Shown: positions 1 through 43,362 of the stretch, piece by piece
Numbering within the stretch: position 1 is the stretch's first letter
Layout: the number at the start of each line of letters is the position of its first letter
Assembly (NCBI GenBank): GCA_001798595.1
Contig: MGSS01000123.1
Span: forward strand, 1-43,362
Source of the DNA: Deltaproteobacteria bacterium RIFCSPLOWO2_12_FULL_60_19
GTDB taxonomy: Bacteria; Desulfobacterota; Binatia; UBA9968
Direction: 5' to 3'
DNA: 43,362 nt
Made by a program: the position numbers and the translations under genes
The notes under the pieces: generated by a model
Databases searched by the model: none
What the model was told of the DNA's origin: nothing
What the model saw: only the letters and a program-made list of their open reading frames with translations

Positions 1-1
1 A

Positions 2-1132
2 AGCGCCTTCCTGCTCTGCGCCGCCGGATTGCTCTTCACGGTTATCTCCGTGAGCGGCCTGCAACAACTCGAAGGGCCTAATCATGAACCGACGGGGAGG
101 GTTCCCCATGCGATCGCCGTGGGCGATTTTAACAGCGACGGAATTCCGGACATTGCGGTGCCCGCCGCGGCGGAGCGCAAAGTAACCGTGCTGATCGGCA
201 ACGGCAAAGGCGGCTTTGCCGCCAATCACAGCTATCCGACCGGAATGGGGCCGAGTTGGGTTGAGATGGGCGATTGGAACGGCGACGGCAAGCTGGACCT
301 CGTGACGGCAAACACGGGGGCCGGAAGCCTGACCTTCTACTTCGGCGACGGCAGCGGGAATTTCACGCGCGCGCAAGATTTTCCGGATATTCATGGGCCG
401 GCCTCCGCGGCCGCGTTGGACGCCAACCGCGACGGCAAACCGGATCTGGCGGTCGTCCAGGCCCGCGACTCCCGCGTCGTGATCCTCGAAAATCAGGGCG
501 GCAGTTTTAGACCCGGCGCAACCTACGACGTAGGTCGCGCGCCGCACATCGTAACGAAAGCCGATCTCAACTCTGACGGCGTGCCGGACCTCATCGTCGG
601 CACGTTCGCCCGCCACATGCTTGCCGTCCTGCTCGGCAAGGGAGATGGGACGTTTACGAAAGCGGGCGAGACGCCGGTAGGCCGCTTCCCCCATTACGTC
701 GCGCTTGGCGACTGGAACCGCGATGGTCGTCAGGACCTCGCCGTGGTCTCGGCCGGTGAGGACGCGATCTATTTGTTCGAAGGCGACGGAACCGGCGCGC
801 TCAGCAAGAGCGGCATGCTGCCGACCGGCGCGAACCCGCATGGCCTGACGGCGACGGATGTAAACGGCGACGGCCTTGCAGATCTTATTGTCTCTACGCG
901 CAGCTCCGGCGAGCTGATCGTCTTCCTGGGCGACGGCAAGGGAGGATTTAAACCGTTGCCCGCGATGAAGACGAAACAGGATATTATCGCGCTCGCGGCC
1001 GGAGACTTCGACCGCGATGGAAAAATAGACTTGGCCTTGGTTTCGGCCAGTTACAACTCGGTGGTGATGTTGCGCGGGGACGGCAAAGCCGGCTTTGCGC
1101 CGTTCCCCGGCGCCAATGCGCAGAAAACGTGA
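2..1132 (+). CDS. FG-GAP/VCBS-repeat beta-propeller protein, 5' end cut by window
   Basis: The reading frame is open from the first bases, and those codons encode a hydrophobic stretch (SAFLLCAAGLLFTV) like the core of a signal peptide, so the true start lies upstream of the window. The mature part holds seven evenly spaced calcium-binding-type motifs of the form D-x-N/D-x-D-G-x-x-D-L: DFNSDGIPDIAV, DWNGDGKLDLVT, DANRDGKPDLAV, DLNSDGVPDLIV, DWNRDGRQDLAV, DVNGDGLADLIV and DFDRDGKIDLAL. Seven FG-GAP/VCBS repeats fit one integrin-alpha-like seven-bladed propeller. Such proteins are exported and usually bind ligands or surfaces; no catalytic residues are seen. The stop is 8 bases before the next gene, so it is probably co-transcribed with the membrane protein and the oxidase-like gene that follow. 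The fold is well supported; the role is unknown. Confidence 0.85.
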   Translation, partial: SAFLLCAAGLLFTVISVSGLQQLEGPNHEPTGRVPHAIAVGDFNSDGIPDIAVPAAAERKVTVLIGNGKGGFAANHSYPTGMGPSWVEMGDWNGDGKLDLVTANTGAGSLTFYFGDGSGNFTRAQDFPDIHGPASAAALDANRDGKPDLAVVQARDSRVVILENQGGSFRPGATYDVGRAPHIVTKADLNSDGVPDLIVGTFARHMLAVLLGKGDGTFTKAGETPVGRFPHYVALGDWNRDGRQDLAVVSAGEDAIYLFEGDGTGALSKSGMLPTGANPHGLTATDVNGDGLADLIVSTRSSGELIVFLGDGKGGFKPLPAMKTKQDIIALAAGDFDRDGKIDLALVSASYNSVVMLRGDGKAGFAPFPGANAQKT

Positions 1133-1140
1133 GGTGAACG

Positions 1141-1812
1141 ATGATTTCGTTGGAACGGGCTAACGAGTTACAGGCAGAGTGGATAAAAGAATTGCGCGCA
1201 CAGATGCGCGTCTGGCGTCAGCCTGTGCTGGTCGCGTCGGTGATCGTGATGATACTCCTCGCCGCCGTGGTTCAGGCAACCTGGTCCGCCTGGTTTCTGC
1301 TGGCAGCCGGCCGCGGCTTTGTTCCGGAGACGCTTTACCCGGTCTGGGGATTTGTCGTCACGCTCGGCACCGTTTTCGGTCAAGCGGTCGGATGGGCCGG
1401 CGGAAGTCTGGTCGTGTTTTACCTGATGACGCTCGTCGGTTTTCCCGCGAGCTGGCCGACGGCGCGCATCGCGATGAGCCTCGTCTACCTCAGCCTCGCG
1501 GCGGTTCCCCTTTCCGCGTACCACTTTCTGTACGGCGGGTGGCTGGAGGATATGCCGCGTGTCGGTTTTGAGGAATGGCTTAAGGCCAATCAGCCCGACG
1601 CCTACCGGCTACTGATCTATGCCCACCCGGTCGTGGATCGTTTAGTGTTGCCTCTCGCTATAATCTTCCTGACGATTCTCTGGAAGTACGGCGACAAACT
1701 CGACCGCCATCCTATCTATCACGAGGTGCTGGCGCTCTCGCTGCTTGGAACTTCTTTCGCCGTGGCCCTCTCTCTCGCCATGCACTCCATTCTCGTCCAC
1801 ATCCGCATGTAA
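1141..1812 (+). CDS. Polytopic membrane protein of unknown function (223 aa)
   Basis: The ATG at 1141 is preceded by a GAGGTGAACG ribosome-binding site. The protein has a short charged cytoplasmic-like N-terminus (residues 1-26) and about five or six hydrophobic segments, near residues 28-49, 65-105 (probably two), 115-138, 167-184 and 193-217. The loop around residues 135-160 is acidic and polar, and several histidines lie near the membrane ends. I do not recognise a family. It sits 8 bases after the beta-propeller gene and 11 bases before the alternative-oxidase-like gene, so a link to a membrane redox function (quinone access or an electron donor) is possible but is only inferred from context. 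Confidence 0.7.
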   Translation: MISLERANELQAEWIKELRAQMRVWRQPVLVASVIVMILLAAVVQATWSAWFLLAAGRGFVPETLYPVWGFVVTLGTVFGQAVGWAGGSLVVFYLMTLVGFPASWPTARIAMSLVYLSLAAVPLSAYHFLYGGWLEDMPRVGFEEWLKANQPDAYRLLIYAHPVVDRLVLPLAIIFLTILWKYGDKLDRHPIYHEVLALSLLGTSFAVALSLAMHSILVHIRM

Positions 1813-1823
1813 GCCATCCGGTT

Positions 1824-2480
1824 ATGGAACGCTTGACCCCTGAGCAGCTGAAGCGGGAGCAAGCCGCGACTCTCGCTTCTCCGCGGATGCGTTATGGGTT
1901 GTTGGCGCGCATGCTCTTCCTTACGGCGGACCTATTCTACGGACGGAGAAAAAGCCTCTCCAAGTTCAAAGTCCTCGAGATCATCGCCCGGATGCCGTAT
2001 CAGGCATGGGAGAATGTCGCTTACATCGCCATGACCCACACGCATGGAGAGCCCGGCTTCGCCCGGCGGATCTTCCAGCGCGTGCAGGAGAGCCGAATCC
2101 AGCAGGACAACGAGCAGTGGCATCTCCTTATCCTTGAGGAGCTGAAAAATAACAGGGGCATCCGCGAAAACTTTTTCCAACACTGGCTCATCCCTCAGGC
2201 GATCGCCTTTTTCTATTATCATATCTCCTGGCTCCTCTACGTGATCCGGCCCAGGTGGAGCTATCTTTTGAACGCCCATTTCGAGGATCACGCCGAACAC
2301 GAATACATGGAGTTCGTGGCGGAGAATCCCGCCCTGGAACAGGAGGCGTTCGAGAGCTTATTCAGAGACGACTACGGACACTTCTCCTCCCTGGCGGATA
2401 TGTTTCGCCAGATCGGCTACGACGAGAAAGCCCACAAGCTGGAGAGCCTCGCCCGATTGCAGGCGGCGCGCTTTCAGTAG
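1824..2480 (+). CDS. Alternative-oxidase-like di-iron membrane oxidase
   Basis: This 218-residue protein carries in order the glutamate/histidine motifs of the alternative oxidase/plastid terminal oxidase family: WENVAY (Glu63, for the LET motif), DNEQWH (Glu97 and His100, for NERMH), HFEDHAEHEYMEF (Glu154 region, matching the plant LEEEAIHSYTEF box) and YDEKAHK (Glu201 and His204, for RADEAHH). All six di-iron ligand positions are therefore available. A long hydrophobic helix at about 121-141 fits the monotopic membrane attachment of the family. Alternative oxidases take electrons from quinol and reduce oxygen to water without pumping protons. The motif wording is divergent from plant, fungal and known proteobacterial enzymes, so a quinol-independent di-iron activity is possible. 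It is the third gene of a tight operon. Assignment to the superfamily is strong; oxidase activity is inferred. Confidence 0.78.
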   Translation: MERLTPEQLKREQAATLASPRMRYGLLARMLFLTADLFYGRRKSLSKFKVLEIIARMPYQAWENVAYIAMTHTHGEPGFARRIFQRVQESRIQQDNEQWHLLILEELKNNRGIRENFFQHWLIPQAIAFFYYHISWLLYVIRPRWSYLLNAHFEDHAEHEYMEFVAENPALEQEAFESLFRDDYGHFSSLADMFRQIGYDEKAHKLESLARLQAARFQ

Positions 2481-2486
2481 GCCGGT

Positions 2487-2548
2487 TTAATCCGAGTGCA
2501 GAGCGATACGGTTGCCTTCGCTGTCGAGCACGACGGCAGGCCGGAATC
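2487..2548 (-). pseudogene. Orphan C-terminal tail resembling a glyoxalase/VOC protein
   Basis: On the minus strand, directly after the stop of the TctC-type gene and in another frame, the bases encode AVVLDSEGNRIALHSD followed by TAA. The pattern D-x-x-GN-x-I-x-L-H is the typical last strand of glyoxalase/bleomycin-resistance (VOC) proteins. Nothing recognisable as the rest of such a protein is upstream, because the TctC-type coding sequence occupies it. It is probably the leftover end of a deleted gene. The stretch is short, so chance similarity cannot be excluded. Confidence 0.35.
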
Positions 2549-2551
2549 GCC

Positions 2552-3595
2552 TCAGCGCTTGAGGTGCTTCTTGGTCAGCGCGTTGCTGTAGTCCCGAACT
2601 TCCGGCGAGACCGCCAGCAGTTGGCGGAACACCGGCTCGCCCTCGTGGGCGAGCAGGATCTCCGTGTCCTCTCCCGCCACCCGGCCAAGGTCGGCGTGAA
2701 GCGCCTTGTCGTCCTTCATGCGCGCCATGGCGTCGCGTAGGAGCTTCATAATTTCCGGAGGAGTCTTGGGCGCGGCATAGAGCGGCCGTCCGGCGCTGTC
2801 GGAGCCGGCCCAGCTCACGTACGCTTGCCATGGCACGCCGCTCGGGCGTTTCGCGCCGAGCGTCTCCTCAAAAGTCGGAACGCCGGGAAACTCAGGCCGT
2901 TTTTGAAACGACCCTCCCGACGTGAGCCGGCCCAACTGCACGAACGGCTGAAACCCTTCTCCCGCTAGCTCTTTCAGGTTCTGAATCCCGGCGGTGCCGA
3001 AGATGTCGGTCTCGCCGCGGCGAAACGCCAGCCGGATCTCCCCGCCGCCGGGATAGCCCGGCACCCAGGCAAGGTTCCATTTGAGAAACTCCGCGCCCCA
3101 GAGAAAGATTGCGTTCCAGCTTTCGTCGCCGGCGCGAACGCCGACCTTCAACGGCGGCCCGGCGGTTGAAAGGCGGGAAAGCTTTTCGGGTCGGATCATC
3201 GCCACGGAAGGCTGTCGCACGACGGTGCCGATAAACTGCCAATTGCGCAGATCGAACTTGGCCCCCTCCGCGCCGAGGATCTGCTGTTGGATGGAAGTCG
3301 TGCTCGTGTAATGAAGCGTGAGGCCGTCTGGCTTGGCGAATTGCTCGAACCAGTTGGTCGCGACCATCCCGCCCGCGCCCGGCATGTTCTGCGCGATCAC
3401 CGTCGGATTGCCCGGCAGCGCCCGCTCCAGAAACTTGGCGAGGACGCGCCCTTCCCCATCGACTCCGCCTCCGGCGGCGAAGCCGAGGATGATGCGCACA
3501 GTTTTGTCCTTGTAGTAATCCTGCGCGGCGGCGCTGTCGGGAAAAACCAACAGCCCGGCTACCACGAATGCCGCGAACGCAACCCTGTTCCACAT
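2552..3595 (-). CDS. TctC/Bug-family periplasmic solute-binding protein
   Basis: The product is 347 residues with a Sec signal peptide (cleavage likely after AAAQ, about residue 25) and the characteristic opening of tripartite tricarboxylate transporter binding proteins: KTVRIILGFAAGGGVD, then a VIAQNMPGAGG box and an EQFAKPDGLTL segment. The family binds carboxylates (citrate, terephthalate, nicotinate and others) in the periplasm. The first loop reads GFAAGGGVDGEGR rather than the usual PPGGPTD-x-x-AR, so this is a divergent subgroup. A GGAGGAGACGCCG ribosome-binding site precedes the ATG at 3595. No TctA or TctB membrane genes are adjacent, so it is an orphan receptor that must use a distant transporter, or one of the importers further right. 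Family certain; ligand unknown. Confidence 0.88.
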   Translation of the reverse strand: MWNRVAFAAFVVAGLLVFPDSAAAQDYYKDKTVRIILGFAAGGGVDGEGRVLAKFLERALPGNPTVIAQNMPGAGGMVATNWFEQFAKPDGLTLHYTSTTSIQQQILGAEGAKFDLRNWQFIGTVVRQPSVAMIRPEKLSRLSTAGPPLKVGVRAGDESWNAIFLWGAEFLKWNLAWVPGYPGGGEIRLAFRRGETDIFGTAGIQNLKELAGEGFQPFVQLGRLTSGGSFQKRPEFPGVPTFEETLGAKRPSGVPWQAYVSWAGSDSAGRPLYAAPKTPPEIMKLLRDAMARMKDDKALHADLGRVAGEDTEILLAHEGEPVFRQLLAVSPEVRDYSNALTKKHLKR

Positions 3596-3673
3596 CGGCG
3601 TCTCCTCCCTGAGCCGAGCAAGCTCAGCTTCTGTGACAAAAACAGTCTTGGCCCTCTAGCTTGATTAGGTGAA

Positions 3674-5347
<1,674 letters not shown>

Positions 5348-5520
5348 GACTTGCTCCTTGCTTTAAGTCTCTTCCCGAGACCATAACTTTAACTATGGCC
5401 CCGCCCGTTTTGCAAGTATACGTGTCGTTGACGAATGCGGTGAAGACAAGGGCATTCGGCAGACCGCTTCTTTCAACTTGTCGTGACACGGCCACTTGAG
5501 AAGGCCCGGCCGGCTCGCGC

Positions 5521-6441
5521 TCAGAATCCGAGTTGCTTGACGAAATCGTTCACGGGCGGCGACCACAAGCGACCGCCGGAGGCCAACAGCGCATGGCCGT
5601 CTTTGACTCCGGGCACCGGCGGCGTCATCAGGAACCGAGTCTTGCTGCCGCCGGCGCTGAACGCCCTGTGCCACTCCTTGGGCGCCTCCGCTCCCCAGAA
5701 TAAATCGTTTTCCGCATAGAGCCAGAGCGAGGGTATCCGTATCGTCTTACCGAATTCCTCGAACAGCTTAGTCAGGCTCTCGGGCTTACAGCTCCGGCCC
5801 GGCGAGTCGTCCGGCGAGCCCCCGGCGCCCCCGGAAAAGTTGATGGCGCCGATCACGCCGGGCGGATTCATGGCGCCGATCCCGACGGTGGTCAGCCCAC
5901 CCACGGACTGTCCGACGAGCAGGATTTTGTCCGTTGCGGCCCACGGCTGTTCCCGCGCCCAATCCAGCGTGGCGAGCACCGCCTCTCCCGCGATCTTCGC
6001 CACCTTTGCATAATCTGGGTCGGTCCGGCATGAGCCTAAGCGCCAGGTGGCGCCGGACCCTTCACCATCCACGCCGCCGGTTTCGCCGTATCCCCGCCGC
6101 AACGGCGCGATAAGCGCGAATCCTTTGCGCAGCCAAAAGTTGCCGTGCCCGACCAGAACGGGATATTTGAGAGTCGCCCGCACCTCGCGATCAGCCGCGC
6201 GGCCATGCGAGAAAACGACCGCCGGAAACGGCCCGGCTCCCTGGGGCTTGTAGAAGTGCGCCGCCATCGCGACGTCGCCGCCGAAAAACCCGCCGCCTTT
6301 CATCGGAAGCTTGAGGATCTGCGGCTGCACCCGCGCTTGAGCGGACGGCGCCTCTTTGCTCTCCTGAGCCCGCGGCGAGGGCACGCCCGGCGCGAGCGCC
6401 GCCGCCAAGGCCAACAGCCAAGGGATGATCCGTGTCAACAT
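5521..6441 (-). CDS. Secreted alpha/beta hydrolase (dienelactone-hydrolase-like)
   Basis: The protein starts with a Sec signal peptide (MLTRIIPWLLALAAALAPG) and continues as an alpha/beta hydrolase. The oxyanion segment is PAVVFSHGRA, the nucleophile elbow is GQSVGG, the acid lies in AENDLFWG and the catalytic histidine in DGHALL near the C-terminus, so the Ser-Asp-His triad is complete. The spacing resembles dienelactone-hydrolase or prolyl-oligopeptidase-type esterases. Two cysteines in SCRTD and RSCKPE could form a disulfide, which fits export. I chose the ATG at 6441 over a GTG one codon earlier. It is transcribed away from the secreted protein gene at 6596. Substrate unknown; an ester or lactone is likely. 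Confidence 0.82.
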   Translation of the reverse strand: MLTRIIPWLLALAAALAPGVPSPRAQESKEAPSAQARVQPQILKLPMKGGGFFGGDVAMAAHFYKPQGAGPFPAVVFSHGRAADREVRATLKYPVLVGHGNFWLRKGFALIAPLRRGYGETGGVDGEGSGATWRLGSCRTDPDYAKVAKIAGEAVLATLDWAREQPWAATDKILLVGQSVGGLTTVGIGAMNPPGVIGAINFSGGAGGSPDDSPGRSCKPESLTKLFEEFGKTIRIPSLWLYAENDLFWGAEAPKEWHRAFSAGGSKTRFLMTPPVPGVKDGHALLASGGRLWSPPVNDFVKQLGF

Positions 6442-6595
6442 CACGTCTCTCTCTTGTTTGCTCTACGGAACAGCCAGTCAATCGGCGCTGTCCTTCTTTC
6501 TTCGGCACAAACTATGCGCCGCCGAGCCGTTGTGTCAAGCTGACGGGAGCGGAGCGTCTTGAACGAGCCTTCCGCAGACCGTATCCTGTTTGTGG

Positions 6596-7204
6596 ATGAC
6601 GTTCGCAAAAACCACCCCCAAGTTGTCCATAGCGCTGTTCATTCTCAGCCTGTGCGTCTCAACGACGCTCGCGCTGCCGCTCTCGAAGCAGGACGGCGAC
6701 CAGTTGCAGCGCAAGATCGAAGAGATCGCGAAAAATGGTTCGGCAGTTCCGGTCCAGGCGAGAAGAACTCCGGTCTCGGAAAACGAAGTCAATTCCTATC
6801 TGGCGTTCAACGCGAAGGATAACATTCCTCGCGGTCTGATCGATCCGCAGATTAGTATCGTCGGAAACGGCGCGCTCGCCGGACGCGCGCTGGTAGATCT
6901 CGACGAGTTCAAGCGGCATCGAAACAGCCAGGGATTCATGGACCCGTTGAATTACCTCTCCGGCAAGGTCCCGATAACCGCGCGCGGCGTCCTCCGCACG
7001 CGTGACGGCAAAGGCCAGTTTCAATTCGGATCTGCGACGATCCTCGGCGTCCCCTTGCCGAAGCCGGTGCTGCAGGAGTTGGTGACGTTCTTCACCCGCA
7101 CGCCCGAACAACCCAAAGGCTTCAACCTCGACGCGCCTTTCGACCTTCCCGCCAAAATCCGCGAGGTCGTGATCGGCAATGCCGAAGCGGTGGTAATGCA
7201 GTAG
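6596..7204 (+). CDS. Secreted protein of unknown function (202 aa)
   Basis: From the ATG at 6596 the protein begins MTFAKTTPKLSIALFILSL, a clear Sec signal peptide ending near ALALP. A TTG two codons upstream is possible but less likely. The mature part is soluble and mixed, with a conserved-looking NEVNSYLAFNAKDNIP segment, a central beta-rich part (ISIVGNGALAGRALVDLDEF) and a C-terminal LPAKIREVVIGNAEAVV strand. This layout resembles lipid-binding or outer-membrane-associated proteins seen in several proteobacterial groups, but I do not recognise the family with confidence. It is divergent from the hydrolase gene to its left and precedes the toxin-antitoxin island. Confidence 0.72.
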   Translation: MTFAKTTPKLSIALFILSLCVSTTLALPLSKQDGDQLQRKIEEIAKNGSAVPVQARRTPVSENEVNSYLAFNAKDNIPRGLIDPQISIVGNGALAGRALVDLDEFKRHRNSQGFMDPLNYLSGKVPITARGVLRTRDGKGQFQFGSATILGVPLPKPVLQELVTFFTRTPEQPKGFNLDAPFDLPAKIREVVIGNAEAVVMQ

Positions 7205-7264
7205 CGCGAGACTTGACAAACCCGCGCTAACCACCGAAAATCATGGAAAAGATGGAGGCATAAA

Positions 7265-7483
7265 ATGACAAAGCTTCTCGCAAAAGCGTTTGAAGAAGCG
7301 TCAAAACTTCCCGAGACGGAACAGGATGTGCTTGCGCGTGTCGTGCTCGATGAGTTGGCCTCGGAGAGGCGCTGGGAAGAACTGTTCTCTGCCTCTCCGG
7401 ACATGCTTGCCAAACTCGCGGACGAAGCGCTTGCAGAACACCGCGCCGGCCGAACTAAAGAGCTTGACCCGGAGAAGCTTTGA
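7265..7483 (+). CDS. Antitoxin of a RelE/ParE-type module
   Basis: The 72-residue acidic protein (MTKLLAKAFEEASKLPETEQ...) is of the small helical type found immediately before RelE/ParE-like toxins in many environmental bacteria; the end AEHRAGRTKELDPEKL is typical. Its stop codon overlaps the TTG start of the toxin gene (TTGA at 7480-7483), indicating translational coupling. It should bind and neutralise the toxin and probably represses its own promoter as a complex, as in known modules. An AT-rich stretch with AAGATGGAGGCATAA gives a ribosome-binding site. The assignment rests largely on context and on the characteristic C-terminus. Confidence 0.68.
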   Translation: MTKLLAKAFEEASKLPETEQDVLARVVLDELASERRWEELFSASPDMLAKLADEALAEHRAGRTKELDPEKL

Positions 7484-7761
7484 TCTCGCGCACGACTGCG
7501 CAGTTCCGCCAAGCCTTCGCCGAACTGCCGCCGGAAGTTCAACGCCAAGCCCGCCGTGCGTATCGAATCTTCAAAGAAAACCCAAAGCAGCCGAGTCTTC
7601 GTTTCAAGCCCGTGCATCCAACGCTGCCGGTCTACTCTGTACGGGTCAGCCCCAATTATCGAGCCGTGGGCACATTGGAATCCGACACGATCGTCTGGTT
7701 CTGGATCGGCTCGCATGCGGACTATAACCGGCTTCTCTCCCAATGGCGGCGTAAAAGCTGA
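7480..7761 (+). CDS. RelE/ParE-superfamily toxin
   Basis: The product has 93 residues beginning at a TTG that overlaps the antitoxin stop. The sequence has the layout of a RelE/ParE toxin: an N-terminal helical hairpin (AELPPEVQRQARRAYRIF), a basic strand PSLRFKPVH, the core SVRVSPNYRAVG and the end WFWIGSHADYNRLL. That last box and the NYRAVG core recur in this particular group. RelE toxins cleave mRNA in the ribosome and ParE toxins poison gyrase; sequence alone does not separate them here. With the preceding antitoxin it forms a complete type II module. Confidence in the superfamily is high, in the mechanism low. Confidence 0.78.
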   Translation: MISRTTAQFRQAFAELPPEVQRQARRAYRIFKENPKQPSLRFKPVHPTLPVYSVRVSPNYRAVGTLESDTIVWFWIGSHADYNRLLSQWRRKS

Positions 7762-7859
7762 GACTGTCCTTCCATCGTTACCTGGAAAACGGAATTGCTC
7801 AGCAACTGAACCCGTGTTAAGGTCGGCGCATTGCATGTTGTGATCGATAGGAACTTCGT

Positions 7860-8060
7860 ATGGAAATTGTAACAGTCTCGCCAAAATTCCAAATCGTCAT
7901 TCCGCGGACAATTCGCAAAGCTCTAGGCCTCAAGCCAGGCCAAAAAGTCCATGTGATCCCGTATGAGGGCCGAATCGAGCTCGTTCCGGTTGAATCCATT
8001 CGGCAACGGCGCGGATTCCTGAAAGGCATCGATACCAACGTTGAGCGCGACTCAGACTAA
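7860..8060 (+). CDS. AbrB/SpoVT-fold antitoxin (VapB-like), without a toxin partner
   Basis: The 66-residue protein is a swapped-hairpin AbrB DNA-binding domain: VTVSPKFQIVIPRTIRKALG, LKPGQKV and RIELVPV. After the domain come RGFLKGIDTNVERDSD, the kind of tail by which VapB antitoxins bind their PIN-domain VapC toxin. No VapC-like gene follows; the next gene encodes a 49-residue basic protein. It is therefore an orphan antitoxin or a stand-alone regulator. It lies about 100 bases after the RelE/ParE module and could be part of the same small defence or stability island. Confidence 0.8.
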   Translation: MEIVTVSPKFQIVIPRTIRKALGLKPGQKVHVIPYEGRIELVPVESIRQRRGFLKGIDTNVERDSD

Positions 8061-8073
8061 CTACCGGTCGACT

Positions 8074-8223
8074 ATGGGATACGGGATTAGAAAGACAGAG
8101 CACACAGGACCGAAAAAGGGACGCGGCGCTTTCTACGGCCCCAAGGCGATAGCGAAGAAAGCGAGCAACCGTCAGCGCCGGAAGGCGGACAAACAGTCTA
8201 TCGCGACACCCAAACAATCCTGA
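8074..8223 (+). CDS. Small basic conserved protein (49 aa)
   Basis: From the ATG at 8074 the product is a strongly basic 49-residue protein (MGYGIRKTEHTGPKKGRG..., then KKASNRQRRKADKQS). Small proteins of the type IRKTEH-GPKKG-GA-(Y/W)G-A-KK-SN-RR are known from many environmental genomes without a function, and may bind nucleic acid. An upstream in-frame ATG at 8041 exists, but it overlaps the AbrB-like gene and lacks conserved sequence, so the shorter form is preferred. Whether it belongs with the antitoxin genes is uncertain. Confidence 0.55.
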   Translation: MGYGIRKTEHTGPKKGRGAFYGPKAIAKKASNRQRRKADKQSIATPKQS

Positions 8224-8237
8224 TTGGACAACTCGTG

Positions 8238-8996
8238 ATGAACTTGCTTACCCGCTCCGTTCCACTATTTCTCCTCGTTACCCTCTTCGCTACACCCGCC
8301 AGCCCTCAGCAAAAAGCTACGCACCCGCTGGGGAGCTTCGAGTGGCAGCCTGCGAACGACGGGATACTGATCAGCGCGTCGCACGGGACGTTCGACCGGA
8401 ATACCGCGGCAATAGCCATCGACGCGGCAAGGCGTCTCAAGGCCGGCTATGTCGTCGCGCGCGGTTTTAGCCCCGGCGTGCGCATCAACGTCAACCGCCC
8501 GACCGAAGGCGCGTCCCTGCCTTGTGCCCAGGAGCCCCAAACTACGCGCGCCCGGGAAATACATGCCGAATACGACCGCTTGGTCGCGCTCGCCGCAGGC
8601 AACGCTCCACTCAGACTCTACATGGAAGTTCACGGCAATTCTCGGAAGGAAACGAGCGGTAATCTGGAAGTCGCAACCAAGGGAATTTTGGTAAACGAGG
8701 CTGCCGCATTGAAGTCGACGTATGCGGAGGTTCTCGCTGCCGTGAAGGCCGAGTGGCCGGACTATCCGGCGTTACAGCTGCTCATCGAGCCGGTCGACCG
8801 ACTCTACTGGACCGCGAGCTGCGGCAAGCGGCTCGGCACCATGGCCGGCGAAAAAGTTCCCCGCGTTCTACATTTTGAGTTTCCGGCGGCTGCGCGCGCC
8901 GACCGGCTGATTCCCGCTGCCGGGCTCCTTGTGGCCGGAGTCATCGAAGTGTTATCCCTCCACTCCGGTCCGGCCCCATCGCCGGCTGTGAAATAA
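8238..8996 (+). CDS. Secreted N-formylglutamate-amidohydrolase-like protein
   Basis: The start is GTG 8235 or ATG 8238; the ATG is chosen. A Sec signal peptide (LLTRSVPLFLLVTLFATPASP) is followed by a domain with ISASHGTFD, VRINVNRP, EIHAEYDRLV and YMEVHGNSR, the order and spacing of the zinc-binding and substrate-binding segments of the N-formylglutamate amidohydrolase fold (S-x-x-H-x-G, then D/N-x-NR, then a late H). A later WTASCGKRLG with Cys and a C-terminal hydrophobic helix follow. That fold hydrolyses N-formyl amino acids or related amides. Secretion is unusual for the classical histidine-pathway enzyme, so the substrate is probably different. Fold moderately supported. Confidence 0.5.
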   Translation: MNLLTRSVPLFLLVTLFATPASPQQKATHPLGSFEWQPANDGILISASHGTFDRNTAAIAIDAARRLKAGYVVARGFSPGVRINVNRPTEGASLPCAQEPQTTRAREIHAEYDRLVALAAGNAPLRLYMEVHGNSRKETSGNLEVATKGILVNEAAALKSTYAEVLAAVKAEWPDYPALQLLIEPVDRLYWTASCGKRLGTMAGEKVPRVLHFEFPAAARADRLIPAAGLLVAGVIEVLSLHSGPAPSPAVK

Positions 8997-9058
8997 CCGC
9001 GCGATTCCCGCCTGCCTGGTTTGACTTGCTTTTCTCCCGCCTGTAGTTTGCGTACGTT

Positions 9059-9709
9059 ATGCGCGTCTTAAGCGACCTATTTAAGAATAATCAAGCCTGG
9101 GCCGCCGAGATCACCAAACGCGACCCCGAGTTTTTCCAGCGGCTATCCAAGCAGCAGGCGCCGCAGTATCTCTGGATCGGCTGCTCGGACAGCCGCATGC
9201 CGGCCAATCAAATCGTCGGGCTCGCGCCCGGGGAAATGTTCGTCCACCGCAACGTCGCCAACGTGGTGGTTCACACCGACCTCAACTGCCTCGCCGTAAT
9301 CCAATTCGCCGTGGATGTCCTCCACGTGCAGCACATCATCGTATGCGGCCACTACGGCTGCGGCGGCGTGCTGGCGGCGTTGCGCGGCGAGAAGCTCGGG
9401 CTGATCGACAACTGGCTGCGTCACGTGCAGGACTCGCGGGAAAGACATGGCGCGCTTCTCGACTCACTCAAAACTGAAACGGAGAGACACGACCGGCTGT
9501 GCGAGCTGAACGTGGTCGAGCAGGTCGTTCACGTGAGCCGGACAACGATCGTCCAGGATGCCTGGACGCGCGGCCAGGCGCTGTCGGTGCACGGTTGGAT
9601 CTACGAGCTGCGCGACGGTCTGCTGCGCGATCTGGATATCTGCATTACCCGCCCGAATGAAATCGCCCCGCTTTACCAATCAGCCGTCACCCGACTGAAA
9701 GGAAAATAG
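9059..9709 (+). CDS. can: Beta-class carbonic anhydrase
   Basis: The protein of 216 residues is a beta-carbonic anhydrase of the E. coli Can type and even matches its numbering. CSDSRMPANQIVG supplies Cys42, Asp44 and Arg46, and HYGCGG supplies His98 and Cys101, the zinc ligands and the catalytic Asp-Arg pair. FVHRNVANVV and the C-terminal VHGWIYEL-DG-L segments are also typical. It interconverts CO2 and bicarbonate in the cytoplasm, feeding carboxylases. The gene ends two bases before the GarR-type reductase, suggesting co-transcription, though no metabolic link is obvious. Confidence 0.95.
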   Translation: MRVLSDLFKNNQAWAAEITKRDPEFFQRLSKQQAPQYLWIGCSDSRMPANQIVGLAPGEMFVHRNVANVVVHTDLNCLAVIQFAVDVLHVQHIIVCGHYGCGGVLAALRGEKLGLIDNWLRHVQDSRERHGALLDSLKTETERHDRLCELNVVEQVVHVSRTTIVQDAWTRGQALSVHGWIYELRDGLLRDLDICITRPNEIAPLYQSAVTRLKGK

Positions 9710-9711
9710 TC

Positions 9712-10608
9712 ATGAGTAGTCCTGTCATTGGATTCATCGGCCTCGGCATCATGGGCAAGCCGATGGCGCGCCATCTGTTGAAGGCGGGCTGTCCGCTCGT
9801 GATTCATAACCGCAGCCGCGCAGCGGTGGACGAGTTGGCCAAGGAGGGCGCTCAGGTTGCCGGAACTTCACAAGAGGTCGCCGCGCGGAGCGACATCGTG
9901 ATCACCATGCTGCCGGACTCACCCGATGTCGAGCTTGTCTACGCCGGCGAACAAGGGATCTTTGCCGGGGTCAAGCAAGGCACGCTGCTGATCGACATGT
10001 CAAGCATCTCACCGGTCGTCACGCGCAGGCTCACGCTTGAGGCTGAGAAACGCGGCTGCGACATGCTGGACGCGCCGGTAAGCGGCGGCGAAGCGGGCGC
10101 GATCAGCGCGTCGCTTTCGATCATGATCGGCGGCAAGGACGCGGCGGTCGAGCGCGCAATGCCGATTTTCCAGGCATTGGGGAAAAATATCGTCCACGTC
10201 GGCGACGCGGGCGCGGGGCAGGTCGCGAAGGCGGCAAACCAGATCGTCGTCGGAATCACCATCGCGGCCGTTAGCGAGGCATTGGTGCTCGCGAAGAAAG
10301 CCGGAGTCGATCCGGCCAAGGTGCGGCAGGTGCTGCTCGGCGGCTTCGCCCAGTCGAAAATCCTCGACGCGCACGGGCAAAAAATGCTGGAGCGCAATTT
10401 CAAGCCCGGCTTTCGCATCCGCCTGCATGAGAAGGACTTGAAGATCGCCCTGGCGACCGGAAGCGAATACGGCGTGCCGCTCTTTGTTACGGGCCTGGTC
10501 GCTCAGATGATGGCGGCGATGAAATCCACCGGCCGCGGCGATCTCGATCACTCCGGCCTGGTCACGTTCGTCGAAGAGATGGCGAAGATCGAGCTGGGCC
10601 GGCAATGA
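9712..10608 (+). CDS. garR: 2-hydroxy-3-oxopropionate reductase-type beta-hydroxyacid dehydrogenase
   Basis: The 298-residue protein belongs to the 3-hydroxyisobutyrate/6-phosphogluconate dehydrogenase-like family. It has the N-terminal nucleotide-binding loop GFIGLGIMGKPMA, the substrate-binding box DAPVSGGEAGA (Ser124) and the catalytic GAGQVAKAANQI helix (Lys173, Asn176). The GGEAGA wording and the HEKDLKIAL segment favour tartronate semialdehyde reductase (GarR/GlxR), which reduces 2-hydroxy-3-oxopropionate to glycerate; 3-hydroxyisobutyrate dehydrogenase is the close alternative. His32-Asn33-Arg34 after the second strand is the arrangement of NADP-using members. It follows the carbonic anhydrase by two bases and ends just before a strong hairpin. 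Confidence 0.85.
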   Translation: MSSPVIGFIGLGIMGKPMARHLLKAGCPLVIHNRSRAAVDELAKEGAQVAGTSQEVAARSDIVITMLPDSPDVELVYAGEQGIFAGVKQGTLLIDMSSISPVVTRRLTLEAEKRGCDMLDAPVSGGEAGAISASLSIMIGGKDAAVERAMPIFQALGKNIVHVGDAGAGQVAKAANQIVVGITIAAVSEALVLAKKAGVDPAKVRQVLLGGFAQSKILDAHGQKMLERNFKPGFRIRLHEKDLKIALATGSEYGVPLFVTGLVAQMMAAMKSTGRGDLDHSGLVTFVEEMAKIELGRQ

Positions 10609-10610
10609 AC

Positions 10611-10634
10611 TACCCCGCAGCAAGCTGCGGGGTA
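10611..10634. terminator. Perfect hairpin after the garR-type gene
   Basis: The two arms taccccgcag and ctgcggggta form a 10-bp stem around a CAAG loop, two bases after the TGA. There is no long U tract, so it is either a rho-independent-like terminator of weak type or a dispersed palindrome. A related palindrome with the same core (cgcagcaagctgcg) recurs at 10774. Confidence 0.5.
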
Positions 10635-10670
10635 TCAAGAGGCTCTCGGGTGACTTTTCTCCAACTGGTC

Positions 10671-10695
10671 ACCCCCGAATGTTTTAATCGGGGGT
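10671..10695. repeat. Inverted repeat, 8-bp arms
   Basis: acccccga and tcgggggt flank a 9-base T/A-rich loop. It is the second of four palindromes in the 208-base gap between two convergent genes and could act as part of a bidirectional terminator. Confidence 0.5.
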
Positions 10696-10715
10696 CCAGT
10701 CCGAATTTCGCCTGG

Positions 10716-10740
10716 ATTCCCGCTAAAAGCATGCGGGAAT
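10716..10740. repeat. REP-like palindrome (attcccgc ... gcgggaat)
   Basis: Perfect 8-bp arms surround a 9-base loop, flanked by CTGG and GACGG. This wording is that of a dispersed palindromic repeat common in proteobacterial intergenic DNA; a relative (atgcccgc-ggaa-gcgggcat) is at 27088. Confidence 0.6.
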
Positions 10741-10773
10741 GACGGACTCTGACAGTTCTGCCAACCACCACTA

Positions 10774-10787
10774 CGCAGCAAGCTGCG
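10774..10787. repeat. Second copy of the cgcagc-aa-gctgcg palindrome
   Basis: The 14-base core is identical to the core of the hairpin at 10611-10634, about 160 bases away in the same orientation, so the pair forms direct repeats of a palindrome bracketing the two other inverted repeats. Confidence 0.5.
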
Positions 10788-10816
10788 GGAAATTGACCCG
10801 AAGAGATTAAAACGGT

Positions 10817-12046
10817 TCATGCCTGTTCGTCTGCCGGCGGCGCCGGCGGCCTCGCGGCAAACATACAGAGCGTCGACAACAGGCTGACGAAGGCAAAAAT
10901 GGTAAAGGGAATCGTGTAGCTCTTCGTCAGGTCGTAGCAAAACCCGGCTACAATCGGCCCCAGGAAAGTCCCCGCCGTCGTGATCGAGCGGCTCATGCCG
11001 TGGATCGTCGCGAAGTGCCGCGTGCCGAAGTAATCGGCGCGGATCGGCTCTTGAAGCGAAGCCAGACCGCCGTAGGCCAGAGAATAAATCACCGTGAAGG
11101 TCCCAAAGACGTAAAGATCGTCGGCCCAACCTATGAACAGCACCGAGACAGAGAGCGAAATGAGCAGGCCGATGATCAGTCTCCGCTTGTCGAATATGTC
11201 CCCGAGCCACGCCATCCCGAGACGGGCAGGAGCGCCGATCAACGCGGAAAGGCCGAGGAGCCCGCTCGCCGCCGCCGTGCTCCATCCTCGATCGACCAGG
11301 AGGATCACAAAATGGACCGAGACGCCCTCCGTTACCATATGGCGCAGCGCCATGGCGATGGAGAGATTCCAAAACGACCTCGTTCGCATCGCCTGACGCA
11401 GCGTGAAGTGCGCCTCGGAGGCGTGAGTTTCGCGCGCGTCGCCTTCTTTTGCCTCCGGCGCTTCAGCCGCCCCGCCCGCTTCCTGTTTGTAGATGCGCGC
11501 GATCAGCAAAGCCAGGGGAAGACTGACCACGAGTAAGATGATTCCGGAAACCACCGCCGCGGTTCTCCATCCCCACACGCCGATTATCCAGCCGATGACC
11601 GGCACGAGAGGGCCGGACAGTCCCGGTCCCATCCGGTAGATTCCGAACGCGAAGCTCCGGCGCGCGCGGAAGACCTGCGCGATCATGACGCTGATCGGCA
11701 TGTTGTAGCCGAGGCTGGAGCCGAGGACGATTCCCAGGACGATCACCGCGTAGAGCGTCGGCAGCGACTCGACCAGGCTCAGGCAGAAAAATCCGACCGT
11801 GGCAACGAAGATGCCCGCGAACATCATTTTCGGCGGGCCGAACCGGTCCGTGGCGTAGCCCTCCAGCGGGCCCAGCAGGCCGGATTCGATTCTGGCGAGG
11901 GAGAACGCGCCCGAGATTGCGGTCCGGCTCCAGCCGAACTCCCGCTCGAAGGAGGGAAAGTAGGCGCTCAGTCCGAAATAGCTAAGGCCGGTGTTGACGG
12001 CGTGCGCCAGGCACCCGGCGATGACGATCCACCAGCGTTGATTCAT
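10817..12046 (-). CDS. Major facilitator superfamily transporter
   Basis: The product is about 409 residues with twelve hydrophobic segments in two halves and a charged central loop (about 195-220, EAGGAAEAPEAKEGDARETH). MFS hallmarks are GLLGPLEGYATDRFGPPKMM after helix 2 and DIFDKRRLIIG in the equivalent loop of the second half. The overall look is of the monocarboxylate/oxalate-formate antiporter-like branch, so an organic acid is a reasonable guess. The start at 12046 (MNQRWWIVIAG) fits the beginning of helix 1; an ATG 14 codons upstream at 12088 is possible, but neither has a strong ribosome-binding site. It converges on the garR-type gene. Substrate not determined. Confidence 0.88.
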   Translation of the reverse strand: MNQRWWIVIAGCLAHAVNTGLSYFGLSAYFPSFEREFGWSRTAISGAFSLARIESGLLGPLEGYATDRFGPPKMMFAGIFVATVGFFCLSLVESLPTLYAVIVLGIVLGSSLGYNMPISVMIAQVFRARRSFAFGIYRMGPGLSGPLVPVIGWIIGVWGWRTAAVVSGIILLVVSLPLALLIARIYKQEAGGAAEAPEAKEGDARETHASEAHFTLRQAMRTRSFWNLSIAMALRHMVTEGVSVHFVILLVDRGWSTAAASGLLGLSALIGAPARLGMAWLGDIFDKRRLIIGLLISLSVSVLFIGWADDLYVFGTFTVIYSLAYGGLASLQEPIRADYFGTRHFATIHGMSRSITTAGTFLGPIVAGFCYDLTKSYTIPFTIFAFVSLLSTLCMFAARPPAPPADEQA

Positions 12047-12089
12047 GGGTGAGGTAGACCGAGGCTGGTGAAAACGCCCATATGCCATA

Positions 12090-12106
12090 GCCCGCCATTG
12101 GCGGGC
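12090..12106. repeat. Short inverted repeat (gcccgcca/tggcgggc)
   Basis: Eight-base arms are separated by one base, so the practical hairpin is gcccgc with a five-base loop. It is at the upstream end of the MFS gene, overlapping the optional longer start, which argues for the shorter start. Confidence 0.4.
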
Positions 12107-12124
12107 GTTACGCTGGTCGTGCTC

Positions 12125-12175
12125 GGTCCGCTTCGCGTCAACGTACTGAAGTGAGTACGCCTCCGCTCGCGGACC
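12125..12175. repeat. Nested inverted repeat (cruciform-like) between MFS and amidohydrolase genes
   Basis: Outer arms ggtccgc and gcggacc enclose inner arms cgtact and agtacg, giving a 51-base element with two coaxial stems. It looks like a dispersed genomic palindrome rather than a gene part. Lying between two minus-strand genes, it could terminate the upstream cluster or be structural in RNA. Confidence 0.45.
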
Positions 12176-12249
12176 TTCGCACGCCTCGTCTCTGGATCGT
12201 TTTGACCGGTCTCAAAATAGATTCGCAGGTAAAGAATCGGAACCGAAGC

Positions 12250-13263
12250 TTAGTCCAGCCACATCAGCTTCGCCGGATTATCTTTGAGCATCACGCTCAC
12301 TTCATTCGGCTTGATCCCAAACCCCAGCAACGCGCGGATGAAGACGCGCATGCCGTCGATCGCGTTCATGTGGAGCACCTGGCCGAAGTCGCTGCCGATG
12401 ATGCAGCGGTCCGGGCCGATCGCTTTGATCGTCCGGATCGTCTCCATCGGATCGGCCACCGGCTGGTACAGACTCGGGATCATCGGCTGGCAATAAGTGC
12501 CGACGTAGACGCCGAGATCGCGGAGCTGCTTCATCTCGTCGAGGAGCAGCTTGTTGAGCTCCAATAATGGATGATCGAGCGTCGCCCGGACGCCGATCTC
12601 TTTGGCGAGCTTGGCCAGCGGCAGCAGCTCTTGAAAGTCGGTGTGGCCGAAGCCGATGCCGACCTTCTTCTCCACCGCCAGCTCCATGATCTCTTTCACT
12701 TCCGGCAGGACCTTGCCGTCTTCGGCGACCAGGCGCACGCCGCCTTTTTCCGGTTGGCCGGCGCCGCGCCAGAATCCGAGCGAAGTAAACGTCGGGAACC
12801 AGATCATCTTGAAATTAGGATACTGAAGCGCGACCCGAATATATTCCGGCCTCATCCCGTGGCACGTTCCCGCGCCGCCGTAAACCTCGACGCGGTTGGT
12901 CAGCTCCCCTTTCTCGATCAATGTATCGATGTGCTTCTGCGTCAAGTACGCGGCCGTGGCGCTGACGTTCCAATGATCCTTGAACGCGACCGCGCGCATG
13001 CCGCACTTCGACGCCTCGACGGCGATCTGAAGCATGTCCTGCGAGCGGTGAACGAAATCGGGGTAGGCGTGGATGTGGCAGTCGATCGCGCCTTTGAGCA
13101 GTTCGTTTTCTATTCCCGGATAGATCTTGAGCATCTCCGGATTATCTTTGAGCATCTGATAAAAATAATCTTTCGCGTTGAGCTGGCGCACCCGCTCCAA
13201 CGTCAAAGTGCGCCCCACCATCAACGCTTCCGCGGCCGCGGCATCGGCAGCAAAATCACACAT
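12250..13263 (-). CDS. Amidohydrolase-fold metal-dependent hydrolase (DUF6282-like)
   Basis: This 337-residue protein has the metal-site order of the amidohydrolase superfamily: DCHIHAYPD (His63, His65), FKDHW (Lys95, His97), GFGHTDF (His207), TLDHPL (His231) and IGSDFGQ (Asp292). The DCHIHAYPDFVHRS opening is like that of the DUF6282 group, which is uncharacterised. A strong GGAGGTGAGAG ribosome-binding site precedes the ATG. It is the last gene of the minus-strand cluster from 20.25 kb but is separated from the upstream LLM gene by 207 bases of tandem repeat. The reaction could be hydrolysis, lactone opening or decarboxylation; sequence alone does not decide. Confidence 0.75.
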   Translation of the reverse strand: MCDFAADAAAAEALMVGRTLTLERVRQLNAKDYFYQMLKDNPEMLKIYPGIENELLKGAIDCHIHAYPDFVHRSQDMLQIAVEASKCGMRAVAFKDHWNVSATAAYLTQKHIDTLIEKGELTNRVEVYGGAGTCHGMRPEYIRVALQYPNFKMIWFPTFTSLGFWRGAGQPEKGGVRLVAEDGKVLPEVKEIMELAVEKKVGIGFGHTDFQELLPLAKLAKEIGVRATLDHPLLELNKLLLDEMKQLRDLGVYVGTYCQPMIPSLYQPVADPMETIRTIKAIGPDRCIIGSDFGQVLHMNAIDGMRVFIRALLGFGIKPNEVSVMLKDNPAKLMWLD

Positions 13264-13287
13264 CTCTCACCTCCAAGACTCAGTTTG

Positions 13288-13422
13288 TTGGGTTCGTTGG
13301 GTTTTTTGGGTTTATTGGGTTCATTGCGTTAGTTGGGTTTAGTGAGTCCGTTGGGTTCATTGGGTTGATTGGGTTCGTTGGGTTCTTTGGGTTGATTGGG
13401 TTCGTTGGGTTCTTTGGGTTTA
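13288..13422. repeat. Tandem repeat, 15 units of 9 bp (ttgggttNN)
   Basis: Fifteen consecutive 9-base units begin at 13288. Most read ttgggtt plus two variable bases (cg, tt, ta, ca, ga, ct), with two degenerate units (ttgcgttag and gtgagtccg). The period is a multiple of three, and on the minus strand the array would read as Asn-Pro-X tripeptides, but no gene-like context supports translation. It lies between the LLM and amidohydrolase-fold genes. Confidence 0.9.
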
Positions 13423-13462
13423 ACTCAAGAAACTCAATGAACTCAAGAAACTCAACAAACTC
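13422..13462. repeat. Second 9-bp tandem repeat (aactcaaNN), about 4.5 units
   Basis: Units aactcaaga, aactcaatg, aactcaaga and aactcaaca, then a partial unit, follow immediately after the ttgggttNN array. The same period but a different word suggests a composite minisatellite whose two halves expanded separately, or a partly complementary second arm (aactcaa versus ttgggtt). Confidence 0.8.
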
Positions 13463-13470
13463 CCTATTGC

Positions 13471-14472
13471 CTAACTTTTTCCCCAAGCTTGAAGGAATCT
13501 TCGTGCGTCTTTGACCACCGGCTCCGTGACCGGGACGTAGGGAATGACGAGGCGGTTCGCGCCGGCCTCTTCAAACGGTTTAAGTTTTTCTTTAATTTCA
13601 CTGATCGAAGTCCCTGGGATTACAGGTAGCCTGTCCATGTAGGCATCGGTCAGCGCGCCCATCGCCGCTTTAAAGCCGCCCTGCTTGAAGGCATCCTGAA
13701 TCGCGTTGACCTCCGCCTCGAATCCCAGCCCTTTGAGCATGTCACTGTAGTGGTCGGCAAGGTTATAGAAGGTCAAAACCTGGCGGAGCTTCGAGCGCGC
13801 CAGCGTACGATCGGGATTCAACGAGACTCTGCATTTAGCGATGATCTCGACTTTGTTCGGATCGCGTCCCGCCTCCTTCGCCCCCTCGCGCACGCGCGCG
13901 GCGATCTCGCGAATCTTCGCCGGCGTCGCCATGTTGATGAACACGCCGTCGGCGATCTTTCCGACCAGCCTGGTCATCTGCGGCCCGAGGCCCGCCAGAT
14001 AGATCGGAAACTTCGGATGGCTCGGTTTCCACGATAACTGGAATCGCTTGCCCGTCTGGTAGATCTCGCCTTCGTATTCGACGCGCTCGCCCGCGGCGAC
14101 CTTGCGGACAATCTCGATATACTCGCGCGCGCGCTTGAGCGGACGGTCGAAAACGCCGCCGTGCCAGCCGGCGATGCTCTTGTTCGCCACGCCGAGGCCC
14201 AGCAGCAGGCGGCCGCCGGAGAGGTCTTGCAGCGTCGCCGATTGAATTCCAAGAGTCACCGGGCTGCGGCCATAGATGTGGTAGATCGCGGTGCCGAGCT
14301 TGATCGTTTTCGTCCGGCTCGCCGCGGCGGAGATCAACACCAGCGGATCGGTGCTGTTGGACTCCCCTTTCCAGTAGGCGCCGAAACCGACATCCTCGGC
14401 GATCTCGACCAGGCCGATAACGTCCGCCGCCGGGTAGTGCGCCGCCGAATTAATTTCTATGTCATAAACCAT
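13471..14472 (-). CDS. LLM-class (luciferase-like, probably F420-dependent) oxidoreductase
   Basis: The start at 14472 is chosen because GGAAGGGA lies before this ATG; a TTG eight codons upstream lacks a site. The 333-residue product is a bacterial-luciferase-like TIM barrel. It shows VIGLVEIAEDVGFGAYWKGE near the N-terminus, KLGTAIYHIYGRSP, LQDLSGGRLLLGLGV, then WHGGVFDRPLKRAREYIEIVRK and YLAGLGPQMTRLVGKIADG. This is the pattern of F420-dependent tetrahydromethanopterin-reductase-like members, although FMN use is possible. It is the paralogue of the LLM gene at 17034 and lies 27 bases after the nearer M24 gene. Probable role: reduction or oxidation of a pathway intermediate. Confidence 0.9.
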   Translation of the reverse strand: MVYDIEINSAAHYPAADVIGLVEIAEDVGFGAYWKGESNSTDPLVLISAAASRTKTIKLGTAIYHIYGRSPVTLGIQSATLQDLSGGRLLLGLGVANKSIAGWHGGVFDRPLKRAREYIEIVRKVAAGERVEYEGEIYQTGKRFQLSWKPSHPKFPIYLAGLGPQMTRLVGKIADGVFINMATPAKIREIAARVREGAKEAGRDPNKVEIIAKCRVSLNPDRTLARSKLRQVLTFYNLADHYSDMLKGLGFEAEVNAIQDAFKQGGFKAAMGALTDAYMDRLPVIPGTSISEIKEKLKPFEEAGANRLVIPYVPVTEPVVKDARRFLQAWGKS

Positions 14473-14499
14473 GCGCTGGTCCCTTCCAATTTTCAATGA

Positions 14500-15690
14500 C
14501 TATGCGACTGAGATCGCGCCATGCGCCCGCTTCGAAAGCAGCTCTCCGTCCTTTTCCGTCACCAGGACCGTTCCGCCCCATGTAAATCGAGTCTTACCGT
14601 CCGCGCCCGTCACCGTCGGCCGCCAGAGCCATAGCGTGTTTTTCTCGACGGTAAGTTCCTTCAGCGCGTCCGGCTGGGTCATCGCCCCGATGACCGGTCC
14701 GTCGTCTCCGGCGCCCCTCCCGACCAGGCGAACCTTCGCCTTCATCCCGCCTTTCTCGGCGACACTCTTGGAAAATTCGAGAAGTTCCGCGCACGATCTC
14801 CCCGGCGTCAACAACTTAACCCCCTCGTCGAAAATTTCCCGCTGCCTCGCAACAACGGGCTTCCATGCCTCCGGAATCGGCCCGAGCAAAACCGCCTGGT
14901 CCTCTTCGGCGATTTGCGTTCCGAAAACCGCGATCATTTCGGTCTGAGCGAGGCTGTTCGCTTTGAGTCTGCGCCCTAGTGGCGGATCGGTGAAGCGCTT
15001 GGCGTCCGAGCCGTCGCTCATTCCCAGAGTGAGCGCCCAGGGAAAATATTCCGCGCCCAACTCCAGCATACGCGCCATCACGCGAGCGTAAAGCGCCGCC
15101 GCGTCCACGCCGGACCGCGCCGCCGCCGCCAGCTCGGCGAGCCCCGCTTCGGCAATCTCCACCGCCTTGCGCATGGAGGCGATCTCCTCGGCGCTCTTGA
15201 TGTAGCGCGCGAAGCCGAGAATATCCGTTGCCTCCTCGAACCTGGCATTCGGCAACCGCCGCATCACGGCGGCGAACGCGCCGTGGTTGACCACTCCGTC
15301 GATCGACGTAACGTGGGAGACTCTGCCCCCCTTGAGTCCGGCGACACCGATGCGCGCGCGCTCCATCCCCAGCTCGAGCAACGCCTCGGCCATCGGCTCC
15401 GACCATTCGCGGCTGGTCTGCCACGGCTCGGGCGCCCAGGTGTTGCTCGAACTACGGTCTGCGATGATGATCGGCGGGCGGCCGTCGGTCGGGAGGACGA
15501 CGGAGGAGCAGCGAAGCTGCGTCAGATAGCGCGCGTCAATGCCGTCCCCGAGCGGAACGAAGATGCAGTCGAAGCCGGCCTTGGCGCCGCTTTCCCTCAC
15601 CGCTTTCCATCGGCGATCGCGCTCCTGCAGCGAATAGTTCGACCAAACATAAACAGTCGCGCCGGCTCTCGTCGGCGGTTTGTAAGCCAT
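14500..15690 (-). CDS. Creatinase/aminopeptidase-like M24 protein with degraded metal site (copy 1)
   Basis: The start at 15690 is fixed by GGAGG five bases upstream; a GTG four codons earlier lies inside that site. The 396-residue protein has the two-domain layout of M24B proteins: an N-terminal creatinase domain (YSLQERDRRWKAVRE to about residue 150) and a pita-bread C-terminal domain. The metal-ligand positions look lost: the usual HG-x-GH loop reads GRGAGDDGP without its histidine, and the last acidic box (E-D-T-V-L-V-T in Xaa-Pro peptidases) reads WGGTVLVT. It is therefore probably a metal-free creatinase-like C-N hydrolase or a non-catalytic partner. It is a paralogue of the gene immediately upstream. 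Confidence 0.82.
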   Translation of the reverse strand: MAYKPPTRAGATVYVWSNYSLQERDRRWKAVRESGAKAGFDCIFVPLGDGIDARYLTQLRCSSVVLPTDGRPPIIIADRSSSNTWAPEPWQTSREWSEPMAEALLELGMERARIGVAGLKGGRVSHVTSIDGVVNHGAFAAVMRRLPNARFEEATDILGFARYIKSAEEIASMRKAVEIAEAGLAELAAAARSGVDAAALYARVMARMLELGAEYFPWALTLGMSDGSDAKRFTDPPLGRRLKANSLAQTEMIAVFGTQIAEEDQAVLLGPIPEAWKPVVARQREIFDEGVKLLTPGRSCAELLEFSKSVAEKGGMKAKVRLVGRGAGDDGPVIGAMTQPDALKELTVEKNTLWLWRPTVTGADGKTRFTWGGTVLVTEKDGELLSKRAHGAISVA

Positions 15691-15705
15691 AAAAACCTCC
15701 ACTGA

Positions 15706-15772
15706 AGAATCCAGAAGTCAGTAGCTAGGAGCCAGAATCCGCTCCGCTCCCTCATTCTGAATTCTGGATTCT
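15706..15772. repeat. Inverted repeat with 11-bp arms between the two M24 genes
   Basis: agaatccagaa (15706-15716) and ttctggattct (15762-15772) are perfect complements around a 45-base spacer that itself carries imperfect copies of the same words. The region is probably a simple intergenic repeat. In mRNA it would form a long hairpin between the paralogues and could set their relative expression. Confidence 0.6.
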
Positions 15773-15785
15773 GAATTCTTCTGTT

Positions 15786-17000
15786 CTACTGAATCGAAAT
15801 CATCCCCGGCGTGCGCTTGACGAGCTGCACGGCGCCGGTTTTTGTGAGCACGACGCAGCCGCCCCAGCTGTATTGAACCTTCTCGTCGTCAGACATCGCA
15901 ATCGGCTTCCAGATGTAAACATTGCCCTCCTGCATGACGACTTCGCGCACGCGCTCGCCGCGGTCCTGCGGCGTGAGCAGCGGCCCGTCGTCGCCGTAGC
16001 CGCGCCCGTGCATGAGGATCAAGCTGTTCATGCCACGCGACTTTCCGAAGCTGTTGACCGAATCGATGAACTCGTGGTACACGATGCCGGGCTTGAGCCG
16101 CTCAAGTCCGGCGTAGAAAAGATCGCGCTGGAGATCGGCCACCCGCTGCCACGCCTCGGGGATCGGCCCGAGCATGAATCCCTGCTGCTCCTGCGCGATC
16201 ATCCCGCCCCACAGCGCGTCGACTTCGTTGTGAATCCGATACATCGGCTGAAGCGTGCGCCCCTCGGGCGGATCTTCGAAACGCGGTAGCCTCGCGGCAT
16301 CGAGCGGGCCGGTGTAAAGCGCCAGCGGATAATAGCCGCTCCCCAGCTCGAGCATCCGACGCATGACGCTCGTATAGAGATGCGCGTCGGTGACGCCCGG
16401 CCGCGCCACCCGGCCCATCTCTTCGATGCCCGCCGCCGCAATCGCGGCGCCGCGGCGCAGGCAGTCTATTTCTTCGCCGCTCTTTACGTACCGCGCGTAG
16501 GCTACGGCGTCATCGTCGTCTTCGAACCTGGCGTTCGGCAACCGGCGCAAAACCTCGGCGTAGGATGTGTGATTGACCACCCCCGCGTAGGCGCGCCCAT
16601 GTACCACTCGGCCGCGACTGAGGCCGGCCACGCCGATCCGCGCGCGCTCCATGCCGTATTCGATCAGCGCTTCGGCCATCGCCTCGCCCCACGAGCGCTT
16701 TACCCGGCGGAACTCGGGAAGCCAGTCGTTGCCCTGCTCTACGTCGCTGACAATAATCGGTTTGCGGCCATCGGTCGGCAGGATCACCGCGCCGTTCTCC
16801 AACAGCGTGAGATAGCGGCAGTCCGACCGCATGCCGCGCGCCTGCTCAAGCGACAGGTGTTGGTTCCGCCCGTCGACACAGAGCGGAACCAGAATGCAGT
16901 CGAAGCCCCGTTTGGCCGCCTGCTTCCTGACCGCCTCCCAACGGCGGTCGCGTTCCGCGAGAGAAAAACCTTTCCAAGTCGTATCCGCCGGCGCTTCCAT
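15786..17000 (-). CDS. Creatinase/aminopeptidase-like M24 protein (copy 2)
   Basis: The ATG at 17000 has AAGGAGG 6 bases before it; the upstream in-frame GTG would overlap that site. The protein of 404 residues aligns over its full length with copy 1 (FSLAERDRRWEAVRK; MERARIGVAGLSRGRV; GPIPEAWQRVADLQRD). Unlike copy 1 it keeps the histidine of the catalytic loop (MHGRGYGDDGPL), but the last glutamate box again reads SWGGCVVLT and the first aspartate pair is replaced by NEVDALWGGMIAQEQQG. Full dinuclear metal binding is therefore unlikely. With copy 1 it may form a heterodimer, as pita-bread enzymes usually dimerise. It lies between the two LLM genes in the same transcription unit. Confidence 0.85.
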   Translation of the reverse strand: MEAPADTTWKGFSLAERDRRWEAVRKQAAKRGFDCILVPLCVDGRNQHLSLEQARGMRSDCRYLTLLENGAVILPTDGRKPIIVSDVEQGNDWLPEFRRVKRSWGEAMAEALIEYGMERARIGVAGLSRGRVVHGRAYAGVVNHTSYAEVLRRLPNARFEDDDDAVAYARYVKSGEEIDCLRRGAAIAAAGIEEMGRVARPGVTDAHLYTSVMRRMLELGSGYYPLALYTGPLDAARLPRFEDPPEGRTLQPMYRIHNEVDALWGGMIAQEQQGFMLGPIPEAWQRVADLQRDLFYAGLERLKPGIVYHEFIDSVNSFGKSRGMNSLILMHGRGYGDDGPLLTPQDRGERVREVVMQEGNVYIWKPIAMSDDEKVQYSWGGCVVLTKTGAVQLVKRTPGMISIQ

Positions 17001-17033
17001 ATCGTCCTCCTTCACAGAGCGTTGAAAGCAGAG

Positions 17034-18017
17034 TTACCTCTTCTCCGCGAGTTTCAACCTCGGCTTCACTTCGTTTAGCAGCAATCGCATCTGCCCTGCA
17101 ACATCCGGCGAGATGACGCGCGCCACTACCGCCTTGAGCCCGGCGTCGACATACCCTTGTAGCTTGGCCGCGCAGTCTTCGGGAGTTCCGAAAAAAGGAT
17201 TCAGGTGGCGCAGCGCGGAGCGCGGCTGGTGGAAATACCGCTCCGCCAAGCTCCAGCCGTTTTCTTCCGCCTGCGCCGCGTTTGGATCGAGGCGAAAGGT
17301 GGCAAAGAGTGCGGAGGCAATCTTGCTGCCATCGCGCCCGACCTCGCGCGCGAAAGCGTCGATCTTTGTCCTGCGGCTGGCAAATTCCTCCAACGTGTGC
17401 GCCACAGTGAACCAACCGTCTCCCAGCCGCGCGACGCGCTTGAGAGCGTTGTCGTTGTCTCCCGCCGCGATCCATATCGGAATCGACTTCTGGATCGGCC
17501 TCGGCTGAATACCGATCTTCTGAAAGCGATAGTACTTCCCTTCGAAGGCAAAGTTCTCGCCCGCCCACAGCCGGCGCATGACTTGAATCGATTCGTTCAG
17601 CCGGCCCGCCCGTTCCTTGAAAGGCACTCCGCAGGCCTCGAACTCGATTTCCGCGTGCTTGTACTGCGGCGCAACGCTCACGCCGAAGAGAATGCGACCG
17701 GACGAGATGACATCCAAAGTGGCCAGAGAATGGGCCAGCAGGACCGGATTGCGCAGCGCGGCGATCAACGGCACGGCGCCGATTCCGACCTTGCTCGTCT
17801 TGGCCGCGAGCGCCGCCATGATCGTGAGACAGTCGGCGTGCGCCCGGTCGAGCAGCGACAGCCGCGGGCTGTCTCCCACCCAAAGATGATCGACCCCCGC
17901 CGCTTCAGCCTGTCGCGCTGCGCCCCAGAGCTCCTCTACTGCGCTCGGCCCGTGCTCTCCCCGCACCAGGTGACGCGTGTGCAGCAGCAGGCCGAATTCG
18001 ACGCTCCTTGCGGCCAT
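17034..18017 (-). CDS. LLM-class (luciferase-like, probably F420-dependent) oxidoreductase
   Basis: The chosen start is the ATG at 18017 (MAARSVEFGLLLHTRH), five bases after the stop of the beta-propeller gene; the frame stays open much further upstream, but that part is the antisense-like shadow of the propeller gene. The 327-residue product shows AARQAEAAGVDHLWVGDSP, KVGIGAVPLIAALRNP, LATLDVISSGRILFGVSV, RLNESIQVMRRLWAGENF and WIAAGDNDNALKRVARLGDGW. This is a typical luciferase-like barrel with the phosphate-binding region of F420/FMN enzymes. The C-terminus (FFGTPEDCAAKLQGYVDAGL) is also family-typical. Substrate unknown. Confidence 0.9.
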   Translation of the reverse strand: MAARSVEFGLLLHTRHLVRGEHGPSAVEELWGAARQAEAAGVDHLWVGDSPRLSLLDRAHADCLTIMAALAAKTSKVGIGAVPLIAALRNPVLLAHSLATLDVISSGRILFGVSVAPQYKHAEIEFEACGVPFKERAGRLNESIQVMRRLWAGENFAFEGKYYRFQKIGIQPRPIQKSIPIWIAAGDNDNALKRVARLGDGWFTVAHTLEEFASRRTKIDAFAREVGRDGSKIASALFATFRLDPNAAQAEENGWSLAERYFHQPRSALRHLNPFFGTPEDCAAKLQGYVDAGLKAVVARVISPDVAGQMRLLLNEVKPRLKLAEKR

Positions 18018-18022
18018 GCGTC

Positions 18023-19039
18023 CTAGCGATAGGCGACGCGGAGGCTGGTGACCTGAGGGATGCCGGCAACAATCTGGCAAAATGAATCGCCGCCGTCTTC
18101 GGTCAGCCACACGCCGCCGTCGGTCATGCCGAAAAGGAAGGTATCGGGCTCTTCCGCATCGCCGGCCACGGCGCGCGGCGCGGCCTTGAAATATTCCGGC
18201 AGGCCGCCCGAGAGCCGCTGCCAGGACTCCCCTTGATCGGCGCTGCGATAGAAGCCGGTGTCGGCGCCCTCGGGCCGGCGCCAGAACGGCGGCGGAACGG
18301 CGGCGGCAGCGGTGAGAAACACCTGCGGCCTCGAAGGATGGTAAGCGACCTGCGCCATGTAGCGGCGATCCAGACCCGCATCGCGCTTTGTAAAGTGGTC
18401 GCCTCCGTCCACGCTCTTGTAGAACCACTTGCCCGACGTGGCGATCACGACGGCGGGATTGTCCGGCATCACGGCGACCGAGTGAGAGTCGAACTCCGTC
18501 CCTTCCCTGATATTTTGCCAGCTCTTGCCGCCGTCCTTGCTGCGAACAATCCAGCCCTCCTCGACCGCGCCGAAAATCAGGTTCGGGTCCTGGGCGCACA
18601 ACGCCAGCCCCTTCACGTGGCTCACGTGCGGCGGCTGAGGGAAACTCCAGTCGATGGTTTCGGGTAGAGTTCGCAGCTGCTCGCAGTCGCTCCAGCTGTC
18701 TCCTCCGTCATCGCTCTTGAAGACCGACGAGGGTCCGGTGCCGAGCACCAGCTCTCCGGTCGTCGGATGCTGGACCAAAGACCACGCTTCCTTGTAGGTG
18801 ATGCCTTCGTTGATCTCGCACCAGGTCTGCCCGCGATCGTCGCTCAAAAAAACTCCGGCGCGGCTGGTCGCGGCGTAAATACGCCGCGGGTCCCGCCAGT
18901 CGATCACGACCGGCGATCTGAGCGCGCCCTTGCCCTGCAGGCCGACCGCGCGCGCCCGATAGCCGCCGTTATCCGGCACCGCCTGATACAATCCTTCCGC
19001 CGTCCCTATATAAAGGACGCGCTCTGAACCCGCTGTCAT
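18023..19039 (-). CDS. BNR/Asp-box beta-propeller protein (sialidase- or Ycf48-like)
   Basis: The 338-residue protein has at least six Asp-box motifs of the S-x-D-x-G-x-T/S-W type: SDDRGQTW, SDDGGDSW, SKDGGKSW, SVDGGDHF, SADQGESW and TEDGGDSF. Each is followed by a hydrophobic strand, so it should form a six- or seven-bladed propeller. There is no signal peptide (MTAGSERVLYIGTAEGLYQ), so it is cytoplasmic, which is unusual for a glycosidase; sialidase active-site arginines are not obvious. Similar proteins of the photosystem-II-assembly-factor or exo-alpha-sialidase annotation group are often scaffolds. A GAGGAGACCT ribosome-binding site precedes the ATG. It lies between a CoA-transferase and an LLM gene, with gaps of 27 and 5 bases. 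Confidence 0.85.
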   Translation of the reverse strand: MTAGSERVLYIGTAEGLYQAVPDNGGYRARAVGLQGKGALRSPVVIDWRDPRRIYAATSRAGVFLSDDRGQTWCEINEGITYKEAWSLVQHPTTGELVLGTGPSSVFKSDDGGDSWSDCEQLRTLPETIDWSFPQPPHVSHVKGLALCAQDPNLIFGAVEEGWIVRSKDGGKSWQNIREGTEFDSHSVAVMPDNPAVVIATSGKWFYKSVDGGDHFTKRDAGLDRRYMAQVAYHPSRPQVFLTAAAAVPPPFWRRPEGADTGFYRSADQGESWQRLSGGLPEYFKAAPRAVAGDAEEPDTFLFGMTDGGVWLTEDGGDSFCQIVAGIPQVTSLRVAYR

Positions 19040-19066
19040 AGGTCTCCTCTCTTTCCGCTTGCCCGA

Positions 19067-20251
19067 CTAGCCGACAACTCCCTGCTGCCGTAGCATACGC
19101 ATTTGCTCCGCACGGTAGCCGAGCTCCGCCAGAATCTGAGCGCTCTGTTCGCCGACGAGCGGCGGCGCTTTGGCGGCCGTGTAAGCCAAGCCCTCGTATC
19201 TTACACCCGAGGCGACAAGCCGCAACTTCCCGGCCTTGGGATGTTCGACCTCTTCGATCAATCCCTCGTGGCGCACCTGAGGGTCCGCCAGGACCCCGGC
19301 CATATCGTAAAGCGGCCCCGCGGGAACGTCGTTTTTCGCCAGCAGCTTCAACCACTTCTGGCGCGTTCTCCGGGCGAAAGCCGGCGCAAGCTCCGCTTCG
19401 AGCGCGGCGAAGTTTTCCCTCCGCTCGTCCCTAGTCTTGAATCTCGAATCTTCCGCAAGGTCAAGCCGGTCCACAGTCTTCAACAATGCTATCCAGAATT
19501 TTTCCGGCACTGAGCAGTGGATGACGAGCGGCAACCCGTCTTTCGCCGCAAACGCAAAGGCATGCGCGTTCTTCACGCGCGCGGCCCGGTCCGGCGTCTC
19601 TCCCGTGCGCAAGTATGCCGCGGCCGCCTCGCCGATAAAGGCGAGCGTGGAGCGTAAAAGGGACGTCTCGACCCGGCAACCCTGCTGCGTTTTTTGCCGC
19701 GCGAACAGCGCGCCCAAGATTCCGTAGCCGGCCGAGAGGCCGGTGACGTAGTCGGAGAGCGCGATGCCCATCAGCTTCGGCTTGTCCATGTCCGTCAGAA
19801 CGCTGAGCAGGCCGCTCATCGCCTGGCCCAGCGTGTCGAAGCCGGGGTTATTCGCATACGGCCCGCTTTGGCCGAAAGCGGAGATCGAGCAATAGATGAG
19901 TTTTTGGTTCAGCGCCCGCAGGCTCTCGTATCCGAGCCCCAACCGCTCGGCGACGCCGGGACGAAAATTTTCCACGAAGACATCCGCCTGCTTCACAAGC
20001 TTAAGGCAAATCTCTTTCCCCTGCGGGCTTTTGAGGTCCAAGGCCAAACTGCGCTTGCCGCGGTTTAAGTGAGCGAAGTGCGGGCTGAAGAACGGATCGG
20101 GAGCGAAGTAGCGGTACGGGTCGCCGTCGGGCGGGGCTTCGATCTTGATGACGCGCGCGCCGAGGTCCGCCAGCAGCGCCGTCGCATAGGGGCCGGTCAC
20201 AAACGTGCAGCACTCGACGACCGTGATCCCTTCCAGTGCCCCAACCGGCAT
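19067..20251 (-). CDS. CaiB/BaiF family (class III) CoA-transferase
   Basis: The product is 394 residues, the usual length, and has the family boxes in order: LEGITVVECCTFVTGPYA, LADLGARVIKIEAP with the following DPYR, NRGKRSLALDLKSPQG, VFVENFRPGV, SISAFGQSGPYANNPGFD (catalytic Asp139 in the GFD box) and GALFARQKTQQG. These enzymes move CoA between carboxylic acids through an aspartyl anhydride and activate catabolic substrates. It is the first gene of a co-directional cluster with a beta-propeller, two LLM oxidoreductases, two M24 proteins and an amidohydrolase-fold protein. That suggests that the cluster's substrate is activated as a CoA thioester or shuttled between acids. The GGGGGAA sequence before the ATG serves as ribosome-binding site. 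Confidence 0.93.
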   Translation of the reverse strand: MPVGALEGITVVECCTFVTGPYATALLADLGARVIKIEAPPDGDPYRYFAPDPFFSPHFAHLNRGKRSLALDLKSPQGKEICLKLVKQADVFVENFRPGVAERLGLGYESLRALNQKLIYCSISAFGQSGPYANNPGFDTLGQAMSGLLSVLTDMDKPKLMGIALSDYVTGLSAGYGILGALFARQKTQQGCRVETSLLRSTLAFIGEAAAAYLRTGETPDRAARVKNAHAFAFAAKDGLPLVIHCSVPEKFWIALLKTVDRLDLAEDSRFKTRDERRENFAALEAELAPAFARRTRQKWLKLLAKNDVPAGPLYDMAGVLADPQVRHEGLIEEVEHPKAGKLRLVASGVRYEGLAYTAAKAPPLVGEQSAQILAELGYRAEQMRMLRQQGVVG

Positions 20252-20493
20252 AAAAAAATTCCCCCGGCGTTAATCTCCCATGGGTGCCGCGGCAAAGTCA
20301 ACATTGGGGGGCCAAGAGCGACCGGCGGATAGCATGCACCCTGCATCACGAAGGCGGGCTTGTTAATTTTGGCTGTTCCGAATAAAAGCGGGCATTCGCA
20401 AATAACGATGCATGAGTCCCGGAGAGCTACCATCCAGGATCTTAGGAGCCTTTGGCGCTGGTATCGTTACGGGTATGAAAAGGAAATGAAGGA

Positions 20494-20739
20494 ATGAAAA
20501 GGGAATCTCTAGTCAAAAAGAATTTGGATTTACTAGACGAGTTTCTGAAGCACGCGTTCGATCATCCGGACGTCTTAGAAGTAGTCCCACAGGATGGAAC
20601 TTTAGTGCTCCTACCGGCCGGGGACCCGGTCCTGGAGCGACAAAACAGAAAGACTCTGCGTCAGCTACGGGCCAGTGGCGGGGAAGTGGTAACAATGAGA
20701 CTCAAAGCCACGAAGCGCAAGGTTTCCAAGGTCGGGTAG
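20494..20739 (+). CDS. Small DUF5647-like protein (81 aa)
   Basis: The ATG at 20494 directly follows AAGGAAATGAAGGA. The product begins KKNLDLLDEFLKHAFDHPDVLEVVPQDG, then TLVLLPAGDPVLERQN and VVTMRLKA. This is the layout of the small DUF5647 group: an N-terminal helix, a hydrophobic strand with LLP, and a final strand. Such proteins are often found near toxin-antitoxin or mobile loci, without known function. It is divergent from the CoA-transferase gene with about 240 bases between; that gap has no feature I can support except possible promoters. A MITE-like element begins 76 bases downstream. Confidence 0.6.
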   Translation: MKRESLVKKNLDLLDEFLKHAFDHPDVLEVVPQDGTLVLLPAGDPVLERQNRKTLRQLRASGGEVVTMRLKATKRKVSKVG

Positions 20740-20815
20740 TGTGGTGTTTCCGAAATCCGTCTGTATGAACCACCATAACATAAACCCATTTTGTTTGTAA
20801 CACAGTAGCACTAAG

Positions 20816-21003
20816 AGGCTGCTGAAAAAGTGGGATTCATGGTTCGACCCTTCGCCTTCGCTCAGGACAGGCTCCCTCGACTGCGCCTTTAGTCCCGAGC
20901 TTGTCGAGGGATCAGCACGAACAGAAAATCTCTAACGTTTTCAACCATCCCTTCGTTCGCCCTGAGCCCGTCGAAGGGTGGACGAAGGGTTTTTCAGCAG
21001 CCT
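20816..21003. mobile_element. MITE-like element with 14-bp terminal inverted repeats
   Basis: The 188-base element begins aggctgctgaaaaa and ends with the exact complement tttttcagcagcct. The interior carries cttcg/tcgaaggg-type palindromes (cgccctgagcccgtcgaaggg at about 20959-20979) and no coding frame. Terminal repeats reading AGGCTGCTGAAAAA are common on short non-autonomous elements in proteobacterial genomes. The flanks (ctaag and gctag) show no convincing target duplication. With the following palindrome it fills most of the 459-base gap between 20740 and 21198. Confidence 0.65.
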
Positions 21004-21075
21004 GCTAGCTTGACAAGCTCTGCGCCTTGCCGCGCCCCAGTCGCTGCAATGAAATTCCTGTGACCGTGCGCAGCA

Positions 21076-21096
21076 GGGCGCGATAAATTCGCGCCC
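21076..21096. repeat. Palindrome gggcgcga-taaat-tcgcgccc
   Basis: Eight-base perfect arms enclose a five-base A/T loop, followed by cctacg. It resembles the palindrome at 26636, which also ends in cccctac, and is probably a member of a dispersed intergenic family. Confidence 0.5.
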
Positions 21097-21198
21097 CTAC
21101 GTTCGGGAAGATCGTCGGCCGGCTGGGAGCGGAAATGGAGACGTTCCCCGTTCTCCGCTCAGCGGTCGGAGGACGCCAAAGCAGGCAGCCGGCGGCGG

Positions 21199-21570
21199 CT
21201 ACCTTGCCGGCGGAGAATCCGTGGTCCCGATGAAGACCAGCGGTTTTTCCCCTCGGAGGTGGCTCGGCGCGACCACGTAGTCGCCCCTCACGGCGGGGGC
21301 GATGATGTTCTTGGTCACGTCCGTTCTCCCCGCGGTGACCACCCAGCCCAACCCTCCAACCACAAGCCCAAGCACGGCGTAGGTGACCTTCACCGGCGTG
21401 TAGAAGAGGCTGGTGACGAAGGAGCCCGCGCCGTAACCCAACTCCTGCGCGGTCAGGGAGTCCGTGGACTGCCCCTTCGCTTGGGCCTCTGCCCTCCCTG
21501 AAAAGACGGGAGCAGCGATGAGGGCGACGATAAGAAAAAGAGCTGAAACGGCTCGCAAAGTGTTCTTCAT
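21199..21570 (-). CDS. Small exported membrane-associated protein (123 aa)
   Basis: The start at 21570 gives MKNTLRAVSALFLIVALIAA, a clear Sec signal peptide cleaved near GRAEA; an upstream extension of 33 codons lacks this logic and overlaps the divergent gene's leader. The mature part has a glycine-rich hydrophobic segment (GAGSFVTSLFYTPVKVTYAV, then LGLVVGGLGWVVTAG) and a C-terminal PSHLRGEKPLVFIG. Proteins with the TSLFYTPVKVTYA-GL-GG-GW segment occur widely in delta-proteobacterial-like genomes and are uncharacterised. The gene is divergent from the molybdenum-hydroxylase operon, 125 bases apart, so the two may share a promoter region. Confidence 0.7.
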   Translation of the reverse strand: MKNTLRAVSALFLIVALIAAPVFSGRAEAQAKGQSTDSLTAQELGYGAGSFVTSLFYTPVKVTYAVLGLVVGGLGWVVTAGRTDVTKNIIAPAVRGDYVVAPSHLRGEKPLVFIGTTDSPPAR

Positions 21571-21695
21571 AAGCAGTCTTATACCACGACTCGAACGCCT
21601 CGTCAAAACTTTTTTCCAGTTATCCTTCCCTGTTGCTTTACCCCAGTTCCCTGAGCTACAGAATACCAATGACTCCCGGCAACGAAGGAAAAATC

Positions 21696-22176
<481 letters not shown>

Positions 22177-22190
<14 letters not shown>

Positions 22191-23040
22191 TTTCGGATAC
22201 GTGGCGGCGCGCTCGGTCGAGGAAGCGACCGAGCTGTTAGCCAAGTACGGCGAAGAGGCCAAGCTTCTGGCCGGCGGCCACAGCCTGATTCCCGCCATGA
22301 AGCTGCGACTCGCCTCGCCCCGCCATCTCATCGACCTCGGCCGGGTGCCCGGTCTGAGCGGCATCAAGGTTGACGGCGAAACCCTGTCGATCGGCGCTCT
22401 CACGGTCCATGCCGATGTCGCGTCATCCGATCTCGCGCGGCACCGCCTGCCCGGGTTGGCCGAGGCGGCCTCCGTGATCGGGGACGTTCAGGTGCGCAAC
22501 CGCGGCACCATCGGCGGCAGCGTCGCGCACGCCGATCCGGCGGCCGATTTTCCCGTCATTCTCACGGCGTTGGACGCGTCGTTCGTCCTGCAAGGCCGAT
22601 TCGGCAGACGAACGGTTGCCGCGCCGGATTTCTTCCTCGATTTTTACACCACGGCCCTGGCGCCCGATGAAGTGCTTACGGAGATTCGCGTTCCGCTGCC
22701 CTCTTCCGGCTCAGGCACGGCCTACGCGAAGCTGCCGCATCCCGCTTCGGGCTACGTCGTCGTCAGCGCCGCCGCTTTGGTGGTCCGCGATCCATCGGGC
22801 CGATGTGTCTCCGCCGCCGTCGCGATCGGCGGAATGGGCAGCCGCCCGCAGCGCGCCGCAGCGACCGAAGCGTCGCTGCATGGGCAGCCGCTCACTCCGG
22901 AGGTTATCGCCGCAGCTGCTGCCAAGGCCTCCGAGGGAACCGATCCGGAGAGCGATCTCTACGCCAGCGCCGACTACAAACGCCACATCGCTACGGTCTA
23001 TGCCCGTCAGGCCATTGAGACCGCCGCAAGCAGAAAATAA
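22177..23040 (+). CDS. Molybdenum hydroxylase medium (FAD-binding) subunit
   Basis: The product has 287 residues and the FAD-binding signatures of the CoxM family: [16 protein letters not shown] near residue 30 and [19 protein letters not shown] near residue 107. The C-terminal CODH FAD-binding domain (about 175-280) ends with [16 protein letters not shown]. It accepts electrons from the small subunit and hands them to an external acceptor. The start lies inside the end of the small-subunit gene. The large-subunit gene follows after a 118-base gap containing an inverted repeat. Confidence 0.92.
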
Positions 23041-23046
23041 TGAAGA

Positions 23047-23144
23047 CGTGTTCGTGGCGAAAAAACGTGATCGTGCTCGTAAACAAAATGCGACGAACAC
23101 GAGTCACCGGAGGACCGCTTCGAGGTGACACGATCACGAACACG
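23047..23144. repeat. Inverted repeat in the gap between medium and large subunit genes
   Basis: cgtgttcgtg (23047-23056) and cacgaacacg (23135-23144) are complements. Inside them acgtgatcgtg pairs with cacgatcacg, so the gap can fold into a long imperfect hairpin. It interrupts an otherwise compact operon and may separate expression of the large subunit. No coding potential is seen. Confidence 0.5.
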
Positions 23145-23158
23145 ACGAGGATAACGTC

Positions 23159-25477
23159 ATGACGACACAGCGCGCTCCAAGCGGACTTATCGGCGCATCG
23201 ATCCGCCGGGTGGAAGACCCGCTCCTGGTTACCGGCAAGGGATGCTACGTGGACGACATTCAGTTGCCGGGAATGCTCCACATCGCCTTCCTGCGGAGCC
23301 CTTACCCTCATGCAAAAATTATTTCCATTGACACCGCCGCGGCGAAGGCGATGCCCGGCGTTGTCGCGGTGCTTACCGGCGACGATTTGAGCGAGCATCT
23401 GAAGGTGCCCGTACCCTCGATAGTGCGAGGCATGAAAATACCGCCGCAGCCCGTGCTGGCCCGCGGCGCGGTCCACGCGGCCGGCGCTCCGGTGGCGGTG
23501 GTCGCGGCTGAGAGCCGCGCGCTGGCGGAGGACGCGACGAGCGCCATCGAGGTGGAATACGAATCGCTGCCGGCGGTGGCCGACGCCGAAAAGGCGCTTG
23601 AGCCCGGCGCGCCCCTGGCGCACGAGGAATTCGACAGCAACGTCTGCTACACGGTTACGAAAAAAGGCGGCGACGTGGACCAGGCCTTTGCCGCGGCCGA
23701 GCACGTCGTGCGCATGCATATCGCCAGCCCGCGATTAGTGGCGATGGCGCTCGAGCCAAGGGGCGTGCTGGCGAGTCCGGAACCGATGGGGCAAGGTCTC
23801 ACCGTCTGGCTCTCCACGCAGGGCCCGCACCGCGCGCGCGCGGACCTCGCCACCGGCCTCGGCTTTCCCGAACATAAAATTCGCGTCATCGCGCCCGACA
23901 TCGGCGGGGCCTTCGGCAGCAAAGGCCCGCTCTACCGCGAATATATCGTGGCCGCGCATCTGGCGCTCAAGCTGGGGCGGCCGGTCAAGTGGATCTCCAC
24001 GCGGAGCGAAGATTTCCTCACCACCAATCAGGGGCGCGATCAGGCGATGACCTCCGAGCTGGCGCTCAAGCGCGACGGAACTATGATTGGTCTGAAAGTC
24101 CGCGTAGCGGCGAACCTCGGCGCGTACCTGCAATCCAACACGGCCGGCCCGCCGCAGCGCATGATGGCGATGGCGCCGGGCTGCTACCAGATCCGCAACT
24201 GCCACGTCGAAGTTGTGGCGGTCTTCACGAACACGGTCTCCACCGGTCCCTATCGCGGCGCGGGGCGGCCGGAGTCGGTGCTGAACATCGAGCGCCTGGT
24301 CGACAAGGCGGCGGCCGACCTGGGCATCGACCGTCTGGAGATCCGGCGCAAAAACTTCATCCGACCGGAACAGTTCCCGTACAAGACCGGCGTCGGCGTC
24401 GAATACGACTCCGGCGATTACGGGCGATCGCTCGACGAGGCGCTTCGGCTTTCCAACTACGACGAGCTGATCCGCCAACGCGACCAGGCGCGCAAGCGCG
24501 GCGAGCTGGTCGGCGTGGGGATCTCGACCTTCGTTGAGCCAAGCGGTGGGGCCGGCTTCGAAAGCGGCGCCGTGCGCGTTGAGCGGACCGGCGTAATCAC
24601 GGTGCTCACCGGCTCCAGCTCGCACGGCCAGGGACATGAAACCGCTTTCGCCCAGGTCGCCGCTGAGAAGCTCCGCGTTTCGATGGATCAGGTGGCGATT
24701 CGTCACGGAGACACTTTGGCCGTTCAACAAGGGGTCGGCACCTTCGGCAGCCGCAGCGCCGTCATGGGCGGCGGCGCCCTGGCCGTCGCCGTCGATCGCA
24801 TCGTCGAAAAGGCCCGGCGCATCGCCGCGCATCTGCTGGAAGCTGCGCCCGAAGACATCGTTCAGGCGGACGGTGGATTCGCCGTGACCGGCGTGCCGGA
24901 AAAGAAGGTTACCTGGCGCCAGGTCGCGGGCGCGGCTTACGGACGCCTCCCAAAAGGCATGGAGCCCGGCCTCCAGGAGACGGTCTTCTTCGATCCCAAG
25001 CGCGAGGCCTGGGGCTTCGGCGCCCACGTGGCGCTGGTGAGGATCGACCGCGAGACCGGCTCGCCGACGCTCGAAAAGCTCGTTCTGGTCGACGACTGCG
25101 GCGTGATTATCAATCCCATGCTCGTCGAAGGGCAGGTTCACGGCGGCGTGGCCCAGGGACTCGGCGAAGCGTTTCGCGAGCAGATGCTCTACGGGGACGA
25201 CGGCGAGGCGCTCACCGGCTCGTTGATGAATTACGCCGTGCCGCGCGCGAGCGACATGCCGCCGCTCGTCCTCGGAGAGACCGTGACGCCGAATCCGTTT
25301 CATCCGCTCGGGGTGAAAGGCGTGGGCGAGGCCGGCTGCAACGGCGCGCCGCCCGCGGTCGCCAATGCCGTGATGGACGCCCTGGCGCCGCTGGGAATCG
25401 ATCACATCGATATGCCCTACACCGCGCCGAAGCTCTGGGAGGCGATCCGCCAGGCGGAGTCGAAGAAACGCTCGTAG
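23159..25477 (+). CDS. Molybdenum hydroxylase large (molybdopterin-binding) subunit
   Basis: The 772-residue protein is a full-length CoxL/xanthine-dehydrogenase-type large subunit. It shows RVEDPLLVTGKGCYVDDIQ at the start, LRSPYPHAKI, the molybdopterin segments IGGAFGSKGPLYRE and SSHGQGHETAFAQVAA, and GVKGVGEAGCNGAPPAV with the catalytic glutamate near residue 723. The active-site loop reads GPYRGAGRPE (about residue 363). True form I CO dehydrogenases have AYRCSFR with a copper-binding cysteine; this one has the form II-like YRGAGR loop, so it is not a demonstrated CO oxidiser. Hydroxylation of an N-heterocycle, aldehyde or aromatic is more likely. GACGAGGA precedes the ATG. Confidence 0.93.
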   Translation: MTTQRAPSGLIGASIRRVEDPLLVTGKGCYVDDIQLPGMLHIAFLRSPYPHAKIISIDTAAAKAMPGVVAVLTGDDLSEHLKVPVPSIVRGMKIPPQPVLARGAVHAAGAPVAVVAAESRALAEDATSAIEVEYESLPAVADAEKALEPGAPLAHEEFDSNVCYTVTKKGGDVDQAFAAAEHVVRMHIASPRLVAMALEPRGVLASPEPMGQGLTVWLSTQGPHRARADLATGLGFPEHKIRVIAPDIGGAFGSKGPLYREYIVAAHLALKLGRPVKWISTRSEDFLTTNQGRDQAMTSELALKRDGTMIGLKVRVAANLGAYLQSNTAGPPQRMMAMAPGCYQIRNCHVEVVAVFTNTVSTGPYRGAGRPESVLNIERLVDKAAADLGIDRLEIRRKNFIRPEQFPYKTGVGVEYDSGDYGRSLDEALRLSNYDELIRQRDQARKRGELVGVGISTFVEPSGGAGFESGAVRVERTGVITVLTGSSSHGQGHETAFAQVAAEKLRVSMDQVAIRHGDTLAVQQGVGTFGSRSAVMGGGALAVAVDRIVEKARRIAAHLLEAAPEDIVQADGGFAVTGVPEKKVTWRQVAGAAYGRLPKGMEPGLQETVFFDPKREAWGFGAHVALVRIDRETGSPTLEKLVLVDDCGVIINPMLVEGQVHGGVAQGLGEAFREQMLYGDDGEALTGSLMNYAVPRASDMPPLVLGETVTPNPFHPLGVKGVGEAGCNGAPPAVANAVMDALAPLGIDHIDMPYTAPKLWEAIRQAESKKRS

Positions 25478-25639
25478 CCTCAAATATCCGCGCTCTCGGG
25501 GACGAGCCGCTCCGGTCGAGGGCAATAGGGCAGTACCTTTAGGCAACCTTCGCGCTCGGTGCCCTCGCCCTTCGCGACTCGCCCCCTCGATCGCTAGAGT
25601 TCTGTGGTTTTCCTTCGTGCGAGGAATCACCCGCGCACG

Positions 25640-26533
25640 CTACCAGGTCGCGAATCCCATCGCGCAGCCGACGCCGTTCGGCGTCCGGTAGAGCGGCGCG
25701 TAGTCGATCATTCTGGCGGGCCGATTCGCAGCGGCTGCCGTCACGATCCAGTTGCGGATTTCAGACGTTCCTTCCACCAGAGTCGACGACTCCATCGCCT
25801 GGAGGAATTTCCGATCGTTGGCCTCCAGGGCTTTGATAAAATTCGCGTCGAGCGCTTCGTCGATCTTCGTGTGGCTCAAGCCGCCTGAGCCGACGACGAC
25901 CACACGCCGTTTCTCCGAAAAAGCCCCGATGGCCGAAGCGAGCGCCTTGCCGAACTCGACGCACCGTTTGGCCGACGGCGCGGGCGGATAGTAGGTGTTG
26001 ACCATGATCGGAACAACCGCCAGGCGCGCGTCGGGCGTAAGAAACTTGAGCACGCGGGCGAAGGCGTGGCCCAGACCGCCGTCGTAGCGCGTCTTTCTCG
26101 AATAGGCCGGGTCGAAGCCCGCGTCCATGAGACCGTCGATCAACGAGAGCGCAAGCGCGTCGTCAACTTTATAGCGCGCGCGGTTTTCCGTCCTCGATTG
26201 ATTGAGATATCTGAGGCTGGTGCTCGCCTCGACTTCTTTGCCCACGAAAATAGAAAACGGCGGCATGTTGTCGTCGAGGAGATTTTCGTGCTGGTCGTCG
26301 CCGACGACGATCAGCGTATCGGGCTTTTTCTCCGCGAGAATGTTGCCGAGCTTGCCGATCGCCGCCATGCAGCGGTTCCACTTCGCCCGCTTCGCTTCCA
26401 TCGTCTCTCGCTCAAGCTCGGGTCTGACCGGCAGCGGGTCCCAGCTCCGCGTGTTGAGCAGTCCCCACTGCTCCGGATCGAGCATCAACTGCGGCGCATG
26501 CGACATGGCCAGGCAACCCACGATCTCAGCCAT
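25640..26533 (-). CDS. LigB-type extradiol ring-cleavage dioxygenase (copy 1)
   Basis: The 297-residue protein belongs to the class III extradiol dioxygenase catalytic subunit family. His12 (SHAPQ) is at the position of the first iron ligand of LigB. A GDDQHENLLDDNMPPF segment follows, near the second ligand histidine, then GLGHAFARVL, PIMVNTYYPP, GSGGLSHTKID with the active-site histidine, and GTSEIRNW with the ligand glutamate. It cleaves a catecholic ring next to its hydroxyls using Fe(II) and oxygen. No LigA-like small subunit is adjacent, so it probably acts as a single-chain enzyme. GGAGGATTTTCT before the ATG is a strong ribosome-binding site. It is monocistronic and about half identical by eye, at the motifs, to the second copy at 28225. 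Confidence 0.88.
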   Translation of the reverse strand: MAEIVGCLAMSHAPQLMLDPEQWGLLNTRSWDPLPVRPELERETMEAKRAKWNRCMAAIGKLGNILAEKKPDTLIVVGDDQHENLLDDNMPPFSIFVGKEVEASTSLRYLNQSRTENRARYKVDDALALSLIDGLMDAGFDPAYSRKTRYDGGLGHAFARVLKFLTPDARLAVVPIMVNTYYPPAPSAKRCVEFGKALASAIGAFSEKRRVVVVGSGGLSHTKIDEALDANFIKALEANDRKFLQAMESSTLVEGTSEIRNWIVTAAAANRPARMIDYAPLYRTPNGVGCAMGFATW

Positions 26534-26635
26534 AGAAAATCCTCCAGCAATTCATTTACACCCGAATACTTTCCTCTTGTCAACGTTCGGTGCGCTGAGA
26601 TATAAGCATCGCTTGAAGGCGGAAGACGTGAAACT

Positions 26636-26662
26636 GTAGGGCGACCGGCCGGTCGCCCCTAC
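26636..26662. repeat. Palindrome gtagg-gcgaccgg/ccggtcgcccctac
   Basis: A near-perfect palindrome of about 13-base arms (one unpaired C) without a loop, immediately upstream of the RidA gene. The wording recalls dispersed gtaggggcg palindromes; the palindrome at 21076 is a probable relative. It could also act as a hairpin between the divergent LigB and RidA genes. Confidence 0.55.
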
Positions 26663-26684
26663 CGCACGAAAGGAACCTTAAATT

Positions 26685-27065
26685 ATGGCAAAGAGAACTG
26701 TGATCGAAATCCCCGGGCTGGCGCACGGCGTGCCGATCCCCAACGGGGCGAAAATCGGCAATGTGATTTTCTCCTCGGCCATTTCCGGCAAGAATACCGA
26801 AACCGGAAAACTGCCGCCCGATCCCGACGAGCAAGCGGAGGTGATGTTCCACAATCTTCGAAAGTTCATGGAGCTGGCGGGCGGCACGCCTGAAAACATC
26901 GGCAAGATGACCGTGTTTCTCCGGGACGAAAAATATCGCGATTCGATCAACAAGGCATGGCTCAAGATGTTTCCGGACGAACACAACCGCCCCGCCCGCC
27001 ATGCGGTGAAAGCCGATTTACGCGGCGAGGTGTTGTTTCAGATCGAAGTAATGGCGGTGTTGTAG
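26685..27065 (+). CDS. RidA/YjgF/UK114-family protein
   Basis: The 126-residue product has the family's full length and order: IPNGAKIGNVIFSSAISG, EQAEVMFHNLRKFMELAGGTPENIGKMTVFLRD, INKAWLKMFPDEHNRPARHAV and the end VLFQIEVMAVL. The arginine in RPARHAV is at the conserved substrate-binding position. RidA enzymes deaminate reactive enamines and imines; relatives in aromatic-degradation clusters hydrolyse aminomuconate-type intermediates. AAGGAACC precedes the ATG. It is divergent from the first LigB gene, with about 150 bases including a palindrome between, a context fitting a ring-cleavage pathway. A partial second copy lies exactly 700 bases downstream. Confidence 0.93.
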   Translation: MAKRTVIEIPGLAHGVPIPNGAKIGNVIFSSAISGKNTETGKLPPDPDEQAEVMFHNLRKFMELAGGTPENIGKMTVFLRDEKYRDSINKAWLKMFPDEHNRPARHAVKADLRGEVLFQIEVMAVL

Positions 27066-27087
27066 TCAGGGCACAACCAATCTCGTC

Positions 27088-27107
27088 ATGCCCGCGGAAG
27101 CGGGCAT
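27088..27107. repeat. REP-like palindrome atgcccgc-ggaa-gcgggcat
   Basis: Perfect 8-bp arms with a GGAA tetraloop lie 22 bases after the RidA stop; the flanks cgtc and cctg fit a common dispersed repeat. It may also serve as a terminator-like hairpin between the convergent RidA and antitoxin-like genes. Confidence 0.6.
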
Positions 27108-27134
27108 CCTGTTCGTGTCTACGAGATACACAGG

Positions 27135-27341
27135 CTAATCGCCGCGCCATTCCAAGGCTTTTTTTTGCAGCTCCAGGGAGGTGTACTGGTCGCGGAACTC
27201 CCGCAACGCTCCGGCCCAGTCTTGCCGCAATTTCCTGCCGTTTTTCCGCGTTCGTCTCTTATCGAGGGCCTCCACGAAAGTCTCTACCTCTTTCTTCAGG
27301 TCCGGAGGCAGATCTTTGACCCGTTCTTCAATGCTTTTCAT
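27135..27341 (-). CDS. DUF2281-like small antitoxin-type protein (68 aa)
   Basis: The start at 27341 is preceded by a G-rich site (gggggttctacc). The product begins KSIEERVKDLPPDLKKEVETFVEAL and ends SLELQKKALEWRGD. That arrangement, LP-x-x-L-(K/Q)-(K/Q)-EV-x-x-F-(V/I)-E-x-L followed by ELQKKALEW, is typical of DUF2281-type antitoxins that normally precede a PIN-domain toxin. No toxin gene follows on the minus strand; the RidA gene is convergent instead. It lies between the complete and truncated RidA copies. A chromosomal orphan antitoxin is the best reading. Confidence 0.62.
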   Translation of the reverse strand: MKSIEERVKDLPPDLKKEVETFVEALDKRRTRKNGRKLRQDWAGALREFRDQYTSLELQKKALEWRGD

Positions 27342-27570
27342 GGTAGAACCCCCTTGCCCGGCATGAGCGCATCATACCACCTCGCTATGACGAAGATACA
27401 CCAGACTGCCCGCCGCGTTCAACTCCGCCTTACGTGGCGAAATTCCGCCGCTTCGGAATTACAAAAACGTGAAAGTTGGCGCGTGAGGGTTTGAAGTCAA
27501 GATGCGAGCCGCGATCCTACCCGGTTCGCAAGATAGTCAAGATAGCAATGCCCGACCCCCGCAGGCCGTG

Positions 27571-27765
27571 GAGTTGGCGGGCGGCACGCCGGAAAATATC
27601 GGCAAGATGACCGTGTTTCTCCGGGACGAAAAGTACCGCGACTCGATCAACAAGGCATGGCTCAAGATGTCCCCCGACGAGCACAACCGCCCCGACCGCC
27701 ACGCGGTCAAAGCCGATCTAGGCGGCGAGGTGCTGTTTCAGATCGAAGTGATGGCGGTGCTGTAA
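27571..27765 (+). pseudogene. Truncated second copy of the RidA gene (3' half)
   Basis: From 27571 to its stop at 27765 the sequence matches 26871-27065 without gaps, at a constant offset of 700 bases. My hand count is 19 mismatches in 195 bases (about 90% identity). Most are in third codon positions; only three residues differ (Phe to Ser, Ala to Asp, Arg to Gly), and the reading frame is intact to the stop. The first half of RidA is absent: upstream of 27571 the sequence is unrelated. It is therefore a 3' remnant of a former paralogue or tandem duplicate that evolved under selection before it was truncated. An upstream in-frame ATG at 27502 could express a fused 87-residue protein, but half the fold would be missing. 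Confidence 0.8.
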
Positions 27766-27806
27766 CGCTTTGCTGCGTACCTGCCTCAAATCACGGTTTT
27801 TGTGGT

Positions 27807-27836
27807 CACGAGGTCCCGACGGGAATCGACCTCGTG
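27807..27836. repeat. Inverted repeat cacgaggtc/gacctcgtg
   Basis: Perfect 9-base arms around a 12-base loop that itself contains cccgacggg. It lies 41 bases after the RidA remnant and may terminate transcription from the left or be a dispersed palindrome. The rest of the gap (27837-28001) shows nothing I can support as a gene. Confidence 0.5.
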
Positions 27837-28001
27837 TTACCAAACTTTGGCGGAGGAGATCAGGAAAACCTTGAGATGGAGCGTGCAAGTGCCCAGCTAC
27901 AGCGAGACAGTCGATTTGCGGGGCATCTGGCAAGCACTTTAATGCAGGCGATAGACACCCAATACGGGAGGATTTGGGGTATGACTGCGGAAAGCTGACC
28001 G

Positions 28002-28217
28002 CTATTTATAGCTCCACTCGTAGTTCCTGTCCCGATAGGCCTCTTCCGGCATCAGGCTGGTGAGGTTGCGCTTCGCCATCTCCTCCTGAAACCTCAGGCG
28101 AATCTCGGCGGCCTCGTCGGGATACTCGATCTGGTCGCGCGCCCTGTCCTCCACTTTTTCGCTGATGCCGCTGAACCCGCGCGGCGGATGGATGGCGAGA
28201 TAGCGCGTCGGCGCGGG
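28002..28217 (-). pseudogene. Orphan C-terminal fragment of a bicupin gene
   Basis: Just downstream of the second LigB gene, in a different frame and without a start codon, the minus strand encodes about 70 residues with PAPTRYLAIHPPRG, then RARDQIEYPDEAAEIRLRFQEEM and a stop. The complete bicupin at 33898 ends in a similar way: APARYLAL, then GQIEYDDEDPRIHREFEAAV. The order and spacing agree, so this looks like the end of a lost paralogue of that cupin. It may still be translated by coupling from LigB, as no stop separates the frames, but no start is visible. Identification by eye on limited residues. Confidence 0.55.
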
Positions 28218-28224
28218 CTTCGGC

Positions 28225-29190
28225 CTAGCGCCACTGGGCGAAGGCCATGCCGCATCCCGTGCCCGCCGGAGCGCGGTAGGTCGTGATGTAATCGAGCAGC
28301 TCCATCTGAGCCGTCTCCATCGCGCCCGCCAGCGCGACCCAGTTAAGAATTTCCGAGGTGCCGCCGCGAAGCTTCGCGCGCGGCAAGGAGAAAAGTTTCT
28401 CGCGGTCTTTGCGCATCAGCCCTTCGATCGTTATCTGATCCAGCTCCTCGTCGATGATGACATGGCTCAAACCGCCCGAGGCGATCAGCACTACGCGCGC
28501 ATCCTGCTGCCATGACTCGATCCCGCGCCGCACCGCCTGCCCGAAGGCGTAGCAGCGCTTGGGCGTCGGCTGGTTGGGAGGATAGTAGGTGTTGACCATG
28601 ATCGGCAGCATCGGCACCGTCCCGCCGGGCCACAGACGCCGATAGAGAAAGCTGAAGGCGTGGCCGACGCCGATCTCGGCGCGCAGACGATTGCAGCGCG
28701 CGACGTCGAATTCCTCCGTCGTCAGCGCAGAGATCAGATGCTCCGCTAATTCCTTGCCGTTCGGGTATTCAGGGGCCGTCTCGGCCCAGCCCCGCTCCTC
28801 CGCGTCTTTCCAGCGTGCCGGGTTGCGCCCCGTGTGCTTGACCACGGGTAGCGACTTGCCGTGGTAGATCGCGAAGGTGGGCATATTGTCATCGTGGAAC
28901 TGCTCCTGCTGGTCGTCTCCGAAGATCACCACGAGGTCCGGCTTCGCCTGGCGCAACAGCTCGCCGACTCGGGCGATTCCCTTCTGGCAACCGTCGTAGC
29001 GCTCGCGCCATTTCTCCTGCGTCAAGTCCCTCTCGAGGTCGGGCTTGCGCTGCTTGACCGATTTCAGCAGGCCCGGGTAATCCAGGCGCGGATCGGTTTC
29101 GTCCTTTTCGCGCAACAGATTCCATTCTTTCCAGGAAATGCTCAACTGCGGGCTGTGCGACGTTCCGAGGCCCAAAACGATCTTCGCCAT
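28225..29190 (-). CDS. LigB-type extradiol ring-cleavage dioxygenase (copy 2)
   Basis: The ATG at 29190 with GGAG before it gives 321 residues; the frame extends far upstream but only as a shadow of the Rieske gene. Like copy 1 it has His12 (SHSPQ), IGVGHAFSFLYRRL, PIMVNTYYPP, SGGLSHVIID and GTSEILNW, and ends GTGCGMAFAQWR. The second-ligand region reads GDDQQEQFHDDNMPTF: where copy 1 has Asp-Gln-His-Glu, this copy has Asp-Gln-Gln-Glu, with a histidine four residues later. That may shift or weaken iron binding. It lies 195 bases downstream of a Rieske oxygenase gene in the same direction, so ring hydroxylation and cleavage are probably co-expressed. Substrate unknown. Confidence 0.88.
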   Translation of the reverse strand: MAKIVLGLGTSHSPQLSISWKEWNLLREKDETDPRLDYPGLLKSVKQRKPDLERDLTQEKWRERYDGCQKGIARVGELLRQAKPDLVVIFGDDQQEQFHDDNMPTFAIYHGKSLPVVKHTGRNPARWKDAEERGWAETAPEYPNGKELAEHLISALTTEEFDVARCNRLRAEIGVGHAFSFLYRRLWPGGTVPMLPIMVNTYYPPNQPTPKRCYAFGQAVRRGIESWQQDARVVLIASGGLSHVIIDEELDQITIEGLMRKDREKLFSLPRAKLRGGTSEILNWVALAGAMETAQMELLDYITTYRAPAGTGCGMAFAQWR

Positions 29191-29210
29191 AAAGTTCTCC
29201 GTTCGCCCGG

Positions 29211-29336
29211 CTATTTTTTGATAATTTCCTTGAGCAATTTCGCAACCTGCTCCTGGTTGCTCCGCTCGGGAGTGTCCATCAGGATATAGTGGAACCTCCC
29301 GGTAAGACAGATTTGTAGTCCGGTCGGGAAATAGAA
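29211..29336 (-). pseudogene. Orphan C-terminal tail of an unrecognised protein
   Basis: In the gap between the Rieske and LigB genes the minus strand is open for 41 codons after a TGA and ends TPERSNQEQVAKLLKEIIKK followed by TAG. The amphipathic, lysine-rich end looks like a genuine protein C-terminus, but no start with a ribosome-binding site is present and the rest is missing. I do not recognise the family. A 22-residue peptide from the internal ATG is possible but unlikely. Confidence 0.3.
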
Positions 29337-29384
29337 TCAAGAGATCGACGATCGAGCGGGCAAAGAGAAAATAGCGACACTCGC

Positions 29385-30581
29385 TTACCCGGCCTGGCGG
29401 TCGTGGTAAGAAGCGCTCCAGGTTTTGGTGTATTCCTCTCTCGCCTGGCCGCGCGAAACTTCGAAATGGACGCTCCGATTCTTCTCCGGATCGCGGATCA
29501 AGCCGAGCGGCTCGCCGCCGTCCAGCACGACTTTGATCTGCTCGCGCAGCATTTTCCGGTAGAGCGTGATCCCTCTGTCGGCGGCGCCGAGATTTTCCCG
29601 GCTGCGGTCGAACACGGCGCCCTGGGTTTCCCAGGCCATCATGTCCTGGCTGGCAAACGAGGTCATTTGATACTCGCCCTCCGGCGTCGTCAGTTGGGGA
29701 AGATATTCCACCGGCGGCCGCTCGGACTGCTCCGCCCGCTCGCCCTGTGCCGAGGGGCGAAAGGTCATCCATACGATGTAGGTATGCGTATCGTCGATCG
29801 GAGTCCGCCAGTGGATGACGAGGTCCGGCCCCTGCGGAGCATAGAGCATGTTGGGAAAAATCAGCGGGTGGCCGGCCTCGGTCTCCTTCTCGTTGGCGTC
29901 CGCATAAGTCCGTTTTTTCAGCACGCCCGCCCACAGCGGGCCTCTTACCTCTTCGAACTCCAATTTTTCGATCGGCCGGTAGTAGTAATCTCCGCCCGCC
30001 ATGCCGCGCGCCTTGAATTGGTGCGCGTGCAGAAAGTAGGTGTGGGTCGGGTCCACGGAGTTTTCCATCGCCTGGAGCCAGTTGCAATTATGCACCGGCA
30101 GCACGACGATTTTTCTAAAACCGTCCTCGCGCACCAGGAGATCCCAGCGGGGAAGCAGCGGCGCCGGGTTCGGCCCCATATAGGTAAACAGAAGCCCCGC
30201 CATCTCTTGAACCGGGTATGCCGTCTGGCAGACTTTCTCCTTGAAGCCGCTTCCCGCCGGCTCGAAGGGCTGCTCCAGACATTTTCCATGAACGTCGAAT
30301 TTCCATCCGTGATAGGGGCAGCGGATTCCGTCGTCCTCGACCGTTCCGTAGTACAACGACGTGGCGCGATGCGGGCAGTGCTCGCCGATCAAGCCGTATC
30401 TTCCCTGCGCGTCCCGGAACAGGACCAATTCTTCACCGAGAATTTTTAGTCTCTTCTTCGGCTTCTCCGGTGTAATCTCTTCGGCGGGACCGATCGGGTG
30501 CCAGTAGCGGCGCAGCAGAGAGCCCGCGGGCGTGTCCGGCCCGACACGGGTGAACATTGCATTTTCTTCTCGGCTCAGCAT
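29385..30581 (-). CDS. Rieske aromatic-ring oxygenase, phthalate-4,5-dioxygenase type (copy A)
   Basis: The 398-residue protein starts MLSREENAMFTRVGPDTPAG after a strong AAGGAGG site. The Rieske cluster ligands are Cys69, His71, Cys88 and His91 (EHCPHRA, RCPYHGW). The mononuclear iron site is in MENSVDPTHTYFLH (His180, His185, with bridging Asp177), and the third ligand is one of two aspartates in FDRSRENLGAADRG. Length and the YWHP/DDTHTY boxes fit the phthalate dioxygenase/vanillate demethylase branch. Such enzymes dihydroxylate, or demethylate, aromatic acids using electrons from a flavin-iron-sulfur reductase; none is nearby. It heads a unit with the second LigB gene and is the paralogue of the genes at 35062 and 42263. 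Confidence 0.93.
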   Translation of the reverse strand: MLSREENAMFTRVGPDTPAGSLLRRYWHPIGPAEEITPEKPKKRLKILGEELVLFRDAQGRYGLIGEHCPHRATSLYYGTVEDDGIRCPYHGWKFDVHGKCLEQPFEPAGSGFKEKVCQTAYPVQEMAGLLFTYMGPNPAPLLPRWDLLVREDGFRKIVVLPVHNCNWLQAMENSVDPTHTYFLHAHQFKARGMAGGDYYYRPIEKLEFEEVRGPLWAGVLKKRTYADANEKETEAGHPLIFPNMLYAPQGPDLVIHWRTPIDDTHTYIVWMTFRPSAQGERAEQSERPPVEYLPQLTTPEGEYQMTSFASQDMMAWETQGAVFDRSRENLGAADRGITLYRKMLREQIKVVLDGGEPLGLIRDPEKNRSVHFEVSRGQAREEYTKTWSASYHDRQAG

Positions 30582-30981
30582 GGAGCTTCCTCCTTCAAAG
30601 AAGTTGTCAGGCCCACCTTAACCGAAAAGAGGATCGAGTTGCAAGGAAATAATTTAAAAAAGATGAGTAAAATCAGGTAGTTACTGTCGATATATAAAAT
30701 ATTCCAACATTAACGATCTTACCGCCGAGTCACTTGATCGCCTCGGTGGCCGGCTCTGAATTCGTCGTTGTTGTGTATCATGTCTTCCGCCTGCGTGTTG
30801 CTGTAGGTCCTGCCGGGTTTCATCGCGGTTTTCGGATCGAACGGCGGGACGTCGACGCGACGCCGCATAGCGCCGCCGCGCCCACCAGCGACTCAAGATC
30901 GATTCGAACTCCTCGCACCACACCTCCAGCCGGCAAAGAAACTTATCGAGCGATGAACCGCGCGACGGCGCCAACAGGCCG
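30582..30981. other. 400-base gap with AT-rich promoter-like part and a possible broken small gene
   Basis: The part nearest the Rieske gene (30640-30720) is clearly richer in A+T than its surroundings (tatataaaat, aatttaaaaaa) and is the likely promoter region of the Rieske-LigB unit; I cannot fix -35 and -10 boxes. Further up, the minus strand carries a protein-like stretch (SLDKFLCRLEVWCEEFESIL, 30960-30880) that would continue in another frame as DVPPFDPKTAMKPGRTY and QAEDMIHNNDEF down to a TAA at 30719. An ORF of 49 codons from the ATG at 30868 covers only the second part. Together they may be one frameshifted small gene of unknown family. Confidence 0.3.
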
Positions 30982-32091
30982 TCAGGCGGTCGGCCAAAGC
31001 GTGATTTCCTCTTCCTTTAGTTCCAGAAAAATCTGTTGCCCCGCGGGAGGGGGGCGCAAAGCGGAGCCGATCACCCGGCTCTCCCCCCCGATACCGACCG
31101 TATACTCATAGTGGTCTCCGAGAAACTGGCTGCTCTTCAGGGTGGCCGCGACGACATTGTCTTGTCCGTCAGGCGGTGACGGCCACACGGCGATCTGCTC
31201 CGGGCGGATCGCCACCATGACCTGCTGGCCGACGGCCCGCTTCAGCATCGCGGACGACGGAAGCCCCTCGCGACGCACGCGGAGCGCCGCTCCGCCCGCG
31301 TCGCGCAGCTCGACGACAAGACCTTGCTCGCTCACGCTCGCGATCCGGCCCGAGAGAGCGAAAATTCTGCCCAAGAAATCGCGCGCGAAGGAAGTGGACG
31401 GACGATAATAGACATCTTCCGGGCTGCCCACCTGCTCGAGCTGGCCGTGGTTCATGATCGCGATGCGGTCCGACAGGCTCAAGGCCTCCATCTGGTCGTG
31501 GGTCACGAACAGGACCGTGACGCCGACGCGGCGCTGAAGGTCTTTGAGCTCGCGGCGCATCTCCTCGCGCAGCCGGGCGTCTAGATTGCTCAGCGGCTCG
31601 TCCAGCAACAACACGCTGGGCGAAAACACCAGCGCCCTGGCGAGCGCCACCCGCTGCTGCTGGCCGCCGCTCAGCGCCGGCACGGGACGGTCCTCATAGC
31701 CGGCCAGGCCGACCAGCTCCAGCGCGGGTAGGACCTTCTCCGCGACTTGAGCGCGCTTTACTCCTCTCACCTTCAAGGGGTAGGCCACGTTCTCGAAGAC
31801 CGTCATGTGCGGCCAGAGCGCGTAGGATTGGAAGACCATTCCCATGTCGCGCTTTTCCGGCTTGATAAAAATCCCCTTGCTCTGGGAAACGATGCAACGG
31901 TCGCCCAATAAAATCTCTCCCCGGTCGGGCTTTTCCAGGCCGCCGACCATGCGCAGCGTCGTGGTCTTGCCGCACCCGCTCGAACCCAGCAGCGTAAAAA
32001 ATTCCCCCTCGTTGACTTCGAGATCGATACCGTTAACGGCCGCTACCTCGCCGAAATGTTTATAGAGACCTTTGATGCGAAGAAAGCTCAC
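30982..32091 (-). CDS. ABC importer ATPase, Fe3+/spermidine type (system B)
   Basis: The start is taken as the GTG at 32091, behind AAGGGA; a TTG 11 codons upstream has no site. The protein has Walker A (GSSGCGKTT), the Q-loop in MVFQSYALWPHMT, the signature LSGGQQQR, Walker B LLLDEPLSNLD and the switch VTHDQMEA. A TOBE-type C-terminal domain (about 275-368) contains VAIRPEQIAVWP. It is the energy unit for the double-domain permease encoded 43 bases upstream. The family (PotA/FbpC) serves importers for iron, polyamines, thiamine and organic anions. It is the last gene of the long operon and a paralogue of the ATPase at 40380. Confidence 0.93.
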   Translation of the reverse strand: MSFLRIKGLYKHFGEVAAVNGIDLEVNEGEFFTLLGSSGCGKTTTLRMVGGLEKPDRGEILLGDRCIVSQSKGIFIKPEKRDMGMVFQSYALWPHMTVFENVAYPLKVRGVKRAQVAEKVLPALELVGLAGYEDRPVPALSGGQQQRVALARALVFSPSVLLLDEPLSNLDARLREEMRRELKDLQRRVGVTVLFVTHDQMEALSLSDRIAIMNHGQLEQVGSPEDVYYRPSTSFARDFLGRIFALSGRIASVSEQGLVVELRDAGGAALRVRREGLPSSAMLKRAVGQQVMVAIRPEQIAVWPSPPDGQDNVVAATLKSSQFLGDHYEYTVGIGGESRVIGSALRPPPAGQQIFLELKEEEITLWPTA

Positions 32092-32134
32092 AGCGTAATT
32101 TCCCTTATGATGGTTAGTGGCCAAACGCCGGATG

Positions 32135-33871
32135 CTATTCCGCTCGTATTCCCACCTTTAGGCCGAACGACCTGGCGATCAGCGCCAGCCCTAAAGTCAT
32201 CGCCATGATCAGGATCACCGTGATGCTCGCCACCTCCCGGTATCCGGCGGCCACCTGATCGAGCGCCAACAGCGAAAGCGTTCGCGTGTCCGAAGTCGCA
32301 AGCAGAATGATGGCCGAGGCGTGCTGAGCGGCGAACATGAACTTGATGACACCGATGAGAATCATCGTCTGGGCCATCAGCGGCAGCACGATCTTGAAGT
32401 AAGTCCGCCAGAATCCGGCCCCATGCATCCGCGACGCCTCCTCCAGCTCGCTCCCCAACTGGACGAAATTGGCCTTGAGGATCTGCGTGGAGAGCGTCAC
32501 CCCGCCCAGCACCGAGGCGATCACCAGCAGGAACAACGTGCCATAGAAGGGACGAAATACCGGCGTGCCCAAAAACAGCCAGAGCAATCCCAGGCCGGCG
32601 AGCACTCCGGGAATCGCGGAGGGCAGCCAGCAGATCGAATCGAGAATTCCCCGCCCCGGAAGCTTCGTGCGGACGAGCACATAGGCGATGAGCGAGAAAA
32701 TAAAGGCGCCGACCAGACCGGCGCTCACCGCGACGATCAAGGTATTCTTAAGCGCCATGATGATCCGTGGATCGTTGATCGCCATGGTCCAGTACTCGAG
32801 CGTCCAGGTTCTGGGGAGATTGAAAAAGCCGAAGCGGACCATGAAGCTGCCGCCTAAAACGCTCAGGACGGGAACGACGTCGAGCAGGAACACCACCAGA
32901 CCCAGGAAGACGGTGGCGGGATATTTCCAGGCGCCGAGATCGACGAGCTTCGGTTTGAACTGGCCGGTCACGGTGGTGAACTGCCGGCGCGCGATGAGGC
33001 GCCGCTGCATGGGGATGAAGGCCACCAGGAAGAGCAGGATGACGCTGCCCAGCGCCGCCGCCTGATTGACCAGCGGCGGCTCCTGGCGCGCGAGATCGAC
33101 GATCTTGGTCGAATAGACGTAGAAGCCCCACGGCACCCCCAGCAGGAGTTCGGTTTCGAAGCTGCTGAAGATGCGGATCACGCTCAGCAGAAAGACCACG
33201 ACGATGATCGGGGTCATCATCGGCACCGTGATGCGCACCATCGTCCGCCAGGTGTTGGCCCCCGACATCCGGCTCGCCTCTTCCATTCTGGCATCCATCC
33301 TGCGAAACGCCGGAGTCATGAGCATCACCTTGGTGGATATCCCATTCGCCACTACATGGGTCCAGATAATTCCGGGGAAGGAATAGATGTCGAAGTTCAA
33401 GCCGCCGAGGAACGGCATGGTTTTCAGCCACGAGTTGATCAGGCCGGTGTGCGGATCGAGCAGGAGCATCCAGCCGAAGGTGGTCGCGAGGTTGGGCAAG
33501 ATGAAGGAGATCCAGAAGCAGAACTCGAAGCCGGCGGCAAACGGGACGTTGGTCCGGGCCAGCAGCCAGGAGATGAGGATGCCCATAGGCAGCGCGACGA
33601 CCTGGAGTACGATGCCGATCCTGACGCTGTTCCACAGGGCGCGCCAGATGCCCGGCTCGCTGAACGCATCCCGCCAGGCCTGTAGCCCATAGACCGGCGG
33701 CTCGGCGATCGTGGCGATATTAAAACTGTTGACGAGAATCAGGAGCAGGGGGTAAACGACGTAAAACCCCATGGCCCCGATCAGCAGCGCCATCAGCAGC
33801 GTCCCGCCGTTAAGCGATCCGCTCCAGGCGCCGCTTCTCATCTTGACGGCGGCGGCGTTCGTTTCAGCCAT
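32135..33871 (-). CDS. ABC importer permease with two fused transmembrane domains (system B)
   Basis: The start at 33871 (MAETNAAAVKMRSG) lies behind AAGGGAAAT; upstream in-frame residues lack sense. The 578-residue protein has about twelve hydrophobic segments in two binding-protein-dependent transport domains, each with its ATPase-contacting EAA loop: EEASRMSGANTWRT (about 215) and EEASRMHGAGFWRT (about 495). This FbpB/ThiP-like fused layout makes a complete transmembrane channel from one chain. It is 26 bases after the bicupin gene and 43 before its ATPase. No binding-protein gene touches it; the two upstream binding proteins at 36282 and 37420 are candidates. Confidence 0.93.
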   Translation of the reverse strand: MAETNAAAVKMRSGAWSGSLNGGTLLMALLIGAMGFYVVYPLLLILVNSFNIATIAEPPVYGLQAWRDAFSEPGIWRALWNSVRIGIVLQVVALPMGILISWLLARTNVPFAAGFEFCFWISFILPNLATTFGWMLLLDPHTGLINSWLKTMPFLGGLNFDIYSFPGIIWTHVVANGISTKVMLMTPAFRRMDARMEEASRMSGANTWRTMVRITVPMMTPIIVVVFLLSVIRIFSSFETELLLGVPWGFYVYSTKIVDLARQEPPLVNQAAALGSVILLFLVAFIPMQRRLIARRQFTTVTGQFKPKLVDLGAWKYPATVFLGLVVFLLDVVPVLSVLGGSFMVRFGFFNLPRTWTLEYWTMAINDPRIIMALKNTLIVAVSAGLVGAFIFSLIAYVLVRTKLPGRGILDSICWLPSAIPGVLAGLGLLWLFLGTPVFRPFYGTLFLLVIASVLGGVTLSTQILKANFVQLGSELEEASRMHGAGFWRTYFKIVLPLMAQTMILIGVIKFMFAAQHASAIILLATSDTRTLSLLALDQVAAGYREVASITVILIMAMTLGLALIARSFGLKVGIRAE

Positions 33872-33897
33872 CGAGAGATTTCCCTTCGGCGGCGGCC

Positions 33898-35022
33898 CTA
33901 GCCCTCCTTGGCGACCGCCCTCTGGCTGCACCGCGGATGGCAGCTCCCCATCTGGCAGACCGCGCCGGCTTTGCTCACCGCGGCTTCGAACTCGCGGTGA
34001 ATTCTTGGATCCTCGTCGTCGTACTCGATCTGGCCGCCTCCCTGCTTGACGCTCGTGTAGGTGGAGCCATCGCTGTCGGTCAACCGCATGAAACGGTATC
34101 GCCAGCTTCCCCAGCGGAGCGCGAGATATCGCGCCGGCGCCGCGCCCGAGTTAAAGTGCTGATGGAACCACTGGTTGGGCGGCACGACCACGCTCCCCTG
34201 CCGCCAGTCGACGCGCTGCATCTCCTGCCCTTCGGGCCAGAGCACGGAGTATCCCTGCCCGCCGAGAACGATCACGTGAGCGCCCGGACCGTGGCGGTGT
34301 CCTTTTTTATAAGTCCCGACCGGGAACTCCGAGATATGGCAGCCCATCGTCTGTCCCGCCAGGTCGAACTTCATGTTGGTCCCGCCCGCGCCGCGCTCGC
34401 TATAATCTTTCAACGTGACCGTGTGCGTGTCCGAGACAAAGTTGGTCGTCATGAAAAAGCGGCCGAAGATCTCGCCTTTGCCGCTGAAGTAGTCGTCGGT
34501 TTTCGGATCGAAGCGGTCGGTGAAGACAAACTCGTCGCCGAAGATGAAATCGAGATTGTGAAACAGATTCATCATGAAGCAGCTGTTGGTCACGGCGAAA
34601 TAGCGCGCCGGCTCCGTGCCGCTGCCGTTGAAGTGCTGGTAGGCTGCGTTCAGCGGAATGGCGAAGAGGCTCCCCGGCCCCCACTCGAAAGTATGTTTCT
34701 TGCCGTCCCTTTGCCATACGGTCGTCGCGCCGTGCCCTTTGGCGACGTAAACCATCTCTTCGTAGAGATGCTTCTGCGGCTTGAGCTTTCCCCCGGGAGG
34801 AATCTCGCAGACGTAACCGTCGTTCACGCCGCCCGTGCCGTCCAGCACGACGAAGGCGCCAAGGCCGCCCTTCAGATCCCAGGGCGCGACTTCAACGGTC
34901 CTGATGTCTTCCACGAAGAATCCATTGATGATCGGGATTTTCTGGGCCGCCTGCCAGATGTGGTAGCTGTCCACCCGGGGCAATTTCGCAAGGTCCAATT
35001 TCTCGACTTTTTCCGCTGCCAT
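33898..35022 (-). CDS. Bicupin protein, possible dioxygenase or isomerase
   Basis: The 374-residue protein has two cupin barrels. The first (about 70-150) contains LKPQKHLYEEMVYVAKGHG and SLFAIPLNAAYQHFN; the second (about 225-310) contains PVGTYKKGHRHGPGAHVIVL and VVVPPNQWFHQHFN. The second has the full metal-binding set (GHRHGPGAHVI and the late His), so one or two metal sites are likely. Bicupins of this size include gentisate-1,2-dioxygenase-like enzymes and oxalate decarboxylases. The tail CQMGSCHPRC carries three closely spaced cysteines, which is unusual. It is embedded between a Rieske oxygenase and the system B permease, so ring modification is the best guess. A fragment of a paralogue's tail lies at 28002. 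Confidence 0.82.
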   Translation of the reverse strand: MAAEKVEKLDLAKLPRVDSYHIWQAAQKIPIINGFFVEDIRTVEVAPWDLKGGLGAFVVLDGTGGVNDGYVCEIPPGGKLKPQKHLYEEMVYVAKGHGATTVWQRDGKKHTFEWGPGSLFAIPLNAAYQHFNGSGTEPARYFAVTNSCFMMNLFHNLDFIFGDEFVFTDRFDPKTDDYFSGKGEIFGRFFMTTNFVSDTHTVTLKDYSERGAGGTNMKFDLAGQTMGCHISEFPVGTYKKGHRHGPGAHVIVLGGQGYSVLWPEGQEMQRVDWRQGSVVVPPNQWFHQHFNSGAAPARYLALRWGSWRYRFMRLTDSDGSTYTSVKQGGGQIEYDDEDPRIHREFEAAVSKAGAVCQMGSCHPRCSQRAVAKEG

Positions 35023-35061
35023 GACAAACTCCTCTCTGGTTAAAGGGCTATCCGCCGTCGC

Positions 35062-36261
35062 CTAGCCGTTGGCGGCCGCGTGCTCGGGCCTCATAGCCGT
35101 CTGTGATGTGTTACCAAACAATCCGATTCTTTCATTGATGACGTCCAGCTCGATAATCCGGTTCGTTTCCGGGTTCCGGATCACGCCCATCGGCTCGCCG
35201 CCGGCGCGGACGATCTCGATCTGCTCCCGCAACAGCTTGCGGAGCAGGATGACGCCGCTGTCGGATGTCCCCAGGTTTTCCTGCGTCCGATCGGTAACGC
35301 CCCCTTGCGTCTCCCAGGCCATCGCATCCTGCGCCGGAACCAGGCTCATGTTGTATCTGCCTTCCGGCCCTTTCAACGCGCAATGCTCGAACGGCGGGTC
35401 CTGGTCGAGCGGCGCGCGATCCTCCGCCGTCGGCATGAAATTCACCCGGTAGACCTGCGTGTGCGTGTCGTCCACCGGCACGCGGATCTGAAGATTGTGG
35501 CGGAAGCCGTATCCCTTCCCGTTTTTCATGCGGGCCACATGGCGCAGGATGGTGGGAAAGAGCAACGGATGTTGATCGAGCGTCGCCGGGTCGGACGGAT
35601 TTTTTCCCGGCGTGGTGCGCCGCTTCATGATGCCGTACTCGAAGCGGACGAACTCATGACTCTCCTCGTAGTCCGCCCGGTGGCCCACGAGATGCGCCGA
35701 CTCTCCGTGCAGCCAGAAGAGATGCGCCGGGTCCACCGAGTTCTCCATCGGCTGGAGCCAGTTGCAGTCGAGCAGGCTGTCGATGACCGTCCAGCGCTTT
35801 CCATCCTCTCTCGCCAGCACGTCCCAGCGCGGCAAGAGCGGCGCCGGCTCGGGACCGAGATAGGCATAGAGCAGGCCGGCCAGCTTTTGCACCGGGTAGG
35901 CGCGGTGGCGGATGCGATCTTTGAAGGTGCTCCCCGCCGGCTCCGCGGGCTGCTCCAGACAGCGCCCGGCGCGGTCGAATTTCCAGCCGTGATAGGGACA
36001 GCGGATGCCCTCGTCATCGACCCGGCCCCACGCGAGCGAGGCGCTGCGGTGCGGGCAGCGCTCGGCTACCAGCCCGTGGATTCCCTTGCGGTCGCGAAAG
36101 ACAACGAGGTCTTCGCTGAGAATTCGGACGGCTTTGATGGGCTTCTCGTCCGTCAATTCCCCCGCAACCGCAACCGGGTGCCAGTAGCGGCGCAACAATT
36201 CGCCGGCCGGGGTACCCGGCCCTACCTGCGTCAAAGACAAATTTTCCTCTCTGCTGAGCAT
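35062..36261 (-). CDS. Rieske aromatic-ring oxygenase, phthalate-4,5-dioxygenase type (copy B)
   Basis: From the ATG at 36261 (AAGGGA upstream) the protein has 399 residues and starts MLSREENLSLTQVGPGTPAG. Cys69, His71, Cys88 and His91 bind the Rieske cluster (ERCPHRS, RCPYHGW). MENSVDPAHLFWLH gives Asp177, His180 and His185 of the mononuclear iron site. Near the C-terminus AWETQGGVTDRTQENLGTSDSG supplies the remaining aspartate. It is as long as copy A, and both end in an I-R-(D/N)-P-E-x-N-R segment. It lies between binding-protein and cupin genes inside the operon, with gaps of 20 and 39 bases. It should hydroxylate an aromatic acid imported by the surrounding ABC genes; its electron donor is not encoded here. 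Confidence 0.93.
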   Translation of the reverse strand: MLSREENLSLTQVGPGTPAGELLRRYWHPVAVAGELTDEKPIKAVRILSEDLVVFRDRKGIHGLVAERCPHRSASLAWGRVDDEGIRCPYHGWKFDRAGRCLEQPAEPAGSTFKDRIRHRAYPVQKLAGLLYAYLGPEPAPLLPRWDVLAREDGKRWTVIDSLLDCNWLQPMENSVDPAHLFWLHGESAHLVGHRADYEESHEFVRFEYGIMKRRTTPGKNPSDPATLDQHPLLFPTILRHVARMKNGKGYGFRHNLQIRVPVDDTHTQVYRVNFMPTAEDRAPLDQDPPFEHCALKGPEGRYNMSLVPAQDAMAWETQGGVTDRTQENLGTSDSGVILLRKLLREQIEIVRAGGEPMGVIRNPETNRIIELDVINERIGLFGNTSQTAMRPEHAAANG

Positions 36262-36281
36262 GGTCGTTCCCTTCTGTTTTC

Positions 36282-37391
36282 CTATTTCCCCGCCATGACC
36301 TCTTTCACGAGCTGGAAGATCGGCGTCAAGTCCTGCCATTCCGGACGGCCCACGTCCAGGTAGCGTCTTCCCTCCACCAGGCGGTTGTCGAGCGGGACAT
36401 CGTCTTTCGGAATATCGATCCGGCGCGAGCTGGGCGGGTCGTCGCGGTCGGCGAGTTTCTGCATCGCGATCTGCCCCTTCCGCGACAGGAGCCAGTTGAT
36501 GAAGACCTTGGCGGCGTTCGGATGGGGCGCGCGGTTCGGCAGGCTCAAGCTGCCGCCGCCGGTCGAGAAAGCGCCGCCTTCTTTCCACAGGCTGTTGTCG
36601 AAACTATCCACGGGAAGCCCCTGGTTCTTGGCCCGCTCGGTGTCTTTGCAGCCGATGCAGACGGCGAATTTCCCCTGCGCCATCCAGTCGGTCATCTGGC
36701 GAAATTCCCGGCTGAACGCCATGTCCATTCCGCCGAAGAATTTTTTGACGAATTCCGGGCCCAACTCCGGATGGTAATAGAAAAACTGCATCGTCTGGCC
36801 GAGGCCGGTAAGCCTGGGGTCGAGCGATACGATCTTTCCTTTCCATTTCGGGTTCAACAGGTCCCAGTGAGATTTAAATTCCTTTGGGTTCAAAAGGCTG
36901 CTGTTGTAGTAGAGCTGGGCGGAGCTCGGATTGGCCAGGTAGCCGAAAATATATTTTCCTTCCGGGTCGATAAAGCCGTGCCTGCCGCCGTACCATTTCG
37001 ACTCATCCAAAACTTCCGGCAGGATAAAGGCCGGCTTGAGCGGGTCGAGCGTTTTTCCCTTGTATAAAATGTTAAAAGCAGAATTCGGCCCGGCGCTGAA
37101 GACGTCGACGAGATACTTTTCCGCGCGGCGCTCGGCGACGATGCGTTTTCCAAGTTGTGATCCCGTGCCGGTCACCACGGACGGTTTAATCTCGGGATAG
37201 TCCTTCTTAAAGGCTTCGATCAGCGCCTCGTAACGATAGATATAGATGCTGACCTGGCCTTCCTTTTTCGCCGCCTGTAGCGTGGCCTCCCACTCTTTCG
37301 TCCGGTCGGATTGGGCGAGGGCCGGCGCGGCGAGGATGCATAGGCTCATGCCCAGGAGCAGCGCCTTCATAAAAATAGTCCGGTTCTTCAC
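36282..37391 (-). CDS. ABC extracellular solute-binding protein, Fe3+-type fold (binding protein 1)
   Basis: The start is the GTG at 37391, behind a strong GGAGGA. The first residues (MKNRTIFMKALLLGMSLC) are a Sec signal peptide cleaved near ALAQ. The 369-residue product has the class of fold used by FbpA/AfuA- and ThiB-like receptors: EWEATLQAAKKEGQVSIY, ADVFSAGP-like VDVFSAGPNS, LLNPKWKGKIVSLDP and NRAPHPNAAKVFINWLLS. The iron-binding tyrosine pair of FbpA is not evident, so an organic ligand is more likely. A CIGC motif (about residue 245) is shared in position with CLNC of the next binding protein. It delivers its ligand to one of the two permeases of the operon. Confidence 0.9.
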   Translation of the reverse strand: MKNRTIFMKALLLGMSLCILAAPALAQSDRTKEWEATLQAAKKEGQVSIYIYRYEALIEAFKKDYPEIKPSVVTGTGSQLGKRIVAERRAEKYLVDVFSAGPNSAFNILYKGKTLDPLKPAFILPEVLDESKWYGGRHGFIDPEGKYIFGYLANPSSAQLYYNSSLLNPKEFKSHWDLLNPKWKGKIVSLDPRLTGLGQTMQFFYYHPELGPEFVKKFFGGMDMAFSREFRQMTDWMAQGKFAVCIGCKDTERAKNQGLPVDSFDNSLWKEGGAFSTGGGSLSLPNRAPHPNAAKVFINWLLSRKGQIAMQKLADRDDPPSSRRIDIPKDDVPLDNRLVEGRRYLDVGRPEWQDLTPIFQLVKEVMAGK

Positions 37392-37419
37392 AGCGTTTTC
37401 CTCCGAACGGCCTGGCCGG

Positions 37420-38589
37420 TTACTTGGCGCGCGACTTTAGCAACTTCCAAACTTTATCTCTGGTCTCTTTCCGGCCGGTGACCACCCACTGCCACTCCGT
37501 GTCGTCGAAGTATTTCACGCCGGCCCGCGGAACGTTGTTGGCGCTCAGAAACGATTCGTCGACGTCGGTCCTGAGCGTCGCGCTCCCGTAGCCGCGCGCG
37601 TAAATCTCCAGGCCCTCCTTGGAGGCGAGCCAATTGACAAAAACCTTGGCGGCGTTGGGGTGCGGCGCACGGTTGGCCACGCTCATCAGCCACGGCGAGC
37701 CGTTGACCGACGGCGAGACGTCGGACAGCTCGAAGATCTCCTGGAGTTTGAATCCTTCCTTCACCAGAGGCCGCACGTCGTCTTCGCGGCAGTTGAGACA
37801 GATCGGCTGCGTCCCGCGCGCCAGCCAATCGCTAAACTGGCGTCGCTCGCGCGTGCTCACCGGCCGCTGGTCGATGTAGAGTTTTTTCACAAACTCCGTA
37901 CCGAGGGTGTTGTAGAAGCGGGATGCAAGGTTCGCCCCGGCGCCGGTCGTCGTCGGATCTTCGGTCGAAATCCGCCCTTTCCACTTGGGGTTGAGCAGAT
38001 CCTGCGCGGCGCGGATCTCGGCGGGCTTGACGAACTCGGTGTTGAGGTAAAGCAGACTCGCCACGCTGCTAAAAAGTCTCAGCACGAACCTCTCTTCCGG
38101 ATCGACGAACCAGGGCTTGCCCTTTTTCCACTTGGAGGCCTCCGTCACCTCGGGAACCACGAGTAGAGGTTTCAACGGATCGATCATCTTTTCCGCGTAG
38201 AGCACCGTGGCGGTCGTATCCGGCCCCGAGAGAAACACGTCGGCGGAGTACATCCCCGCGGAGCGCTCGGTGCGGAGCCGCGCGGCTATCTCGCTCGATC
38301 TGCCGGCGAGGAATTCGACCGCGATCCCGTGCCGCGCGGTAAATTTTGGAATCAGCTCGTTGCGCATGACCGGGTCCGGCGAGCCGATGACGACGACTTT
38401 CCCTTCCTTAACGGCCGCCGCGAGGGTCTGATTCCAGTCCTTCTCCTGCGCCCGCACGGAAGCAACAGCTAGCAGCAGGCAGCATGCAGCCAGCAGCGCA
38501 AACGCTGCGATTTTCTGCCCTCTGCTTACTGCCTGTCCTGAGCCCCGTCGAAGGGCCATCTGCCAGCTGTCTACTGGGTTCTTCTTCAT
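37420..38589 (-). CDS. ABC extracellular solute-binding protein, Fe3+-type fold (binding protein 2)
   Basis: A GGAGG six bases before the ATG at 38589 supports this start, giving 389 residues. The signal peptide has an unusually long N-region of about 25 residues (MKKNPVDSWQMALRRGSG...) before the hydrophobic core FALLAACCLLLAVASVRA. That N-region is partly made from a dispersed DNA repeat. The mature protein parallels binding protein 1: LLNPKWKGRISTEDP, FVKKLYIDQRP, a CLNC motif and NRAPHPNAAKVFVNWLAS. It follows the system A permease by 78 bases and is probably its receptor. Ligand unknown; presumably an organic anion rather than iron. Confidence 0.9.
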   Translation of the reverse strand: MKKNPVDSWQMALRRGSGQAVSRGQKIAAFALLAACCLLLAVASVRAQEKDWNQTLAAAVKEGKVVVIGSPDPVMRNELIPKFTARHGIAVEFLAGRSSEIAARLRTERSAGMYSADVFLSGPDTTATVLYAEKMIDPLKPLLVVPEVTEASKWKKGKPWFVDPEERFVLRLFSSVASLLYLNTEFVKPAEIRAAQDLLNPKWKGRISTEDPTTTGAGANLASRFYNTLGTEFVKKLYIDQRPVSTRERRQFSDWLARGTQPICLNCREDDVRPLVKEGFKLQEIFELSDVSPSVNGSPWLMSVANRAPHPNAAKVFVNWLASKEGLEIYARGYGSATLRTDVDESFLSANNVPRAGVKYFDDTEWQWVVTGRKETRDKVWKLLKSRAK

Positions 38590-38626
38590 ACTGCCTCCTG
38601 CCTGCCCTAAGCCGCGTCGAAGGGCC
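38531..38626. repeat. Two copies of a dispersed repeat (cctgagcccgtcgaagggc type) at the 5' end of binding-protein gene 2
   Basis: Copies at 38531-38557 and 38600-38626 read gcctgtcctgagccccgtcg and gcctgccctaagccgcgtcg, each continuing aagggcc. The first lies inside the coding sequence (codons about 11-19), the second in the leader. The same word is inside the MITE-like element (20959-20979). Around them are runs of ctgc/gcag, so the whole leader looks repeat-built. Confidence 0.65.
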
Positions 38627-38667
38627 TCCCGCTTTTACCCTCTGCGCCTTGCCCTTTGCGCTTTCCC

Positions 38668-40383
38668 CTACGTCCCCACCAGCTTCAATCCGATCTTTCT
38701 CCCGATAAGCATCATGACGGAAACCGCCACGGTCATAAACAGCCCCAGCGCCGCGGCGCGCTCGACTTCGCCGGTAAAACTATACTCCATGAGCAGAATC
38801 GCCAGCGGCCGGGACTGCGCGCTGTAGAGCAGGACCGGCGTGCCGACGCTCGTGAGAGCGCCGCCGAAGCTCAGCAGGCCCACGGTCGCCGCGACCGGCG
38901 CGACCAGCGGAAGGAGAATTTTCCGGAACATATAGCCCCACGAAGCCCCGCTCACGCGCGCCGCCTCTTCGAGGTCGGTTCCGAGTTGCAGAAATGCGGC
39001 CTTGAAGGCCTGCGTGCAGACCGGACTCTCTTTGATGATGAGCGCGAGCGCGATTCCCCACACCGAGCCGTAGAGCAGCGCTCGCGCCGGCGTCGCGAGG
39101 AAGATCCACAGGAGGCCGAGACTCATGAGAATACCCGGCACCACCCACGGAAGCCAGCAGAGCATTTCCAGCCAGGCTGAATGACGCGCTTTCCTTGAGG
39201 CCAGTAAATAACCCACCGTGGAATAAATCGCAATGCTTCCGATGGCCGTGGCGACGGCGATGATCAGGCTGTTTTTGAAGGAGACGAGAAACAACGGGTC
39301 GGCAAAAAGATTTTGCCAGTGCGCGAAGGTGAAAGGCGCTTTAAAGCTGAAAAAACCGTAGCGCCGCATCACCGAGCCGAGCAGCAGAAAAGCCAGAGGA
39401 AGAGCCATCATCACCACAAAATAGAGAATGCATCCCGCGAACGCCGCGTAGCGCCACTTTCCGAGCTTGACACGAAGCGTCGAATAGCCCTGCCCGGTCA
39501 CCACCGTGAACCTTTTGCCCCTCAGATGACGCCGGTAAAAATAGCTTAAGATCACCAGGACGAATAGAAAGACCGAGCCGAGGGCGGTGGCTTCGCCGAA
39601 CGCCGACGGCTCATGGCGGGTGTAGTCGTAGATCTTGGTGGCGTAGACGTAGATGCCGACCGGAGAGCCGAGCAGCAGTTCCGTATTGAAGGACTCAAGC
39701 CCGCGGATGAAACTCAGCGCCGAGATCGCCAGGACCATCGGCATCAGCAGCGGAATCGTGACCCGGCGGAGCGTGGTGAAGGTGTCCGCGCCGGAAACCC
39801 GCGCCGCCTCCTCCAGGCTCGCGCCGACGCGACGAAACACCGGAGTCAGCAGCATGACTTTAAACCAAACGCCTCCGGTCGAGAGGTGGACCCAGACGAT
39901 CCCCCAAAAGCTGTAGGGGTTAAACAGCGGAGCGTCGACGAACGGCAGTGCTCCGGCAACGGTATTCAACGCGCCGAAGCTCGGATCGAGGAGCAGAATC
40001 CAGGCCAGGACCAGCGGAAAATCGGGCACAAAGTAGGCGAACCAGCAGAGAAACTCGATTAGATTTCCGCCCGGCATGTCGGTGCGCGCGATCAGCCACG
40101 CCATAACGATGGACAGCAGCATCCCCGGAATCAAGTGAGTGATCGAAATCAGGAAGCTCATCCACAGGGCGCCGAGCGTGCCGGGATCGGTGAAGGCGCG
40201 GACCCAGTTGGCGACGCCGAAGATCGCCTCCTTCCCCGGAGGGGCGACGTTGAAACTGCTCACGAGCAGAAACAAAATGGGCAGCCCCATGACCAGGCCG
40301 AAAAAAGCCAGGAGGAGATACTCTCCCAGGCGGAGACCGTTCAAGCGGCCTCTCAGCGGCGCTGCGATAGCAATCGTGGTCAT
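38668..40383 (-). CDS. ABC importer permease with two fused transmembrane domains (system A)
   Basis: The ATG overlaps the stop of the ATPase gene (ATGA at 40380-40383), which couples translation. The 571-residue product has about twelve hydrophobic segments in two permease domains, with EAA loops EEAARVSGADTFTT (about 200) and EEAARVSGASWGYM (about 480). Architecture and length equal those of system B, and the two are paralogues (both have a VTGQ segment in the linker, TVVTGQGYST versus TTVTGQFKPK). It builds the membrane channel for the ligand brought by binding protein 2 and probably 1. The family is that of FbpB-like ferric and organic-anion importers. Confidence 0.93.
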   Translation of the reverse strand: MTTIAIAAPLRGRLNGLRLGEYLLLAFFGLVMGLPILFLLVSSFNVAPPGKEAIFGVANWVRAFTDPGTLGALWMSFLISITHLIPGMLLSIVMAWLIARTDMPGGNLIEFLCWFAYFVPDFPLVLAWILLLDPSFGALNTVAGALPFVDAPLFNPYSFWGIVWVHLSTGGVWFKVMLLTPVFRRVGASLEEAARVSGADTFTTLRRVTIPLLMPMVLAISALSFIRGLESFNTELLLGSPVGIYVYATKIYDYTRHEPSAFGEATALGSVFLFVLVILSYFYRRHLRGKRFTVVTGQGYSTLRVKLGKWRYAAFAGCILYFVVMMALPLAFLLLGSVMRRYGFFSFKAPFTFAHWQNLFADPLFLVSFKNSLIIAVATAIGSIAIYSTVGYLLASRKARHSAWLEMLCWLPWVVPGILMSLGLLWIFLATPARALLYGSVWGIALALIIKESPVCTQAFKAAFLQLGTDLEEAARVSGASWGYMFRKILLPLVAPVAATVGLLSFGGALTSVGTPVLLYSAQSRPLAILLMEYSFTGEVERAAALGLFMTVAVSVMMLIGRKIGLKLVGT

Positions 40384-41471
40384 GATCCCAAGGGCAAAAG
40401 CATCAGGTGGTTCGGATCGAAAGCGACGCGCACTTCCGCGCCCACCGCGTAACGCTGCCGTTTGCCGGCGGCAAGCAAGAGCGAATGGCCGCCGACGTTG
40501 ACGGTGTATTCGAAGCGTTCACCGAGATAAGCTACGGCCGTCACCTTTCCTTTTAACGAATTGCCTCCAGACTGTCCCGGCGGTAAAATCTCGATATCTT
40601 CGGGCCGCGACAGGACCCGCACCGCCGCCCCGTCCGCAAAGCCGTCGCCGCGATCGTTATCGAGACGAAACGTTTCCTCCGCGATTTCGATCTCCGTGCC
40701 GCCTCCCCGCTTCCTCACCTTGCCGTCGAGCGCCACGGTGCGGCCGAGAAAATTCCCCACAAAAGGCGTCGCCGGCCGCTCGTAGATCTCGACCGGGCTG
40801 CCGATCTGCTCCAGCTTCCCCTGGCGCACGACGGCGATCCGGTCCGAAAGCGTCATCGCCTCGGTCTGATCGTGAGTCACGTAGAGCACGGTAAGTTTAA
40901 GCCGCTGCTGCAGCGCGTGAAGCTCCGTTCTCATCTGCTCGCGCAGCTTCGCATCGAGATTGGACAGCGGCTCGTCCAACAACAACAGGGTCGGCGTATA
41001 GACCAGCGCGCGCGCCAGGGCGACGCGCTGTTGTTGCCCGCCGGATAACTCGGTCGCGCCGCGCTGTTCAAAACCGGTCAGTCCCACCACCTCCAACGCG
41101 TCGCCGACCTTCTTTCGCATGGACGCGGCGGCCTCGCCGCGCACCCTGAGCGGAAACGCGACATTTTCAAATACCGTCATGTGAGGCCAGATCGCATAGG
41201 ACTGAAACACCATCCCCATCCGCCGCTTGTCCGGCGCGACGAACAGCCCGCGCCTGGGCGACGCGATCGCCACGCCGTTGAGCAGAATCTCTCCTTCATC
41301 CGGGGTTTCGAGACCGGCAACCAGTCTCAACGTCGTGCTCTTGCCGCATCCCGACGGCCCGAGCAGCGTAAAAAACTCTCCGGGCTGAAGCTCGAAGCTT
41401 ACCCGGTCGACCGCGGCGTAATCGCCGAAGCGTTTGGTGACCTCTGAAAATTTGAGAACGGGCTCTGCCAT
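40380..41471 (-). CDS. ABC importer ATPase, Fe3+/spermidine type (system A)
   Basis: The 363-residue protein has every ATPase signature: Walker A GPSGCGKST, Q-loop VFQSYAIWPHMT, signature LSGGQQQR, Walker B LLLDEPLSNLD and the switch VTHDQTEA. A TOBE domain at the C-terminus contains VLSRPEDIEILPPGQ. It energises the permease of system A, whose start overlaps its stop. It is most similar in this window to the system B ATPase at 30982 (KRRMGMVFQSYAIWPHM versus KRDMGMVFQSYALWPHM), so the two importers arose by duplication. The ribosome-binding site before 41471 is weak. Confidence 0.95.
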   Translation of the reverse strand: MAEPVLKFSEVTKRFGDYAAVDRVSFELQPGEFFTLLGPSGCGKSTTLRLVAGLETPDEGEILLNGVAIASPRRGLFVAPDKRRMGMVFQSYAIWPHMTVFENVAFPLRVRGEAAASMRKKVGDALEVVGLTGFEQRGATELSGGQQQRVALARALVYTPTLLLLDEPLSNLDAKLREQMRTELHALQQRLKLTVLYVTHDQTEAMTLSDRIAVVRQGKLEQIGSPVEIYERPATPFVGNFLGRTVALDGKVRKRGGGTEIEIAEETFRLDNDRGDGFADGAAVRVLSRPEDIEILPPGQSGGNSLKGKVTAVAYLGERFEYTVNVGGHSLLLAAGKRQRYAVGAEVRVAFDPNHLMLLPLGS

Positions 41472-41512
41472 GCCATGGACGCCTGAAACCTATTGACAAC
41501 TGCTGAGGCTAT

Positions 41513-42238
41513 TTATTCGTCCAGCAAATTGCAATAGTAGCGCCACACGGCCTCGTTGTGGCCGGACTTTCTTTGCCCGCCGCCTCCGCCGGGAAGACGC
41601 GCGATCTCCTCCGCCGGAATCGGTTGAGGATCTCCCAAAAGATTGGCCCGGTAATTGACCTCCGCTACGTCGTTCAGTTTGATCGCGTTAAGCGTCGCCT
41701 CTTGAATGCTCGCTCCCGCGCTGGTAATCCCGTGGCCGCGCATCATGCAGGCGCTCCGATCGCCCATGACTTCCGCCAGTTCCTTGCCGAGATCGTCGTT
41801 CGCGATAAGGATGCTCCGCGGATAGGTGGGGATGCCCTCCACCAGCAGGCGCAGCCCGCTTGGATCGTACGCGCCGAACAGCGGCAGGAGCGGCTTGTTG
41901 CAGATGGTGAACAGCACGACGGTCAGCGGATGCACGTGAACCACGCTCTGGATCTCCGGACGGGTGCGATACATCCAGGTGTGGATGAATACCTCCTGGG
42001 GCGCCGCCAACTCTTCCGGCCCGTCGAGCTTTTTTCCGTTGAGATCGACGGTGATGAGGTCCCGCTCCGTCACGAACTTGAGCCCCGACTCGCCCGGACC
42101 GCGCGCCTTGATCAGGATCCGATCGCTCCCGGGGATTCGGGCGCTCACGTGGCCGCTCGGTTCCTTGGTCATGTTGAGCTTGCCGAGCATCCGGCACGAG
42201 CGCGCCAACAGCTCGCGGAGTTGATCCAATTCAGCCAA
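41513..42238 (-). CDS. Class II aldolase/adducin-family protein, possible aromatic decarboxylase
   Basis: The start is a TTG at 42238 (no ATG fits the family's N-terminus); GGGAAG lies upstream. The 241-residue protein has the zinc-site order of class II aldolases: PSGHVSAR, PQEVFIHTWMY with the acidic residue, VVHVHPLTVV with two ligand histidines and MMRGHGITSAG with the third. Members cleave sugar phosphates, but in aromatic catabolism the same fold gives 3,4-dihydroxyphthalate decarboxylase (PhtC/PadC type) and related enzymes. Placed between a phthalate-dioxygenase-type Rieske gene and the importer, decarboxylation of a dihydroxylated aromatic acid is the best guess. Gaps on both sides are 24 and 41 bases, so it is co-transcribed. 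Confidence 0.88.
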   Translation of the reverse strand: MAELDQLRELLARSCRMLGKLNMTKEPSGHVSARIPGSDRILIKARGPGESGLKFVTERDLITVDLNGKKLDGPEELAAPQEVFIHTWMYRTRPEIQSVVHVHPLTVVLFTICNKPLLPLFGAYDPSGLRLLVEGIPTYPRSILIANDDLGKELAEVMGDRSACMMRGHGITSAGASIQEATLNAIKLNDVAEVNYRANLLGDPQPIPAEEIARLPGGGGGQRKSGHNEAVWRYYCNLLDE

Positions 42239-42262
42239 CGTTTGCCACTTCCCGATTAAGCT

Positions 42263-43362
42263 TTACGCCCCCACGCGCAACGCCGCGGGCAGCTCTCTTC
42301 CCTGCCGCCACTGGTTCATCTCCCGGATCGATTCCATGAGATGCGTGTCGATCATGCCGTTGTCGGCGGGGTCTCGAATGACCCCCTTGGGATCGAGTCC
42401 CTGCTGGACTCTGGCGATCTCGCGTTTCATCATCTCCCGCAGCATAACGACGCCCCTGTCCGATGTCGCCAGCCGCTCGCGCGTCCGGTCGGCGATCGGC
42501 CCCTGAGTCTCCCAGGCCATGTGGTCCTGCGCCTGGACCTCGTTCAGGCGAAACCTGGTATCGGGGTGGATCGCATCCGGCGGATTTTTGTACGGCTTGA
42601 CGTATTCCACCGGCGGCTCGTCGTTTTCGACCAGGCTCCCGTCTTCGGTCGGCAGGAAGCGGACGATAAAAATCATCGTGTGCGTGTCGTCGATCGGCAC
42701 TCTGATTTGCGCGCCGTTGAACTGCCGCAAGACGTTCGGGAACATCACCGGATGCTCGTCGACAACGCCGTTTTTGTACTTTCTCTTCTTGAGTATCCCC
42801 ATCGGCACTTCGAAGAAGTCGAAGCTCTCGACATCGTCGGTGAATCCGCGCGTGGTGTTGACCGGCTTGCGGCGCCCGGCGTCGAGGGCCGTCTCCTGGT
42901 GCAGGATCTGCAAGTGAGCCGGATCGACCGAGTTTTCCATCGCCTGAAACCAGTTGCAGTCGAGCTGCGGCTGAACGAAGAGTTTCCGGCGGCCGTCCTT
43001 GCGCGCGTAGACGTCATACTGGGGAATTAGCGGCGCGGGCTCCGGCCCCAGGTAAGCCCAGTAGAGCCCGATGAACTTCTGCACCGGGTAAGCCTTGTGT
43101 TTTACCGTCAGCGTGAATTTGCTCTCCGCCGGCTCGGGCGGCGTTTCTAGGCAGTTGCCCTGCACGTCGTAAAGCCAGCCGTGATAGGCGCAAGCGATCC
43201 CGCGCTCCTCCACTCTGCCGTAGCACAGCGAAGCGCCGCGGTGGGAGCAGCGATCGTCCAGCAGTCCCACTCTTCCCTTTTTATCGCGGAACAAGACGAG
43301 ATTTTCTGCAAGCACGCGGACGAATTTGGTGGGCTTCTCCTCGGTCAGCTCCTGGGCGACGG
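42263..43362 (-). CDS. Rieske aromatic-ring oxygenase, phthalate-4,5-dioxygenase type (copy C), 5' end cut by window
   Basis: The frame stays open to the right edge (ELTEEKPTKFVRVLAENLVL), so about 35 N-terminal residues are missing when compared with copies A and B. The Rieske ligands are in DDRCSHRGAS and IACAYHGW. The mononuclear site is MENSVDPAHLQILH, and a late aspartate lies in TRERLATSDRG. The VPIDDTHTMIFIV strand is shared with the paralogues, but the insertion RKPVNTTRGFTDDVESFDFF differs from copies A and B, so the substrate pocket is probably different. It is the most upstream visible gene of the ten-gene operon and needs a reductase encoded elsewhere. Confidence 0.93.
   Translation of the reverse strand, partial: VAQELTEEKPTKFVRVLAENLVLFRDKKGRVGLLDDRCSHRGASLCYGRVEERGIACAYHGWLYDVQGNCLETPPEPAESKFTLTVKHKAYPVQKFIGLYWAYLGPEPAPLIPQYDVYARKDGRRKLFVQPQLDCNWFQAMENSVDPAHLQILHQETALDAGRRKPVNTTRGFTDDVESFDFFEVPMGILKKRKYKNGVVDEHPVMFPNVLRQFNGAQIRVPIDDTHTMIFIVRFLPTEDGSLVENDEPPVEYVKPYKNPPDAIHPDTRFRLNEVQAQDHMAWETQGPIADRTRERLATSDRGVVMLREMMKREIARVQQGLDPKGVIRDPADNGMIDTHLMESIREMNQWRQGRELPAALRVGA

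Follow-up and report, generated by a model that had tools for sequence, protein, structure and literature searches.

The seven co-directional genes at positions 12250–20251 of the window (the whole 43,362-nucleotide stretch of DNA that was analyzed, from a Ca. Binatia MAG) form a composite, in which a conserved core, CaiB–LLM2–DUF6282, is split by a four-gene insert. We put at about one in two the probability that this core, with an accompanying MFS transporter gene, is the form taken in Binatia by a catabolic module that spans phyla, in which redox chemistry linked to the rare cofactor F420 and hydrolysis feed an acid into CoA-dependent C5-type catabolism. The features are as follows.

19067..20251, minus strand: CaiB/BaiF family III CoA-transferase, 394 aa (PF02515, 383.5 bits); conserved-core start in Binatia family f1
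18023..19039, minus strand: BNR/sortilin-type β-propeller, 338 aa (PF15902/PF02012); insert gene 1
17034..18017, minus strand: LLM1, luciferase-like oxidoreductase, 327 aa (PF00296, 184 bits); insert gene 2
15786..17000, minus strand: M24a, pita-bread (creatinase/aminopeptidase) fold, 404 aa (PF00557, 33.8 bits); insert gene 3
14500..15690, minus strand: M24b, second pita-bread protein, 396 aa (PF00557, 39.4 bits); insert gene 4
13471..14472, minus strand: LLM2, Mer-like luciferase-like oxidoreductase, 333 aa (PF00296, 236 bits); core
13264..13470, minus strand: degenerate 9/27-bp intergenic repeat, able to fold back (TRF 13283–13462)
12250..13263, minus strand: DUF6282, amidohydrolase-superfamily TIM barrel, 337 aa (PF19799, 127.7 bits); core
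10817..12088, minus strand: MFS transporter of the lactate or oxalate/formate antiporter type (PF07690; NF049980, 151 bits, under cut-off)

With the starts used, the gaps between the seven called ORFs, from CaiB/BaiF down to DUF6282, are 27, 5, 33, 95, 27 and 207 bases. The sequence-only reading had described seven co-directional genes with these identities and gap sizes, and the ORF coordinates and Pfam matches bear it out. The MFS gene comes after DUF6282 on the same strand. The repeat in the 207-base gap has an RNA-folding z score of −2.2; other Binatia have unrelated fold-backs at this position between LLM2 and DUF6282. A scan of the cluster for sigma-70 promoters and terminators gave no excess over shuffles.

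Among the 35 genomes of the order, the whole seven-gene order occurs in one other (G016). Its recurrence there, at 69–90% protein identity, shows that the arrangement did not arise by chance. The set BNR–LLM1–M24a–M24b is confined to the window and G016, and in 11 Binatia loci CaiB is followed directly by LLM2–DUF6282 with nothing between them. Most f1 genomes have a CaiB orthologue (66–74% identity) immediately upstream of either LLM2–DUF6282 or an insert. The slot between CaiB and LLM2 is filled by other genes in L076, L084, L121 and L085; such fillers include an HtrA-type protease with an FHA protein, and a BNR protein with a binding protein. Pieces of the window's insert also occur by themselves. 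M24a and M24b are neighbors in eight genomes of the family, and the pair is found without the other insert genes in G001, G015, G020 and G024. Adjacent BNR and LLM1 genes are present in G016 and also in G024 (L086). Close orthologues of the BNR protein (68–74%) are limited to G016, G020 and G024, and paralogues of about 30% identity number many per genome. The four genes are a lineage-specific cassette between CaiB and LLM2. Conservation of the neighborhood had been proposed as a check on the cluster as a single pathway unit: the full order does recur outside this genome, but most relatives keep the core only, so the conserved part is CaiB–LLM2–DUF6282 and the remainder is insert.

LLM2 and DUF6282 adjoin in 41 of 42 testable loci from Binatia, Acidobacteria, Chloroflexi and Alphaproteobacteria, and in Chloroflexi they are still adjacent though order or strand is flipped. 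DUF6282 proteins from different phyla are 71–90% identical. The pair is a real conserved unit that evolves very slowly. The DUF6282 tree mostly follows the phyla given by the submitters, with two proteobacterial sequences falling within Acidobacteria; this placement hints at transfer, and contamination of the bins is possible. The gene ilvD is often found near the pair.

LLM2 passes the model of the Bac_luciferase TIM-barrel domain (PF00296; cut-off 27.9). Among proteins of solved structure it matches F420-dependent methylene-H4MPT reductases best (Mer; E = 6e-40 to 2e-27), with FMN members scoring well behind. LLM2 is probably an F420-dependent oxidoreductase, an assignment made by likeness, with FMN a possible cofactor. 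Because it falls under every NCBIfam cut-off (the best being TIGR04024, 200.5 versus 345.4), we describe it as working like the F420 enzymes and not as a named member. For both LLM1 and LLM2 the nearest solved structures are those of Mer/Fgd. They share a family with the F420-dependent Mer, Adf and Fgd enzymes (PMC8498797), from which they differ in that LLM2 lies under the named-equivalog cut-offs, LLM1 just passes the broad TIGR03619 (167.9 bits; cut-off 166.9), and LLM2 is tied to amidohydrolase and CoA enzymes, not to C1 or sugar-phosphate metabolism. The F420 ligase CofE (TIGR01916) is over cut-off in the window's genome (G000) and in 12 of 12 Binatia relatives; judged from CofE alone, the host appears to make F420. 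CofE was also found in 12 of the 15 carriers from other phyla, against backgrounds of 16/115 and 44/121 for the classes to which two of the carriers belong (Fisher p = 2e-4 for carriers versus the second class, a value that ignores kinship). Three carriers gave no CofE match, with the caveat that MAGs are incomplete; one of the three (L101) also has no LLM2 beside DUF6282.

DUF6282 passes PF19799 (gathering score 26.8). Comparison with PDB sequences gave no usable match, and a search of the literature library found no paper on the family. Its AlphaFold2 model (pLDDT 72) is a (β/α)8 metal-hydrolase barrel that superimposes on TatD, a PTE homologue and COG3618 with Z scores of 17–19 over 230–245 residues (rmsd 3.0–3.6). 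H63, H65, H207, H231 and D292 do not vary among 14 sequences drawn from several phyla; placed at the ends of the matching predicted strands, they supply the HxH of strand 1, a His each for strands 5 and 6, and the Asp of strand 8. K95, likewise invariant, is found where strand 2 ends, whereas the bridging carboxylated Lys of the superfamily would be expected on strand 4; a mono- or other type of metal center is possible. As modeled, DUF6282 is a metal-type amidohydrolase barrel.

The model also resembles lactonases and a probable pyrone-dicarboxylate hydrolase, which would suit a different scheme: LLM2 as an FMN-dependent monooxygenase (e.g., of the Baeyer–Villiger type proposed for SAR202), DUF6282 as the lactonase that opens its product, and CoA transfer thereafter. 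SAR202 bacteria combine expanded FMN/F420 monooxygenases with CaiB/BaiF (PMC5395668), and they share with the present organisms the joint occurrence of LLM-family enzymes and CaiB/BaiF in uncultured bacteria that break down recalcitrant carbon. However, the link there is one of family expansion, in contrast to the fixed operon seen here, and the text of PMC5395668 mentions neither amidohydrolase nor creatinase. We regard this scheme as credible but unlikely, since the closest solved relatives of LLM2 are F420-dependent reductases, diketocamphane monooxygenase is absent among its matches to solved structures, and F420 ligase is commoner in carriers than in their classes.

Outside Binatia the pair sits in a wider operon, GctA–GctB–LLM2–DUF6282–ACAD–CitE–MaoC–CaiB (Acidobacteria, Micropepsaceae and, in part, Chloroflexi), where its partners are a glutaconate-CoA-transferase-like pair, an acyl-CoA dehydrogenase, a CitE-like lyase, a MaoC hydratase and CaiB. 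When core loci of several phyla were compared with 40 spaced 20-kb stretches of Binatia (a Binatia-only background), enrichment near the core was found for LLM2 (p = 2e-13), CaiB (p = 8e-5), and CitE and MaoC (p = 2e-4). The best solved relatives of the window's CaiB are formyl-CoA transferase and succinate-hydroxymethylglutarate CoA-transferase, and its catalytic Asp is kept, aligned with that of formyl-CoA transferase. In Binatia, a second locus apart from the core carries CaiB'–MaoC–ACAD–CitE. It lies 24–31 kb from the core in G028 and G033 and on different contigs in other Binatia; in the window's genome, orthologues of MaoC (87%) and CitE (62%) lie elsewhere. Because this second half is usually unlinked to the core in Binatia, the case for its working together with the core there is drawn from the other phyla. 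Candidate partners tried and rejected were a Mo-hydroxylase (CoxSML), which would indicate N-heterocycles (7/25 loci versus 5/40 in the background, p = 0.11), NMT1/TauT-type binding proteins (4/25 versus 8/40, at background level), and, as evidence of a nicotinate-type route, a β-hydroxyacid dehydrogenase (9712–10608) that is near the core in three related loci only.

These neighbors bear on whether LLM2–DUF6282 is instead a near-housekeeping module for cofactor recycling, repair or detoxification and not a growth pathway. Its presence in 30 of the 35 genomes of the order, mostly in single copy, its very slow evolution between phyla and the frequent proximity of ilvD would fit such a role. Yet its distribution outside the order is patchy, the CoA-transferase, acyl-CoA dehydrogenase, hydratase and lyase genes around it are typical of catabolism, and a transporter gene often adjoins it (the MFS gene in L070, L072, L074, L075, L077, L078, L080 and L126–L128), which leaves a housekeeping role rather improbable.

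The two M24 proteins of the insert are 48% identical to each other, and their matches to PF00557 are weak but over the cut-off of 23. The fold of M24a matches creatinase, prolidase and MetAP (Foldseek E = 1e-17 to 1e-13, with 1kp0 and 1chm among the matches), and is the pita-bread fold common to creatinase, DoeA and M24 aminopeptidases. M24 metallopeptidases are recognized by D-D-H-E-E metal ligands. Alignment of M24a to MetAP places E264, Q275, R338, K370 and G385 at these positions (residue numbers count from the ORF with a GTG start at 17015), so that all five are replaced. The metal site of M24b is likewise lost, and the ligands are restored in none of 12 homologues; a new invariant motif of the GxGxGDDGP type also sets these proteins apart from creatinase, DoeA and the M24 aminopeptidases. 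Judged by these residues, M24a and M24b cannot be ordinary metallopeptidases, and the earlier description "creatinase-like" applies to the fold but not to the metal site. The model of ectoine hydrolase DoeA (TIGR02993) gave the two proteins 23 and 31 bits against a cut-off of 613, and a search of genome contigs with M24a as query found nothing. A single seven-gene pathway acting on one substrate, in which C–N bond cleavage by the M24 proteins is followed by the LLM and DUF6282 steps and then by CoA transfer through CaiB, is very unlikely: the order kept in a second genus (G016), the short gaps and the presence of another M24 protein (cluster C9) immediately upstream of CaiB in L069, L071, L074, L076 and L124 speak for it, but most relatives have the core without BNR, LLM1 and the M24 pair, that pair stands alone in four genomes, and its metal site is lost.

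For the core module, we infer the following reaction order, cofactor use and substrate class. LLM2 would most likely reduce or dehydrogenate a cyclic or carbonyl substrate through hydride transfer linked to F420. By hydrolysis or decarboxylation, DUF6282 would turn the product of that step into a carboxylic acid, probably a dicarboxylic one of C5 type. A CoA-transferase (CaiB in the window; the GctAB-like pair and another CaiB elsewhere) would activate the acid, and the CoA ester would then undergo dehydrogenation by the acyl-CoA dehydrogenase, hydration by MaoC and cleavage by the CitE-type lyase, a half that in Binatia would be supplied by the second locus. The likeness is to C5-dicarboxylate catabolism (itaconate Rip/Ict-Ich-Ccl, mesaconate): MaoC matches RipB/Ich and mesaconyl-CoA hydratase, CitE of the module matches RipC/Ccl and CitE, and the CoA-transferase pair matches glutaconate CoA-transferase GctAB with the catalytic Glu kept. 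Unlike those systems, the module scores under the curated NCBIfam cut-offs and has three further components, LLM2, DUF6282 and an acyl-CoA dehydrogenase. As the sequence-only reading had said, no named pathway has this set, and the enzyme classes which that reading gave are right; its catabolic outline, with hydrolysis, redox steps and transfer of CoA, agrees with the wider context but not with a single seven-gene unit. A C–N or amide substrate is conceivable; neither the cluster nor its context holds a pointer to guanidino compounds as substrate.

Recognizing the seven-gene "pathway" as a mosaic changes what should go into substrate tests. More tentatively, LLM2–DUF6282 may be the two-enzyme step diagnostic of a so far undescribed F420-dependent pathway (redox at a ring or carbonyl, hydrolytic opening by DUF6282, CoA-dependent C5 cleavage) that degrades some compound widespread in soil or groundwater and is common to Binatota, Acidobacteriota, Chloroflexota and some Proteobacteria, with the insert adding a new class of metal-free pita-bread pairs that would act on a related substrate. 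According to a 2021 review, the role of F420 in bacteria outside Actinobacteria is without experimental study (PMC8498797). A pair whose two genes nearly always stay together, which tracks F420 ligase and lies within a recognizable CoA pathway, is a testable entry to that role, and study of the module would give DUF6282 a first function.

The contig studied (C123 of its genome) comes from a 4.19-Mb, 97% complete MAG. The sequence-only reading described seven of its genes as one unassigned cluster. Extent and co-directionality were recovered exactly, and its gaps of 27, 5, 33, 95, 27 and 207 bases were reproduced when likely starts were applied. The features are as follows.

12250-20251, minus strand: seven genes in the order CaiB, BNR, LLM1, M24a, M24b, LLM2, DUF6282 (families CaiB/BaiF, BNR/sortilin propeller, Bac_luciferase twice, Peptidase_M24 twice with weak scores, and DUF6282)
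Downstream of DUF6282, after the seven-gene cluster: MFS gene

A conserved-neighborhood analysis across the order's 35 genomes found the whole gene order in one other genome, G016, and in that genome only. Identities to the window are 90% for DUF6282, 88% for LLM2, 81% for M24a, 75% for BNR and about 70% each for CaiB, LLM1 and M24b. The cluster is real but wrongly bounded; the object of interest is its LLM2-DUF6282 core.

DUF6282 has a match in 30 of the 35 genomes of the order, mostly as a single copy with 80-90% identity. Named genomes scanned with the DUF6282 alignment returned 42 loci, which reach Acidobacteria, Chloroflexi, a Micropepsaceae and a betaproteobacterial MAG; of the named relatives that carry the core, the nearest are MAGs assigned to Candidatus Binatia and "Deltaproteobacteria". 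When named-genome and Binatia loci were pooled and duplicates removed, LLM2 adjoined DUF6282 in 41/42 judgeable loci. In Chloroflexi, it lies on the opposite strand in L118 and after DUF6282, rather than before it, in L122. In the sole exception (L101), DUF6282 is surrounded by genes of hydrolase, AMP-ligase and acyl-CoA-dehydrogenase (ACAD) type. A DUF6282 paralogue (L149:2694-4808, 29% identity) also has an LLM protein alongside, so the LLM-DUF6282 partnership may predate this core. In single MAGs, DUF6282 (L084:1667-2677, L082:4034-5043) or CaiB (L076:4853-6000) is broken by a stop or frame change, reflecting decay or assembly error.

The genes between CaiB and LLM2 differ across loci. CaiB is followed directly by LLM2 and DUF6282 in L068, L069, L071-L075, L081, L083, L117 and L124; an HtrA-like protease and an FHA protein intervene in L076, L084 and L121, and HtrA-like, BNR and binding proteins in L085. 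The slot is thus variable, and BNR-LLM1-M24a-M24b is one filling of it. M24a was searched against 58 relatives and the 35 genomes of the order. The adjacent M24a-M24b pair occurs in eight genomes, all of one family, and M24a had no strong match in 23 further genomes of the class. When all window proteins were mapped onto the pair's loci, four genomes (G001, G015, G020, G024) had it on a contig lacking the other five cluster genes. In G001 and G024, for example, the pair's neighbours encode an alcohol dehydrogenase and MFS proteins, or a binding protein. A different M24 protein (cluster C9, e.g., L074:5105-6352) lies directly upstream of CaiB in L069, L071, L074, L076 and L124; by eye it retains H-E-E and lacks the two Asp ligands, and several Binatia carry it without the window's pair.

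In the window, the gaps between operon genes at 13264-13470 and 15691-15785 contain fold-back repeats of low complexity, as do the gaps at L068:4690-4839, L072:8639-8753, L073:8539-8657 and L083:2900-3036 (z about -2 to -3.6, with sequence varying between genomes at the same place). A further fold-back, whose exact arms span 13 bases or more, lies upstream of CaiB (20816-21003). Exact-arm fold-backs are about five times commoner in these genomes than in shuffled DNA (38 versus 7 in 800 kb), so those in the gaps look like a genome-wide habit.

The predicted M24a model (pLDDT 64) matches creatinase, prolidase and MetAP. Alignment to MetAP places E264, Q275, R338, K370 and G385 at the D, D, H, E and E ligands; a profile gave identical positions, and 12 homologues restored none. 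M24a/M24b-type proteins share a new invariant GDDGP motif. They cannot be ordinary M24 metallopeptidases, and may or may not be enzymes. The DUF6282 model (pLDDT 72; residues 1-33 poorly modelled) matches TatD, phosphotriesterase-homology and COG3618 amidohydrolases (Z 17-19). Its invariant H63, H65, H207, H231 and D292 are located where strands 1, 5, 6 and 8 end, and a check of the bridging-lysine position put K95 on strand 2.

The best solved relatives of LLM2 are F420-dependent methylene-H4MPT reductases. The F420 ligase CofE scored above cut-off in 12/12 Binatia tested and 12/15 other carriers; samples of two carriers' classes had it in 16/115 and 44/121 genomes, and in the second class 8/8 carriers had it (Fisher p 2e-4, relatedness ignored). 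L101, the only locus without LLM2, had no CofE match either. These distributions and relatives support, without proving, F420 use by LLM2. As of 2021, no experiment had addressed the role of F420 beyond Actinobacteria (PMC8498797). In a Binatota survey, F420, luciferase-like enzymes and CaiB all go unmentioned (PMC8262859). Expansions of the LLM family and of CaiB occur together in SAR202 genomes, but the operon found here is not described there (PMC5395668). Our literature search found no paper naming DUF6282.

Outside Binatia, the genes commonly run CoA-transferase alpha, beta, LLM2, DUF6282, ACAD, CitE-like lyase, MaoC, CaiB. The transferase pair is near glutaconate CoA-transferase (1POI), and its beta subunit retains the catalytic Glu; the lyase is near TIGR01588 and RipC/Ccl, and MaoC near RipB/Ich and mesaconyl-CoA hydratase. 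All NCBIfam scores for the three were under curated cut-offs. In Binatia, the second half forms a separate locus, CaiB'-MaoC-ACAD-CitE (MaoC 85-93% identity). In two near-complete genomes (G028, G033), 24-31 kb separate its CitE from DUF6282; the window's own genome has the MaoC orthologue on contig C155 and that of CitE on C80. The CoA-transferase alpha gene is absent from nearly all Binatia, and we infer that the core CaiB may replace the enzyme there. Genes for LLM2, CitE, MaoC, CoA-transferase and CaiB were enriched near DUF6282 relative to a background of 40 spaced 20-kb Binatia stretches; Mo-hydroxylase and binding-protein genes were not. Binatia family f3 has the order CoxL-MFS-MaoC-LLM2-DUF6282-IlvD. 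IlvD directly follows DUF6282 in most of f3 and lies near LLM2-DUF6282 in 7/25 loci (0/40 background stretches); the window encodes an IlvD-type dihydroxy-acid dehydratase at 3674-5347, above the TIGR00110 cut-off. A second catabolic block (25640-43360) holds a LigB-type dioxygenase, three Rieske oxygenase genes, two ABC transporter sets, a cupin and a class II aldolase.

The analysis shows which genes are present, their order and conservation, and the predicted fold and residue states; the possible sequence of reactions that follows is inferred. LLM2 would catalyse a redox reaction linked to F420, and the DUF6282 reaction would be a metal-dependent hydrolysis, or a decarboxylation. The resulting acid would be loaded onto CoA, dehydrogenated, hydrated and then split by the CitE-type lyase, as in C5-dicarboxylate routes.
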